Shown here one piece after another: positions 1-46,330 of a stretch of 46,330 nt of DNA. Position 1 is the stretch's first letter. Each line of letters starts with the position of its first letter. Source of the DNA: Neptunicoccus sediminis (GTDB taxonomy: Bacteria > Pseudomonadota > Alphaproteobacteria > Rhodobacterales > Rhodobacteraceae); contig NZ_MDVX01000015.1 in the NCBI RefSeq assembly GCF_001719615.1, positions 1 to 46,330 on the forward strand. Reading direction: 5' to 3'. The notes beneath the pieces were generated by a model. The model saw nothing but the letters and a program-made list of their open reading frames with translations. It searched no databases and was not told where the DNA came from. Position numbers and translations under genes: made by a program.

Positions 1-1
1 G

Positions 2-64
2 GTGGTCGCAAACTATGATCTGATCCTTGATTTCGTCTCTGAAGAACTGGGGTTATCCAAGTAG
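2..64 (+). CDS. 3' end of a paralogue of the downstream SGNH-like RTX protein (partial)
   Basis: The frame starting at base 2 reads VVANYDLILDFVSEELGLSK and then stops at TAG (62-64). The same segment occurs in the next gene (residues about 269-287) with only an S-to-A change before the paralogue diverges. Here the protein ends where the next one continues into an Asp-Pro linker and RTX repeats, so this copy lacks the RTX tail at this point. The gene begins outside the window, and nothing can be said about its start or full length. The inference is a tandem duplication in which one copy gained or lost the secretion tail. Confidence 0.75.
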   Translation: MVANYDLILDFVSEELGLSK

Positions 65-284
65 GAAGTGAAAATCCGCCGACCGCGCAGTGCGCGTGCG
101 CAAGCAATTGCCGAGATTCAGAAAGCATGTTGAACAGGCAACATCTGGGCGATATCCAAACGCCAACACAAGATCCCAATATAATACCTGAATATAATAC
201 GTCATACTTTCGGAATATTGGTTCACAGGACCATCCCGGAGGTTCCTCCTTGACGGCAACCCAATTCCCTAGACGGAGTCACAC
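65..284. other. intergenic region upstream of the SGNH/RTX gene
   Basis: There is no convincing gene in these 220 bases. A GC-rich, partly self-complementary patch lies around 85-102 and could help end the upstream gene, but it has no T tract. A purine-rich GACGGAG at about 271-277 precedes the ATG at 285 and serves as the likely ribosome binding site. Confidence 0.4.
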
Positions 285-1946
285 ATGCCCACTGATGAAA
301 CGCTGGTTAACAGAACCGAACTTTCGACATTTGTTTTCGGACATAGCCTGATTTACCACCACGAAGCGCACGGGGGGTCCGATCAGACCATTGTGCCTTA
401 CTGGATGGACGCCTTCGCGGATGCAGCAGGGACGGATTTTTCTGTGTCAGGCCAGTTTGGTCAGCTTCAAACCCACGTCAGAAACCTGCCCCCGGAGGCG
501 ACCTGGTCGTGGCGTTTTGACGGGGTGGATCAGGCGTGGAATTCCTCTACGGAGACCTTTGCCGAAGCAGATTTTGACTCGATCCTGATCACTCCGGCGA
601 ATTACATCCAAAATCTCGATCCGAATGATCCGATTTACAGCCTGCCCCGTTCTGCTGTCAGCTACACGCTTGAAATCATCGATTATGCGGTCACGCAGGA
701 ACCCGGAATTGACATCTATATCTACGAAAACTGGCCGGATATGCGGCGGGTGATTGATGACAATGTATTCCCGGCCAATACAGCGGAACTGGCGGCATAT
801 CATAATCTGACACTGACAGAGCATGCCGCCTGGTTTGATGAATACCACGATGAATTGTCAGCGGCCCGTCCGGACGTCAATATCATCTCCATTCCGGTCG
901 GACCGATTATCTCTCAACTGCTGACCGAAACGCCTCTGTCGGGAATTCCCGTTCAGGCGCTTTATCAGGATATTGCACCGCACGGGACAGAGACGCTTTA
1001 TTTTCTGGCCAGCGTCATCACCTATTCCGCGATGTATGGCACCCTGCCTCCCGAGGATTTCACCATCCCCTCCAGTGTACATCCGCTAGTGGTTGCAAAC
1101 TATGATCTGATCCTTGATTTTGTGGCCGAGGAACTGGGATTGGATGGCGTTGTGGATCCTGATCCTGACCCCAAACCGGATCCCGATCCTGACCCCGATC
1201 CGGATGTTGTCACAGGGACCGCGGAGGATGATTTGCTTGTGGGCGGTACCAGTTCTGACATTCTGGAAGGCTTGGGGGGCAATGATACCCTGTTAGGCCG
1301 GACAGAAGACGACACCCTGTTTGGCGCGCGCGCCGACGATATGCTGCGCGGTGGAAAAGGTGACGACGCGCTTTATGGCGGGGGCGGAAATGACGTCATT
1401 AAAGGCAATAAGGGCGCGGACCGTATTTGGGCCGGCTCCGGAGATGACACAGTTAAAGGCGGTAAAGGCTCTGACAGCATCAAAGGGGGGAACGGTAATG
1501 ATGTCCTCTTCGGTGGCAAGGGTTCTGATATAATCAATGGTGATGCCCATGAGGATATCCTGCGCGGCAACGGCGGCAGCGATACTCTTTACGGCGATAG
1601 CGGTGACGACATTCTTATTGGCGGGGCTGCGGGGGATGTTCTTTACGGTGGTGCCGGCGAGGATAGTTTTGTCTTTTCCCGCGCGTTCCAGTCGTCGACA
1701 GACGACCCCGACTTTATCGGGGACTTCACCAGAGGTGAGGATGTTGTGGACCTCTCCGGTTTCAAACGGGGTATCAGCTTCGTTGGCACGGATGAATATA
1801 CTTCCGGTGGCAAGGGGGAACTGCGCGTTGAAGTGTCAGGGGGCAATACATTCCTGCAGCTTGATATAGATGGCGACGGTGCCTCGGAACTTGTCATAGA
1901 GCTTGGCGGGATCACCGGCTTTGATGCAAGTGATGTAATCGTCTGA
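285..1946 (+). CDS. RTX calcium-binding protein with N-terminal SGNH hydrolase-like domain
   Basis: The 553-residue protein has three parts. Residues 1-290 carry a GHSL block (19-22, Ser21) close to the N-terminus and a D229-IAP-H233 block, which resembles the nucleophile and the late Asp/His of SGNH esterases, although the spacing is DxxxH rather than the usual DxxH. Residues 291-307 are an Asp-Pro linker. Residues 310-465 hold about fifteen nonapeptide repeats of the GGxGxDxLY type, which bind calcium in the RTX family. The last 85 residues resemble the C-terminal part of type I secreted proteins (SFVF, IGDF, VVDLSGF). No signal peptide is seen, which fits type I secretion; the transporter is not in the window. 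A role in trimming or deacylating the local polysaccharide is inferred. The ATG at 285 has a GACGGAG upstream. Confidence 0.85.
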   Translation: MPTDETLVNRTELSTFVFGHSLIYHHEAHGGSDQTIVPYWMDAFADAAGTDFSVSGQFGQLQTHVRNLPPEATWSWRFDGVDQAWNSSTETFAEADFDSILITPANYIQNLDPNDPIYSLPRSAVSYTLEIIDYAVTQEPGIDIYIYENWPDMRRVIDDNVFPANTAELAAYHNLTLTEHAAWFDEYHDELSAARPDVNIISIPVGPIISQLLTETPLSGIPVQALYQDIAPHGTETLYFLASVITYSAMYGTLPPEDFTIPSSVHPLVVANYDLILDFVAEELGLDGVVDPDPDPKPDPDPDPDPDVVTGTAEDDLLVGGTSSDILEGLGGNDTLLGRTEDDTLFGARADDMLRGGKGDDALYGGGGNDVIKGNKGADRIWAGSGDDTVKGGKGSDSIKGGNGNDVLFGGKGSDIINGDAHEDILRGNGGSDTLYGDSGDDILIGGAAGDVLYGGAGEDSFVFSRAFQSSTDDPDFIGDFTRGEDVVDLSGFKRGISFVGTDEYTSGGKGELRVEVSGGNTFLQLDIDGDGASELVIELGGITGFDASDVIV

Positions 1947-2250
1947 TTGCACAAAGGCACTGACAGGGGCACGTCGCGCAAAAGAAGGTTTATTAAACGC
2001 ACTGCGACGTGCTGCCCCTGGCGGGTGTGTCAGGCCACTTGCAAGAAATCATTACCCCTGTTTCATGACTGATAAGTTTATGTAAGTATTATATTTTTCC
2101 TGTCCCGCCGCCCGTCGCTTCAGGGGCGGAAATGCCATTAACAGAACGCGCAACGAAGCGGGGCAGGGAGAATCGTTGATCTGCACGGCTTTTGTATTCA
2201 AACAGGAAGCCTTATTCTATTGAAGACAATAATTACAAAGGTATTCGCTT
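1947..2250. other. intergenic region with inverted repeat
   Basis: No gene is seen in these 304 bases. An inverted repeat lies just after the RTX stop (1964-1977 against 2004-2020, with a three-base AGC bulge). It could end transcription or stabilise the mRNA, but it lacks a T tract. The last 80 bases before 2251 are A+T-rich and likely hold the promoter of the aminotransferase run; AAAGG near 2237-2241 is the probable ribosome binding site. Confidence 0.4.
1964..2020 (+). terminator. imperfect hairpin after the RTX gene
   Basis: The left arm CAGGGGCACGTCGC pairs with GCGACGTGCTGCCCCTG across a 26-base loop, with three bulged bases in the right arm. It begins 18 bases after the stop codon at 1944-1946. 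There is no run of T after it, so factor-independent termination is uncertain; it may be an mRNA 3'-end stabiliser. Confidence 0.35.
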
Positions 2251-3378
2251 ATGGCTGGAGGCCGTCCGCTCTACGTCACTCGTCCGACACTGCCCCCATT
2301 GCAGGAAGTCATACCGATACTTGAAGACCTGTGGGAAAGCCGGATTCTGAGTAATGGCGGTCGCTATCATCAGGAATTCGAAGCAGCGCTTGGTGATTAT
2401 CTGGGGGTTGAACATGTCAGTCTGGTCGCGAATGCAACTTTGGGTCTTATGCTGGCGTTGCAGCAATGTGCCCTGCAGGGACAGGTTATCACCACGCCTT
2501 TTAGCTTTATCGGGACCAGTCATACGCTGGCGCTGAGCGGTCTGGAGCCGGTCTTTGCGGATATTGATCCGGTCACGCTGAATCTGGATCCGGCGGCTGT
2601 CACAGCAGCTCTGACCCCGCAGACCAGTGCCATCATGCCCGTGCATGTCTTCGGGCGGGCATGCGATACAGCGGCCTTTGAGGCCCTTGCCAATACCCAC
2701 AACCTGAGATTAATCTACGATGCCGCCCATGCCTTTGGCGTGCGTGACACAGGGGGAAGTGTACTGCGCCACGGGGATATGTCAGTGCTGAGTTTTCATG
2801 CGACCAAAGTGTTCAACACCTTTGAAGGAGGCGCTGTTATCAGTCGGGATGCTGCCACGAAAGAAGGTATAGACGAGCTTCGCAATTTCGGAATTGTTGA
2901 TGAAGTAACCGTGTCCCGTGTGGGTATGAATGCAAAAATGAACGAATTCAGCGCGGGGCTCGGGCTCTTGCAACTGAAATATATTGATGACGCCACAGAG
3001 CGCAGAGGTCAGGCGGATGCCCGTTACCGTGATTTGCTGGCGCAGGTTCCCGAAGTTCGCTGCCTGCCTCTGGCCTCTGGTCAGACCGGAAATAAATACA
3101 GCTTCCCCATACTGGTACAACCGGATGCCGGTTTCACACGGGATGCACTATACGAGCGGCTTCGGGCCAATGGTATTTACGCGCGGCGGTATTTCTATCC
3201 ATTGATCTCGGACATGCCCATGTATCGTCACCAGCCCTCGGCACAGCCCGAGAATTTGCCCGTCGCACGGGATATTGCACAACGTATCTTGTGCCTGCCG
3301 CTCTCGCCGGATCTCGGTGCGGAGGAACAACAGCGCATCGTAAAGGTCATTGCCGAGACAAAGACAGGCCTGAGCTGA
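2251..3378 (+). CDS. DegT/DnrJ/EryC1/StrS-family PLP-dependent aminotransferase
   Basis: This 375-residue protein has the usual family length. These fold-type I enzymes transaminate nucleotide-linked keto-sugars to make amino sugars for surface glycans. The expected PLP lysine is K186 in SFHATK (181-186), followed by FEGGAV. The aspartate that contacts the pyridine nitrogen is D157 in YDAAH, and an early SNGG block (34-37) matches the family N-terminus. It starts a forward run with two glycosyltransferases, and the next gene begins three bases after its stop. This context suggests it supplies an amino sugar to the polysaccharide. The exact substrate cannot be read from the sequence; a dehydratase or ketoreductase partner is not nearby. 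Confidence 0.9.
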   Translation: MAGGRPLYVTRPTLPPLQEVIPILEDLWESRILSNGGRYHQEFEAALGDYLGVEHVSLVANATLGLMLALQQCALQGQVITTPFSFIGTSHTLALSGLEPVFADIDPVTLNLDPAAVTAALTPQTSAIMPVHVFGRACDTAAFEALANTHNLRLIYDAAHAFGVRDTGGSVLRHGDMSVLSFHATKVFNTFEGGAVISRDAATKEGIDELRNFGIVDEVTVSRVGMNAKMNEFSAGLGLLQLKYIDDATERRGQADARYRDLLAQVPEVRCLPLASGQTGNKYSFPILVQPDAGFTRDALYERLRANGIYARRYFYPLISDMPMYRHQPSAQPENLPVARDIAQRILCLPLSPDLGAEEQQRIVKVIAETKTGLS

Positions 3379-3381
3379 ACA

Positions 3382-4629
3382 ATGGCCATGCTTGCCATAA
3401 TCCCCTCATTGCCGGCACGTTCTGTGGCAGAAGGGCGGGTGTTGCTGACGAAGAAATTTGTTGATGGCATGGCGCGGATGACAATGTTGTGGGGGGGGCC
3501 GGTCGTGGCGATCATGCGCCCGCACACTGCTGCATCGACGGGAAATCTGGACGATGCTGAATTCGACCTGGACCAGTTGCCGTTTTCCGTGCGTATCGTT
3601 CCTTATACGGGAAACCATATTTATACCGCACTTGCCGATGCCGATGCGGTTATGCTGGGCGGCGATCACCGGCTTGCCAATCTGACGCAATGGTGCCGGT
3701 CCCAAGGGAAAAAGACGGTATTTGTGACCGAATATTCGCTTCGCACAAGATTACAGATCATTGATGCAGAAGTCACAAATCCGGTCATCCGCTATCGAAG
3801 GTATCTTTGGGCTTGGCATCAGGAGCGCCGCAACCTGCGGGGGATAACGGCTGCTGATGCGGTGCAGTGCAATGGCACGCCGACTTATGACATCTACCGC
3901 AAGATAAACGGCAATACCCTGCTGTTTTTTGACAACCGGATGACCGTCGATATGTTGGCCGACCGCAAAGCTGTCGCTGCGAGACTGGCAGACATGGACC
4001 GCAACACACATCTCAGGATCGCCTATTCGGGCCGGCTGACCGCAGTCAAGGGGGGGGATGATCTGATCGAAGTTGCCCGTCACCTGAAAAATGCGGGGCT
4101 GGACTTCAGCTTCGATATCTACGGTGAAGGCGACTTGCGCCCGATCATGGAAGAACGCATCCGCGCGTATGGTCTTGGGGACAGGGTGCGGCTGCATGGT
4201 GTCGTTGATTTCGCGACAGAGTTGCTTCCGGCGGTGCGCAGTCACATCGACCTGTTTGTGTGTTGCCATCGTCAGGGAGACCCCTCCTGCACCTACCTTG
4301 AGACCCTTGGCTGTGGTGTGCCGGTGGTCGGTTATGCAAATGACGCGCTTTGCGGTTTGACAAAAGGCAGAGCAATTGGCTGGACGACACCGATAAATGA
4401 TGCCCGACAACTGGCAAAGAAAATTGCCGATTTGCAGGCACATCCCGAACAGCTTTCCCGTGCCAGTTTTGAAGCGCTGGCCTTTGCCACCGAACATACT
4501 TTTGAAAAGGAGTTCGCAGCCCGCATTGCGCAGGTCCGAAAGCTTCTAGACGGCCCGCCATCCCCGTTAAAAGAACTGCCGCTGGCAAAGCCGGCCCGAA
4601 AAGATCAAAAAAATGTTGATCGGGGGTAA
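3382..4629 (+). CDS. GT-B fold glycosyltransferase (group 1 / GT4-like)
   Basis: This 415-residue cytosolic protein has a typical C-terminal glycosyltransferase group 1 domain. It contains SGRL (216-219) with the following KGGD, the strand FDIYGEGDL (244-252), and the donor-binding segment around DPSCTYLETLGCGVPVVGY (300-318), in which E307 is the conserved glutamate. The N-terminal half is divergent, as is usual for acceptor-binding domains. The start lies three bases after the aminotransferase stop, so the two are probably translated from one mRNA. The gene carries two runs of eight G (3491-3498 and 4050-4057), unusual for one gene and prone to slippage. The sugar and acceptor are unknown. 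Confidence 0.85.
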   Translation: MAMLAIIPSLPARSVAEGRVLLTKKFVDGMARMTMLWGGPVVAIMRPHTAASTGNLDDAEFDLDQLPFSVRIVPYTGNHIYTALADADAVMLGGDHRLANLTQWCRSQGKKTVFVTEYSLRTRLQIIDAEVTNPVIRYRRYLWAWHQERRNLRGITAADAVQCNGTPTYDIYRKINGNTLLFFDNRMTVDMLADRKAVAARLADMDRNTHLRIAYSGRLTAVKGGDDLIEVARHLKNAGLDFSFDIYGEGDLRPIMEERIRAYGLGDRVRLHGVVDFATELLPAVRSHIDLFVCCHRQGDPSCTYLETLGCGVPVVGYANDALCGLTKGRAIGWTTPINDARQLAKKIADLQAHPEQLSRASFEALAFATEHTFEKEFAARIAQVRKLLDGPPSPLKELPLAKPARKDQKNVDRG

Positions 4630-4635
4630 TCCGTC

Positions 4636-5718
4636 GTGTTGACGCTTGTCACCGTGATATACGGCGATGCGCGCCCCTATCGTGTCGAACTTTTCGGCAG
4701 CATACTCAGCGCTTTGAAATTGCGCACCGATCCCGACACCCGGATCGTGGTCTATACTGACCGGACCCTTGGTGATTTCCCCCTGCCGGTAACGGAACGG
4801 ATTATATCTGCAGCGGATTGGCAGAACTGGACGCGGGGGGCCGGCGTCACCCATCTCGTCAAATTGCATCTTGTCCGGCAGGTTTTGGAAGAAGGGCACG
4901 GGCCGGTCATCTATTTTGATACGGATACGCTGTTTCTGGAGCCCCCGGAACATCTGGCCGCCCGCCTTTCGCCTGAGACGGCTCTGATGCATGCGAATGA
5001 GGGCCCGATTTCAGGCCACGGTATCTGGTCGGATATTGCAGCATGGCTTGGGGAGGGGCGCGAAATTTGCGGCCGGATGCTTTCGCGCCACTCTGTCATG
5101 TATAACTCGGGGATTGTCGGAGTTGTCGAGGCACATCACGACAGTCTGTGTCGCTCGGTTGATATTGCAAATGTGCTTTATGACGTGGATCCTGTTTTCA
5201 GTCTCGACCAGTTTTCCACCGGTGTGGCCCTGAGCGGGCAAGCGAAGGTGGAAACCTGCGCACAGGAGGTGCTGCATTACTGGGGCTGGCATCGCAGCTT
5301 CATCCGGGCTGCAATTGAGCGGTTCTGGCAGGCGCACCAGCAAGCAGATATCGCAGAACTCTGCGCGGATTTTGCGCCTGCTACCTATACCCGTCCTCCC
5401 GAAATTCGCTGGCAGGACAAACTATACGCGCGCTATATGGGAATCCGCTGGCGTCTGTCGGATAACAGCCGGTTTGCCTGTCTTGCGCTGAAATCGGCAC
5501 TGCATCACGCAAAAACCGACACAGAGACGGCCAACCGCTGGTTTGGGGTGCATATGGATTTCATGCGCAAGCCAACATCATCAAGGGCACAGGGCAAGAC
5601 CCTTGAAAGGGCATGCCGCGCAGACCATCAGGCGTGCCGGACTTGGCTGAATCCCCGGAACACAGTTGCGCTGGAGACGTGGATCAATGATGCTGGCGCT
5701 GGCGCTGGGGCGTCCTGA
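4636..5718 (+). CDS. putative GT-A fold glycosyltransferase (GT8-like)
   Basis: The 360-residue protein opens with a short beta strand (TLVTVIYG) typical of nucleotide-sugar binding folds. It carries a DxD-like metal site in YFDTDTLF (D95, D97), which in GT8 and related families binds the sugar nucleotide with a divalent cation. A GI/NSG-type block (MYNSGIVG) follows near residue 155, also normal for these enzymes. Translation appears to start at GTG 4636, six bases after the previous stop, with GGGGG upstream. It is the last gene of the run with the aminotransferase and GT-B enzyme. Its last 35 bases overlap the convergent rhomboid gene. The C-terminal 100 residues are not recognised. Confidence 0.7.
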   Translation: MLTLVTVIYGDARPYRVELFGSILSALKLRTDPDTRIVVYTDRTLGDFPLPVTERIISAADWQNWTRGAGVTHLVKLHLVRQVLEEGHGPVIYFDTDTLFLEPPEHLAARLSPETALMHANEGPISGHGIWSDIAAWLGEGREICGRMLSRHSVMYNSGIVGVVEAHHDSLCRSVDIANVLYDVDPVFSLDQFSTGVALSGQAKVETCAQEVLHYWGWHRSFIRAAIERFWQAHQQADIAELCADFAPATYTRPPEIRWQDKLYARYMGIRWRLSDNSRFACLALKSALHHAKTDTETANRWFGVHMDFMRKPTSSRAQGKTLERACRADHQACRTWLNPRNTVALETWINDAGAGAGAS

Positions 5719-6349
5719 CGTTTCGGGGCCGGGCGCCAAGCCATTTTGCCAGCCCCAATCCGGTTGCAAAGCCCCCCAGATGGGCCTGCCAGGCCAGATG
5801 CCCGTCGTACCACCAGTTCAACAGAATATTCAGCAGTACCATCAGGGCGATACTGCCAAGAACGTGACGGGTGCGCCGCAAGGGGGTGGCTGTGCTGTCG
5901 AAAAAACGCCAGCCAACCCCGATCCCGACCAGCCCGAAAAGCGCACCAGAGGCCCCAACCATCGGGGTAGTGCCCGCGCTGAGGGCGGCAAAGGACACAG
6001 CACCTCCGAGGGAGGTTATTGCAAAGACCCCCAGAAAGCCGCCCTGTCCGATACGGGCCACGACAGCCTGACCCAGAAACCAGAGTGCGAGCGCATTGCC
6101 CGCCAGATGTCCCAAGCCGCCGTGAAGAAAGGCATAGGAGACAAACATGGTGACGGGCTGGGCGGCATAATTGGGTGCCCAACTGTCTAAAAGGCCGGGC
6201 CAGAACGCCCCGTACTGATAGGCCAGCGAACGCCAGCGGGGGGATCCGATCCATCCCAGATCCGCCATTTGCAGCGCAACCTCGCTGGAGATGAGTACGG
6301 TCAGGATTGCAATAAGCGCCCCGCGGGGGGCGTGAGGCGCATAGGACAT
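5684..6349 (-). CDS. rhomboid family intramembrane serine protease
   Basis: The 221-residue protein is hydrophobic, with about six membrane segments. It has the rhomboid signature: HGGLGHLAGN (76-85, including the H81xxxN85 pair), the serine motif GASGALFG (Ser134) and the catalytic histidine in AHLGG (His190). Family members cut transmembrane segments of membrane proteins inside the inner membrane. It is the last gene of the leftward export operon, six bases after the outer-membrane protein stop, and its 3' end overlaps the convergent glycosyltransferase gene by 35 bases. The substrate is unknown; no GlyGly-CTERM protein that would point to a rhombosortase role is visible. Co-transcription with the export genes is inferred from spacing. 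Confidence 0.9.
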   Translation of the reverse strand: MSYAPHAPRGALIAILTVLISSEVALQMADLGWIGSPRWRSLAYQYGAFWPGLLDSWAPNYAAQPVTMFVSYAFLHGGLGHLAGNALALWFLGQAVVARIGQGGFLGVFAITSLGGAVSFAALSAGTTPMVGASGALFGLVGIGVGWRFFDSTATPLRRTRHVLGSIALMVLLNILLNWWYDGHLAWQAHLGGFATGLGLAKWLGARPRNVRTPQRQRQHH

Positions 6350-6355
6350 CCGGTC

Positions 6356-7579
6356 TTATGGACGCCAGGTCAGACTGCGCCCCAATACCATGAAGACACC
6401 GTTGGAGCGTGACGCAGTGCCTGAATCCTTGCGCAGATCAGAGCGGGCCCCGAAATTAATGGACCAGTCCTGGGTCAGCTGGAGTCCGTAGCTGGCAGAA
6501 AAAGTGCCAACCGCTATATCTGCACCTTCATCCGTATCGCGCGCCCGGGCATAGTCGAGCAGCAGACGCAGGTCGCTGATCGGGGTCAGCTCTTGGGTAT
6601 AGCTGGCCTGTAGCGTCGTGTTGCGCCGGTCTGATCCCGCGGTTAGGTCATGGCCCGCGCTGAATTCAATACGGCCCTCGGGCAGATCATAGCCATAGGC
6701 GACCCGCCCGACCAGTTGCGCAGTTGCGCTGTCATCCTGTGCAACCCCGAGTGTGATATCCAGATCCGAGCGGGGCAGTTCAAACTGGCGACTGACCGAG
6801 GCGGCCCAACGGGTTTCGCTGTCATCGTTATGGGCAACGGAGATTTGCGTCACCAACCGGCCCGATGGCCGGTCAAAGGTCAGTCCGCCCCTTAGGATAG
6901 CGCTGTTTTCGACGGCACTTCCATCGTCATCAATGATGTTATAGCGCAGGTTCAGGTTTGCGGTCGTGACCGGATTGATGTTGAAGCGCAACCCGCCGGA
7001 CAGAGTCGTCGTCGTGCCGTCCGCCAGGGTTGCACGGGCATTGTCATAGTCCTGAATCCGGTGGCGCAACTCCAGCGACGCCCCCAATGGCCGCAGCTCG
7101 CCCCAGCGTAAAGAGGCGCCGAATGTGGTTGCAGTGCGGGTGCCTGTGCTGGTCAATTGTCCCAGATCATCCGGCAGCACAACGATCCCGTCGGCGTCGA
7201 CAAAGCTGGAGGCGCTTCGCAGAAAGGCCAAATCCGACTGGACCCATTCCGCCGTCAGATCGAGCACCGCATTGGCGCTTGTGCGGCGGTAGGACAGGTC
7301 GGCGGTCGTGTCCGTGCGTGTCAGACCATCGCTCAGCTGGGTGCCGAACTCAAGTTCCAGCCGGTCCTGACGCGTTTCGCTCAGTGCGCCAAAGGTCAGG
7401 ATCGTGGTGCTGCGTCCTCCGGGATCCTTGCCCGCAACGCTCAGGCTTCGGTCGGTAAACGCCTCAAACTGCTGTCTCAGTCCAAACGTAAAAGAGAGCC
7501 CCCCCGGTTCGCCGTCTTGTGCCAAACCTGCAGCCGGACAGAGGCCGGTCAGAATAACAATTCTGAAGAAATGATTCAT
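6356..7579 (-). CDS. outer-membrane beta-barrel protein of the exopolysaccharide operon
   Basis: From the ATG at 7579 the product is 407 residues. It starts with a signal peptide (basic NHFFR, then hydrophobic IVILTGLCPAAGLA, cut before QDGE). The mature part is built of alternating strands of about ten residues separated by short Asp/Gly/Thr-rich turns, and it ends in WRP, all features of outer-membrane barrels. A slightly longer GTG start (7591) is possible but would leave no room for the GGGAG ribosome binding site. It follows the Wza-type gene by about 35 bases, so it probably serves secretion or surface retention of the same polymer. It belongs to no family that can be named with confidence. 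Confidence 0.7.
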   Translation of the reverse strand: MNHFFRIVILTGLCPAAGLAQDGEPGGLSFTFGLRQQFEAFTDRSLSVAGKDPGGRSTTILTFGALSETRQDRLELEFGTQLSDGLTRTDTTADLSYRRTSANAVLDLTAEWVQSDLAFLRSASSFVDADGIVVLPDDLGQLTSTGTRTATTFGASLRWGELRPLGASLELRHRIQDYDNARATLADGTTTTLSGGLRFNINPVTTANLNLRYNIIDDDGSAVENSAILRGGLTFDRPSGRLVTQISVAHNDDSETRWAASVSRQFELPRSDLDITLGVAQDDSATAQLVGRVAYGYDLPEGRIEFSAGHDLTAGSDRRNTTLQASYTQELTPISDLRLLLDYARARDTDEGADIAVGTFSASYGLQLTQDWSINFGARSDLRKDSGTASRSNGVFMVLGRSLTWRP

Positions 7580-7613
7580 TTGACGCAGCACTCCCGGCCA
7601 TCGTTCTGAAGAA

Positions 7614-8207
7614 TTATTCGAACAAACGGCGCTGTGGAACGATGATCACGTCGCCTTCCCGCAATCGCACGGACCCGTTGGGGCTGGTGCCTTTGAGTAT
7701 TGCATCAAAGTTGACTGTGTAAATCTTGGCACTGCGGTGCAACTGGACACGTTTGGTGGCGGCGAAATTGGTGAAGCCTCCAAATTGGGCAATCGCCTGT
7801 AGCAAAGTGGTGCCGGGTTCCAGTTCCACCCGACCTGCATTTTTGATCTCACCGGCAACAAAGACCGCCGTGACCGGATCTTCGGCGGGGGGGGAAGGCA
7901 CGGTGGGGCGCAGTTCTTCGAGCGAGACATGTACGTTGGGCGGGTTGGCAAAGTTCGGGGCCAGTTGCGCGGTCAGGCTTCGTTGAATTTGCAGCATTGT
8001 GCGTCCGCCCGCGCGGACCTGCCCTGTACCAGGTAAAGAGATTCGCCCGTCCGGTGCGACCAAGACAGTGCGATCCAGATTTGAATCCTCAATGACCTCA
8101 ATCCGGAGCGTGTCGCCCGGGCGCACCCGGTAATTCTGCGCTGTGGCGGTCGTTACACAAAGGATCAGGGCCAGAAAAGAGCCAAGAAGTGTGGTAATTC
8201 GGAACAT
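7614..8207 (-). CDS. polysaccharide export protein (Wza/GumB type, short form)
   Basis: The 197-residue form starts at ATG 8207 with AAAGG eight bases upstream; a TTG six codons earlier (8225) is less likely. A signal peptide of about 22 residues is followed by the polysaccharide export domain, opening with YRVRPGDTLRIEV and continuing with VAPDGRISLPGTGQV, and one SLBB-like domain in the C-terminal half (AVFVAGEIKNAGRVEL). The family forms the periplasmic and outer-membrane channel for capsule and exopolysaccharide. Here the protein lacks an obvious lipobox and is shorter than E. coli Wza, closer to GumB-like forms. An eight-G run (on the plus strand near 7887-7894) encodes a Pro-rich linker between the two domains. 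It is in an operon with the TPR lipoprotein. Confidence 0.9.
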   Translation of the reverse strand: MFRITTLLGSFLALILCVTTATAQNYRVRPGDTLRIEVIEDSNLDRTVLVAPDGRISLPGTGQVRAGGRTMLQIQRSLTAQLAPNFANPPNVHVSLEELRPTVPSPPAEDPVTAVFVAGEIKNAGRVELEPGTTLLQAIAQFGGFTNFAATKRVQLHRSAKIYTVNFDAILKGTSPNGSVRLREGDVIIVPQRRLFE

Positions 8208-8334
8208 GAAGTGGCCTTTTGACAATATGGTGAAACAGGCAGAAGCCGTGTTGTAAAGGTCAGTCTAGCGTCCGTTGGCCAATATCAAAATACAAAAAAG
8301 ATGTAAGGCACGGAAGAAGACCGCTCGGGTGATA

Positions 8335-10752
8335 TTAACCACCCAATTCCTGCAATTGATGGCGGGCGGTATCGAATTGGGGCAGGGCGCTGTCGCCTGC
8401 CAGATCAATCGCACGGGACAGCACCCTGCGCGCCTGATCCACGTCTTCAAGGGCGGCATAAGTCATGCCAAGGTGAAATTGCACCAAAGGATCATCGGGC
8501 AGACCAAGGGCTGCGGGCTCCAGATAGGATCTGGCCTCTTCAAAATTCCCGAGCCGGAAGGCGATCCAGCCGTAAGTGTCCTGAAACGGCGGCAGGTCGG
8601 AATCGCGCAGGCGTTTGGCGATGGTGGCGGCACGTTCCAGACTGTTGGTGTCATCTTTATGGGTTGCAATGAGCGATGCGAGATTGTTGGCGATGGTGAC
8701 TGCATCGGTATTGGCCGCGTAGATTTCTTCATAAAGGGCAATGGCCCCGTCGATGTTGCCGGATTTTTCCAGTTCATCGGCGCGAACCCACCGCAGGTTC
8801 AGGGACCGGGGCTGGACGGCCAGTGCAGCGTCAATGACCGTACCGGCTTCTTCGGCGCGATCGGTAGAGATCAACAGATTGTAGAGGCGCAGCACCGGCT
8901 CTTCGGATTGGGGGTATTCCTCAATCAGGTCGCGAAACCCCGCTTCGGCGGCTGCAAACTCTCCGGAAATAGCATGGAGCGTTGCGCTGAGCATCCGCAA
9001 GGTCGCGTTGCGCGGATCGTTTGACAGAGCCTCCTCCAAATAGGTGCGCGCCGCATCGATATTGCCCGACAGCCAGTGGATCTGCACCACCTGTGCAATG
9101 GCCGTGGTGTCTGCTTTGCCTTGGGCGATTTGCTCTTGCAGGAAAACAATCCCGTCCTGGCTCCGGTTCTGGCTGAGCAACAGGGCGGTTTGCAGGGAAA
9201 TAGCCGCTTGCTGGGCGGCAGGGTCATTCAGGCTGCGCAAATCATTGGCGAGATCCTGGGCCGGAACCAGGGCGCCTTCGGCAAGCAGAAGTTTGGCGAG
9301 TTCGGTCAGCACGGAAACATTGCCCGGATTGGCATTGCGGGCGTCTGTCAGAATGCTGCGGGCGGCGGGGGTGCGGCCGTTGCGCAGTAAAAAGGCGGCA
9401 TATCGCAAGGATTCCTCAGGGCCGGCCCCCGAGACGTCCACGGCCAGAGCGAGACGCTCACCCGCGAGAGCCAAGGCGCCCTCGCGTTCATGGGCTTGCG
9501 CCATAAGCGTCAGGATTTCCGCATCCCGGGGTTCTTGGCCCAGAGCGGTTCGCAAATCCACAATCGCCTCGGCAGCGCGGTCGTCGTCGATCGCCCAGGC
9601 CGCACGCAGCTTCAGGGCGTCCACATTTGAAGAATCTTCGCTGAGGATGGTTTCGACCTGTGCTCTGGCGCCAACCCGATTGTCCGTGGCGATCAGCAGA
9701 CGGGCGAGAATGTTGCGAATTCTCCAGGTCTGTTCCGAGGGTTCTGCATTGGCTGCAATATCTTCGATAATGCTGATGGCGGAATCGCGGTTCCCGTTAT
9801 CAAAAGTGATCATTGCAGACAGGGTGCGGTAAATATCGGCGTTGGCATTGTCTGCATTGGCTTTGGCAAGCCGGTTCAATTCGGCTTGTGCGGCTTCGGG
9901 GCCCTGGCTGCTCTGGATAAGCTGGACCACAGATATATGTCCGGCGGGATTGGCGGTGATGTCACCGGCAAGCTGGCGCAGGTAGTCTTCGGCTTCCGTC
10001 AGATTGCCTTGTGCGAGATACCAGTGAATAAGGGTTCGCGACAAATCCTGATCGTCCGGATAGAGCGCGACCATGCGCTTTAACTGCTGGCCAACGCCCG
10101 AAGTGTCCTGAATCTGGTTCAGGAGTCTCAGGCGCAGGGTATGATACGGATAGCTTTCAGGGTCGCGTTCCAGTGCGCGGTCAATTTCGGCCATCGCGTC
10201 ATAGGGCGTGTCACTGCGCAGCAGGTGGTCGATCACCACCCGGCGCGAGACTTCGTCCGAGGCATCCGCAGTCAGCAGATCCGAGGCAAGGCCGGCTGCA
10301 CGGGCCCGCGCCTTGGCATCCTTAGCGTCACGATACTGAAAGGCTGCCGCCAGCGCCTGTGCTTCGGGATCTTCGGGAACAAGGGCGATGGCAGCCTCGC
10401 CGTGGCGGCGGGCCTCGTCCCAGTTGTTCGTGTCCAACGCGACCCGTGCCAGAATAAGCCGGACCTCCGGCGTGTCCGGATATTGCTCTATCAGACGGAG
10501 ATACTGTCCGTAGGCTGCGCCCAAATTGCCTTGTTCCAGCCGGATATCCGCAAGTTTGCGGCGGGCGTCTTTATGGAGGTTGTTGTGTTGGAAAACATTA
10601 AGAAACTCGATTGCAGCACGATCAAGATCCCCCGCCTCCATCAAGGACAGACCCGATTGATAGAAGGATTCGGCTTTTTCTTCGGGACTTTGGCAGGCAA
10701 CCAAAGTCACAACAGTGATAAACGCCAGACAAACACGCATATATCTCAGCAT
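8335..10752 (-). CDS. TPR-repeat lipoprotein, PrsT-like (exosortase/EPS-associated)
   Basis: This 805-residue protein begins with a lipoprotein signal peptide (lipobox LVAC, Cys20). The rest is a long array of TPR helices, for example AESFYQSGLSLMEAGDLDRAAIEF near the start and VQFHLGMTYAALEDVDQARRVL near the end. Length, lipobox and repeat pattern match the PrsT family of TPR lipoproteins found with PEP-CTERM/exosortase and exopolysaccharide genes; such proteins are thought to scaffold the export machinery in the periplasm. It lies between the sugar transferase and the Wza-type gene, about 100 and 127 bases away. The start at ATG 10752 has a weak ribosome binding site; the ATG four codons later is an alternative that would still leave a lipobox. 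Confidence 0.85.
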   Translation of the reverse strand: MLRYMRVCLAFITVVTLVACQSPEEKAESFYQSGLSLMEAGDLDRAAIEFLNVFQHNNLHKDARRKLADIRLEQGNLGAAYGQYLRLIEQYPDTPEVRLILARVALDTNNWDEARRHGEAAIALVPEDPEAQALAAAFQYRDAKDAKARARAAGLASDLLTADASDEVSRRVVIDHLLRSDTPYDAMAEIDRALERDPESYPYHTLRLRLLNQIQDTSGVGQQLKRMVALYPDDQDLSRTLIHWYLAQGNLTEAEDYLRQLAGDITANPAGHISVVQLIQSSQGPEAAQAELNRLAKANADNANADIYRTLSAMITFDNGNRDSAISIIEDIAANAEPSEQTWRIRNILARLLIATDNRVGARAQVETILSEDSSNVDALKLRAAWAIDDDRAAEAIVDLRTALGQEPRDAEILTLMAQAHEREGALALAGERLALAVDVSGAGPEESLRYAAFLLRNGRTPAARSILTDARNANPGNVSVLTELAKLLLAEGALVPAQDLANDLRSLNDPAAQQAAISLQTALLLSQNRSQDGIVFLQEQIAQGKADTTAIAQVVQIHWLSGNIDAARTYLEEALSNDPRNATLRMLSATLHAISGEFAAAEAGFRDLIEEYPQSEEPVLRLYNLLISTDRAEEAGTVIDAALAVQPRSLNLRWVRADELEKSGNIDGAIALYEEIYAANTDAVTIANNLASLIATHKDDTNSLERAATIAKRLRDSDLPPFQDTYGWIAFRLGNFEEARSYLEPAALGLPDDPLVQFHLGMTYAALEDVDQARRVLSRAIDLAGDSALPQFDTARHQLQELGG

Positions 10753-10854
10753 TGGATTACTTCGTGTTCCGTTTTATGCGGTTGGGGCCGCAACTTCGTT
10801 ATATGCCATTGAAGGATTCACACTCTTGATGTGGAAGAGTGCAAGTCCGGTCAA

Positions 10855-11532
10855 TCAATAGCCCGTACCGCGAACAACGACTTGTGCAGTGGCGAGCAGT
10901 AACCTTACGTCGTTTGTGAAAGTAATATTCGCACTGTAATCCGTATCAAACCGCGCGCGATCCGCAAAGGTTGATTCATTGCGCTGGGACACCTGCCAGA
11001 TTCCGGTGATGCCGGGGCGCTGGTTGTAATATGCCAGACCGGGGTAAAGTTCCTGTTGTTCAGGCAGCATCGGGCGCGGGCCTACAAGGCTCATGTCCCC
11101 GATCAGGACATTCCACAGCTGGGGCAGTTCATCCATTGAACATTTGCGTAAAACCCGGCCAATCGGGGTGATCCGGGGATCCTTTTTAAGCTTCTGGGTT
11201 GTTGTCCACTCTGCATGGGCGACAGGATTGCTGGCCAGATAGTCCTTAAGCTGCTGATCTGCGTTGGCGACCATCGTGCGTAATTTCCACATCCGGTAGA
11301 TTTCGCCACCACGACCAACGCGTTTCTGACAATAAAAGGCACCACTGCCATCGCGGGCCACTAAAAACGCCAGTACAGCAATGATTGGTAGGATAATGGG
11401 CAGGGCAAGAAGAACAATAAAAATATCAAACCCGCGTTTGAAAACGGTTTCGTAAAGGCCGCGTTTGGGCAGACACGAAGCGATAGGAACCGCCTTGGTA
11501 TCATTTGGGATATTACTATAATGTGTCGTCAT
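10855..11532 (-). CDS. polyprenyl-phosphate sugar-1-phosphate transferase (initiating enzyme, ExoY/WbaP C-domain type)
   Basis: The 225-residue protein is the short form of the bacterial sugar transferase family, with one N-terminal membrane segment (35-60). The conserved cytoplasmic core has KRGFDI (32-37), KRVGRGG (70-76), KLRTM (83-87), the DELPQLWNVLIGDMSLVGPRP block (134-154) and RPGITGIWQVSQR (172-184). These enzymes move a sugar-1-phosphate from a nucleotide sugar to undecaprenyl phosphate, the first membrane step of repeat-unit assembly. It is the first gene of the leftward operon and faces the divergent ATPase-Wzz-kinase operon across a 607-bp region, so the two operons may be co-regulated. 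Whether it transfers glucose, galactose or another sugar cannot be told. Confidence 0.93.
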   Translation of the reverse strand: MTTHYSNIPNDTKAVPIASCLPKRGLYETVFKRGFDIFIVLLALPIILPIIAVLAFLVARDGSGAFYCQKRVGRGGEIYRMWKLRTMVANADQQLKDYLASNPVAHAEWTTTQKLKKDPRITPIGRVLRKCSMDELPQLWNVLIGDMSLVGPRPMLPEQQELYPGLAYYNQRPGITGIWQVSQRNESTFADRARFDTDYSANITFTNDVRLLLATAQVVVRGTGY

Positions 11533-12139
11533 AATTAAGGTTTCTCACATACTAAATTAAAGTCACTCAAGACGCCTGACTTCTGGAATTATTCAGAAGC
11601 GAATATTTGGATATTAAGAATCGTAATTAAGTTATTAAAAATATATTAACTAATTTTTTTCAAAAAATATAGCCTGCGGTGGACAAGATTATTTTACACA
11701 AAGGACTTTAAGTAACTGCTTGGAAATACTTTTATTTATTGTTTCTACTCAGAAACAGTCTGTTCTTTTGCAGAACAGTGCCACAAGCTTGTCAAACCGG
11801 ATTATTCGGATAATAGGGTCCCTAATCCATTTTGTCTCCTCTGTTAAAGTTATGTTGCCCGCCTGCGGCCCGCCGGTTTGTAGAATTCCGGCTATGAAAC
11901 TGCATCTCGAAGCCGGGTGTCGGCCCCAATCTGGCGGTATCCCCCGGGGCGTGATCATACTTCCAAGAACGCCCACACGACCCTTGATAAGCGCATGCCA
12001 GACACCGCATACTCAAACCAAGCAGAATTACGAAAAGCAGGACCGCTTCGGCACATCCTGTAACGGATGGTGTCTGTAGTACTCTTTGACTTAAATTGCC
12101 TCTTTATAGCGGGCTACTGATTTTTAATTTGGAACACTG
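11533..12139. promoter_or_regulatory. 607-bp divergent intergenic region between the two EPS operons
   Basis: No convincing gene is present. The part next to the sugar transferase (11533-11750) is very A+T-rich compared with the genes and should contain promoters for both directions. An inverted repeat CTGTTCT-N5-AGAACAG lies at 11760-11778, partly overlapped by AACAG-TCTGTT just upstream, and could bind a dimeric regulator. Open frames in 11720-12079 lack a clear ribosome binding site and coding character. Which promoter belongs to which operon was not resolved. Confidence 0.5.
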
Positions 12140-13024
12140 ATGAATTACTCGATCAACATTTATCTTGATTACTTCGGATTGCGCGAACGGCCGTTCAATC
12201 TGGTGCCGGATCCGGAATTCCTATTCTGGTCCCCGGCCCACCGGCGCGCCTTTGCGATGCTCGAATACGGGATCGTAACCAGTGCGCCTATCACCCTCAT
12301 CACCGGGGATGTGGGGGCGGGTAAGACAACGTTATTGCATCATCTGCTCAATTCGCTCGGGAATGATTTGCAAGTGGGTCTGATTTCGAACGCGCACGGC
12401 ACCCGCGACGAACTGTTGCGCTGGGTGTTGCAGGCATTGGATCAGGAGTGTCCCTCCAGTGCTGGCTATGTAGAGCTGTTCGGGACGTTCGAGCAGTTTT
12501 TGATCGCGGAATATGCGGAAGGGCGCCGGGTCGTTCTTGTTTTTGATGAAGCGCAAAATCTCAACCGTGAGAGCCTGGAAGAACTGCGCATGTTCACCAA
12601 TATCAATTCCAACAAGGATGTATTGTTGCAACTGGTTCTGGTTGGCCAGCCCGAGTTGCGCGATGTCGTGCATCAGGCCGATCTGACACAGTTTGCCCAG
12701 CGGGTCGCGGCCAGCTTCCACTTGTCCGCGCTTGATGCGGTTACGGTGCGCGATTACATTGATCACCGCTTGCAGATTGCCGGTGCGACGACCGAGCTTT
12801 TCAGCCCGAAGGCGAGCAATGCGATTTACACCGCGACCAAAGGTGTTCCCCGCCTGATCAATCAGCTTTGTGATTTGTCCCTGCTTTACGCCTATACTGA
12901 CGATCGCAAAATGGTCACCGCGACTGTCGTGCAACAGGTACTGGATGATGGCGTCTTTTTTGGCGGCGGCACAACCTCTGTGGCACCGGACAATTATATA
13001 TTTACACCGCGCAGTTTGAAATAA
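12140..13024 (+). CDS. ExeA-like AAA ATPase of the exosortase-associated EPS cluster
   Basis: The 294-residue protein opens with YFGLRERPFNLVPDPEF, the typical start of ExeA/GspA-like ATPases. It carries a Walker A loop GDVGAGKTT (56-64) and Walker B VVLVFDEAQN (131-140, Asp136-Glu137), followed by a sensor region and a winged C-terminal part. The close relatives are ATPases encoded with exosortase and PEP-CTERM exopolysaccharide clusters, and the direct neighbours here (Wzz and tyrosine kinase) match that arrangement. The family's exact task is unknown; energising or regulating polymer assembly at the membrane is assumed. It is the first gene of a three-gene forward operon. Confidence 0.88.
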   Translation: MNYSINIYLDYFGLRERPFNLVPDPEFLFWSPAHRRAFAMLEYGIVTSAPITLITGDVGAGKTTLLHHLLNSLGNDLQVGLISNAHGTRDELLRWVLQALDQECPSSAGYVELFGTFEQFLIAEYAEGRRVVLVFDEAQNLNRESLEELRMFTNINSNKDVLLQLVLVGQPELRDVVHQADLTQFAQRVAASFHLSALDAVTVRDYIDHRLQIAGATTELFSPKASNAIYTATKGVPRLINQLCDLSLLYAYTDDRKMVTATVVQQVLDDGVFFGGGTTSVAPDNYIFTPRSLK

Positions 13025-13034
13025 CGGGTTGAGT

Positions 13035-14603
13035 ATGGATTTTAAATTTTACCTTTTGGTTTTCTGGCGGCGCTTTCCCTATTTTTTCATTCTGCTGTGT
13101 CTGGGCATCGGGGCAGGGGTGACAGCCGCCTTGCTCCTGCCTCCGGTTTATGTGGCCGAGGCACGGCTGGTGGTCGAATCCGAGCAGATCCCCGATAAAC
13201 TGGCGGAGTCTACGGTCCAGACCGATGCTTCGGAACAGCTTCAGATCATTGAGCAGCGGATCATGACCCGCGACAAACTGCTTGAGATGTCGAACAGGCT
13301 GGGCATTTATCGCGGCGCAGGGACGCCTGCCAACCCGATGACCCCGGACGAGAAAGTGCGTGACCTGCGCGAACGGGTGCAAATCCGTACCTTTGGCGGG
13401 TCGGTCCAACGGGGGCAATCCACCGCCACAGTCGTGATTGTGGGCTTTGAGGCTCCGGCAGCACAGATGGCGGCGGCGGTGACAAATGAGATCGTGACCT
13501 TGATGTTGCAAGAAAACGTTGAGATGCGCACCACGGTGTCCGGACAGACGCTGGATTTTTTCACCCAGGAAGTGGCCCGACTGGAACAGAGCCTCGCCCA
13601 GACCAGCGGGCAGATTCTGAAATTCCAGGAGGCCAATGAAGATGCCCTGCCCGACAGCCTGAGCTTTCGGCGCAACGAACAGACAGCAGAACAGGAACGC
13701 TTGCTCGAACTTGAGCGGGAGGAAAACCAGTTGCGTGACCGGCGCAACAGGATGGTGGCTCTCTATGAGAGAACCGGTGATATCGGGCGAGTCGAAGAAG
13801 ACGTCCGCACCGCTGAGGAACTGCAGTTGCAGGAGTTGAAGGACCGGCTGGCCACTTCGGTGGCGGTGTTGTCGCTGGATAACCCGCGCGTGGTGGTACT
13901 GCGGGCGCAGATTGCGGCCCTTGAGGAGGTTGTCGCTGAGCAGCAGGCCGCGCTCGCGATGTCCGCAGTGAATGAAGACGGTACCCAGCTGACGCCTTAT
14001 GAACTCCAGCTTGCGGATATTGACGGGCAAATGGAGTTCATCGCAGAGCAGAAACAGCAGATCAATTCCAAACTTGAAGCCCTGAAAGCCTCTATCGCCG
14101 CCACGCCGGGAAATGCGCTGACGCTTGATACGCTGACGCGCAACCTTCAGAACTTGCGCTTGCAATATGATCAGGCCGTGGCCAACCGCGCCCGCGCAGA
14201 GACAGGCGACATGATCGAGGCGCTGTCCAAGGGCCAACGGATTACCGTGATCGAGCAGGCGATTGCGCCCTCCAAGCCGCAAAGTCCCAACCGCAAAAAG
14301 ATCGCCGCAATGGGGGTCGCCGCAGGATTGGGGCTGGGGTTCGGCTTCATCGCCCTGCTGGAGCTTTTGAACACGGCCGTGCGCCGCCCTGCGGATTTGG
14401 TCAACGGACTGGATATAACGCCGATTGTCACTCTGCCCTATATGCGCACGCGGGGTCAGATATGGCGGCGTTGGTTGATCATTTTAACAAGTGCACTGGT
14501 CGTGTTGGTCGGAATACCGGCAGGCTTGTGGTATATTGATGCCAATATCCGTTCGTTACAGCCCATTCTTGATGCGCTGCTTGCACGAACCGGACTGGGG
14601 TAG
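13035..14603 (+). CDS. Wzz-type polysaccharide chain-length determinant (exosortase-associated type)
   Basis: From the ATG at 13035 the protein is 522 residues (a TTG at 13029 would add two). A short cytoplasmic start is followed by a first membrane segment (about 10-35, FPYFFILLCLGIGAG) and a Wzz domain. Next comes a long periplasmic coiled-coil region rich in Glu, Gln and Arg (about 160-350), a Pro-rich block (APSKPQSPNRKK) and two further hydrophobic segments near the C-terminus. This is the architecture of chain-length regulators in exosortase-linked clusters, where the kinase is a separate protein, as it is here. It sits between the ATPase (about 10 bases) and the kinase-like gene (9 bases), so co-translation is likely. 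Confidence 0.9.
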   Translation: MDFKFYLLVFWRRFPYFFILLCLGIGAGVTAALLLPPVYVAEARLVVESEQIPDKLAESTVQTDASEQLQIIEQRIMTRDKLLEMSNRLGIYRGAGTPANPMTPDEKVRDLRERVQIRTFGGSVQRGQSTATVVIVGFEAPAAQMAAAVTNEIVTLMLQENVEMRTTVSGQTLDFFTQEVARLEQSLAQTSGQILKFQEANEDALPDSLSFRRNEQTAEQERLLELEREENQLRDRRNRMVALYERTGDIGRVEEDVRTAEELQLQELKDRLATSVAVLSLDNPRVVVLRAQIAALEEVVAEQQAALAMSAVNEDGTQLTPYELQLADIDGQMEFIAEQKQQINSKLEALKASIAATPGNALTLDTLTRNLQNLRLQYDQAVANRARAETGDMIEALSKGQRITVIEQAIAPSKPQSPNRKKIAAMGVAAGLGLGFGFIALLELLNTAVRRPADLVNGLDITPIVTLPYMRTRGQIWRRWLIILTSALVVLVGIPAGLWYIDANIRSLQPILDALLARTGLG

Positions 14604-14612
14604 GGAAGACAG

Positions 14613-15479
14613 ATGGATAAAATACAAGCCGCCATTGGTAAAGCGCGTGCCGCACGGGCCGCCGCGACCGCCACAGATCCGGCGTCTGCGCCCCCGACAT
14701 CGCAGTTTGCATCGGACCCGGCCAGCGCATCCCAATCAACAGGGTCAGAGCAGCGGGCCGAGGCGTGGAGACCTCTCGCTACTTTTGCCCCCAAAGCGCG
14801 CCAGATGGCACGACAACGGATCGTAACCTTTGCCACCAGCGGGCAATCCCTGCCCGGGGAGGTAGCCTTTGGCGTATTGCGCACCAAAGTGTTGCGGGAA
14901 ATGCGGGCCAACGGCTGGAAACGGCTGGCAATCACATCCCCTGGAGCAGGCTGTGGTAAAAGCACGGTCACGTTGAACCTTGCCTTCTCTCTGGCCAAAC
15001 AGAAGGATGTGCACACCATTGTCGCTGAATTGGACATGCGCCGTCCGTCGCTGGCAAAAACGCTGGGCATCAAGGGGAAAACCGGTTTTGACACTGTCAT
15101 TGAGGGGAAGACGGATTTTGCATCCATGGCTGTGCGCCCGCGCCCCAATCTGGCCTTCGGGTTGAATTATTCTCGCGCTCAAAGTCCTGCTGAACTTCTG
15201 CAGAGCCCGACCATCGGGCCCGCACTGGCCAGAATAGAGTCGACCTATACCCCTGATCTGATGATCTTTGATATGCCACCCATGCTGGTTAACGATGATA
15301 CGCTTGCCTTTGTCGGACAGGTGGATTGCGTCCTTCTGGTGGCAGAGGCCGGCACCACGTCCATGCGCGAAGTTGATGTATGTGAGCGTGATCTGGCGGC
15401 CCAGACGAATGTGCTGGGTGTGCTTTTGAACAAATGCCGCTACATGGAGAAAAACGACGGCTATGGGGGCTATAACTAG
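14613..15479 (+). CDS. BY-kinase-like capsular exopolysaccharide family ATPase
   Basis: The 288-residue cytoplasmic protein has an Ala-rich N-terminal tail (1-60). A P-loop domain follows: Walker A SPGAGCGKST (109-118), Walker A' VAELDMRRPS (137-146) and Walker B LMIFDMPP (216-223, Asp220). These are the three signatures of bacterial tyrosine kinases, which phosphorylate a C-terminal tyrosine cluster and control polymer length with their Wzz partner. The C-terminus holds just two tyrosines in the last five residues (Y284, Y287), a reduced cluster, preceded by one in CRYMEK. It is the last gene of the ATPase-Wzz-kinase operon. Kinase activity is inferred from family membership. Confidence 0.9.
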   Translation: MDKIQAAIGKARAARAAATATDPASAPPTSQFASDPASASQSTGSEQRAEAWRPLATFAPKARQMARQRIVTFATSGQSLPGEVAFGVLRTKVLREMRANGWKRLAITSPGAGCGKSTVTLNLAFSLAKQKDVHTIVAELDMRRPSLAKTLGIKGKTGFDTVIEGKTDFASMAVRPRPNLAFGLNYSRAQSPAELLQSPTIGPALARIESTYTPDLMIFDMPPMLVNDDTLAFVGQVDCVLLVAEAGTTSMREVDVCERDLAAQTNVLGVLLNKCRYMEKNDGYGGYN

Positions 15480-15480
15480 A

Positions 15481-15505
15481 CCCGACATCCTTGCGGGGTG
15501 TCGGG
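15481..15505. terminator. hairpin between convergent kinase and sulfotransferase genes
   Basis: The arms CCCGACATCC (15481-15490) and GGGTGTCGGG (15496-15505) form a ten-pair stem with one G-U pair and a five-base loop. It starts just after the kinase stop and lies 28 bases before the convergent sulfotransferase stop, so it could serve both. No T tract follows in either direction, which keeps confidence low. Confidence 0.4.
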
Positions 15506-15533
15506 GGGGATGGCGACACAGGCGGGCATGCCT

Positions 15534-16484
15534 TTATTTAACAGCCCCCTGGTCAATCTGGTTCATACGCTGGCGAAAGTAACGGTGAAGCCCCGCTATA
15601 CGCAGCCAGCGGGTCAGCTTTTCGCAGTAAAAATTTGTGGCCCCGTAGCGGCGGTGGCGAAATGCCCAGACGTGGCTCTTGTTACGCAGGGCAAGCAGAA
15701 AGCGTTCCATCATGCCAGGTTTGACGGGTGCCATTTCGGGAAGATAGCCGCGCGCCTGCATCATCGCACCGGCCCTGTGTTCCAATATGGCAATATCTCT
15801 CGGGTCAGCTTTGTGACGCCATTGCTGGACAAGTGTGTGATCCGGAGCCGAATACGTGGTCCCGTGGTAGTAATCCATCATCTGCGGATCATAAGAAAGC
15901 CCGAGGAAATTACAGATGTCCCGAAGCTGGTTTTCAGGGTCGGATAGAAGCGTTTCATATTTCAGTGTGAAGACGGGCGGGGGGGATGTTTCGCTCTCTA
16001 CGACATCCCATGCAGCTTCGGTGTTCAGCCAGTGTTCCACCCCATGATAGGTTGTTCCTGCCCACCCCATGACAATTGAGGACCGCGCCACATCGCGAGG
16101 ATCGCGCAGCAAATGTATCAGCGGTGCATGGGGCAGGATGGCAATAATCCGGTCCACATGACGGTGAATATTGATCGACAGGATTTTTTCGGAATGTTGG
16201 CTTTTAAGTTCCCGCAGAAAAGCCTCTAACAGGTCCAGTCCGTCCAGACCGGGCAAGAGGGTCATGCCATGAACCTGAAAAATCCGGTTCAGCGTGAGCG
16301 CCGCCAGATCATAACGCCAGCCGGTTGGATGGGTCGGGTCGGGGTGCAGATGGTCAAACAGAAAATCCATCTCGCCAGGATTGGCAATTTGGGGATGGGC
16401 GTTCAGCATCAACCGGAACACTGTTGTGCCTGACCGCAGTGCGCCATACACGAATACAATGTCGCGGGTGGTCAAAGTATTCAT
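15534..16484 (-). CDS. sulfotransferase family protein
   Basis: The 316-residue cytosolic protein has the PAPS 5'-phosphosulfate loop near the N-terminus (YGALRSGTTVFRL, 13-25). It also has the 3'-phosphate motif LLRDPRDVARSS (125-136), the second PAPS-binding element. Sulfotransferases of this type move sulfate from PAPS to a hydroxyl or amine, and in surface-glycan clusters the acceptor is often a sugar. The gene stands alone on the minus strand between the kinase operon and the large RTX gene. A second, different sulfotransferase lies at 36481-37389, so sulfated polysaccharide is a reasonable inference. The ATG at 16484 follows a weak ribosome binding site. Confidence 0.88.
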   Translation of the reverse strand: MNTLTTRDIVFVYGALRSGTTVFRLMLNAHPQIANPGEMDFLFDHLHPDPTHPTGWRYDLAALTLNRIFQVHGMTLLPGLDGLDLLEAFLRELKSQHSEKILSINIHRHVDRIIAILPHAPLIHLLRDPRDVARSSIVMGWAGTTYHGVEHWLNTEAAWDVVESETSPPPVFTLKYETLLSDPENQLRDICNFLGLSYDPQMMDYYHGTTYSAPDHTLVQQWRHKADPRDIAILEHRAGAMMQARGYLPEMAPVKPGMMERFLLALRNKSHVWAFRHRRYGATNFYCEKLTRWLRIAGLHRYFRQRMNQIDQGAVK

Positions 16485-16689
16485 GATTATCCCCTGTTAG
16501 CGTCTGGATAGAAACTAAATGGGTATTGTTAATTTGTGAAGCTTTCAGATTGAGTGCCAAATATCACAGTTATACCGTTTGCACCGTGGCGGACGTATCA
16601 CGACCTTACGTATAATATGTAACACTCCGAAGCCGGAGACTTCAGAGAGTTACCGGACAGTTTTCCTGTCAGAACTGCGCCTCTACTGG

Positions 16690-16732
16690 GCAGGTCGCGG
16701 CGCTTTGGTTGAACTGTTCCGGCGCGACCTGC
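16690..16732. terminator. inverted repeat downstream of the large RTX gene
   Basis: GCAGGTCGCG (16690-16699) pairs perfectly with CGCGACCTGC (16723-16732) around a 23-base loop. It lies 22 bases after the stop of the leftward RTX gene, the right place for a terminator, but no T run follows on the minus strand. Confidence 0.4.
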
Positions 16733-16753
16733 TCTGGGACGGGATGAATCGGG

Positions 16754-19579
16754 TCAGGCGATACTGTCTTTAACCCAGTCAAAATCATCCATGCCCAAAC
16801 CTAATAGCGTGATGCTGTCATCTCCATTGCTAAGCACCAGATTGCCGTCTGCCATGCTGGCGGCGTCATCAATGCTTTGGCCGTCGGACAGGAAGTTTTT
16901 GAGGCTCAGGCTGTCCTTGACTGAGAAGTCGGTCACAATGTCCTGACCGCTGCCCGCGCTGAATACGAACTCGTCTTTGCCCAAACCGCCGGTCATGATG
17001 TCGTTGCCTGCTTGACCGGACAGCTTGTCGGCACCACGGCCCCCTTTGAGGGTGTCTGCCCCGGACCCGCCATTTACCGTGTCATCGCCCTTACCGGCAA
17101 AAATTTTATCCTTACCTTTGTTCCCGTGCAGGACGTCGTCATTGTTCATACCGTAAAGCCGGTCGTTACCGGCCTTGCCGCGCAGGTAATCATCGCCGCC
17201 CCGTCCGTAAAGCGCATCATCACCGCCGGCCCCGTTCACGCGGTCCTCCATACCGGAGCCCCGAAGGATATCGTCTTCCTTGGTTGCTGTGATCGTCGGC
17301 GCACCTACAGTGATAGCTGCGTTGTTCAGATCCAGCGAGGCAGAGCTGCCGTCCAGTGCGTCTTCGGGATTGTCAGTGTTGGAGGCATAAAAGATATAGC
17401 TGGGTTTCTCTCCGGATTCATCCAGAGACAGCAGTGTTCCCAAAGCCGAACCGTGGTCGATTGCCTTGATGACGACACCCTCGCCTGCACTGCGCAGATT
17501 ACCAAGCTTGACCTCGTCCAGTGTCTCGCCGTCAATGACCTCGGTTTTCTTGATACGGATCACATCGGCGTCGGGATCGGTCGGATTGATCGGCCCGGTT
17601 CCTTCGGTCAGTTCCAACACACCATCGGAATTGACTTTCAAGTCTGCCAGAATGACCACCTCGCCCGTACCAAAGGCGAGTTCTTCCACATTGATGATAA
17701 AGTCGCTGCCATCGGGGCCGTTGATCCGGTAGCCGTCGCCCTCGATGCGCAGGGAGTAATCTGCAGGGCTGCCCGACAGAACCACGCGATCCGTCCCGCG
17801 GCCGCCGTTGATGCCGTCATTGCCCTTTCCGGCGATGAAGGTGTCATTGCCACGGCCGCCCATAAGATAGTCTTCCTCAGGGGTGCCTATCATGACGTCG
17901 TTTGCATTGGTGCCTGTTTCGGTAACACCTTGCTGGCGGAACTCCCCGCCCTCGGCCTCGGACCACCAGGGAGACGTCCTGTCGTTGAGACGTTCCAGCA
18001 ATTCTGATCGCGGGGTGGTATCATCCAGACTGTCATAAAGCGCCCATGACCCCCATTTGGAGGGGGTGGCAATATCGGTGAACTGCATAAAGGCCCCATC
18101 GCCATGCTCAGTCCAGGCATCCCATATCTGCTGGTAGAGCTCGGCCATTTCTTCGGACCGCACGAACTCAATCATGAAGTCGTTCAGGGCGGCAATGTGG
18201 GCTTCGGTCAGACCGCTTACTGCGAAAGAATGGTGCACATGCTGACCCCCCTCATAAGCGACGAGCTTGAGGCCATTGTCATGGGCAACGGCTGCGGTCT
18301 CTTTGAGGGATCCTGCTATTTGCGGGATCGAGTTGGTGTAGTTGGGATCTTGCAGCCGGTTTGCCAGCCATTGCTTGGCATCTATCGCCGGGTTGCTGAT
18401 TGCGGCGATCAGATCGTCTCTGAGGTCGTTATGGCCCATTGTGGCCACGCCAAAATAGGTTGTTGTGGCCAGTTCTTCAAAGACTGTGGTTGGGTCGACG
18501 TAATTTTCCGGCTCGTTCTCGCGCCAGATGGCGGCGTCCAGAAGGCGTTCGGACAGCCAGGGGTTTACAGCGTTTGTCCCCAGCACATTCGCCAAACGCC
18601 CTCCGTCTGCCTCCGGACCATAGACGTCTTCCCAAATCAGGGCAGTCTCAACAGCTTTCTTGACATGGTAATCAAAGCGGGCGCTTTCCCCCCATTCGGC
18701 TTCGGATTGATCGCGGACCCAGCGGGCCTGTTCAAAGGAAAGGTTCCAGACCTCATTGGAATATTCGACCCGTGCCGTCAGTTCTGGGTCGAGATTGTCC
18801 CGCACATAGGTCGCAAAATTGCGGATATATTCGTCATCGGCAAGGTGGGGCATTGTGAACCATGGATCCACACCCAGTTCGTTGGCCAGTTGCACCATAT
18901 ATTCCACCGGCATGCCCTGCTTGCCGAATGGCCCCGTAACGGAGGGCATGTCATCCCAGGAGGTCACTTCGGAATTATTCGTTTCCATCCAGTTCATGAA
19001 GCGCAAGTCGCGGGCATCTTCGACCAAGGCAAGCCAGTCGGGATTAAACACCGCCCCCGCATCGTACAGGTCTTTGTGCTCTTCTGCGACGATCGAGATG
19101 TTCTTGATGTAATTCCCGTTGTTTCTGGGGTCCGTTTCCATAATGTTCATGAGGAAGTCTGCGGCATCGGTATTTTCAAAAACGATGCGCCCGGGCTCGG
19201 AAGAAATAATCGTGGCATCGCCGCGCAGTTCGATGGTGCCTTCGCCTTGGTATTCCAAAACGTAAACGCCGGCATGGTCGTTTCCGGCGTTTTCACGGAA
19301 ATCGCTCCAGGCCCAGATTGTGCCAATCCGTTCAAGTCCGGCGGGGATTTCGGTCGGCCAGCCATCGGCGTCCAGATAGCCGCCATCGCGCAACTCGTCG
19401 GTGGTCATGCCACCCCAACCGCCGTCAACATGCCCGATCCAGGGGCGCATCATTTTTGTCAGGTCAAGAAACTGCAGTCCCGGATTGTAGTCATAAGCCC
19501 CAGCCAGATTGAACGAGAGCGTCGGGTTGTCCAGTCCTTGTGCTGTTTCGGCCTGTGCCAGTTCGGATTCGTAAGCCAT
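16754..19579 (-). CDS. large RTX protein with clan GH-A-like glycoside hydrolase domain
   Basis: From the ATG at 19579 (MAYESELAQ) the protein has 941 residues. The frame extends upstream to 19726, and an ATG at 19660 with GGGGGGAA before it would add 27 residues with a hydrophobic stretch; the shorter start fits a type I secreted protein without signal peptide. Residues about 20-500 resemble a TIM-barrel hydrolase: EYSNEVWN (Glu276 after Asn275) looks like the acid/base Asn-Glu pair of clan GH-A, and VAYEGG (Glu443) like the nucleophile. RTX repeats occur near 560-595 and, in a longer block, about 765-860. The C-terminus has the usual EFVFSAGSGQDIVTDF segment. Cleavage of the local polysaccharide is inferred; the substrate is unknown. 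Confidence 0.75.
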   Translation of the reverse strand: MAYESELAQAETAQGLDNPTLSFNLAGAYDYNPGLQFLDLTKMMRPWIGHVDGGWGGMTTDELRDGGYLDADGWPTEIPAGLERIGTIWAWSDFRENAGNDHAGVYVLEYQGEGTIELRGDATIISSEPGRIVFENTDAADFLMNIMETDPRNNGNYIKNISIVAEEHKDLYDAGAVFNPDWLALVEDARDLRFMNWMETNNSEVTSWDDMPSVTGPFGKQGMPVEYMVQLANELGVDPWFTMPHLADDEYIRNFATYVRDNLDPELTARVEYSNEVWNLSFEQARWVRDQSEAEWGESARFDYHVKKAVETALIWEDVYGPEADGGRLANVLGTNAVNPWLSERLLDAAIWRENEPENYVDPTTVFEELATTTYFGVATMGHNDLRDDLIAAISNPAIDAKQWLANRLQDPNYTNSIPQIAGSLKETAAVAHDNGLKLVAYEGGQHVHHSFAVSGLTEAHIAALNDFMIEFVRSEEMAELYQQIWDAWTEHGDGAFMQFTDIATPSKWGSWALYDSLDDTTPRSELLERLNDRTSPWWSEAEGGEFRQQGVTETGTNANDVMIGTPEEDYLMGGRGNDTFIAGKGNDGINGGRGTDRVVLSGSPADYSLRIEGDGYRINGPDGSDFIINVEELAFGTGEVVILADLKVNSDGVLELTEGTGPINPTDPDADVIRIKKTEVIDGETLDEVKLGNLRSAGEGVVIKAIDHGSALGTLLSLDESGEKPSYIFYASNTDNPEDALDGSSASLDLNNAAITVGAPTITATKEDDILRGSGMEDRVNGAGGDDALYGRGGDDYLRGKAGNDRLYGMNNDDVLHGNKGKDKIFAGKGDDTVNGGSGADTLKGGRGADKLSGQAGNDIMTGGLGKDEFVFSAGSGQDIVTDFSVKDSLSLKNFLSDGQSIDDAASMADGNLVLSNGDDSITLLGLGMDDFDWVKDSIA

Positions 19580-20039
19580 TATATAGAGTCCCAGTATGAG
19601 CCGGAGAATGAATGGCAGGGCACCAGAAATCCGACGGCAGAGAAGTTCGCGCCAACACATAAAAACTATTCCCCCCGTGTCTATTCGATGTTTTGAGCAT
19701 GACCATTTCAGGCGGAATATTACCACATTTGGGAGCGGTAGGCAGATTATGGCTTAAAATAGGGGGCGGTTGTGGCTATCGCGACAGCCCGCGGTGTTGG
19801 CGCGTGACAGATTCCGGCTGGGTCTGTTCCGGCGATTCAGGTCAGGGGCTTGTGCTTTTTGCCTGACAAGACGCAAATGTGCGAGCCCCGAAGCCAACCG
19901 GCAGCGTGGGTCCTGCACACCACCGGATCGGGATGTTACGCGTAGCCGTGACACATCTTTCAAAACACAGTGGGGATTATGACTGTCAGGGGGTATCGGA
20001 CGTCATCCGCGCGCTGCGGCAGGACATCAAATTGAAATG
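19580..20039. other. intergenic region upstream of the large RTX gene
   Basis: These 460 bases hold the possible upstream extension of the RTX frame (to 19726) and then no convincing gene. Several short frames on both strands between 19750 and 20000 lack ribosome binding sites and look like shadows of one another. Promoters for the RTX gene should lie near 19665-19760, where an A+T-rich patch occurs. Confidence 0.35.
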
Positions 20040-20276
20040 TTATTGCTCGTATCTGCTTTGCGGAATCCGCTGGGGGCTCGGGTGGGCTGCAGGCGAGGGG
20101 TGTCGGGCGAAGCCGTAGCGGGAAAGCGTAAACCAGAGCGCACCTGCGCTGACGCCAACGATCCCTCCCACTACATAAGCTGCAATGGCCATCAAGAGAC
20201 CTGCCCCTGACGCAAACGTCACAATGGCAGTCAAGATGCCTGAGATTATTCCGAGAGTGATGTAGACAATAAACAT
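20040..20276 (-). CDS. small two-segment membrane protein, unknown function
   Basis: The 78-residue product has two hydrophobic segments: MFIVYITLGIISGILTAIV (1-19) and a Gly/Ala-rich one (about 24-52, including YVVGGIVGVSAG). A basic, Pro-rich cytoplasmic tail rich in Ser, His and Arg follows. A clear ribosome binding site (AGGAA, seven bases before the ATG at 20276) supports expression. The gene stands alone between the RTX gene and the exosortase, same strand as both. No family is recognised; it could be an accessory of the sorting system, but only position suggests this. Confidence 0.6.
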   Translation of the reverse strand: MFIVYITLGIISGILTAIVTFASGAGLLMAIAAYVVGGIVGVSAGALWFTLSRYGFARHPSPAAHPSPQRIPQSRYEQ

Positions 20277-20922
20277 CTGCTATTCCTAATTACTATGTCT
20301 TCTTAAAAGAAACGTCACTCCCATGTCCATTTCATGAACTAATTATGTCTTTTTTGAGCGGATTGTAACCACATTTACGAATTTACTGGCGGAGTGAGGC
20401 TCAATCCTAGGGCGGTGTGCTTTTTTAAACACAATACCTTAGGTGGTAATTAGTGTAAATTGTAAATTTGTTCTGAATGCAACTTCTAGGGGATTTTATC
20501 AACAGGGGCGCCGAGGGCGTACCCACGCTGCATCAGATGCGACCTGTTGAAGTCGTCCCATCGCTGATATCCCTAAACGGCCCTGTTCTTGGAATAAATA
20601 GCCTCCGTTACGTAACGGGGTTCGGACTGCATGTCCGGTTGAGACCTGCGCGTAAATTCCCTTCAGGGTAGTTTCCGGCCAGCCGCCCGGTCGGGGCCAA
20701 AGACACTTGGAAGGCGAGTCTGTTGCAAGGGCAGAGGGCAGAGCGTCGGGATTTATACAAAGACTTACTGATTTTGCATGGCCTGCCCTGTTTTGGGCGC
20801 ATCAATGGAATATCTGGCGAATGGCTCTGATAGGAATCCCCGCCGGAGATTCTTCTGATAATATGGCGTGACAAAGGAAGCGGTCAGGCCCTGCCGAGGC
20901 TGGCGGGATTCTCTTGCCGGCG
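20277..20922. other. 646-bp intergenic region between exosortase and small membrane gene
   Basis: No gene is supported. The part near 20285-20470 is A+T-rich with runs of T and A and likely contains the promoter of the small membrane gene. Short frames at 20477-20671 and 20608-20874 have no clear ribosome binding site and do not resemble known proteins. A near-palindromic GTTACGTAAC lies at about 20607-20616. Confidence 0.35.
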
Positions 20923-22521
20923 CTAAAGTCCCGGGACGAAACGGGGCATCACGGAGGTAAGCTCGAGGAAGGTATTTTGCAGGCGTGCCTCTGCATCGGC
21001 GTCTGTTTCGTCCTTTGCAATCGGGGTGGTCAAACGCACGAGCGCGCCGTCAGTCCGGCCAATGGTCAACCCATCCCAAAGCAGATAGATTTTGGCTGCC
21101 AGATCCCAAGCCACGTGGCGACCGTGCTGCTCAAACCAGTAATAGACCAGCATTCGGGATTCGCCCTTCTGGATCACGGCGCGGTTCAAATTATAAGTCC
21201 CTGCCAGGCCGGACTGCGGGGCGACATCGAACCGTTCCAGCCAAGCGATCTCCCAGCCTGCACCTGGCAGGCAGATTTCGGGGGAGTGGGTGCCATTTCG
21301 GGTTTGATCGTCATACCATGCAATGAACAGTCCTACCTGTGCTGCGGCATCAGAACGGGCGAGCTGGACCGCAAGGTAGTCATCGGCACCCAGAACCTGT
21401 GCGACATTTTCAGTTAAAACTTCGGGAGTGCCGACATTCCAAGGGCCCAGATTTTTTGGAAACAGCAAAAAAGGTTCGCGATCAACCGGGCCGGTGTCTA
21501 TCTGCGGGCGGGCCTGCCAGCTTATCGATGCCAGCGACAGCACGACGGCTGACAGAATGAGAGCCTTTGACGGCTCGATCAAGCGGATGCGGGTCGCCTG
21601 CGTCACCCAGCCGGAGGTGTCCAGATCCAGCGCGTCCAGAAGCGGCATTTTCTCAGCTGTAAACCGCAGCATGACCCAGGCAAGAAGAAACAGGATCACC
21701 ACGCAAATCATAAAGATGACCCAGCCTTCAAAGAAATGGCTGAAGCCTTCGAGATATTCCAGCCCCAGATAGTTCACCAGCCAGCCGGCAAAGGCGATGC
21801 GCACCGAATTCATCACAATTGTGATCGGTGCGGCCGCCAGAAGCAGGACGGTTTTATGCCAGATGGAACCGCGAAACAGCACTGCAAATATGTAGGAGAA
21901 CGACATGATGGGGAACAGATAACGCAGGCCGGAGCAGGCTTCGGCCACGTGCAGTTTGTAAACCCCGAGATCAATGATGTTGCCCTCAAGAAAGACAGGT
22001 ACATTGATAAGTTGCAACATCCAGACGCCAAGTTCTGACGACCAGGCCTGTAGGATGGTGGACATTTTATAATAAATGACCCCCGGCAATGGCAGCATGA
22101 AGACAAGATGCACCACCGGTGGCCAAAACTGCTTGCCCTGTTGCCAGCCCCAAGAGATCAGCAACATCGCTCCCACCCAGAGAATCAGCGCATAGGCTAC
22201 GATATCGTCAATCCGCGCCTGTTTGCCCACGGCCCCGATCAGTAGTGCAAAGACCAGCAAGGCGATCCCCGCGCCGCGGTCGGTAACAGGATCGGAGGTG
22301 ACGGGGACATCTTTAAGCTGGCGTAAAAAGAGCAACAGGGACAACACCGGAATCAGGGGTCCATGGCTGTACTCGGGGCGTTCCCATGCGGTTAACAGCG
22401 CGGCAACGCCCTCTTGAAAATACAACAGCGCGGCAAGTGTTGCGATCACCAGCCAGAAAGTGCCAGCGTGGAAATACCCATTCAGAGCGGAAAACGTTCT
22501 TTGTTTATGGATCGCGGGCAT
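20923..22521 (-). CDS. xrtD: exosortase, XrtD type, with fused EpsI domain
   Basis: From ATG 22521 the protein has 532 residues (a TTG at 22539 would add six). The first 290 residues form a polytopic membrane domain with the exosortase triad: Cys196 in AEACSGLRYLFP, Arg241 in MNSVRIAFAGW and His262 in FSHFFEGW. After a basic linker and another membrane segment, the C-terminal 210 residues form an EpsI (DUF3485) domain with the hallmark HSPEICLPGAGW (412-423). The fusion of both parts is the layout of exosortases paired with VPLPA-CTERM proteins, and just such a protein is encoded 370 bases upstream on the same strand. Exosortases act at the inner membrane as transpeptidases that remove the C-terminal signal, probably linking the protein to a surface molecule. 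Confidence 0.92.
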   Translation of the reverse strand: MPAIHKQRTFSALNGYFHAGTFWLVIATLAALLYFQEGVAALLTAWERPEYSHGPLIPVLSLLLFLRQLKDVPVTSDPVTDRGAGIALLVFALLIGAVGKQARIDDIVAYALILWVGAMLLISWGWQQGKQFWPPVVHLVFMLPLPGVIYYKMSTILQAWSSELGVWMLQLINVPVFLEGNIIDLGVYKLHVAEACSGLRYLFPIMSFSYIFAVLFRGSIWHKTVLLLAAAPITIVMNSVRIAFAGWLVNYLGLEYLEGFSHFFEGWVIFMICVVILFLLAWVMLRFTAEKMPLLDALDLDTSGWVTQATRIRLIEPSKALILSAVVLSLASISWQARPQIDTGPVDREPFLLFPKNLGPWNVGTPEVLTENVAQVLGADDYLAVQLARSDAAAQVGLFIAWYDDQTRNGTHSPEICLPGAGWEIAWLERFDVAPQSGLAGTYNLNRAVIQKGESRMLVYYWFEQHGRHVAWDLAAKIYLLWDGLTIGRTDGALVRLTTPIAKDETDADAEARLQNTFLELTSVMPRFVPGL

Positions 22522-22890
22522 CTTTGAAACACTCGTCAAATTGGGGTCTTGCCGCGCAGGGAGCCGTCCCGAGACAGAAAAGTAGCGGGACTGCTACGCG
22601 ATCTGGAGTAAGTTATTAGATCACACATGCAGCATTGCGCCAAACGTCTTGTTTCATCCTTTGGGCCGCTCAAAGCGCGCCTTTGTTTGCGAAGGGTCTT
22701 CAGACCGCTTTGCGCAGTTTCATCCCGCCATAGCGCAAAACGCTTACACGTCAGAATTTCTAAGGATGTTTCAGGGCGCTCCTCAAAAGAAGGCCTGTGA
22801 TAATGTCCGGATCAGGATAATGCCGGACCTACCAGAACTCGGAACAGGAGAGGAGCGGGCGTCTGACGCCCGTCCATGTCTTGGCCCGTT
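22522..22890. other. intergenic region between VPLPA-CTERM gene and exosortase
   Basis: No gene is supported in these 369 bases. A seven-pair hairpin with a three-base loop (22856-22862 with 22866-22872) lies 18 bases after the stop of the VPLPA-CTERM gene, but it is followed only by a pyrimidine-rich stretch, so it is a weak terminator at best. The exosortase may be transcribed from this region or by read-through from the substrate gene. Confidence 0.4.
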
Positions 22891-23559
22891 TTATGCTTTT
22901 GTCCGTTTGCGACGCCGTGCAAAGCCCAAGGCCCCAAGTGCGCCGAGCAAAAGCATTCCACCCGCAGGCAGTGGCACAACTGCCGGAACAGCATCCGCCG
23001 AACGGACTGTTATGCTTGCAATAGCAAAGCTGGAATGCTTGAACTTATCCTTTTTTTCAAGAAATGAGTCCAAGGCCGAAACATCAAACCGGTTTGAGGT
23101 GTGATCGTCTGTGAACGTATAGGTTTCCACAACGTCACCTGTCAGGGTCTCAAGGCCACTGGTGGCAAATCCAAAGTCGTCCCGCTTTTTGAACTTTCTG
23201 AAGGTGATGCTTTCGATGGTCACATCGGTGTCAAAGTTGAAAACAACCGTTTCCTCAGCGCCTTTGGAGTCAATTTTGGCGGAATTGTCGTTTTTGCCGG
23301 ATTTTACGCCTAAGCCGAAATCCTTGGCCAGTACTTTGGAACTGGAGGTAACATCTTTGGGGTTGGTCTTAATGGCACTGACCATCAAGCCAATATCGCC
23401 CTGTGTGAAATCGAGTATCTTTGCCCGTTTCATCTTTTCGGCAGTGAAGTCAAAGGTAACACTGGCGGCCCCGGCCGTTACCGTCGAAAGAGCCATTCCA
23501 AGCCCTAAGGCCAAAGCTCCGTTAGTCAGGTTCTTCAAATTCAATTCAAAACTCCACAT
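22891..23559 (-). CDS. VPLPA-CTERM sorting-domain secreted protein
   Basis: The start at ATG 23559 has GGGAAG seven bases upstream and gives a 222-residue protein; an in-frame extension to 23643 has no such support. A signal peptide (1-32, ending TAGAA) leads into a beta-rich domain of about 160 residues that starts VTFDFTAEKMK and is rich in Asp, Lys and Thr, without a recognised enzyme motif. The C-terminus is a complete sorting signal: VPLPAGG (195-201), a hydrophobic helix, then RRRKR and the last three residues. This matches the VPLPA-CTERM signal recognised by XrtD, encoded directly downstream. The protein is probably processed and released to, or fixed on, the surface, perhaps as a matrix component. 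Confidence 0.92.
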   Translation of the reverse strand: MWSFELNLKNLTNGALALGLGMALSTVTAGAASVTFDFTAEKMKRAKILDFTQGDIGLMVSAIKTNPKDVTSSSKVLAKDFGLGVKSGKNDNSAKIDSKGAEETVVFNFDTDVTIESITFRKFKKRDDFGFATSGLETLTGDVVETYTFTDDHTSNRFDVSALDSFLEKKDKFKHSSFAIASITVRSADAVPAVVPLPAGGMLLLGALGALGFARRRKRTKA

Positions 23560-23959
23560 AGTAAAACTTCCCAATCTGGCCATTTGCGCAGATCTACAAA
23601 CTAAAAACTGACGAAGCCTGATACATAGACTTCCGAGACTCACTTTATTTAATTAGTTAATCTAAGCACAGTTGGAGTAATTTTCCAACCGCAACATTCC
23701 TAGATCCGGTAACTTTTAAGAGACTTAACGCGCGAAAACTGGATTTCCAGTATTATTCCACCAAAGCCGCCCCAAAAATGCGCTTTTTGGGAAAGGTAGG
23801 GTGGCATTTTGGGTGCCTGAAGGTAGCCAATTTTGCTGATAAGGGCGCGGAAACAACTTCTGGAACTTTCTTTGGTTACTGTGTAATCGAAATCTGTAAA
23901 TTTCACAGAGATGCGCCGGCCAGGCTGGCATCTTCCGATATTACAAGGCCATTGAACAG
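23560..23959. promoter_or_regulatory. divergent intergenic region, VPLPA-CTERM gene and adenylation-fusion gene
   Basis: These 400 bases are clearly A+T-richer than the flanks and must contain promoters for both genes. A perfect eight-pair hairpin CCCAAAAA-TGCGC-TTTTTGGG lies at 23771-23791, and its left half also pairs with GCATTTTGGG at 23804-23813 (one extra A), so two alternative structures overlap. This could be a regulator site or an mRNA switch. Short frames here lack coding character. Confidence 0.45.
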
Positions 23960-26743
23960 ATGACGATTGCACAAACCGTTTCCCCCCAGAACCAAACCTG
24001 GCGTGCCTGGCATGATTTTGCAGCGATGGCCAAAGCCCATCCGGGCCGGCCGGCCCTTCGGGTGGACGGAGTGCGGTACAGCTACGGCCAACTGGCGGAG
24101 ATGGTCAGTGGTTTTGCCGGTGCGATCCGCGCTGCCACATCAGCAGAACAAGCGCCGGTCACGGGGGTTTTTGCGGATCGAAGTGTCCAGTCCTATGCCG
24201 CGGTATTGGCAGCGCTGCGCTGTGGCCATGCCTATGTACCGCTGAACCCGAAATTCCCTGACAGCCGCAACCGTCTGATACTTGAACGTTCGGGTGCGTC
24301 CTGTCTGATCGCCTCGCCGCGGGCTAAAGGACGCGGCAAGGCAATTCTGGCGGCCGAGACAGAGATGACGACACAAGCAGGGGGCGGTGGCGCTCCGGCT
24401 CTGATTACTGTGGCGGATATGGTGCCGGAGCCTTTGGAACCGGCCCCGCATGACAACGGCTATGCTTATATTCTGTTCACCTCGGGCAGCACAGGGACGC
24501 CGAAAGGGGTTGCGATCCGGCATTCCAACCTTGCCGCCTATCTTGAGGCGGTTTTTGCCATGGTGCCATACAGCGCCGAGGACCGGTTCTCGCAGAATTT
24601 TGACCTGACTTTCGATTTGTCGGTGCATGACATGTTCTGCTGCTGGCGGGCGGGTGGCGAATTGATCGTCCCGAGCGTGGCGGATCTGGATGATCCGGCG
24701 GCCTATGTGAAACGGGACGGGGTGACGGCGTGGTTCTCGGTGCCGTCGCTGGCGCAGAAAATCGCCCTGCGGGGTAATCTGAACCACGAGACTCTGGCGG
24801 GATTGCGGATATCCCTGTTCTGCGGTGAAGCCTTGCCGGTGGAACTGGCGCAGAACTGGCAGGGCGCAACAGGGCAGGGGGTGGAAAACTGGTACGGCCC
24901 GACTGAGGCCACCATCGCTTGCACCCGCTACGCGCTACCTGCTGTGGGCGCGCCAGTCTCTGAACGCTTCGGACTGGCCCCGATCGGGCAGGCGTTGCCC
25001 GGAATGAAGACCCTTATCCTGCGGGAAGACGGCAGCGCGGCGCCAGTGGGGGAGACAGGCGAATTACTGGTGTCGGGGCCGCAACTGGCGGACGGTTATC
25101 TGGCAGATCCCGAAAAAACGGCCGCAGCTTTCGTGGACCTGCCGGAATTTGGCGGGCGGTATTATCGTACCGGAGATCGTGTGCTGGCCGATGAAACCGG
25201 CGCGATTTTCTTTGTGGACCGGATCGACAACCAGATTAAGATCCGGGGCTATCGTGTTGAATTGGGGGAAATAGAGGCAGAAATCCGCAACCGTGTGGAC
25301 GGGCATTCCGTGGTGGTGACGCCGCTGCCGTTGAAATCCGCCACTCCGACAGCGCTGCTGGCCAGTGTAGAAGGCTGGGCGGGGGATACCCGCGCGGTGC
25401 TGGAGGATCTGAAACGCTCTTTGCCTGACTATATGGTGCCCACCGACCTGCGCAGTCTGGGACAGTTCCCCAAGAATGCCAGCGGCAAGATTGATCGCGG
25501 TGCCATTGGCACCTTGGTGACAGCCAATCCCGCCCCGGCCGCTTCGGGCCAGCCCAAACGGGTGCGCAAGCAGGTGATCGAACTGGTTCAGGCCATCAAT
25601 CCGGCCATCTCCCGCGAACGGATACTGGAGGCACCCGATCTGATGGAGGCGGGGCTGGATTCCCTTGCCTTCACCGAATTCACCCTTGCGCTGGAAAAAA
25701 CCTTTGGCATTGCGCTGAACCAGATGCTTGTGGCGCGGATGTCCGAAATGTCGATCCAGAATCTTGTGCCGCTGATCAAGCGCCGGATGGAAAATACTCC
25801 GATGGCGAAGAAGGGGCCAAAGGGTAAAGCGGGCAAAGGCGGCAAGGGAAAGGGCAGAGGCGTGCAGGACGTGAAAAAGACCGTCCATTACCGGGCCCGT
25901 CGTGCCGTGGAATGCGTGGACAAGTTTCCCGGTTTTGTCGCGGCAGCGCCCCACCCGCTCGCCCTGTTTATCGGGTCTTCCGGGATGATGTCGGGCACCG
26001 TGGCGCCGGTGATTGAGGCGCGGGCTGCCGAATTGGGGATGCCGGTGACGGCGGCCAATCTTGGCACCGGAAAACTGTCCAATGCGGGGACCACGGAACT
26101 GGCGGAATTTGTCCGCGATACGCTGATCGCTGCCGGGAAGCCTGTGGCCTTTGTGATCTACGAAGTGGAGCTGATGCAGATGTCTTCCCTGCCGTCAGGG
26201 CGGGAAATCGAGGTGGTAAAAGACTATCTCAAGGGGGGCTATGAGGTGGGCGAACTGCCAAGCCTCGATCCCAATAACATCTGGGATCCGGCCACCGGCG
26301 GGACCATCGGGTTAAAAGAGGGAAAGGTACTTTCGGATCCCGAAGATGTCAGTGCGCGTGAACCGGACTGGATGAAAAAACGCGCCACCGAAGTGATGGA
26401 AACCTATCTTGGCAATACGGAAATGGTGCCAGCCGAAGCGGATATTTTCCTGCGCGGGGTCGCGGCGATGAAAGAGGTTTGCGACACGGTGGTGGGTTTT
26501 GTCCATCCATTGAATGCGGATGGCATTGCAGAGACGCGCGCGGTCAATCCGGACAACAGGTTTGATCCTTTCATAAGGGATCTGGAAACCCGTGGCGGCT
26601 TTGAAATCCTGCCCCATACGGATTTTGTTCTGGCTGCTGAGGATTATCGGGACAAGAACCACGTCAACAAGGCGCGCGGTGCGGCCAGCCTGTCACGTCT
26701 GCTGGCAGAGGCCGGTGTTAAGGCTGTGAAAAACAAGGCGTAG
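23960..26743 (+). CDS. adenylation domain - carrier domain - DltD-like SGNH domain fusion protein
   Basis: The 927-residue protein joins three parts. Residues 1-515 are an acyl/amino-acid adenylating enzyme of the DltA/NRPS type: LFTSGSTGTPKG (172-183), WYGPTEA (311-317), YRTGD (402-406), and the late lysine in NASGKIDR (K511). Residues 535-610 are a carrier domain with the phosphopantetheine serine in AGLDSLAF (Ser568). A Lys/Gly-rich linker (616-640) leads to a C-terminal domain (650-927) with FIGSSGMMSG (669-679, serine 673 or 674) and DKNH (898-901), the Ser and DxxH of SGNH enzymes such as DltD. In Gram-positives, DltA, DltC and DltD are separate and need the membrane protein DltB; no DltB-like gene is nearby. 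There is no signal peptide, so the protein appears cytosolic. Transfer of an activated residue to the polymer is inferred. Confidence 0.85.
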   Translation: MTIAQTVSPQNQTWRAWHDFAAMAKAHPGRPALRVDGVRYSYGQLAEMVSGFAGAIRAATSAEQAPVTGVFADRSVQSYAAVLAALRCGHAYVPLNPKFPDSRNRLILERSGASCLIASPRAKGRGKAILAAETEMTTQAGGGGAPALITVADMVPEPLEPAPHDNGYAYILFTSGSTGTPKGVAIRHSNLAAYLEAVFAMVPYSAEDRFSQNFDLTFDLSVHDMFCCWRAGGELIVPSVADLDDPAAYVKRDGVTAWFSVPSLAQKIALRGNLNHETLAGLRISLFCGEALPVELAQNWQGATGQGVENWYGPTEATIACTRYALPAVGAPVSERFGLAPIGQALPGMKTLILREDGSAAPVGETGELLVSGPQLADGYLADPEKTAAAFVDLPEFGGRYYRTGDRVLADETGAIFFVDRIDNQIKIRGYRVELGEIEAEIRNRVDGHSVVVTPLPLKSATPTALLASVEGWAGDTRAVLEDLKRSLPDYMVPTDLRSLGQFPKNASGKIDRGAIGTLVTANPAPAASGQPKRVRKQVIELVQAINPAISRERILEAPDLMEAGLDSLAFTEFTLALEKTFGIALNQMLVARMSEMSIQNLVPLIKRRMENTPMAKKGPKGKAGKGGKGKGRGVQDVKKTVHYRARRAVECVDKFPGFVAAAPHPLALFIGSSGMMSGTVAPVIEARAAELGMPVTAANLGTGKLSNAGTTELAEFVRDTLIAAGKPVAFVIYEVELMQMSSLPSGREIEVVKDYLKGGYEVGELPSLDPNNIWDPATGGTIGLKEGKVLSDPEDVSAREPDWMKKRATEVMETYLGNTEMVPAEADIFLRGVAAMKEVCDTVVGFVHPLNADGIAETRAVNPDNRFDPFIRDLETRGGFEILPHTDFVLAAEDYRDKNHVNKARGAASLSRLLAEAGVKAVKNKA

Positions 26744-26930
26744 TTTTCTGGGGTCGGCCGGTTCCAGTGTGCATCTTGCGACCGGGACCGCGGTTTTGCG
26801 GTCTTCACGGCGGCTTCACGCTCAGGTGAAAATAAATTTACTTTTGCGCGGAACTTCTCGCCCGATGGTTCGTTGTTTCTTCATCAAGGGCCCGGGGGAA
26901 CACTGGGCTGAAACTGTGAAGGAGAAACCC
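26744..26930 (+). promoter_or_regulatory. leader region of the PRC-barrel gene
   Basis: These 187 bases separate the fusion gene from the PRC-barrel gene. A GC-rich, partly self-complementary stretch at 26775-26820 could end the upstream transcript. The strong ribosome binding site AAGGAGA at 26919-26925 sits six bases before the GTG at 26931 and decides the start; an open frame reaching back to 26769 is not needed. Confidence 0.45.
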
Positions 26931-27782
26931 GTGAAACATTTTATGATGACGACCGCGACTGCATTGATTCTGGGCACCACCGCATATGGCGAAGCCCACA
27001 TGGCAGCCTTTCCTGAAATGACATTTGATGCCACACAGAACCTCAACGCGTCCGAGTTGATCGGCAAGCGGGTTTATGTGAGCGAAGCTGAAATGGACAA
27101 GGACATGACCGTGTCCGAAGGTGGCGAAAAAGAATGGGACGACATTGGTGAAATCAATGAAATCGTTCTGAACCGTAACGGCGAAGTTGCTTCTGTGATT
27201 GTTGGCGTTGGCGGTCTGGCCGGTATCGGTGAAAAAGACGTGGCAATCGACATGTCCCAACTGCAGTTCGTGACCGAAGAAGGTGACGATGCAGACGATT
27301 ACTTCCTCGTTGTGAACGCCAGCGTTGCAGCAGTGGGCGATGCCCCGGCATATGAATCCAATGCCCGCAACATGGATGAAAACATGGACGAAGAAGCGGC
27401 CATGAAGAAAGACAAAGACGCACAAAATGATGTAGCGGTAAACGACGAACCCCGCGCAGACATCATGGCGCCAACTGTAGAGCGTGACGGGTACCAGCCT
27501 GTGGTTTCCAATGACCTGACAGCCGAAGACCTGACAGGTGCCCGCGTTTACGGTGTAAATGACGAAGATGTTGGCGAAATCAGCGAGCTGATCCTGACAG
27601 ACGACGGTAAAGTTGAAAAAGCTGTTATCGACGTAGGTGGTTTCCTGGGCATTGGCGAAAAGCCGGTTGCTGTTGAAATGGGCGAACTGACCATTATCCG
27701 CAACGATGCCGGTGACGACCTGCGTGTCTACATCGACAGCACTGAGGAATCCCTTGAGGGCCGCGCCGAATACGAAGGGTAA
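26931..27782 (+). CDS. secreted protein with two PRC-barrel domains
   Basis: The GTG start gives 283 residues, with a signal peptide (KHFMMTTATALILGTTAYGEA, cut near residue 23). Two PRC-barrel domains follow, at about 40-115 (SELIGKRVYVSEAEM, DDIGEINEIVLNRNGEV, VGVGGLAGIGEKDVAIDM) and 200-275 (DLTGARVYGVNDEDVGEIS, DVGGFLGIGEKPVAVEM). The repeated GGFLGIGEK-like loop shows that the two domains are copies. The linker between them is acidic and Met-rich. PRC-barrel proteins of this secreted type are common in alphaproteobacteria and their role is unclear. An intrinsic terminator follows. Codon choice is notably strong and regular, as in well-expressed genes. Confidence 0.85.
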   Translation: MKHFMMTTATALILGTTAYGEAHMAAFPEMTFDATQNLNASELIGKRVYVSEAEMDKDMTVSEGGEKEWDDIGEINEIVLNRNGEVASVIVGVGGLAGIGEKDVAIDMSQLQFVTEEGDDADDYFLVVNASVAAVGDAPAYESNARNMDENMDEEAAMKKDKDAQNDVAVNDEPRADIMAPTVERDGYQPVVSNDLTAEDLTGARVYGVNDEDVGEISELILTDDGKVEKAVIDVGGFLGIGEKPVAVEMGELTIIRNDAGDDLRVYIDSTEESLEGRAEYEG

Positions 27783-27828
27783 GCCCTCTGTCACAAAGGT
27801 GCATAGCGCGGTTCATAGGACCGTGCGG

Positions 27829-27858
27829 GGGTCGGGCGTTACGCCCGGCCCTTTTTTT
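27829..27858 (+). terminator. intrinsic terminator of the PRC-barrel gene
   Basis: GGGTCGGGCG (27829-27838) pairs with CGCCCGGCCC (27842-27851), with one G-U pair and a TTA loop, followed by seven T (27852-27858). It lies 46 bases after the stop codon. Confidence 0.9.
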
Positions 27859-27918
27859 GAACCTGTATTTTGAACGTGAGTTAACAATTAACAGCAGACG
27901 GTAAAAGGATTTTCCCAG

Positions 27919-29040
27919 ATGAACCAGCCGCAGGCAGACCAGCAGCAGATCACCAACCGGATACTCGGGGCGATTTTATTGGTGCTGTGTTTTGCGGTAC
28001 TGTATGTGGCCAAGGATCTGGTGCTGCCCCTCGTGCTCGGGGTGCTGCTGGCGCTGACGCTCAGCCCGTTTGTGCGGGCGGTCGGGCGGCTTGGTGTGCC
28101 GGTGCCTGTGGCGGCAATTCTCGCCACTTTTGGGCTGGCCGCGCTGGCGGTCGCCGGTGTGGCGATGCTCGGCGGGGCAGTGACGAGCTGGTTTGACGAT
28201 ATTCCCCGCATTACCGAAGAGGTGAAATACAAGCTGCGTGACCTGTCCCATACGCTTCAGACGGTGAAGGAAGCCTCTGAGCAGGTGGGCAATGTCACCA
28301 GTGGCGGGGCCACTGAAGAAACCGAAAAAGTGGTCGTGCAACAGCCCGGCCTGATCACGGCGGCGGTCAGCAGTCTGGCGGAATTTTCCACCTCTCTGGT
28401 GGTGGGGCTGATCCTTGCGCTGTTCCTGCTGTCTTCGGGGAACATGTATTACCTCAAGATTGTGCAGGCGCTGCCCCGCAGCAGTGACAAGGAGCGCGCC
28501 CTGCGGATCATTCACGACATCGAGCGGCGGATGTCCTACTACCTGCTGGCAATCACCACGATTAACGCAGGATTGGGCCTGTCGGTTGCAGGGGCGATGT
28601 ATCTGGTGGGGGTCCCTTACCCGCTGGTTTGGGGACTGGCAGCCTTTGCGCTGAACTTTCTGCCCTACCTTGGCGGGGCGCTTGGCACACTTGGGGTAGC
28701 GGCGTTTTCTTTGGTGACATTTGACAGCATCTCCTATGCGATGGTGGCGCCTGCGATCTATTTTACCCTGACCAGTCTGGAGGCACAGTTCATCACGCCG
28801 GTCCTGCTGGGAATACGGATGCAGATGAACACAGTTGCGGTGTTTGTGTCGGTGATCTTCTGGGCCTGGCTCTGGGGGATACCGGGAGCGCTGATTGCCG
28901 TGCCTATTCTGGCAGTGATCAAAACCGTTTGCGACCATATCGACGGGCTGTCCACCTTCGGGAATTTTCTGTCGGTTGCAGCAGATCCCATCGACCACGA
29001 AACCGCCTGCGAGGACGCCCCCGATCCGGAGCAGACCTAG
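27919..29040 (+). CDS. AI-2E family transporter (PerM/TqsA-like membrane protein)
   Basis: The 373-residue protein has the family plan. Two N-terminal membrane segments surround DLVLPLVLGVLLAL, and a third segment is followed by a soluble stretch (about 90-145). The C-terminal half has several hydrophobic segments with the conserved YYLLAITTINAGLGLSVAG and FLPYLGG blocks and an ending such as GIPGALIAVPILAVIK. Members transport small molecules or ions (autoinducer-2 export for TqsA, sodium/proton exchange for others), and the substrate here cannot be assigned. The gene has its own AAAGGA ribosome binding site ten bases before ATG 27919 and stands after a terminator. Its stop is five bases from the convergent lipoprotein gene. 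It is probably unrelated to the polysaccharide genes. Confidence 0.9.
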   Translation: MNQPQADQQQITNRILGAILLVLCFAVLYVAKDLVLPLVLGVLLALTLSPFVRAVGRLGVPVPVAAILATFGLAALAVAGVAMLGGAVTSWFDDIPRITEEVKYKLRDLSHTLQTVKEASEQVGNVTSGGATEETEKVVVQQPGLITAAVSSLAEFSTSLVVGLILALFLLSSGNMYYLKIVQALPRSSDKERALRIIHDIERRMSYYLLAITTINAGLGLSVAGAMYLVGVPYPLVWGLAAFALNFLPYLGGALGTLGVAAFSLVTFDSISYAMVAPAIYFTLTSLEAQFITPVLLGIRMQMNTVAVFVSVIFWAWLWGIPGALIAVPILAVIKTVCDHIDGLSTFGNFLSVAADPIDHETACEDAPDPEQT

Positions 29041-29045
29041 GGCGC

Positions 29046-29834
29046 TTAAAATCCCGCAGAAACGCCGCTTTGCAGGGACAGGCCGCGGTCGGGGTAGTAT
29101 TTCAGCCGTGTGCGCATCTGTAGCGCCCGATCGGTTTTCGGGGAGGGGCTGTGCAGGCCAAGTCCCACATCTGTATAGATAAAGCCCGCCGAACTGCTGG
29201 AGCGGTTTTCCACGTCCAGCAGGGCGGAATTGATCTGTGTGCGGGTCCGCGCCACACTCCGCCCGAGCCCCATTCCGAACCGCGAAGAGAGTCTTTGTGA
29301 ATGGCGCTTGTTCCAGATCACGCCGGTCTCAAGCTCTCCTCCGTGGCTGGTAAAGCGGATTGTCGTCGGGTCTTTCAGAATGCCTGCCCCTTCGGGCAGG
29401 ACATAGCGGCTTTTGCCGTAAAACAGGCTTGCCCCCGCATGCAGGGACAATGCCCCGCCAAGGGGCTGTTCAACCTGCGCCCCGAGCCGGATCTGGCGGG
29501 ACTTTTTTGCGCTGTACGGGGTTCCGCTGTCCGGCGAGAGCGTGTCTTCGCCAATATCCACCACCAGCCCGCCAGCCGCGGGTGGCGCTGCGGCGGATCG
29601 GGCGACGGATTTCGGTGTGGGCGTGAAAAATTGCTCTGCGGTGGCTTGCAGGGCAGAGGGGATGAAAAACATGTCATCCTGCCCGTAGCCGAGCGTGAAA
29701 GAATGCTTTGGCGGCGGGGCCGCCCCACAGGCCGTCAGCAGCGTCAGCAACAGCCCGAAAGAAAACAGATAAGATGCGGCAGATCGGGCATTATGCAATT
29801 GATTTCCCGATACCGAACTTAATAAGTTATCCAA
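29046..29834 (-). CDS. putative outer-membrane lipoprotein, beta-barrel-like
   Basis: The 262-residue protein starts at a TTG (29834) with GGGAA upstream; another TTG twelve codons later is a possible start. It has a lipoprotein signal ending LLTAC (Cys36), then a Pro-rich stretch (GAAPPPK). The rest shows strands with alternating hydrophobic residues and aromatic ends (for example HSFTLGYGQDDMFFIPS, and LSLQSGVSAGF at the very end), typical of outer-membrane barrels. A terminal Phe supports this. Function is unknown. It is divergent from the RTX gene at 29882, only 47 bases apart, which must share a compact promoter region. Confidence 0.6.
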   Translation of the reverse strand: MDNLLSSVSGNQLHNARSAASYLFSFGLLLTLLTACGAAPPPKHSFTLGYGQDDMFFIPSALQATAEQFFTPTPKSVARSAAAPPAAGGLVVDIGEDTLSPDSGTPYSAKKSRQIRLGAQVEQPLGGALSLHAGASLFYGKSRYVLPEGAGILKDPTTIRFTSHGGELETGVIWNKRHSQRLSSRFGMGLGRSVARTRTQINSALLDVENRSSSSAGFIYTDVGLGLHSPSPKTDRALQMRTRLKYYPDRGLSLQSGVSAGF

Positions 29835-29881
29835 GGGGATTCCCGTTAAAATGGAATTGAATGTTACAAAGGTAAGTTATC

Positions 29882-32143
29882 ATGGTGCGTATTATAGCGA
29901 AATCGGAATTTGGCGCGGCGATTGATGCCGGTTATCTGGAACAGGCGCTGCCTGAAATGGAGAGCATTTACGGCGATCTGTTCGGCGCTCTGGGCTGGGC
30001 CATGGATTCAGGGCTTGCTCCGGTCAGTCTGACCGCTTCGGAAATCCGCCTGTCGGGAAATGCCTACGGCTCTATTGATTTTGAAATTGTGGCATCGGGT
30101 TCTGGTATTTCGCCGGTCAGCAGCATTGACGAACTGGACGATGCGCTGACAGACGGGATGGCCACGGGGACATTCAACAAGATCAGCTTCAAAGCCACCA
30201 AAGACGCAGGCTATCCGGGGGATAGCGCCTATGACGACGAAGAATTCCTGACCGTTGATATTGCTAAATCCGGCTATACCCTGACCTCGGGCGCGCAGGT
30301 GATTTCCATCACCGGCTCTGTGATTACCAGCCTTGAAGAACTCAGCGGCGTGGCTGAACTGGCCGAAGGGCTCTCCGAGTATGACAGCCTGTCTGCCAGC
30401 GAACGGTCCTTCCTGCTGAGCAAACTTGCAGATTACGGCATCACCGGCTTTAGCATTGCCAGCGAAGGTGTTGAAATACTGGCCTTTGACGCAACAACGA
30501 CAGCCATCTCGATCAGCGTGCTGGGCTATAAATACCAGTTGAACGGCAGCTTCCCGACCGATTTCGGCGGTGCCGTCCCGATGCTGATGGAAGTGACCGA
30601 TTTCGTTGGAAACGGCGGCCGGCTGAAATTCAATGACATTGCCGGCTTCAGCGTCAACAACATCCGTGTTTTCAACCCCGACGGGGAAGTGATCCTGAAG
30701 TCCAAAGGCAAACTTGGCAATACAGACACCATTGGCGATGCCATCCTGAAATTCGACGGCACACTTATCAAGAACCTGATGGTGGGGGAAAACGGGTCGA
30801 ACGAACTGGGGTACGGGTATGTTCCGAATGATTTCCTGACCGGCGCGGGGGGTAAGGACCATATCTTTGGTCTGGCAGGGCACGACAGCCTGGCCGGCGG
30901 CGCTGGCAATGATTTCCTGTATGGGGGCAGCGGCAATGATGTTTTGCACGGGGGCGCGGGAAATGACCTGCTGAACCCCGGTGACAACCTGTCCTACGAC
31001 CAGATCATCAGCTCTGCCGGCGATGATACGATGGTCTTTTCAGATATGCTGACCGGCTATGTGGATCTGACTTATTCCGCCGAATCCAAAGGGATCACAG
31101 CCTTTATCGACGGAAACGCAGGCACCGGCACAGTGGTCAAGAAAAGCGGCACCGATACGCTGGTGGATGTGGATGTGCCAATGCAGGCCGCCTATATGCC
31201 CCAAGGGATCGGCGGTTTCGGGCTGATCGGCACGCAGTTTGCTGACAGTTTCACGGCAACGGTTGCAAAAAACGGCTGGATGTCTGTCTTTGGCGGCGCT
31301 GGCACCGACAGTTTTGATCTGACCATTGAAAGTGGATCAATCCTGCGCCTGTCATTTGACAGCGGATTTCTCGGCGGGACCGACGGTGCCGATGTGGATG
31401 TCGCGGGGGGTATCATCAATAACGACGGCTACGACAATTACGAGCGTCTTAGCGTGACCTCCAACGGTGGGCTTCTGGAACTGCAGGGGACGATTTACAA
31501 TGACCGTCTGGTGGGCAGTAACATTGATGAACGTTTCATTCTGCTGAGCGGGGATGATTATGCCGATGGCGCGGGTGGCGTGGATCTGGTGCGCTATGAC
31601 CGTTCCGGCGTGGAATATGTGGATGCCCATTTGGGCAAGAACAAAGCCACGGGTATCTGGAACGGGGTGGAGTTCACCCATAAAATCAAAAACATGGAAG
31701 ACCTGCGCGGTTCGCGGGACGGCGATGACAAGCTGATCGGCAACGGCAAGGCCAATGAAATCCGCGGCCGGGGCGGTGATGACAAGCTGATCGGCAAAGG
31801 CGGCAAAGATGACCTGCGCGGTGAAGCCGGTGATGATCTGCTCAACGGCGGCGGTGGCCGCGACAGGCTGACCGGCGGCAGCGGCGATGACGTGCTGATG
31901 GGCAAGAAGGGCAATGACACGTTTGTCTTCAATGGCTCTGCGAATGAAGGCCGCGACACCATTCGCGATTTCAAGAACAATAAGGATATGCTGGAAATCT
32001 CGGACACCAGTTTTGCCGAGCTGAGCATCAAGAAATCCGGCGGCGGCTCCGATACGCTGATCAGTCTTGAAAGCGGCACAGAAATCCTGCTGGAAGGCGT
32101 CTCCAAATCCCAAATCGACGCGGGTGATTTCGACTTCGTCTAA
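29882..32143 (+). CDS. RTX calcium-binding secreted protein, unrecognised N-terminal region
   Basis: The 753-residue protein has no signal peptide. Residues 1-315 show no known enzyme motif and are rich in Ser, Gly, Asp and Ile, with repeated ITG/ISG-type strands, suggesting a beta-rich adhesive or matrix region. A first RTX block (about 320-370) has GGKDHIFGLAGHDSL-type nonapeptides. A middle region (370-610) is again beta-rich. A second RTX block (about 613-685) leads to a C-terminal segment with DTFVFNGSANEGRDTIRDF, the usual end of type I secreted proteins. AAAGG lies nine bases before the ATG. An intrinsic terminator follows within 61 bases. No type I transporter gene is in the window. 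Confidence 0.85.
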   Translation: MVRIIAKSEFGAAIDAGYLEQALPEMESIYGDLFGALGWAMDSGLAPVSLTASEIRLSGNAYGSIDFEIVASGSGISPVSSIDELDDALTDGMATGTFNKISFKATKDAGYPGDSAYDDEEFLTVDIAKSGYTLTSGAQVISITGSVITSLEELSGVAELAEGLSEYDSLSASERSFLLSKLADYGITGFSIASEGVEILAFDATTTAISISVLGYKYQLNGSFPTDFGGAVPMLMEVTDFVGNGGRLKFNDIAGFSVNNIRVFNPDGEVILKSKGKLGNTDTIGDAILKFDGTLIKNLMVGENGSNELGYGYVPNDFLTGAGGKDHIFGLAGHDSLAGGAGNDFLYGGSGNDVLHGGAGNDLLNPGDNLSYDQIISSAGDDTMVFSDMLTGYVDLTYSAESKGITAFIDGNAGTGTVVKKSGTDTLVDVDVPMQAAYMPQGIGGFGLIGTQFADSFTATVAKNGWMSVFGGAGTDSFDLTIESGSILRLSFDSGFLGGTDGADVDVAGGIINNDGYDNYERLSVTSNGGLLELQGTIYNDRLVGSNIDERFILLSGDDYADGAGGVDLVRYDRSGVEYVDAHLGKNKATGIWNGVEFTHKIKNMEDLRGSRDGDDKLIGNGKANEIRGRGGDDKLIGKGGKDDLRGEAGDDLLNGGGGRDRLTGGSGDDVLMGKKGNDTFVFNGSANEGRDTIRDFKNNKDMLEISDTSFAELSIKKSGGGSDTLISLESGTEILLEGVSKSQIDAGDFDFV

Positions 32144-32167
32144 GACCGCGAACTATTAAAAACATAA

Positions 32168-32204
32168 GGGGGCCGCAGTGTGAAACTGCGGCCCCCTTTT
32201 TTTT
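32168..32204 (+). terminator. strong intrinsic terminator after the third RTX gene
   Basis: A perfect twelve-pair stem, GGGGGCCGCAGT (32168-32179) with ACTGCGGCCCCC (32185-32196) around GTGAA, is followed by eight T (32197-32204). It lies 24 bases after the stop codon and marks the right end of the exosortase region before the accessory insert. Confidence 0.95.
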
Positions 32205-32292
32205 CATCGAGGACTGATGCTGTAACCGCCCCCCCGACGCGGTTATTCAAGCGTGACATTACCGAACAGATCGTGAGGAGGTTTATCCCCTG

Positions 32293-33000
32293 TCAGGTAT
32301 TTTCAATGTTTGCAGATATAGCCGTAAATCTTTCCAGCACGATATCCACACGACCCTCGGGGCCTCTGATGTTGCCGGCCACAAAATCCTCGAAGTCATA
32401 ATGCTGTCGTAAGACTCCGAATTGTTCGGCGATGAAGCTTTTGATCTCATTCCCAGAACGATCGATTTCGTTTACCAGCTTCTCTCGCCCATCAACAACC
32501 AAGAGGATGTCTTCGACATCACGGCTCATAAGGAGGTCGTCTTCCCCGCGGCTCAGAAAGGCGTCCAGCTTAGTCGCGATGAAAATCTCTGGTCGTAAAT
32601 GTTTGATCACTAATTGGTCGTTCAGAGGATAGGTCAGAGCTGTCTTGATGCCCTGCGGGTACCAACGATTACTAAAGCCAAGGATATTGCCATCGTCGGG
32701 CATGAAGTCGACCTTGAGATCACCCAACCGCATCCGGCAAATGACTTGATCCTCATGGTTTTCCGAAAATCCCCTTTCCCGCAGATATTCCAGAAGCTGC
32801 ACCCACTCTCCGTAGCCAGACAGGTTTATGGCCAGATCCACATCATCCGTTGCGCGGACGTCTTCCAGAGTTACCGGATCTATGATGAACAGTGCCGTAG
32901 TGCAGCCGCCCACAAAAACACACCGCTCACGCAGGTCAGGCCCGATCGCTTGGGCGACCGTTTCAAGCATCTCTCGCAGTTGTCCCAGCACATTGGTCAT
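32293..33000 (-). CDS. nucleotidyltransferase-fold protein (AbiEii-like), possible toxin
   Basis: The 235-residue protein has the core of the DNA polymerase beta-like nucleotidyltransferase fold: VFVGGCTTALF (28-38), then ATDDVDLAI (50-58) with the metal-binding D53 and D55, and a later acidic strand LKVDFMPDD. This arrangement is shared by AbiEii-type toxins and by other minimal nucleotidyltransferases. A second conserved block, IFIATKLDAFLSRGEDDLL, with the family lysine and downstream acidic residues, follows near residues 139-157. The start overlaps the stop of the upstream HTH gene by four bases (ATGA), so the two are translationally coupled. A toxin-antitoxin or defence role is inferred from this pairing only. 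Confidence 0.7.
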   Translation of the reverse strand: MTNVLGQLREMLETVAQAIGPDLRERCVFVGGCTTALFIIDPVTLEDVRATDDVDLAINLSGYGEWVQLLEYLRERGFSENHEDQVICRMRLGDLKVDFMPDDGNILGFSNRWYPQGIKTALTYPLNDQLVIKHLRPEIFIATKLDAFLSRGEDDLLMSRDVEDILLVVDGREKLVNEIDRSGNEIKSFIAEQFGVLRQHYDFEDFVAGNIRGPEGRVDIVLERFTAISANIENT

Positions 33001-33545
33001 CGGCTCAAGATCTCCTCTGATAAACGGTCTGCGGCTAGTTTGAATTCCCGCTGCCGGCCCAATCTCATGGCATCGATGAGGGCAAGATATTCGTACAGAC
33101 GTTCGTCCTCCTGCACAGCAAAAGGGACCGACTTGAAAAGAGGTTCAACTGATTGCCCGAGATCTTTCCCATGGGCATAGGGCCACACACAAAGATGCTC
33201 TCCACCAGAAATCAGGAGGCTGTCCAGCATGGGAGCGGCAAAGCCGGTCGGGAGACCCCGCGTTAAACCGCCCGGCTTGACTGGAAACACAAACTTCAGC
33301 CCGTGACTGATGAAATTGCACAGATCACGTCGGTTCGGCTTTGGCCTGTCAAATTCGCGGTCCTTGATGGCAAGGCCAGAGGCGTAACATCGGTTGATCG
33401 AAGTGCTTACCTCCGACTTGCTGATGCCAAGAGACGCGCCTAATCCCCTCACAGAGTAGACATCCTTGCCCAGTGATTGGCCAAGCTTCTCAGCCTCCTG
33501 AAGGCTCGCCAGTTTGAGCAGGATGACGATGTCCTGGCTTTTCAT
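32997..33545 (-). CDS. small HTH protein paired with the nucleotidyltransferase, possible antitoxin/regulator
   Basis: From ATG 33545 the protein has 182 residues. A GTG at 33587 would add 14, but it lies inside the palindrome that looks like the operator, so the ATG is preferred. The N-terminal 60 residues contain a helix-turn-helix: GLGASLGISKSEVSTSINR is the recognition region, in a MarR/winged-helix-like setting. The remaining 120 residues are not recognised. In AbiE-type pairs an HTH antitoxin (AbiEi) precedes the nucleotidyltransferase (AbiEii) and represses the operon, which matches the gene order and the ATGA overlap here. The resemblance to AbiEi is by layout, not by clear motif identity. 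Confidence 0.6.
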   Translation of the reverse strand: MKSQDIVILLKLASLQEAEKLGQSLGKDVYSVRGLGASLGISKSEVSTSINRCYASGLAIKDREFDRPKPNRRDLCNFISHGLKFVFPVKPGGLTRGLPTGFAAPMLDSLLISGGEHLCVWPYAHGKDLGQSVEPLFKSVPFAVQEDERLYEYLALIDAMRLGRQREFKLAADRLSEEILSR

Positions 33546-33563
33546 TATACACTCGCAATTTGT

Positions 33564-33583
33564 CCTAAGTCCGTGGACTAAGG
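33564..33583. promoter_or_regulatory. palindromic operator-like site upstream of the HTH gene
   Basis: CCTAAGTCC (33564-33572), two bases, GGACTAAGG (33575-33583): eight of nine pairs match. It lies 18 bases before the ATG at 33545 on the minus strand, where a repressor encoded by the HTH gene would be expected to bind. Confidence 0.6.
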
Positions 33584-33587
33584 CCAC

Positions 33588-34187
33588 TTAAGCATGAACA
33601 TACTTTGGAAACAACCCGTTTGAATGCTGGGCCCGAGGGGGCGGTGGATTTGGATACATTTTGCCAAGAACCCTATTCAGACGTACACTGTGGGGGTTCG
33701 CTTAAACCCTGGAGCCGCCAAAATGACGAAGAACACCCCGACAGAGAAGTCAGCACAGGCTGGCCAAGATGGCACCCAGCCAGCGGAGCCCCGACTGGCA
33801 ACAGGGCAGGATTTCTACCGAGCCTTTGCGCATGATGGCCCCCCCGGATGAGATTTCCCTTTTGCCGAGGAAAAAGGTAATCCAAAAGCGCAGATCGTTT
33901 CCAGAGTTCGACACAACCGACTGATCTGCCGGTTAAAATGGAGCACCTCAACGCATGCGGACGGACCCATATCTCAACGGGTATCAAACAGGTCACAATC
34001 TCTGGAAAGAAGAAGACCGAGCTGTAACAAGGCGACGAGGCCAGGCCAGGGAGCATCGGTCATAACGTAACAGCCACATTAGTGACGGCTTGAATTAAGT
34101 CAACGCGTCTTCTGTACCTGTAGCGGTTTAATGGCGCTCCCCTGGTTGACGCTTTCTTTCCTGAATAGCCTATAGAGATTGAGCTCT
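33588..34187. other. 600-bp region between HTH operon and recombinase, with a short open frame
   Basis: Most of this stretch has no supported gene. A 42-codon frame on the plus strand from ATG 33722 to TGA 33851 has GGAG eight bases before the ATG and encodes a Gln/Pro/Ala-rich peptide ending QDFYRAFAHDGPPG; it could be a small gene or a remnant. No match to a known family is recognised. The rest (33852-34187) has scattered stops in all frames. As it lies next to the recombinase gene, it is a reasonable place to look for an attachment site, but no repeat was found. Confidence 0.3.
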
Positions 34188-35606
34188 CTATATCTTCCCG
34201 TTGCAAATAGAACCGTTCATGTGATTGTCTCGATCAGGATAGCGGATTGGGCTTGTAGCTGTAACATTGATTACTTGCTGAGCCCTAGCAGTCGAGAGCC
34301 CGCGTGTGCCGCTTACAAGGCCATAACTTTCCTGTGTTCGGGTGCTCTGATGCCCCAAAGCTTGGGCGATCATTTCCGAATCAAAATGGCCAGCAGTTTT
34401 CATATCCGCGGCGAAGGCATGTCGAAACACGTAAGGGGTTACATTGTGTCTTAAACGTGGAAATGCGGCCTTCCCGATCCGTGTTACCAACTTGCCAAGA
34501 CTTGCCGAAATCCGGCGGTGGCGCTCGGTGGTCGGCAGGTGAGCGCCACTTTCCGAGAGAGACGGGGAGGGCAGGGTGAGGCGCATGCGTGGTTGTTCAG
34601 CTAGATTGAGTGCGTCCATGAGCCATTGGCCTTCGGGGGCGGCACAGTTAAACTTTATGCTCCGAAAGTTTTGGCCCTTTCCGGCTAGCTCCCCGGTCAT
34701 GGGCTGCATGGTTTTTGCACCTGCGATCGTGATTGATAAACATGTGCTACCCTCCGGTCTGCTTTGAAGAAGAAGATCAACGCCGAGCTCTTCCGAAAAT
34801 TCCGCTGGACGACATCCCGTGAGCATCAAAGCAGCAATAAAGGCGCGGCGATGATCATCAATGTAGGAATCCCTTAAGGTGGTCATCCAGAAATGGTTGC
34901 GCCAGTCATAGTCTGGTCTGGCATTCATTTTGCGGCGAGCATGCTGGTTGAGCGCGGTTAATGTGTTTTTGACGGAGCGGTGCCCTTTACGAGATGTTTT
35001 GGGGTCGGCTTGCTTATCAATGAGGCTTTGGTGTTGTGAAAGTTTTGTATGGAAAGGGTCGGGCGGCACCTGAAGGAGAAAATGCACAGCTATCTTAAAT
35101 TGGTGGCGATCTTCTTCGGAAAGAGGCGCGTTCGCGTTTTCGATCTGTGTGCAAACATCAGCTGAATGGAACCGTTCGATGGCTTCGACAAATGCCTTAT
35201 AAGTACCTGTATCCCTCTCTAATTTAGTTAACTTCTCCTTCCAATAGATTGGAGCGAATTGTAATATGTCACGAGACGCAAGCCGAACGAGTGCGGATCG
35301 GTCTGCTTGACGACTGTTACGTGTTGGCCAGTCATTCATCCTTAACCGCTCAAGAAATTTTGCAAAAGGATCGCGCTTATGATGCGCACGGGCGAGAGCT
35401 GCAGCGCGCCTCTCATACTTTTGCCAGGTTCCGCTAATGGCCAGGTCTTCCGGTGAAAAAACGGCACTGGTCTGACAAGCCAGTTCGTAGGCTTTGAAGC
35501 TGTCGCGAACCGTGAGGGGCTGTTCTTCTGGTATGGAAGGAGGGTCCGCACCAAGGAACTTGAAGATGTCCTCCGGTTCACTTTGGCTTATGGGAAATAA
35601 TGTCAT
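34188..35606 (-). CDS. tyrosine recombinase / phage-type integrase
   Basis: From ATG 35606 (AAGGAG nine bases before it) the protein has 472 residues; the frame extends to 35723 but without support. The C-terminal half is the catalytic domain: Arg266 in LTGCRPAEFSEEL, then YVFRHAFAADM with Arg395, His419 in ALGHQSTRT and the nucleophile Tyr428 in TQESYGLV. The usual HxxR box here reads YxxR, so the first histidine is replaced by tyrosine. The N-terminal half would hold the SAM-like core-binding domain. Proteins of this kind integrate genomic islands and plasmids. The gene probably mobilised the small insert; no tRNA or flanking direct repeat was seen that would prove it. Confidence 0.88.
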   Translation of the reverse strand: MTLFPISQSEPEDIFKFLGADPPSIPEEQPLTVRDSFKAYELACQTSAVFSPEDLAISGTWQKYERRAAALARAHHKRDPFAKFLERLRMNDWPTRNSRQADRSALVRLASRDILQFAPIYWKEKLTKLERDTGTYKAFVEAIERFHSADVCTQIENANAPLSEEDRHQFKIAVHFLLQVPPDPFHTKLSQHQSLIDKQADPKTSRKGHRSVKNTLTALNQHARRKMNARPDYDWRNHFWMTTLRDSYIDDHRRAFIAALMLTGCRPAEFSEELGVDLLLQSRPEGSTCLSITIAGAKTMQPMTGELAGKGQNFRSIKFNCAAPEGQWLMDALNLAEQPRMRLTLPSPSLSESGAHLPTTERHRRISASLGKLVTRIGKAAFPRLRHNVTPYVFRHAFAADMKTAGHFDSEMIAQALGHQSTRTQESYGLVSGTRGLSTARAQQVINVTATSPIRYPDRDNHMNGSICNGKI

Positions 35607-35712
35607 TGGAATGAACTCCTTAATAAAATCGAGACTACATTCAGGGCCTATGAGGCATCCGGATGTAGAGCCATTGTTCGAGACGTGGGCAGTAATGTGG
35701 GTGATGGGGGCC

Positions 35713-35747
35713 GTAGTCCTCACCCTCCAAAGGAGGGTGAGGACTAC
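35713..35747. repeat. 16-bp perfect inverted repeat overlapping a stop codon
   Basis: GTAGTCCTCACCCTCC (35713-35728), AAA, GGAGGGTGAGGACTAC (35732-35747). All 16 pairs match around a three-base loop. The TAG stop of the leftward gene at 35744 lies within the stem. On the minus strand no T run follows, so simple factor-independent termination is doubtful. Confidence 0.85.
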
Positions 35748-36217
35748 TCATCGTCGAAGTTTTCTACGTCACGCCGGACTTCAAGAAGACACAGGATGAT
35801 GGGCTCGTCAAAAACGTCAGTAGTGGGCACGAGGGTCACAATTAAACGTGCAACAGAGAGGTCCACATAACCGGAAATTTTCTTCCGCCTCGAAGGGGCA
35901 TCCGTGTACAGTTTCAGATCGAAATCACACCTTTTAAGAAGTGGTTTCAGGCCAGAAATCTGGCATTGATATTGATCCTGTAAATTTCCATTTATGTCTT
36001 TGTGTCGTCTATTGGCGACAGAGACATGTATTTTCTTACAGTACCCGTCCAGTTGGATGACGCCCTGCCAAACGAGGTGTTTCGTATTATCTCTGCGTTG
36101 TAGAACACAAGAGTAATACGGTTTGTCGAGCCCCATCAGACTCATTTTTGCAATCTCGCGAAGAGTGTTGCTACGGGCCTGTTGCCCAAGATTTCTGGAA
36201 TTGTTTTGTGTCGTCAT
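35744..36217 (-). CDS. unrecognised 157-residue protein upstream of the recombinase
   Basis: The ATG near 36217 has AAGGAG six bases upstream (AAGGAGCAACTT), which is why this start is chosen over the in-frame ATG at 36244. The product is basic in the first half and acidic at the end (DVENFDDE), without signal peptide, membrane segment or known motif. It contains a run of alternating strands (VWQGVIQLDGY, KIHVSVANRR, YQCQISGLKPL) that suggests a small beta-rich fold. It lies on the same strand as the recombinase, 137 bases upstream of that start, so both may share a transcript. A role as a recombination accessory is only a guess from position. Confidence 0.5.
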   Translation of the reverse strand: MTTQNNSRNLGQQARSNTLREIAKMSLMGLDKPYYSCVLQRRDNTKHLVWQGVIQLDGYCKKIHVSVANRRHKDINGNLQDQYQCQISGLKPLLKRCDFDLKLYTDAPSRRKKISGYVDLSVARLIVTLVPTTDVFDEPIILCLLEVRRDVENFDDE

Positions 36218-36480
36218 AAGTTGCTCCTTGTTGGTGGAAACCATGTAAGGAGCAAAGGTTAATTTGGATTGAAAACAGGACGCTGAACGTCATTTCGAAA
36301 TGGGGACGGGGTGTGTTGAGGTGGAGTAATCCCCCGTAAACCACTCGGGTTTGGAGCTTAGAGGCGCCCCACCTTATCGGGCCTAGATATCAGACCCTTA
36401 TAGTTCGAACACATCGCATCGGCCCAGTGCGGCATACTCTGCATATTCTATAGTTAGGAAATGGAACGTCTAACGCCGTA
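36218..36480. other. intergenic region at the right end of the accessory insert
   Basis: No gene is supported in these 263 bases. The A+T-richer first part likely contains the promoter of the 157-residue gene. A TTCGAACA-containing stretch near 36403-36420 was checked for a tRNA and does not form one. Confidence 0.35.
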
Positions 36481-37389
36481 TTACTTCGTGTAACCCACCT
36501 TTTTGGCCAGCGGGAAATTGATCCGTTCGGCCATTTTGCGATAGGGGGCGTTTTCGTCGGATTTCCAGCTTTCGGAAGGTCTGATTTCGATATGGGTGGC
36601 CCGCTTTTCCAGCACTTCTTCATTGGCAGGGGGGAAGAGGTGATTGCGTTCCCAAGAGATGTCCGCCTCGGTCTCCGACGTGAAGAAATCGGTGCCCACC
36701 TTCAAGCCGGCCCAGGTCTGGATGTCTTCGATTGTCTGGCGCGGGGTGCTGGCCAGGTCTTCGTAGCGTAGTTGCAGGAAAGGCGCATCGCTGCCCTGTT
36801 GAAAGGCTTCCATCCGGCGCACGCGGTTGCTCCAGTTGCGCGCCCGCTGTTGCAGGGTCTCTTTCTTTTGCACCCGTTTGGCCCAGCTGGCATTCACCGC
36901 ACGGGGATCGCGCAGCAGGTTCAGCGTATAAAGCGAGATTTCGGGGATCAGGCTGAGAGAGAGCGCCACATCGGGGGCTTTGGAACTGTCAATCAGCGCG
37001 GCCCCGCCCGCTTGCCGCGCGGCGGTTGCATAGAGATCGCCAAGCAGGGTCAGATATTCTGCGTTTTCCTGCCGGATCAGATCCCGCACCGCAGCGTCTT
37101 CCCAGCCGCTGTTCTGTGTGGCAAAGGTTTTGAAAGCGGGAGCGCCGGTTTTCAAACGCTCAAAGACATCGGCCCCGTGCCGGTCTGTCATTTCGGTCGC
37201 AAACGGCCCCCAATAGGCGCACTCCTGTATCGGCTGATGGCAGGCACAGGTCTCGTTGCGTTTCAAGGCGAGCGGCAGGTGGCGGATCTGTCCGAGATTG
37301 AAACAGTCGTCGTTCTGGGAGAGCAACTGGGACAGGAAGGTGCTGCCGGAGCGGCCGGCCCCTGCGATATAGACAACTTTGGTAGACAT
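36481..37389 (-). CDS. sulfotransferase family protein (second)
   Basis: The 302-residue cytosolic protein has a PAPS-binding loop at the N-terminus, YIAGAGRSGSTFLSQL (7-22), and a later LLRDPRAVNASWAKR element matching the 3'-phosphate-binding motif. It also contains a small Cys/His-rich patch (ETCACHQPIQEC, about 46-57), not usual for the family core, which could bind metal. It is different in sequence from the sulfotransferase at 15534-16484. It follows the KpsM-type permease by about 40 bases on the same strand, so the pair is likely co-transcribed and the protein may sulfate the capsule exported by this system. The ATG at 37389 follows GAGAGC. Confidence 0.88.
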   Translation of the reverse strand: MSTKVVYIAGAGRSGSTFLSQLLSQNDDCFNLGQIRHLPLALKRNETCACHQPIQECAYWGPFATEMTDRHGADVFERLKTGAPAFKTFATQNSGWEDAAVRDLIRQENAEYLTLLGDLYATAARQAGGAALIDSSKAPDVALSLSLIPEISLYTLNLLRDPRAVNASWAKRVQKKETLQQRARNWSNRVRRMEAFQQGSDAPFLQLRYEDLASTPRQTIEDIQTWAGLKVGTDFFTSETEADISWERNHLFPPANEEVLEKRATHIEIRPSESWKSDENAPYRKMAERINFPLAKKVGYTK

Positions 37390-37428
37390 GACAGCTTGCT
37401 CTCTGGAAAAGGGGTCAGGATTATCGGG

Positions 37429-38238
37429 TTACAGGTTCAACAGATCACGGTGATAGCGGTTCAGCAGCAACAGGCCGAGCGCCAGCGTGATCAGTCCGAA
37501 GCATAGCACATAAGGGACCGAGACATAACTCGCTTCATAGGTGGGATAAAATCCCCGTCGCATCAGACCAGTGATATGGGCCACCGGATTGAACCACAGG
37601 ATGTCGCGGAACTGGGACGGAATATCTTCCATTATGAAGAAGATGCAGGACATAATGAACATGGGCGTGGTGATAATGCTCCAGAGTGTGCCCCACATGG
37701 GAAACCGCGTGATCAGGTAGCAGTTCAGACAGCCCACCCCAAGCCCGAGCAGCGCGGCCAGCGCAAAAGCGGTGATGATGGTGGGCAGATCGAGAATGGT
37801 TTCAATCCGAAACAGCATGATAATCAAAGAGAACAGCAGATAGGACACGGCGATCTGGGTCACAACATTCAACAGGAACCGCGCGATAATCGCATCCGTA
37901 TAGCGCACGCCCGGATAGCGTAGCAGCGGCTTGGAGAAGCTCAGCGCATTGGACAGTTTGCCCGAGAGCTGCATGTAAAGTTGAAAGGGCATCATCGCGC
38001 TGGCGTAAAACAGCCCGAAACTGGTGCCAAGCGAGGGGCTGCGCAGGGCGGCGGAAAACACGAAGGTCATCAGGGTGATCGCGGCCACAGGCTCCATCAC
38101 CGCCCAGAAATACCCCCCCGGCGTGCGCCCGTAGGTGGTCGACATTTCGCGCAGGATCAACGCCAGAATCGTGCGGGGCGTCTTCAGCCGGCGGGGTTTG
38201 AGCGGTGCGGCTGGTGCGGGGATTTCACTGGAGGACAT
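37429..38238 (-). CDS. kpsM: polysaccharide ABC transporter permease (KpsM type)
   Basis: The start at ATG 38238 gives 269 residues, the family's usual length; the frame continues to 38352 without a ribosome binding site. The protein is of the ABC-2 polysaccharide export type: an N-terminal cytoplasmic segment with TILALILREMSTTYGRTPGG, then six membrane segments (for example YFWAVMEPVAAITLMTFVF and the last one near LGLLLLNRYHRDLLNL), plus the LWFNPVAHITGLMRRGFYPTY block before the final segment. It moves lipid-linked capsular polysaccharide across the inner membrane, powered by KpsT, which is encoded on the opposite strand 1.4 kb away. It is divergent from KpsE, with a short shared promoter region at 38239-38352. 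Confidence 0.9.
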   Translation of the reverse strand: MSSSEIPAPAAPLKPRRLKTPRTILALILREMSTTYGRTPGGYFWAVMEPVAAITLMTFVFSAALRSPSLGTSFGLFYASAMMPFQLYMQLSGKLSNALSFSKPLLRYPGVRYTDAIIARFLLNVVTQIAVSYLLFSLIIMLFRIETILDLPTIITAFALAALLGLGVGCLNCYLITRFPMWGTLWSIITTPMFIMSCIFFIMEDIPSQFRDILWFNPVAHITGLMRRGFYPTYEASYVSVPYVLCFGLITLALGLLLLNRYHRDLLNL

Positions 38239-38352
38239 GGCGCGGGGATATATTCCATCAGGGCAGGGCTTGGGGCGGAATTCGTACTTGGGTTTATGGC
38301 CAAGCACAGGTAAACAATCAAACATAAATTTACGCGGGCGCGAGGGCGGCAT

Positions 38353-39657
38353 TTGGAAGATCGGAACAACAGGGATGCAGAGTCTGACGATGCATCACAG
38401 GATGATCAGAACGCAGACGATCAAAACGGGGGCGGGAATAACAAACCCAAGAAACAACGGCGCCAGATCAAGAAACTGAAGCAGGAACTGCGCGAGGTGC
38501 AAAAAGCCCCGCCCACCGTTGTGGTGGCGGATGTTGCACCGCGGGCCAGAATGAAGAAACGCCATTACGGCGTTCTGCTGATCTTTCTGTTTTTCGTGGT
38601 GCTGCCGTCGGCCGGGGTCTTTTGGTATCTCTACGAACGGGCGGCGGATCAATATGCTTCGCGGATCGGCTTTGTGGTGCATACCGAAGACACCAGTGCC
38701 GTGACAGATGTGCTGGGCGGGGCGATCCAACTGGGCAGTGGCGGCTCCAAGGATACGGATATTCTGTATGAATTCATCCGCAGCCAGCAGCTTGTCTCTC
38801 TGGTGGATCAGAAACTGGATTTGCGCAGCCTTTATGCCAAACCGCAGAATGATCCGGTCTTTGCCTTCCAGCAGGATGGCACGATCGAGGATCTGCTGGA
38901 CTACTGGTCCAGAATGGTGCGGGTCTATTATGATGTGGACACCCAGTTGATCGAATTGCGGGTGCAGGCCTTTGATCCGGATGATGCTTATAACATCGCC
39001 CAGGAGATTTTCGCCCAGAGCACCGTACTGGTCAACCGGCTGTCAGCGGTGGCGCGGGAAGACACGCTGCGCTATGCCCGCGAGGAACTGCAAACCGCCG
39101 AAGACCAGCTCAAAGCGGCCCGTCAGGCGCTGACACGGTTCCGCAATGAAACCCAGATCGTCGATCCTTCGGCGGATGTGCAGGGGCAGATGGGGCTGTT
39201 GAATACGCTTCAGGCGCAACTGGCGGCAGCATTGATTGATCAGGACATCCTGCGCGACACCACACGGGACAATGATCCCCGTATGGTGCAGGCCGCCCGC
39301 AAGATCGAGGTGATCCGCAAACGCATTGCCGAAGAACGCCAGACCTTTGGCCTGAGCGGTGACGGTGGCGGCAGTAATTCCGAAGAATTCAACGCGTTGC
39401 TGGCCCAGTTTGAAGCACTGACCGTGGATCGGGAGTTTGCCGAGAAAGCCTGGCTTGCGGCCCGTTCCGCCTATGACGGCGCGGTGATCGAAGCCAACCG
39501 CCAGAGCCGCTATCTTGCGGCTTATGTGGGGCCGACCCGTGCGGAAAAGGCGCAATATCCCGAACGGATCATGCTCTGGGTGATGACGACACTGGTGCTG
39601 TTTTTGGCCTGGTCGATCCTGACCCTGATCGGCTATTCCATCAAAGACCGCAGGTAG
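38353..39657 (+). CDS. capsule export inner-membrane protein (KpsE/CtrB type)
   Basis: The 434-residue protein starts at a TTG (38353) with GAGGG upstream. An Asp/Asn/Gln-rich, then Lys/Gln-rich cytoplasmic tail of about 70 residues precedes the first membrane segment (VLLIFLFFVVLPSAGVFWYLY). The periplasmic domain contains long Glu/Gln/Ala coiled coils (about 230-320), and a second membrane segment ends the protein (WVMTTLVLFLAWSILTLIGYSI). This is the KpsE/CtrB/BexC plan, which bridges the inner-membrane ABC transporter and the outer-membrane KpsD/Wza-like channel. The N-terminal polar tail is longer than in typical KpsE. KpsT follows six bases after the stop. An ATG about 68 codons downstream is possible but would remove only the tail. 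Confidence 0.85.
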   Translation: MEDRNNRDAESDDASQDDQNADDQNGGGNNKPKKQRRQIKKLKQELREVQKAPPTVVVADVAPRARMKKRHYGVLLIFLFFVVLPSAGVFWYLYERAADQYASRIGFVVHTEDTSAVTDVLGGAIQLGSGGSKDTDILYEFIRSQQLVSLVDQKLDLRSLYAKPQNDPVFAFQQDGTIEDLLDYWSRMVRVYYDVDTQLIELRVQAFDPDDAYNIAQEIFAQSTVLVNRLSAVAREDTLRYAREELQTAEDQLKAARQALTRFRNETQIVDPSADVQGQMGLLNTLQAQLAAALIDQDILRDTTRDNDPRMVQAARKIEVIRKRIAEERQTFGLSGDGGGSNSEEFNALLAQFEALTVDREFAEKAWLAARSAYDGAVIEANRQSRYLAAYVGPTRAEKAQYPERIMLWVMTTLVLFLAWSILTLIGYSIKDRR

Positions 39658-39663
39658 GTCCTG

Positions 39664-40335
39664 ATGATCCGTCTGGAGGGGCTGAACAAAACCTTCATCA
39701 TGCGGGGCCGCCGCAAGGTGATTGCAAACGATATGAATATCGTTTTTCCCAAAGGCGTGTCTGTGGCTCTGCTCGGGCGTAACGGGGCGGGGAAATCCTC
39801 GCTACTGGCGATGATCTCGGGGTTTCTTGCCCCTGACAGCGGCAAGATCCATATCGACGGCACGCTCAGCTGGCCGGTGGGCTTTGCTGGCAGTTTCCAC
39901 AAGGATCTGACCGGCGCGCAGAACATCCGCTTCATTGCGCGGGTTTACGGTGTGGATACGGACGGTCTGATTGATTTCGTGCGGGATTTTGCCGAACTCG
40001 GCCCCCATTTCGACCTGCCGGTGCGCACCTATTCCTCGGGGATGAAATCGCGCCTGTCTTTCGGGGTCTCTATGGGGGTGCGGTTTGACACCTATTTGGT
40101 GGATGAAGTCACAGCCGTTGGCGATGCGGATTTCAAAAAGAAAAGCCGCGCGGTGTTTATGGAACGGATGAACGCCAGCGGTTCGATTTTTGTCACTCAC
40201 TCCATGGGGGCGGTGCATAATTTCTGCGAAGCCGTGGCCGTGCTCGAAAAAGGCAAGCTGACCTATTACGATGACGTAGAAGAGGGCATTGCCGCCCATC
40301 AGGAAAACATGGGCGGCGACGAGGATGACGATTAA
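39664..40335 (+). CDS. kpsT: polysaccharide ABC transporter ATP-binding protein (KpsT type)
   Basis: The 223-residue protein has a complete ATPase motif set: Walker A GRNGAGKSS (38-46), signature YSSGMKSRL (123-131), Walker B TYLVDEVTAVGD (143-154, Asp147-Glu148) and the switch histidine in VTHS (177-180). The degenerate GMKSRL signature, short length and YSSGM block are characteristic of capsule export ATPases such as KpsT and Wzt. It powers KpsM. It follows KpsE by six bases, and the M20-type pseudogene starts nine bases after it. The C-terminus is acidic (GGDEDDD). Confidence 0.93.
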   Translation: MIRLEGLNKTFIMRGRRKVIANDMNIVFPKGVSVALLGRNGAGKSSLLAMISGFLAPDSGKIHIDGTLSWPVGFAGSFHKDLTGAQNIRFIARVYGVDTDGLIDFVRDFAELGPHFDLPVRTYSSGMKSRLSFGVSMGVRFDTYLVDEVTAVGDADFKKKSRAVFMERMNASGSIFVTHSMGAVHNFCEAVAVLEKGKLTYYDDVEEGIAAHQENMGGDEDDD

Positions 40336-40344
40336 AGGAAGCCC

Positions 40345-41491
40345 ATGATGCATTCCGGTCTGAGCAATTCCGATCTGGTGGAACTGACCGCGTTTCGCCG
40401 GTTGTTGCACCGTTACCCTGAAATCTCTGGCGAGGAATGGGAAACTGCGGCGCGGATTGTGGCCGCGCTTGAGCCGCTTTCCCCCAGCCGCATTCTGACA
40501 GGTCTTGGTGGCCACGGGGTGGCGGCGGCGTTTGACAGCGGTGTGGCGGGGCCAACGGTGCTGTTTCGCGCCGAACTCGACGCATTACCGATACAGGAAA
40601 TAAACGATCTGGAGTGGGTGTCACAGGTTCCGGGCAAGGGGCATCTGTGCGGCCATGACGGGCATATGACCATTCTGTTGGCGCTCGGGCGTTTGTTGTC
40701 CCGCCATCCTGTGGCGCGGGGCCGTGTGGTTCTGATGTTCCAGCCTTCCGAAGAAGACGGCGCCGGTGCGCGGGCGGTGGTGGCCGATCCGCCCCGACTG
40801 GGCCTTTGCCATCCATCTGGAACCGGGGCGGCCTTTCGGCTTAGTTGCGACACGGGCCGGGCTGATGAATTGCGCCTCTCAGGGGTTGGCGATCCGCTTG
40901 CAGGGCAAAACCGCCCATGCGGCCAATCCCGAAGACGGGGTGTCCCCCGCGCTGGCGGTGGCAGAGCTGATCCCCGCGATTGATGCTTTGGGGCAGGGGG
41001 GGGATCTGGACGATAGTTTCCGGCTGGCCACGCTGACCCATGTGAATATCGGTGAAGCCACCTTTGGCATCGCCCCTGCGGATGCGCTGATCCATGTGAC
41101 CTTGCGGGCCACGCAGGACACGGCATTGGCGGATATGGCGACACAGGCCCGCGCATTGGCAGAGGGCGCGGCGGCGCGGGCGGGCCTTTCGGTGGATTTT
41201 GCGGTCTGTGATGCTTTTGCAGCGACCGTGAACGATCCCGCCGCCGTGGATGTGGCCGCGGCTGCAATGGAGGCCCTTGGCGTCGATCATGGTCCGGAGG
41301 GACTGCCGATGCGCGCCTCCGAGGATTTCGGTGTCTTTGGCTGGGGGGCAAAAGCGGCGATGTTGTGCCTTGGGCCGGGGGAGGATTATGCCGCGTTGCA
41401 CAATCCCGATTACGACTTTCCCGACGATATTATCCCGCTGGGGGCCGCTATTTTCGAGCGGATCACACGGGACCTTCTTGGATCAGGCTAG
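40345..41491 (+). pseudogene. M20 family amidohydrolase/peptidase, frameshifted
   Basis: Two overlapping frames together encode one M20 (hippurate/IAA-amino acid hydrolase) enzyme of about 380 residues. The first (from ATG 40345, strong AAAGGA site) covers HRYPEISGEEW, FRAELDALPI, the metal-binding HLCGHDGHM and PSEEDGAGA up to about 40790. The second takes over at about 40792 with IRPDWAFAIHLEPG and continues through the dimerisation domain to MRASEDFGVFG and the metal-binding end. The junction lacks a few residues compared with the family, and GATCCG lies there, so a loss of about 11 or 14 bases between short repeats is likely. Either it is a recent pseudogene or a read error. An eight-G run also occurs at 40996-41003. 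Co-transcribed with kpsT. Confidence 0.85.
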
Positions 41492-41513
41492 GCCCGCCTG
41501 ATCCGGAATTTTT

Positions 41514-42629
41514 CTAGAATGCCGTGTTGCCGGCGCGGATTGTGCTGGTGAACAGGCCAATGATAGTTTCTGCCAGTACAACAGGGCTTTCTGTGACCAT
41601 TACAGTGTCTTCGGGGTGGATCAGAAACCGGTCTGCACTGAACAGCCCGTCTGCTTTGGTCAGATCCACTGAGAAGATCACCCGCTGGTGGTCGGGCCCG
41701 CCGCTGCGCACCGCAGAGGCAGGGTATTCCCGCAGGATCAGGATGCCTTTGGGATCGGCACGGCCTTCCCGCAGCCCGCCAATCATCGACATGGCATCAA
41801 GGGCGGAAATCACCTCGCGGTCAAAGGGTACGATGGCTTCGGTGGCCGAAGCCCCGAGCGAGCGGAAGAACCGATCGTCGCTGGAGACAATCACTTTGTC
41901 GCGCCCGCGCAGAACCGTATCAAGGGTCGGGTTTTCGTAAAGACGTTTCAGCGCGATCTGATAAACCCTGCCGCCCCTTGTCAGCGAGACCTGCGGATTG
42001 TCCAGCCCGTCCGCAACACCGCCCCCCTGTGAGATCAGGCCAAGCACGGTCATCCGCCCGTCCGGATCATTCAGCGGATAGCTGCCCGGCTGGGACACGC
42101 CCCCCACCAGATCCACCGAATGGCGCGATCCCGGTGTGACCGCCAGCTGGACCTGTGCCGAAGGAATGATCTGTTCCATCTGGCGCTGGATTTTTTGGCG
42201 TGCCGCATCCGCCGAAAGCCCTGCAATGTGGATTTTCTCAAGGTAGGGCATGAAGATCGTGCCGCTGCGGGACACGAGCATATCTTCAAGCGTTGTGCTT
42301 TTCTGGTCGGGACTGGTCAGAAGGGAGTTCACTTCACTGTCCCAGATCGTCAGGCGGACCATATCACCGGGGGCAATCGCCACGCTGGTGGCCCCGCCGC
42401 CGCGCAGCCAGTGCCGCTCTGCGCTGGTATCGCTTGGCCAGCGTTCAATCTGGGGCAGCAGGTTTTTCGTGACCTGATAGACCGCAAATTCTGCCGGTTC
42501 GTTTTTGTTCTGTTTGGTCAATTCCCGTTGCAAAGGTGCGCCACGCGGCAGCGAACAAGCGACCACGATTCCCAAAACGGCCCCCAGTAAAATCAGTTTT
42601 TTTATCGGGGAAAACAGTCGTTGGGACAT
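41514..42629 (-). CDS. polysaccharide export lipoprotein (KpsD/Wza type)
   Basis: The 371-residue protein begins with a lipoprotein signal (lipobox IVVAC, Cys25) after a strong ribosome binding site AAGGAAG. The polysaccharide export domain (about 80-170) includes VRLTIWDSE and VSRSGTIFMPYLEKIHIAG, and SLBB-like domains follow (VDLVGGVSQPGSYPL and later VIVSSDDRFFRSLG). This is the Wza/KpsD outer-membrane channel layout, larger than the export protein at 7614-8207. It lies downstream of the M20 gene in convergent orientation and divergent from the yjb genes, so it is likely the outer-membrane exit for the KpsMTE system or for the YjbH/F polymer. The eight-residue pitch and terminal NTAF do not add a domain. 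Confidence 0.92.
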   Translation of the reverse strand: MSQRLFSPIKKLILLGAVLGIVVACSLPRGAPLQRELTKQNKNEPAEFAVYQVTKNLLPQIERWPSDTSAERHWLRGGGATSVAIAPGDMVRLTIWDSEVNSLLTSPDQKSTTLEDMLVSRSGTIFMPYLEKIHIAGLSADAARQKIQRQMEQIIPSAQVQLAVTPGSRHSVDLVGGVSQPGSYPLNDPDGRMTVLGLISQGGGVADGLDNPQVSLTRGGRVYQIALKRLYENPTLDTVLRGRDKVIVSSDDRFFRSLGASATEAIVPFDREVISALDAMSMIGGLREGRADPKGILILREYPASAVRSGGPDHQRVIFSVDLTKADGLFSADRFLIHPEDTVMVTESPVVLAETIIGLFTSTIRAGNTAF

Positions 42630-42835
42630 GTTTCTTCCTTAAGTGGGGGTAGGCGAACGGCACCTATTTGCAACAGCTTGGCAAGATACTGGCTTGGGGC
42701 ATCAGGTCAACTGATGTTTTTCCCTGTCTTGCAAGGTTTAAGAGAGGTGCGGCAGATTTGTTTTGAGTCTGTTGTCCTCTGCGCGTAAAAGCGGGTAACG
42801 CAGGGCCTTCGTAAGAAAAAAAGGGTGGAAATAAC
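42630..42835. promoter_or_regulatory. divergent promoter region, export lipoprotein and yjb genes
   Basis: This 206-base region separates the leftward export lipoprotein and the rightward yjbH-like gene and must serve both. Runs of A and T near 42710-42760 could contain promoter elements, but no specific operator was identified. AGGGTGGA at about 42821-42828 is the probable ribosome binding site for the GTG at 42836. Confidence 0.4.
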
Positions 42836-44965
42836 GTGAGCAGCAAGTTGGCAATCATGCGGATGACAAATGTGCTGTGTCTGGGGGTCGGCCTGTCCGG
42901 TGTGGTCGCGTTTCCGGCACTGGCGCAGGTTGCTTCTGAACCCTCCACCAACCTGTTCGGCTCTTCCGGTCTGATCGATATGCCCAGTGCCGAGCATCAG
43001 AAACCCGGCCAGATCACCACCAGTGTTGCAGGTTACAGCGGGTCTACGCGCACCACGCTGACCTTCCAGATCACGCCACGGATTTCCGGTTCGTTCCGCT
43101 ATTCCACCATCGACGGCTATAACTCGGTGGGGCGCGACACCCGCTATGACCGCAGTTTTGACATCCGCTACAGGGTCTTTGACGAGAGCGATTTTGTGCC
43201 TGCCGTGACCATCGGTTTGCAGGATTTTGCCGGCACAGGGGTCTTTTCGGGCGAATATATCGTTGCCACCAAGACCCTGCATCCCAGCCTGAAAGCGACT
43301 GCGGGCATTGGCTGGGGACGGCTTGGCGGGCGCAAGGGGTATCTCGGACGCACCATCAACATCGGCAAGGGCGGGGTGCCGGATGCGGGCAACTGGTTCC
43401 GCGGGCCGGTGCAGCCCTTTGGCGGTCTGGAATGGAACACGCCGATTGAGGGTCTGCGCCTGAAAGCGGAATATTCCTCGGATGCCTATGCGGTTGAGGT
43501 CAATCAGGGTGTTTACGAACGGAAATCCTCGGCCAATTTCGGTCTGGAGTATGATTACAACGAAGCGGTGAAATTCGGGGCTTATTATCTGAACGGCAAC
43601 CAGTTCGCGCTGATGGCCTCGCTCAGCTTCAATCCCAATGATCCCCCTGCGCCAAGCGGTCTGGAATCCGCGCCGCTGCCGGTGCTGGTGCGCAAGCCCC
43701 TGACGGGCGGTGCGACCCGCTATGCGGACAACTGGTCGGCTGATCCGGCTTCGCCGCGGATCATTCGCGGGCAGGTCCGCCCGCTGCTGGAGGCAAACCA
43801 GCTTGAAATGGAGGGGCTTGAGGTCACTTCCACCTCGGCCACGCTTTACCTGCTCAACAAGACATTCATCGCCCCCGCCGAAGCGGTGGGCCGTGCCGCA
43901 CGCGCCCTGTCCCGCGGTTTGCCGGGCAGTATTGAAACCTTCAATATCGTGCTGGTCGAACAGGATCTGCCGGTGACACGCGTGACGATGCAGCGGCGCG
44001 ATGTGGAATCCCTGTCCTATGACCCTTATGGTGCGGAGAAACTGCACCAGCGCAGCACGATCGCCAGCGGTCCGGCCCGCCGGCCCGAAGGACTGGTCTA
44101 TGAAGACGGGCGCTACCCCCGTTTCAAATGGAGCATTACCCCGAGCGTGCGCAGCAGCTTCTTTGATCCGGATGCCCCGATCCGTATTGATCTGGGCGTG
44201 CGCGCCAAGGCCAGCTATACCATCGCGCCCGGCTTCACCCTGAGCGGATCGATAAACAAACCGCTTGTGGGCAACCTCGGGAACATCAAACGGGCTGGTG
44301 GTGCCAATCCCAAAGTGCCCCGCGTGCGGTCCTATGCAGCGCGTTACTACAGCGAGGGCGACCCCGCGCTGGAGCGACTGACAGCGGATTATCTGTTCAA
44401 ACTGCACCCTGATGTCTACGGGCGGATTTCTGCGGGCTATCTGGAATTCATGTATGGCGGTGTCTCGTCAGAGATCCTGTGGAAACCGGCCAACAGCAAG
44501 CTCGCGCTCGGGGCAGAACTGAACTACGTCAAGCAACGGGAATTCGAGCAGCGCTTCGGGTTTCGCGACTATGATGTGCTAACGGGCCATGTGTCGGCCT
44601 ATTACGATATGGACAACGGCTTTACCGCACAGCTGGATGCGGGGCGTTATCTGGCGGGCGATATTGGTGCCACTTTCGGGCTGAACCGGACCTTTAACAA
44701 CGGCTGGGTTGTGGGGGCTTTCTTTACCCTGACCGACATCCCGTTTGAGGACTTTGGCGAGGGTAGTTTTGACAAGGGCATCACCCTGTCGATCCCCTTC
44801 TCCTGGGGCATCGGGCGCCCGTCGCGCAACACCATCGACACGCAGATCCGTCCGCTCACACGGGACGGCGGGGCACGTCTGAAAGTGGAAAACCGGCTTT
44901 ACGGCATTGTGTCCAAAGCGGACGGCCGCGCGGTCTCTGAAACCTTCGGAAGGGTCTGGCGATGA
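42836..44965 (+). CDS. yjbH: YjbH-like outer-membrane polysaccharide protein
   Basis: The GTG start gives 709 residues, near the E. coli YjbH length. A signal peptide ends at PALAQ (about residue 25). The mature protein begins NLFGSSGLIDMPSAE, the family's entry motif, with QITTSVAGYSG and ITPRISGSFRYS following. The rest is beta-strand rich, as expected for the large outer-membrane barrel-like YjbH. In enterobacteria yjbEFGH and gfcABCDE encode exopolysaccharide secretion proteins. It overlaps the next gene's start by four bases (ATGA at 44962-44965), so the two are translationally coupled. No frame disruption is visible. The protein probably helps final export or modification at the outer membrane. 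Confidence 0.9.
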   Translation: MSSKLAIMRMTNVLCLGVGLSGVVAFPALAQVASEPSTNLFGSSGLIDMPSAEHQKPGQITTSVAGYSGSTRTTLTFQITPRISGSFRYSTIDGYNSVGRDTRYDRSFDIRYRVFDESDFVPAVTIGLQDFAGTGVFSGEYIVATKTLHPSLKATAGIGWGRLGGRKGYLGRTINIGKGGVPDAGNWFRGPVQPFGGLEWNTPIEGLRLKAEYSSDAYAVEVNQGVYERKSSANFGLEYDYNEAVKFGAYYLNGNQFALMASLSFNPNDPPAPSGLESAPLPVLVRKPLTGGATRYADNWSADPASPRIIRGQVRPLLEANQLEMEGLEVTSTSATLYLLNKTFIAPAEAVGRAARALSRGLPGSIETFNIVLVEQDLPVTRVTMQRRDVESLSYDPYGAEKLHQRSTIASGPARRPEGLVYEDGRYPRFKWSITPSVRSSFFDPDAPIRIDLGVRAKASYTIAPGFTLSGSINKPLVGNLGNIKRAGGANPKVPRVRSYAARYYSEGDPALERLTADYLFKLHPDVYGRISAGYLEFMYGGVSSEILWKPANSKLALGAELNYVKQREFEQRFGFRDYDVLTGHVSAYYDMDNGFTAQLDAGRYLAGDIGATFGLNRTFNNGWVVGAFFTLTDIPFEDFGEGSFDKGITLSIPFSWGIGRPSRNTIDTQIRPLTRDGGARLKVENRLYGIVSKADGRAVSETFGRVWR

Positions 44966-45669
44966 CTTTCATGACTGTAAAAACCCTGCGGCCGCTGGTC
45001 TGCGGGGTGGGACTCGCGCTGGTGCTGGTGGCCTGCGGGTCGGATAAATCCGCATTGGAACTGACCGAGATTACCAAACGGCTGGGCCAGCGGGCGATGA
45101 ACGACAAAGCCGCAGTCGCCGCGAGCCAGCAAGCCGTATTGCAGGTCAGCCGCGCGGATGTGGAGGCTGCAGGCGTTCCGCTTTTGCGGGTGCGGATAGA
45201 AGGCACAGGGGCGATGTCGACCCTTGCCGAAGTGGATCGGCAGGGGGCTTACAGCACTTATATGACCGGAGATGGCATTGCCCTGCTGTTTCGCGGCGGC
45301 GTTCTTGTGGGAACGCGGGGTCTGGGTGTTGACCTGATGGGATTATCCTCACCCGGGCTGGCGGCTGCAATCAAGGCCGGTAAATCCACCCGCGCCTACC
45401 GCTATCTTGATGGCGACGAACAACTGGCCACGGTTGAAATGTCCTGCCTTGTGACCTCCTCGGCCCATGGTCCCGTTACCATACTGGATCGCAGCTACGG
45501 GGTGACGCAGGTGAAGGAATGGTGTCAGGGCGAAGCGCTGGACGGGAAAAAGCTGGCATTCGAGAACTTTTACTGGGTCGAATCAGGCAGCGGGAAGGTG
45601 CGCCAGTCCCGCCAGTTTATCTCGGAAAAATTCGGCCGCGCCGAGATCGAAGTGCTCAACCACCGCTAG
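44962..45669 (+). CDS. yjbF: YjbF-family lipoprotein
   Basis: The 235-residue protein has a lipoprotein signal with VLVAC (Cys25) and a mature domain of the YjbF/GfcB family. Characteristic blocks are VLQVSRADVEAAGVPLLRVRIEG, DGIALLFRGGVLVGTRGLGVDLMG and a late WVESGSGKVRQSRQFISEK segment. In enterobacteria it is a periplasmic-side lipoprotein encoded with YjbH and YjbE/YjbG. Here the gene order is yjbH-yjbF-small protein, with the four-base start/stop overlap to yjbH, and no YjbG/GfcC homologue is present. A role in group-4-type capsule or exopolysaccharide secretion is inferred from the family. Confidence 0.88.
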   Translation: MTFMTVKTLRPLVCGVGLALVLVACGSDKSALELTEITKRLGQRAMNDKAAVAASQQAVLQVSRADVEAAGVPLLRVRIEGTGAMSTLAEVDRQGAYSTYMTGDGIALLFRGGVLVGTRGLGVDLMGLSSPGLAAAIKAGKSTRAYRYLDGDEQLATVEMSCLVTSSAHGPVTILDRSYGVTQVKEWCQGEALDGKKLAFENFYWVESGSGKVRQSRQFISEKFGRAEIEVLNHR

Positions 45670-45846
45670 AGAGCCCTTAAAACCCGCTGCTCCGGGAGCC
45701 TATGGGATAAAGATGTGACACTGCGGCCTTCTGCACTATATCCAACGCAGGGGTCGCCCCTGTAAGCCTTTGACCTGACCGGTGTCCTTTGATAGGGTCG
45801 CCTCACAGGTCACGACAGGATCCTATTGGTATTAAGGAAGATAAAA

Positions 45847-46089
45847 ATGAAACTCGCAAAATGCATCGCATCCGCTGCTGTTCTGGGCATGGCGTCCACT
45901 GCTGCTGTTGCGCAAACTGAAACTGCTGTTGCAACAACGACAGCGACAACAACAACTGTTACCACAACCACACTGGTTGGCGGTCTGACCGTTGGCACAG
46001 TTGTCGCCGGCGCAGTCGTTGGCGCGATTGTTCTGGCAGCTGCTCTGGATGACGGCGGCACCGGCACAACAACAACAACACTGCCTTAA
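45847..46089 (+). CDS. small secreted Thr-rich protein, YjbE/GfcA-like
   Basis: The 80-residue product starts at ATG 45847 with AAGGAAG six bases upstream. A signal peptide (MKLAKCIASAAVLGMASTAAVA, cut before Q23) leads to a mature part of 58 residues. It has runs of Thr (TTTATTTTVTTTT), a Gly/Val/Ala-rich hydrophobic segment (LVGGLTVGTVVAGAVVGAIVLAAAL), a short DDGG patch and the ending GTTTTTLP. E. coli yjbE and gfcA encode similar small, Thr/Ala-rich secreted proteins next to their yjbF/yjbH partners, which this gene mirrors 177 bases downstream. Strong intrinsic termination follows. The Thr runs could be O-glycosylated, but that is speculation. The codon bias suggests high expression. Confidence 0.75.
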   Translation: MKLAKCIASAAVLGMASTAAVAQTETAVATTTATTTTVTTTTLVGGLTVGTVVAGAVVGAIVLAAALDDGGTGTTTTTLP

Positions 46090-46112
46090 GTCTTTTTCAG
46101 ACTTGAGATGTG

Positions 46113-46143
46113 AAAGGCGGGCTACAAAAAGCCCGCCTTTTTT
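46113..46143 (+). terminator. intrinsic terminator after the small secreted protein
   Basis: AAAGGCGGGC (46113-46122) pairs perfectly with GCCCGCCTTT (46131-46140) around TACAAAAA, and the T run continues to 46143. It lies 24 bases after the stop. A smaller hairpin AAGTC-GACTT (46088-46104) precedes it. Confidence 0.93.
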
Positions 46144-46271
46144 ATAGCCGAACCCGTAGCAGAAATATTTAACATAAGAAATATTACGCGCCGTGAGCTC
46201 ACAGGGGGGGTGGATTCACAAACGAAGTGCAAATTCTGTACGAATACAGAGAGTTGCATGGAGTATGAAGA
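46144..46271. mobile_element. left end of an IS30-family element (boundary uncertain)
   Basis: Sequence just before the transposase start probably contains the IS left terminal inverted repeat, with TTCACAAACGAAGTGCAAA at 46214-46232 the best candidate, following a seven-G run. The right end is outside the window, so the repeat and target duplication cannot be confirmed. Confidence 0.4.
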
Positions 46272-46330
46272 ATGGGAACCCACTACTGTCACCTGAAGCT
46301 GGACGAACGACGCAAGCTTGCAAAGTGGCT
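46272..46330 (+). CDS. IS30-family transposase, N-terminal fragment (cut by window end)
   Basis: From ATG 46272 the frame reads MGTHYCHLKLDERRKLAKW and runs off the window. The GTHYxHLxLxERRKxAxW pattern is the start of the HTH region of IS30-type transposases. Only 19 full codons are visible, so intactness is unknown. Its presence marks the right border of this polysaccharide region as a site of mobile-element insertion. Confidence 0.8.
   Translation, partial: MGTHYCHLKLDERRKLAKW

Follow-up and report, generated by a model that had tools for sequence, protein, structure and literature searches.

According to the passages available from PMC12148441, two major systems acylate bacterial polymers, MBOAT-SGNH and AT3-SGNH, and both include a membrane acyltransferase. 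In these systems, as in PatAB, the acyl group crosses the membrane via MBOAT or AT3, and the SGNH protein is the final transferase to the glycan. The Dlt pathway for D-alanylation of teichoic acids in Gram-positive bacteria (DltA, DltB, DltC, DltD and DltX) leads from an adenylation enzyme through a carrier to an SGNH transferase, DltD, whose role there is membrane-anchored and extracytoplasmic. AlmEFG, which glycinylates lipid A in Vibrio cholerae, is a carrier-based Gram-negative system; the accessible parts of PMC3783018 and PMC12930378 describe separate proteins, an LPLAT domain in AlmG and lipid A as the acceptor. Finally, the available text of PMC2533009 on the cyanopeptolin NRPS operon places a sulfotransferase and a glyceric-acid loading domain together, within a multi-module peptide synthetase for which that text mentions no SGNH domain.

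The window analysed here, the whole 46,330-nucleotide stretch of Neptunicoccus sediminis DNA, encodes a single protein that joins adenylation, carrier and SGNH domains (A-PCP-SGNH):

23960..26743, + strand: A-PCP-SGNH protein, 927 aa; adenylation domain (about residues 20-520), carrier domain (about 534-605), linker (about 612-640) and SGNH domain (about 641-927); residues Ser568 (carrier) and GSSG 672-675, Glu735, His849-Pro850 and His901 (SGNH)

This architecture, including the carrier serine Ser568, was the core of the original prediction and is confirmed by domain models together with AlphaFold2; the carrier domain, which has the role of DltC, matches PF00550 above the cut-off. The route from adenylation enzyme to carrier to SGNH transferase would be common to the Dlt pathway and the window system. 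However, the latter is one soluble chain in a genome without MBOAT or DltD, and in contrast to DltD it has no membrane segment. Its SGNH domain lies outside PF04914 and in most of the family lacks the DxxH aspartate, and its partners are sulfotransferases. AlmEFG is alike in its Gram-negative setting and its use of a carrier, and its adenylation pocket is the nearest among solved ones (AlmE 4oxi, Gly-AMP). PatB is among the closest folds to the SGNH domain, but the donor here would be a fused carrier and there is no membrane domain. The cyanopeptolin NRPS, as far as the text of PMC2533009 goes, is similar in uniting a sulfotransferase with loading domains in one system, although its context is a different one.

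The A-PCP-SGNH family is rare and scattered. We compared 17 sequences, mostly from Rhodobacterales. Searching a plasmid collection by tblastn with the C-terminal domain returned two records, from Leisingera thetidis and Phaeobacter sp. G2, and in both the gene is annotated only as "non-ribosomal peptide synthetase". No description of the fusion was found in the literature searched, which covered part of the matching papers. The portions of PMC4062626 at hand report that Phaeobacter inhibens carries a chromosomal dltA cluster, which according to that paper no other species of the Roseobacter clade has, as well as NRPS genes located on 69- and 71-kb plasmids. In the counts below, L009 is left out of the loci (it lies on the same contig as L008, with a 17.1 kb overlap at 99.99%), and L040 is kept among the 17 sequences but is not a separate locus (four of its neighbours are 96-99% identical to those of L007). 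L013 enters the locus counts and not the pocket count, since masked bases break its adenylation half; L014 stops at a contig end and is left out of the count for residues 898-901. Each of these two counts thus has 16 readable sequences of 17.

The carrier serine Ser568 and the GSSG motif with the block I serine are kept in all 17 sequences, and His901, the block V histidine, in 16/16. Glu735 is also invariant; in the model it stands at the end of core strand three, possibly in the place of the block III asparagine of SGNH proteins. The motif pair GSSG and DKNH, put forward for the window protein, therefore holds for the family in its GSSG and its histidine but not in Asp898: this position of the DxxH motif is Asp in the window protein and, across the family, in 5/16 readable sequences and Asn in the other 11, so that catalysis must differ from that of DltD in most of the family. 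Comparison of 15 linkers likewise ruled out the Lys/Gly linker as a family feature.

In the AlphaFold2 model, the C-terminal domain is confidently predicted to have an SGNH fold (pLDDT 86.7), and the nearest folds include PatB, TesA and DltD. An LPLAT-type transferase of the AlmG kind was ruled out for this domain because it models as SGNH. At the sequence level the domain stands apart: Pfam and NCBIfam models gave no match for it, none of 14 C-terminal domains matched PF04914 (DltD) at E<=0.1, the genome that carries the window (the own genome) had no PF04914 match at E<=1, and a search of solved structures with the domain sequence, alone or as a profile, reached a best E of 0.3. The term "DltD-like" is thus apt for the modelled fold, though not for membership of the DltD sequence family. 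Sequence and modelled fold cannot separate a transferase from a thioesterase for this domain.

The adenylation pocket is nearly invariant, with the letters DLHFLCWIAK in 12 of the 16 readable sequences. Its specificity was read from the pocket, as the original prediction had proposed, and AlmE (glycine) proved nearest among solved structures: the solved structure that best matches the pocket region is 4oxi, titled AlmE with glycyl-AMP, and the two pockets agree at 6/9 positions. Asp219 is present in 16/16, and an amino acid substrate is expected because of it, this residue being the usual anchor of the alpha-amino group. Trp311, also in 16/16, points to a small substrate, one with no hydroxyl that could be sulfated. 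Judged from the pocket, glycine is the most likely activated amino acid, with alanine (L or D) the second choice. The label "DltA-like" is partly right for this domain, as the DltA equivalog model (TIGR01734) scores 278.9 bits, far below its cut-off of 559.85, and the pocket is nearest to that of AlmE. The exosortase-associated ligase model (TIGR03098) was rejected as well, at 196.5 bits against 592.35.

The absence of DltB noted near the gene is borne out across the whole own genome, which has no MBOAT; indeed, MBOAT is absent from 8/8 same-family genomes with an A-PCP-SGNH protein, the own genome included. Genome G589, which also has the fused protein, contains one MBOAT, on another contig. 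The idea of a soluble chain without a membrane anchor likewise stood up: the window protein has no hydrophobic stretch above threshold in a membrane-segment scan, and in two of 14 scanned fused proteins (L008 and L012) a single stretch is barely above it. Alternatively, the amino acid might go from the carrier to a membrane acyltransferase (an AT3 or some other type) that has escaped recognition, with the SGNH domain as an accessory. Such a route would follow known bacterial polymer acylation, MBOAT plus SGNH or AT3-SGNH in the passages of PMC12148441, and a distant SGNH relative has an MBOAT, a sulfotransferase and an A-PCP protein alongside. However, it seems improbable to us given the 8/8 genomes without MBOAT and the lack of a transmembrane segment in a protein where SGNH domain and carrier share one covalent chain, so that the former is expected in the cytosol. 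We also considered whether the fused protein arose from the unfused operon of G873, and do not claim such an origin. The A-PCP protein of G873 is nearer to two separate AMP-ligases found in other loci, at 149 and 122 bits, than to members of the fused family, at <=92 bits, and the FDLSVHD pocket motif is missing from it. The G873 sulfotransferase shares about 26% identity with ST1, and only part of the G873 SGNH protein matches the profile of the family (24.5 bits).

The conserved partners of A-PCP-SGNH are sulfotransferases, joined in several loci by polysaccharide export or synthesis genes. Two sulfotransferases lie in the window:

36484..37389, - strand: sulfotransferase ST2, Sulfotransfer_3, 302 aa, homologue of a gene near A-PCP-SGNH in relatives
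15534..16484, - strand: another sulfotransferase of 316 aa, Sulfotransfer_3, sharing about 23-29% identity with the ST1 type; tentatively counted as part of the system

In 14/15 other distinct loci the A-PCP-SGNH gene has an ST2 homologue no more than 1.3 kb away (that of L015 counted from a 58-residue piece at a contig end), the background in 10 genomes being 3-13 Sulfotransfer_3 matches each. The ST2 of the window lies 10 kb from the A-PCP-SGNH gene and adjoins a KpsM/KpsE/KpsT-like exporter; it shares 55% identity with the ST2 of a congener and is the only match of the latter in the own genome at E<=0.001. An ST1-type sulfotransferase is fused or adjacent in 11/15 relatives, and two or three separate genes of sulfotransferase type occur in several loci. 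In six sequences a sulfotransferase is on the same chain as A-PCP-SGNH; Sulfotransfer_3 matches lie inside five of these fused frames, and the sixth, L018, was assigned by 73% identity. APS kinase is present in the own genome, as is common: the control matched in 11/14 genomes. By analogy with the cyanopeptolin operon, where PMC2533009 in its available part sets a sulfotransferase beside a glyceric-acid loading domain, the sulfotransferase could modify the carrier-bound acyl group, which would then be transferred in sulfated form. The six fusions would fit this arrangement, but we regard it as very unlikely, since Asp219 (16/16) leads us to expect an amino acid, Trp311 (16/16) suggests a small one with no hydroxyl to sulfate, and several loci carry two or three separate sulfotransferase-like genes.

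The gene had been described as part of an exosortase locus, on account of two neighbours:

20923..22539, - strand: XrtD exosortase (634 bits, cut-off 400), a neighbour only, its association not conserved
22891..23643, - strand: VPLPA-CTERM protein, divergent neighbour of the A-PCP-SGNH gene, its association not conserved

This link is not supported by the relatives. Exosortases occur in 2/9 genomes with the fused protein (3/11 with two distant relatives included), adjacent only in the own genome, and no XrtD or VPLPA homologue was found around 14 related loci and the G873 locus, with flanks of up to 10 kb in most, or on the two plasmids examined. Conserved exosortase linkage was rejected on this neighbourhood homologue search and the genome-wide exosortase model. 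That A-PCP-SGNH decorates an exopolysaccharide linked to the XrtD/VPLPA exosortase system would agree with the divergent VPLPA gene, the nearby XrtD and the closeness of the left-hand polysaccharide genes of the window, but the scarcity of exosortases among the genomes and the absence of XrtD and VPLPA homologues from the flanks covered around the relatives and from the two plasmids make it very unlikely.

The polysaccharide export genes of the window lie beyond ST2:

37432..38352, - strand: KpsM-like ABC-2 permease (80.6 bits against a cut-off of 300), in the same orientation as ST2 and 42 bp upstream of it
38353..39657, + strand: KpsE/BexC/CtrB-like export inner-membrane protein (205.6 bits; the cut-off, 437.5, is higher)
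39664..40335, + strand: Wzt/TagH/VexC-type ABC ATPase (112.5 bits with the best-scoring model, under that model's cut-off)
41514..42629, - strand: polysaccharide export (Poly_export/SLBB) protein
42836..45669, + strand: YjbH gene and YjbF-like gene (30% identical), homologous to genes on two Roseobacteraceae plasmids

Homologues of the KpsM-like permease lie within 10 kb of the relatives in L007, L008, L011, L013 and L040, and the Poly_export/SLBB protein shares 50% identity with the protein encoded immediately upstream of A-PCP-SGNH on the Leisingera plasmid pBMJM1_7. The order there is PolyExport-[A-PCP-SGNH, ST2]-rfb operon; on P. inhibens pPGA1_65 it is PolyExport-[CatB O-acetyltransferase]-rfb operon. 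The genes flanking this slot are 78% and 90% identical, marking a locally syntenic polysaccharide locus. The CatB-related O-acetyltransferase thus holds the slot of the Leisingera cassette, between export gene and rfb operon, while its annotated family differs from A-PCP-SGNH; the enzyme is presumably acetyl-CoA dependent. The exchange is seen on one plasmid only, the Phaeobacter sp. G2 gene lying elsewhere, in a UDP-galactopyranose-mutase/ABC-exporter cluster. Such surroundings bear on whether A-PCP-SGNH could instead produce a diffusible metabolite or an aminolipid as a small NRPS-like enzyme, with SGNH as the releasing enzyme and the polysaccharide genes as mere neighbours. TesA-type thioesterases among the closest folds and the name given in the plasmid records would favour such an enzyme. 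We consider it unlikely, however, given that the domain-model scan found no condensation domain in the window protein, that almost all loci have sulfotransferases and several have polysaccharide export genes, and that the slot of an O-acetyltransferase is taken in one locally syntenic sugar locus.

We propose, with slightly better than even confidence, that A-PCP-SGNH is a cytosolic one-chain aminoacyltransferase, most likely glycyl, for a sulfated surface polysaccharide. The adenylation domain would activate a small amino acid, most likely glycine, and load it onto the phosphopantetheine at Ser568 of the same chain; the SGNH domain would receive the aminoacyl group on a serine of GSSG and transfer it onto a hydroxyl group of a sugar in a cytosolic, lipid-linked or growing glycan. 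PAPS sulfotransferases (ST2, often ST1, sometimes fused) would sulfate the same glycan, which would then be exported by polysaccharide export machinery, of the KpsM/KpsE/KpsT kind in the window and some relatives. The computed support consists of the domains, the fold, the invariant carrier serine, the near-invariant pocket, the lack of a membrane segment in the window protein and of MBOAT in its genome, the conserved sulfotransferase pairing and the slot exchange in one pair of plasmids; from these we infer the amino acid, the direct transfer from carrier to SGNH, the acceptor and the cytosolic site. One-chain polymer decoration in the cytosol, as first suggested for this gene, is the likeliest reading. 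A broader claim, which we hold tentatively and at somewhat less than even confidence, is that of a third acylation route that needs no membrane acyltransferase, in which a soluble chain would write glycine or alanine on a cytosolic glycan by an SGNH domain with mostly Asn in place of Asp, coupled to PAPS sulfation (through the same polypeptide in six sequences). The genes would travel as a cassette, in part on plasmids, able to occupy a place that an O-acetyltransferase has on other plasmids.

It is worth noting that the annotation "non-ribosomal peptide synthetase" in two plasmid records is corrected by this analysis. If the proposal is true, no membrane acyltransferase is needed to bring carrier-bound amino acids to a glycan, and a third polymer acylation system would stand beside MBOAT-SGNH and AT3-SGNH, one that is soluble and easy to assay in vitro. 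The product would be a polymer with both ammonium and sulfate groups, and the genes would serve as markers for aminoacylated sulfated polysaccharides. For the roseobacters, this would put a name to a decoration step on some of their rhamnose-operon plasmids.

The features on which the argument turns are these:
20923 to 22539, minus strand: XrtD exosortase gene
22891 to 23643, minus strand: VPLPA-CTERM gene
23960 to 26743, plus strand: A-PCP-SGNH gene, encoding adenylation, carrier and SGNH domains in 927 residues
36484 to 37389, minus strand: gene for the Sulfotransfer_3 sulfotransferase ST2

The original prediction observed adenylation, carrier and SGNH domains in one chain, and this is confirmed. 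A scan of named genomes gave 14 loci of the fused protein, two of which belong to one contig with overlapping ends, and 17 sequences were compared, including those of the window, of a congener (G394) and of two plasmids. The domain order is adenylation, carrier, SGNH in all readable family sequences; locus L013 is broken by masked bases and L014 is cut by a contig end. Carrier Ser568, GSSG, Glu735 and His849-Pro850 are invariant in all 17 sequences, and His901 is kept in all 16 that are readable there. In overlapping genome samples that include the own genome, a single-sequence query found the C-terminal domain in 5 of 295 at family level; further searches found it in 6 of 390 at order level, where one hit is a short fragment containing a stop, in 3 of 385 at class level, counting a partial match in G873, and in 3 of 398 at phylum level, counting a partial match in G1241. 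Going by record titles, most members come from Rhodobacterales, the exceptions being L010 (Rhodospirillales), L012 (Caulobacteraceae) and L014 (Steroidobacteraceae). A 1111-residue protein at L034:4426-7758 has matches to an adenylation domain and to ATP-grasp, and its genome, G580, also has a short stretch of SGNH-domain sequence.

Sulfotransferases are the gene's conserved partners. ST2 lies within 1.3 kb in 14 of 15 distinct other loci (L013 is the exception), and a second type, ST1, is adjacent in five and fused in six (L015-L020), where it forms the N-terminal part of the chain. With 3-13 Sulfotransfer_3 matches per genome in ten genomes (G873 and nine that encode the fused protein), such steady proximity is probably more than chance would give. 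A search of the own genome with the congener's ST2 (E<=0.001) gave one match, the gene at 36484-37389 (55% identical). Against 72,556 plasmid records, ST2 matches best the two fusion-bearing plasmids, with 50.2% and 45.7% identity, the next reaching 26.5% among the best 20 of 49 matches. In the window the A-PCP-SGNH gene and ST2 have genes of RTX, AbiEii-like and integrase-like type between them, which may explain the separation. The stretch 32293-36244 between the two is island-like, with AbiEii-like (20.1 bits, under cut-off), MarR_2-like and tyrosine-recombinase-like genes.

The gene 42 bp upstream of ST2 encodes a KpsM-like permease and is adjoined by KpsE-like and ATPase genes, all below equivalog cut-offs; L007, L008, L011, L013 and L040 have homologues of these three no more than 10 kb from the A-PCP-SGNH gene. 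A sulfated capsular polysaccharide whose cluster includes sulfotransferase and ABC-transporter genes is described from a Vibrio (PMC11641403). Two neighbours at L007:5290-7639 (366 and 407 residues) recur beside several relatives and have no Pfam or NCBIfam match. An amidohydrolase (TIGR01891) at 40345-41491 is split into two overlapping frames, one matching the start of the model and the other its end, from either a frameshift in the gene or an error in sequencing.

A plasmid comparison points to the function that the cassette of fused gene and ST2 may replace. Leisingera thetidis pBMJM1_7 and Phaeobacter inhibens DSM 17395 pPGA1_65 both have sugar transferase, epimerase and polysaccharide export genes in succession. 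On the former, A-PCP-SGNH, sulfotransferase and rfbA-D-B-C come next; on the latter, CatB-related O-acetyltransferase, rfbA, rfbD, metal-dependent hydrolase, rfbB and rfbC. Shared genes are 87% (sugar transferase), 57% (epimerase), 78% (export), 90% (rfbA), 73% (rfbD), 91% (rfbB) and 78% (rfbC) identical, and genes beyond the syntenic stretch are partly rearranged. The matching orders thus place the cassette in the slot of a presumed sugar O-acetyltransferase. The second fusion-bearing plasmid, of Phaeobacter sp. G2, also has an rfb operon, some 14 kb from the gene, whose neighbours there are UDP-galactopyranose mutase, sulfotransferases, glycosyltransferases and an ABC exporter. Plasmids with a rhamnose operon, discovered initially in DSM 17395, reportedly mediate the motile/sessile switch (PMC9426580); we infer that pPGA1_65 is the DSM 17395 plasmid concerned. 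Identity to the pPGA1_65 counterparts is 47% for the window's export gene, 44% for its YjbH gene and 30% for its YjbF-like gene. At L008/L009, the ends of contig NVUP01000014.1 overlap by 17.1 kb at 99.99%, so the replicon that carries the cassette there is probably circular and about 93 kb long.

The exosortase setting did not hold for the family. An exosortase occurs in 3 of 11 genomes (2 of 9 with the fused protein) and beside the gene in the own genome only; no XrtD or VPLPA homologue was found in the DNA around relatives (for most loci, flanks of at most 10 kb). The promoter region shared with the VPLPA-CTERM gene is real, but looks peculiar to the Neptunicoccus sediminis genome. Two polysaccharide export proteins (7614-8225 and 41514-42629) suggest two polysaccharide systems in the window, XrtD-type on the left and KpsMT/YjbH-type on the right. 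Three large RTX calcium-binding repeat proteins are encoded at 285-1946, 16754-19726 and 29882-32143, and similar genes occur on pBMJM1_7 and pPGA1_65.

The pocket, read for the substrate as proposed at the outset, points to a small alpha-amino acid. Among solved structures, 4oxi (AlmE with glycyl-AMP; E 1.3e-27) matches residues 200-345 best, followed by 6akd (IdnL7), 8k4r (VinM-VinL) and DltA 3e7w; over the whole adenylation domain 8k4r and 6akd outscore 4oxi. The ten pocket positions, numbered after GrsA, read DLHFLCWIAK in 12 of the 16 readable sequences; two others have DLHFLCWISK, one has DPHFLCWIVK and one DVHYFAWIVK. Asp219 and Trp311, both present in 16 of 16, argue for an alpha-amino acid and for a small one, respectively. 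Read from the alignment, the first nine letters are DLHLFCLIA in AlmE and DLMTMCTVA in DltA, and the window agrees at six and four. Our guess from these letters is glycine first and alanine second. AlmE can misactivate D-alanine (PMC12930378), so even a close AlmE match would leave the amino acid unsettled. The predicted Dlt kinship is imprecise: the three domains do occur together, but the pocket is nearer AlmE and the DxxH aspartate is Asn in 11 of 16 readable sequences (Asp in five).

Unfused, the same four functions also occur alongside an MBOAT. In G873, of another family in the same class, four genes stand in a row (L033:9023-14195): those for an SGNH protein anchored in the membrane by an N-terminal hydrophobic segment, for an A-PCP protein, for a sulfotransferase and for an MBOAT. 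In G1241 the neighbour of an MBOAT is an anchored SGNH protein, which scores 21.3 bits with the DltD model (cut-off 22.7). We make no claim that the fused protein descends from a G873-type operon: the SGNH proteins of G873 and G1241 match the family profile only in part (24.5 and 30.8 bits), and the G873 adenylation protein is nearer separate AMP-ligases than the fused family and lacks the pocket motif of the latter. Its adenylation domain looks acyl-ligase rather than amino-acid-ligase type. No MBOAT was found in the eight same-family genomes with the fused protein; G589, which also has it, encodes one, on another contig.

As far as can be judged, the original proposal of a single-chain cytosolic decoration device is right. 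The adenylation domain would activate a small amino acid with ATP and an aminoacyl thioester would form on Ser568, steps expected because both domain families are well known. Fold, fusion and the exchanged slot suggest that the aminoacyl group would then move to the GSSG serine and on to a hydroxyl of a cytosolic glycan. The chief uncertainty is that the SGNH domain may instead hydrolyse the aminoacyl group. Given transfer, PAPS sulfotransferases would sulfate the glycan in the same compartment (APS kinase is present in the own genome, as in most control genomes), and the decorated, sulfated glycan would be exported. The A-PCP-SGNH protein is worth bench work.
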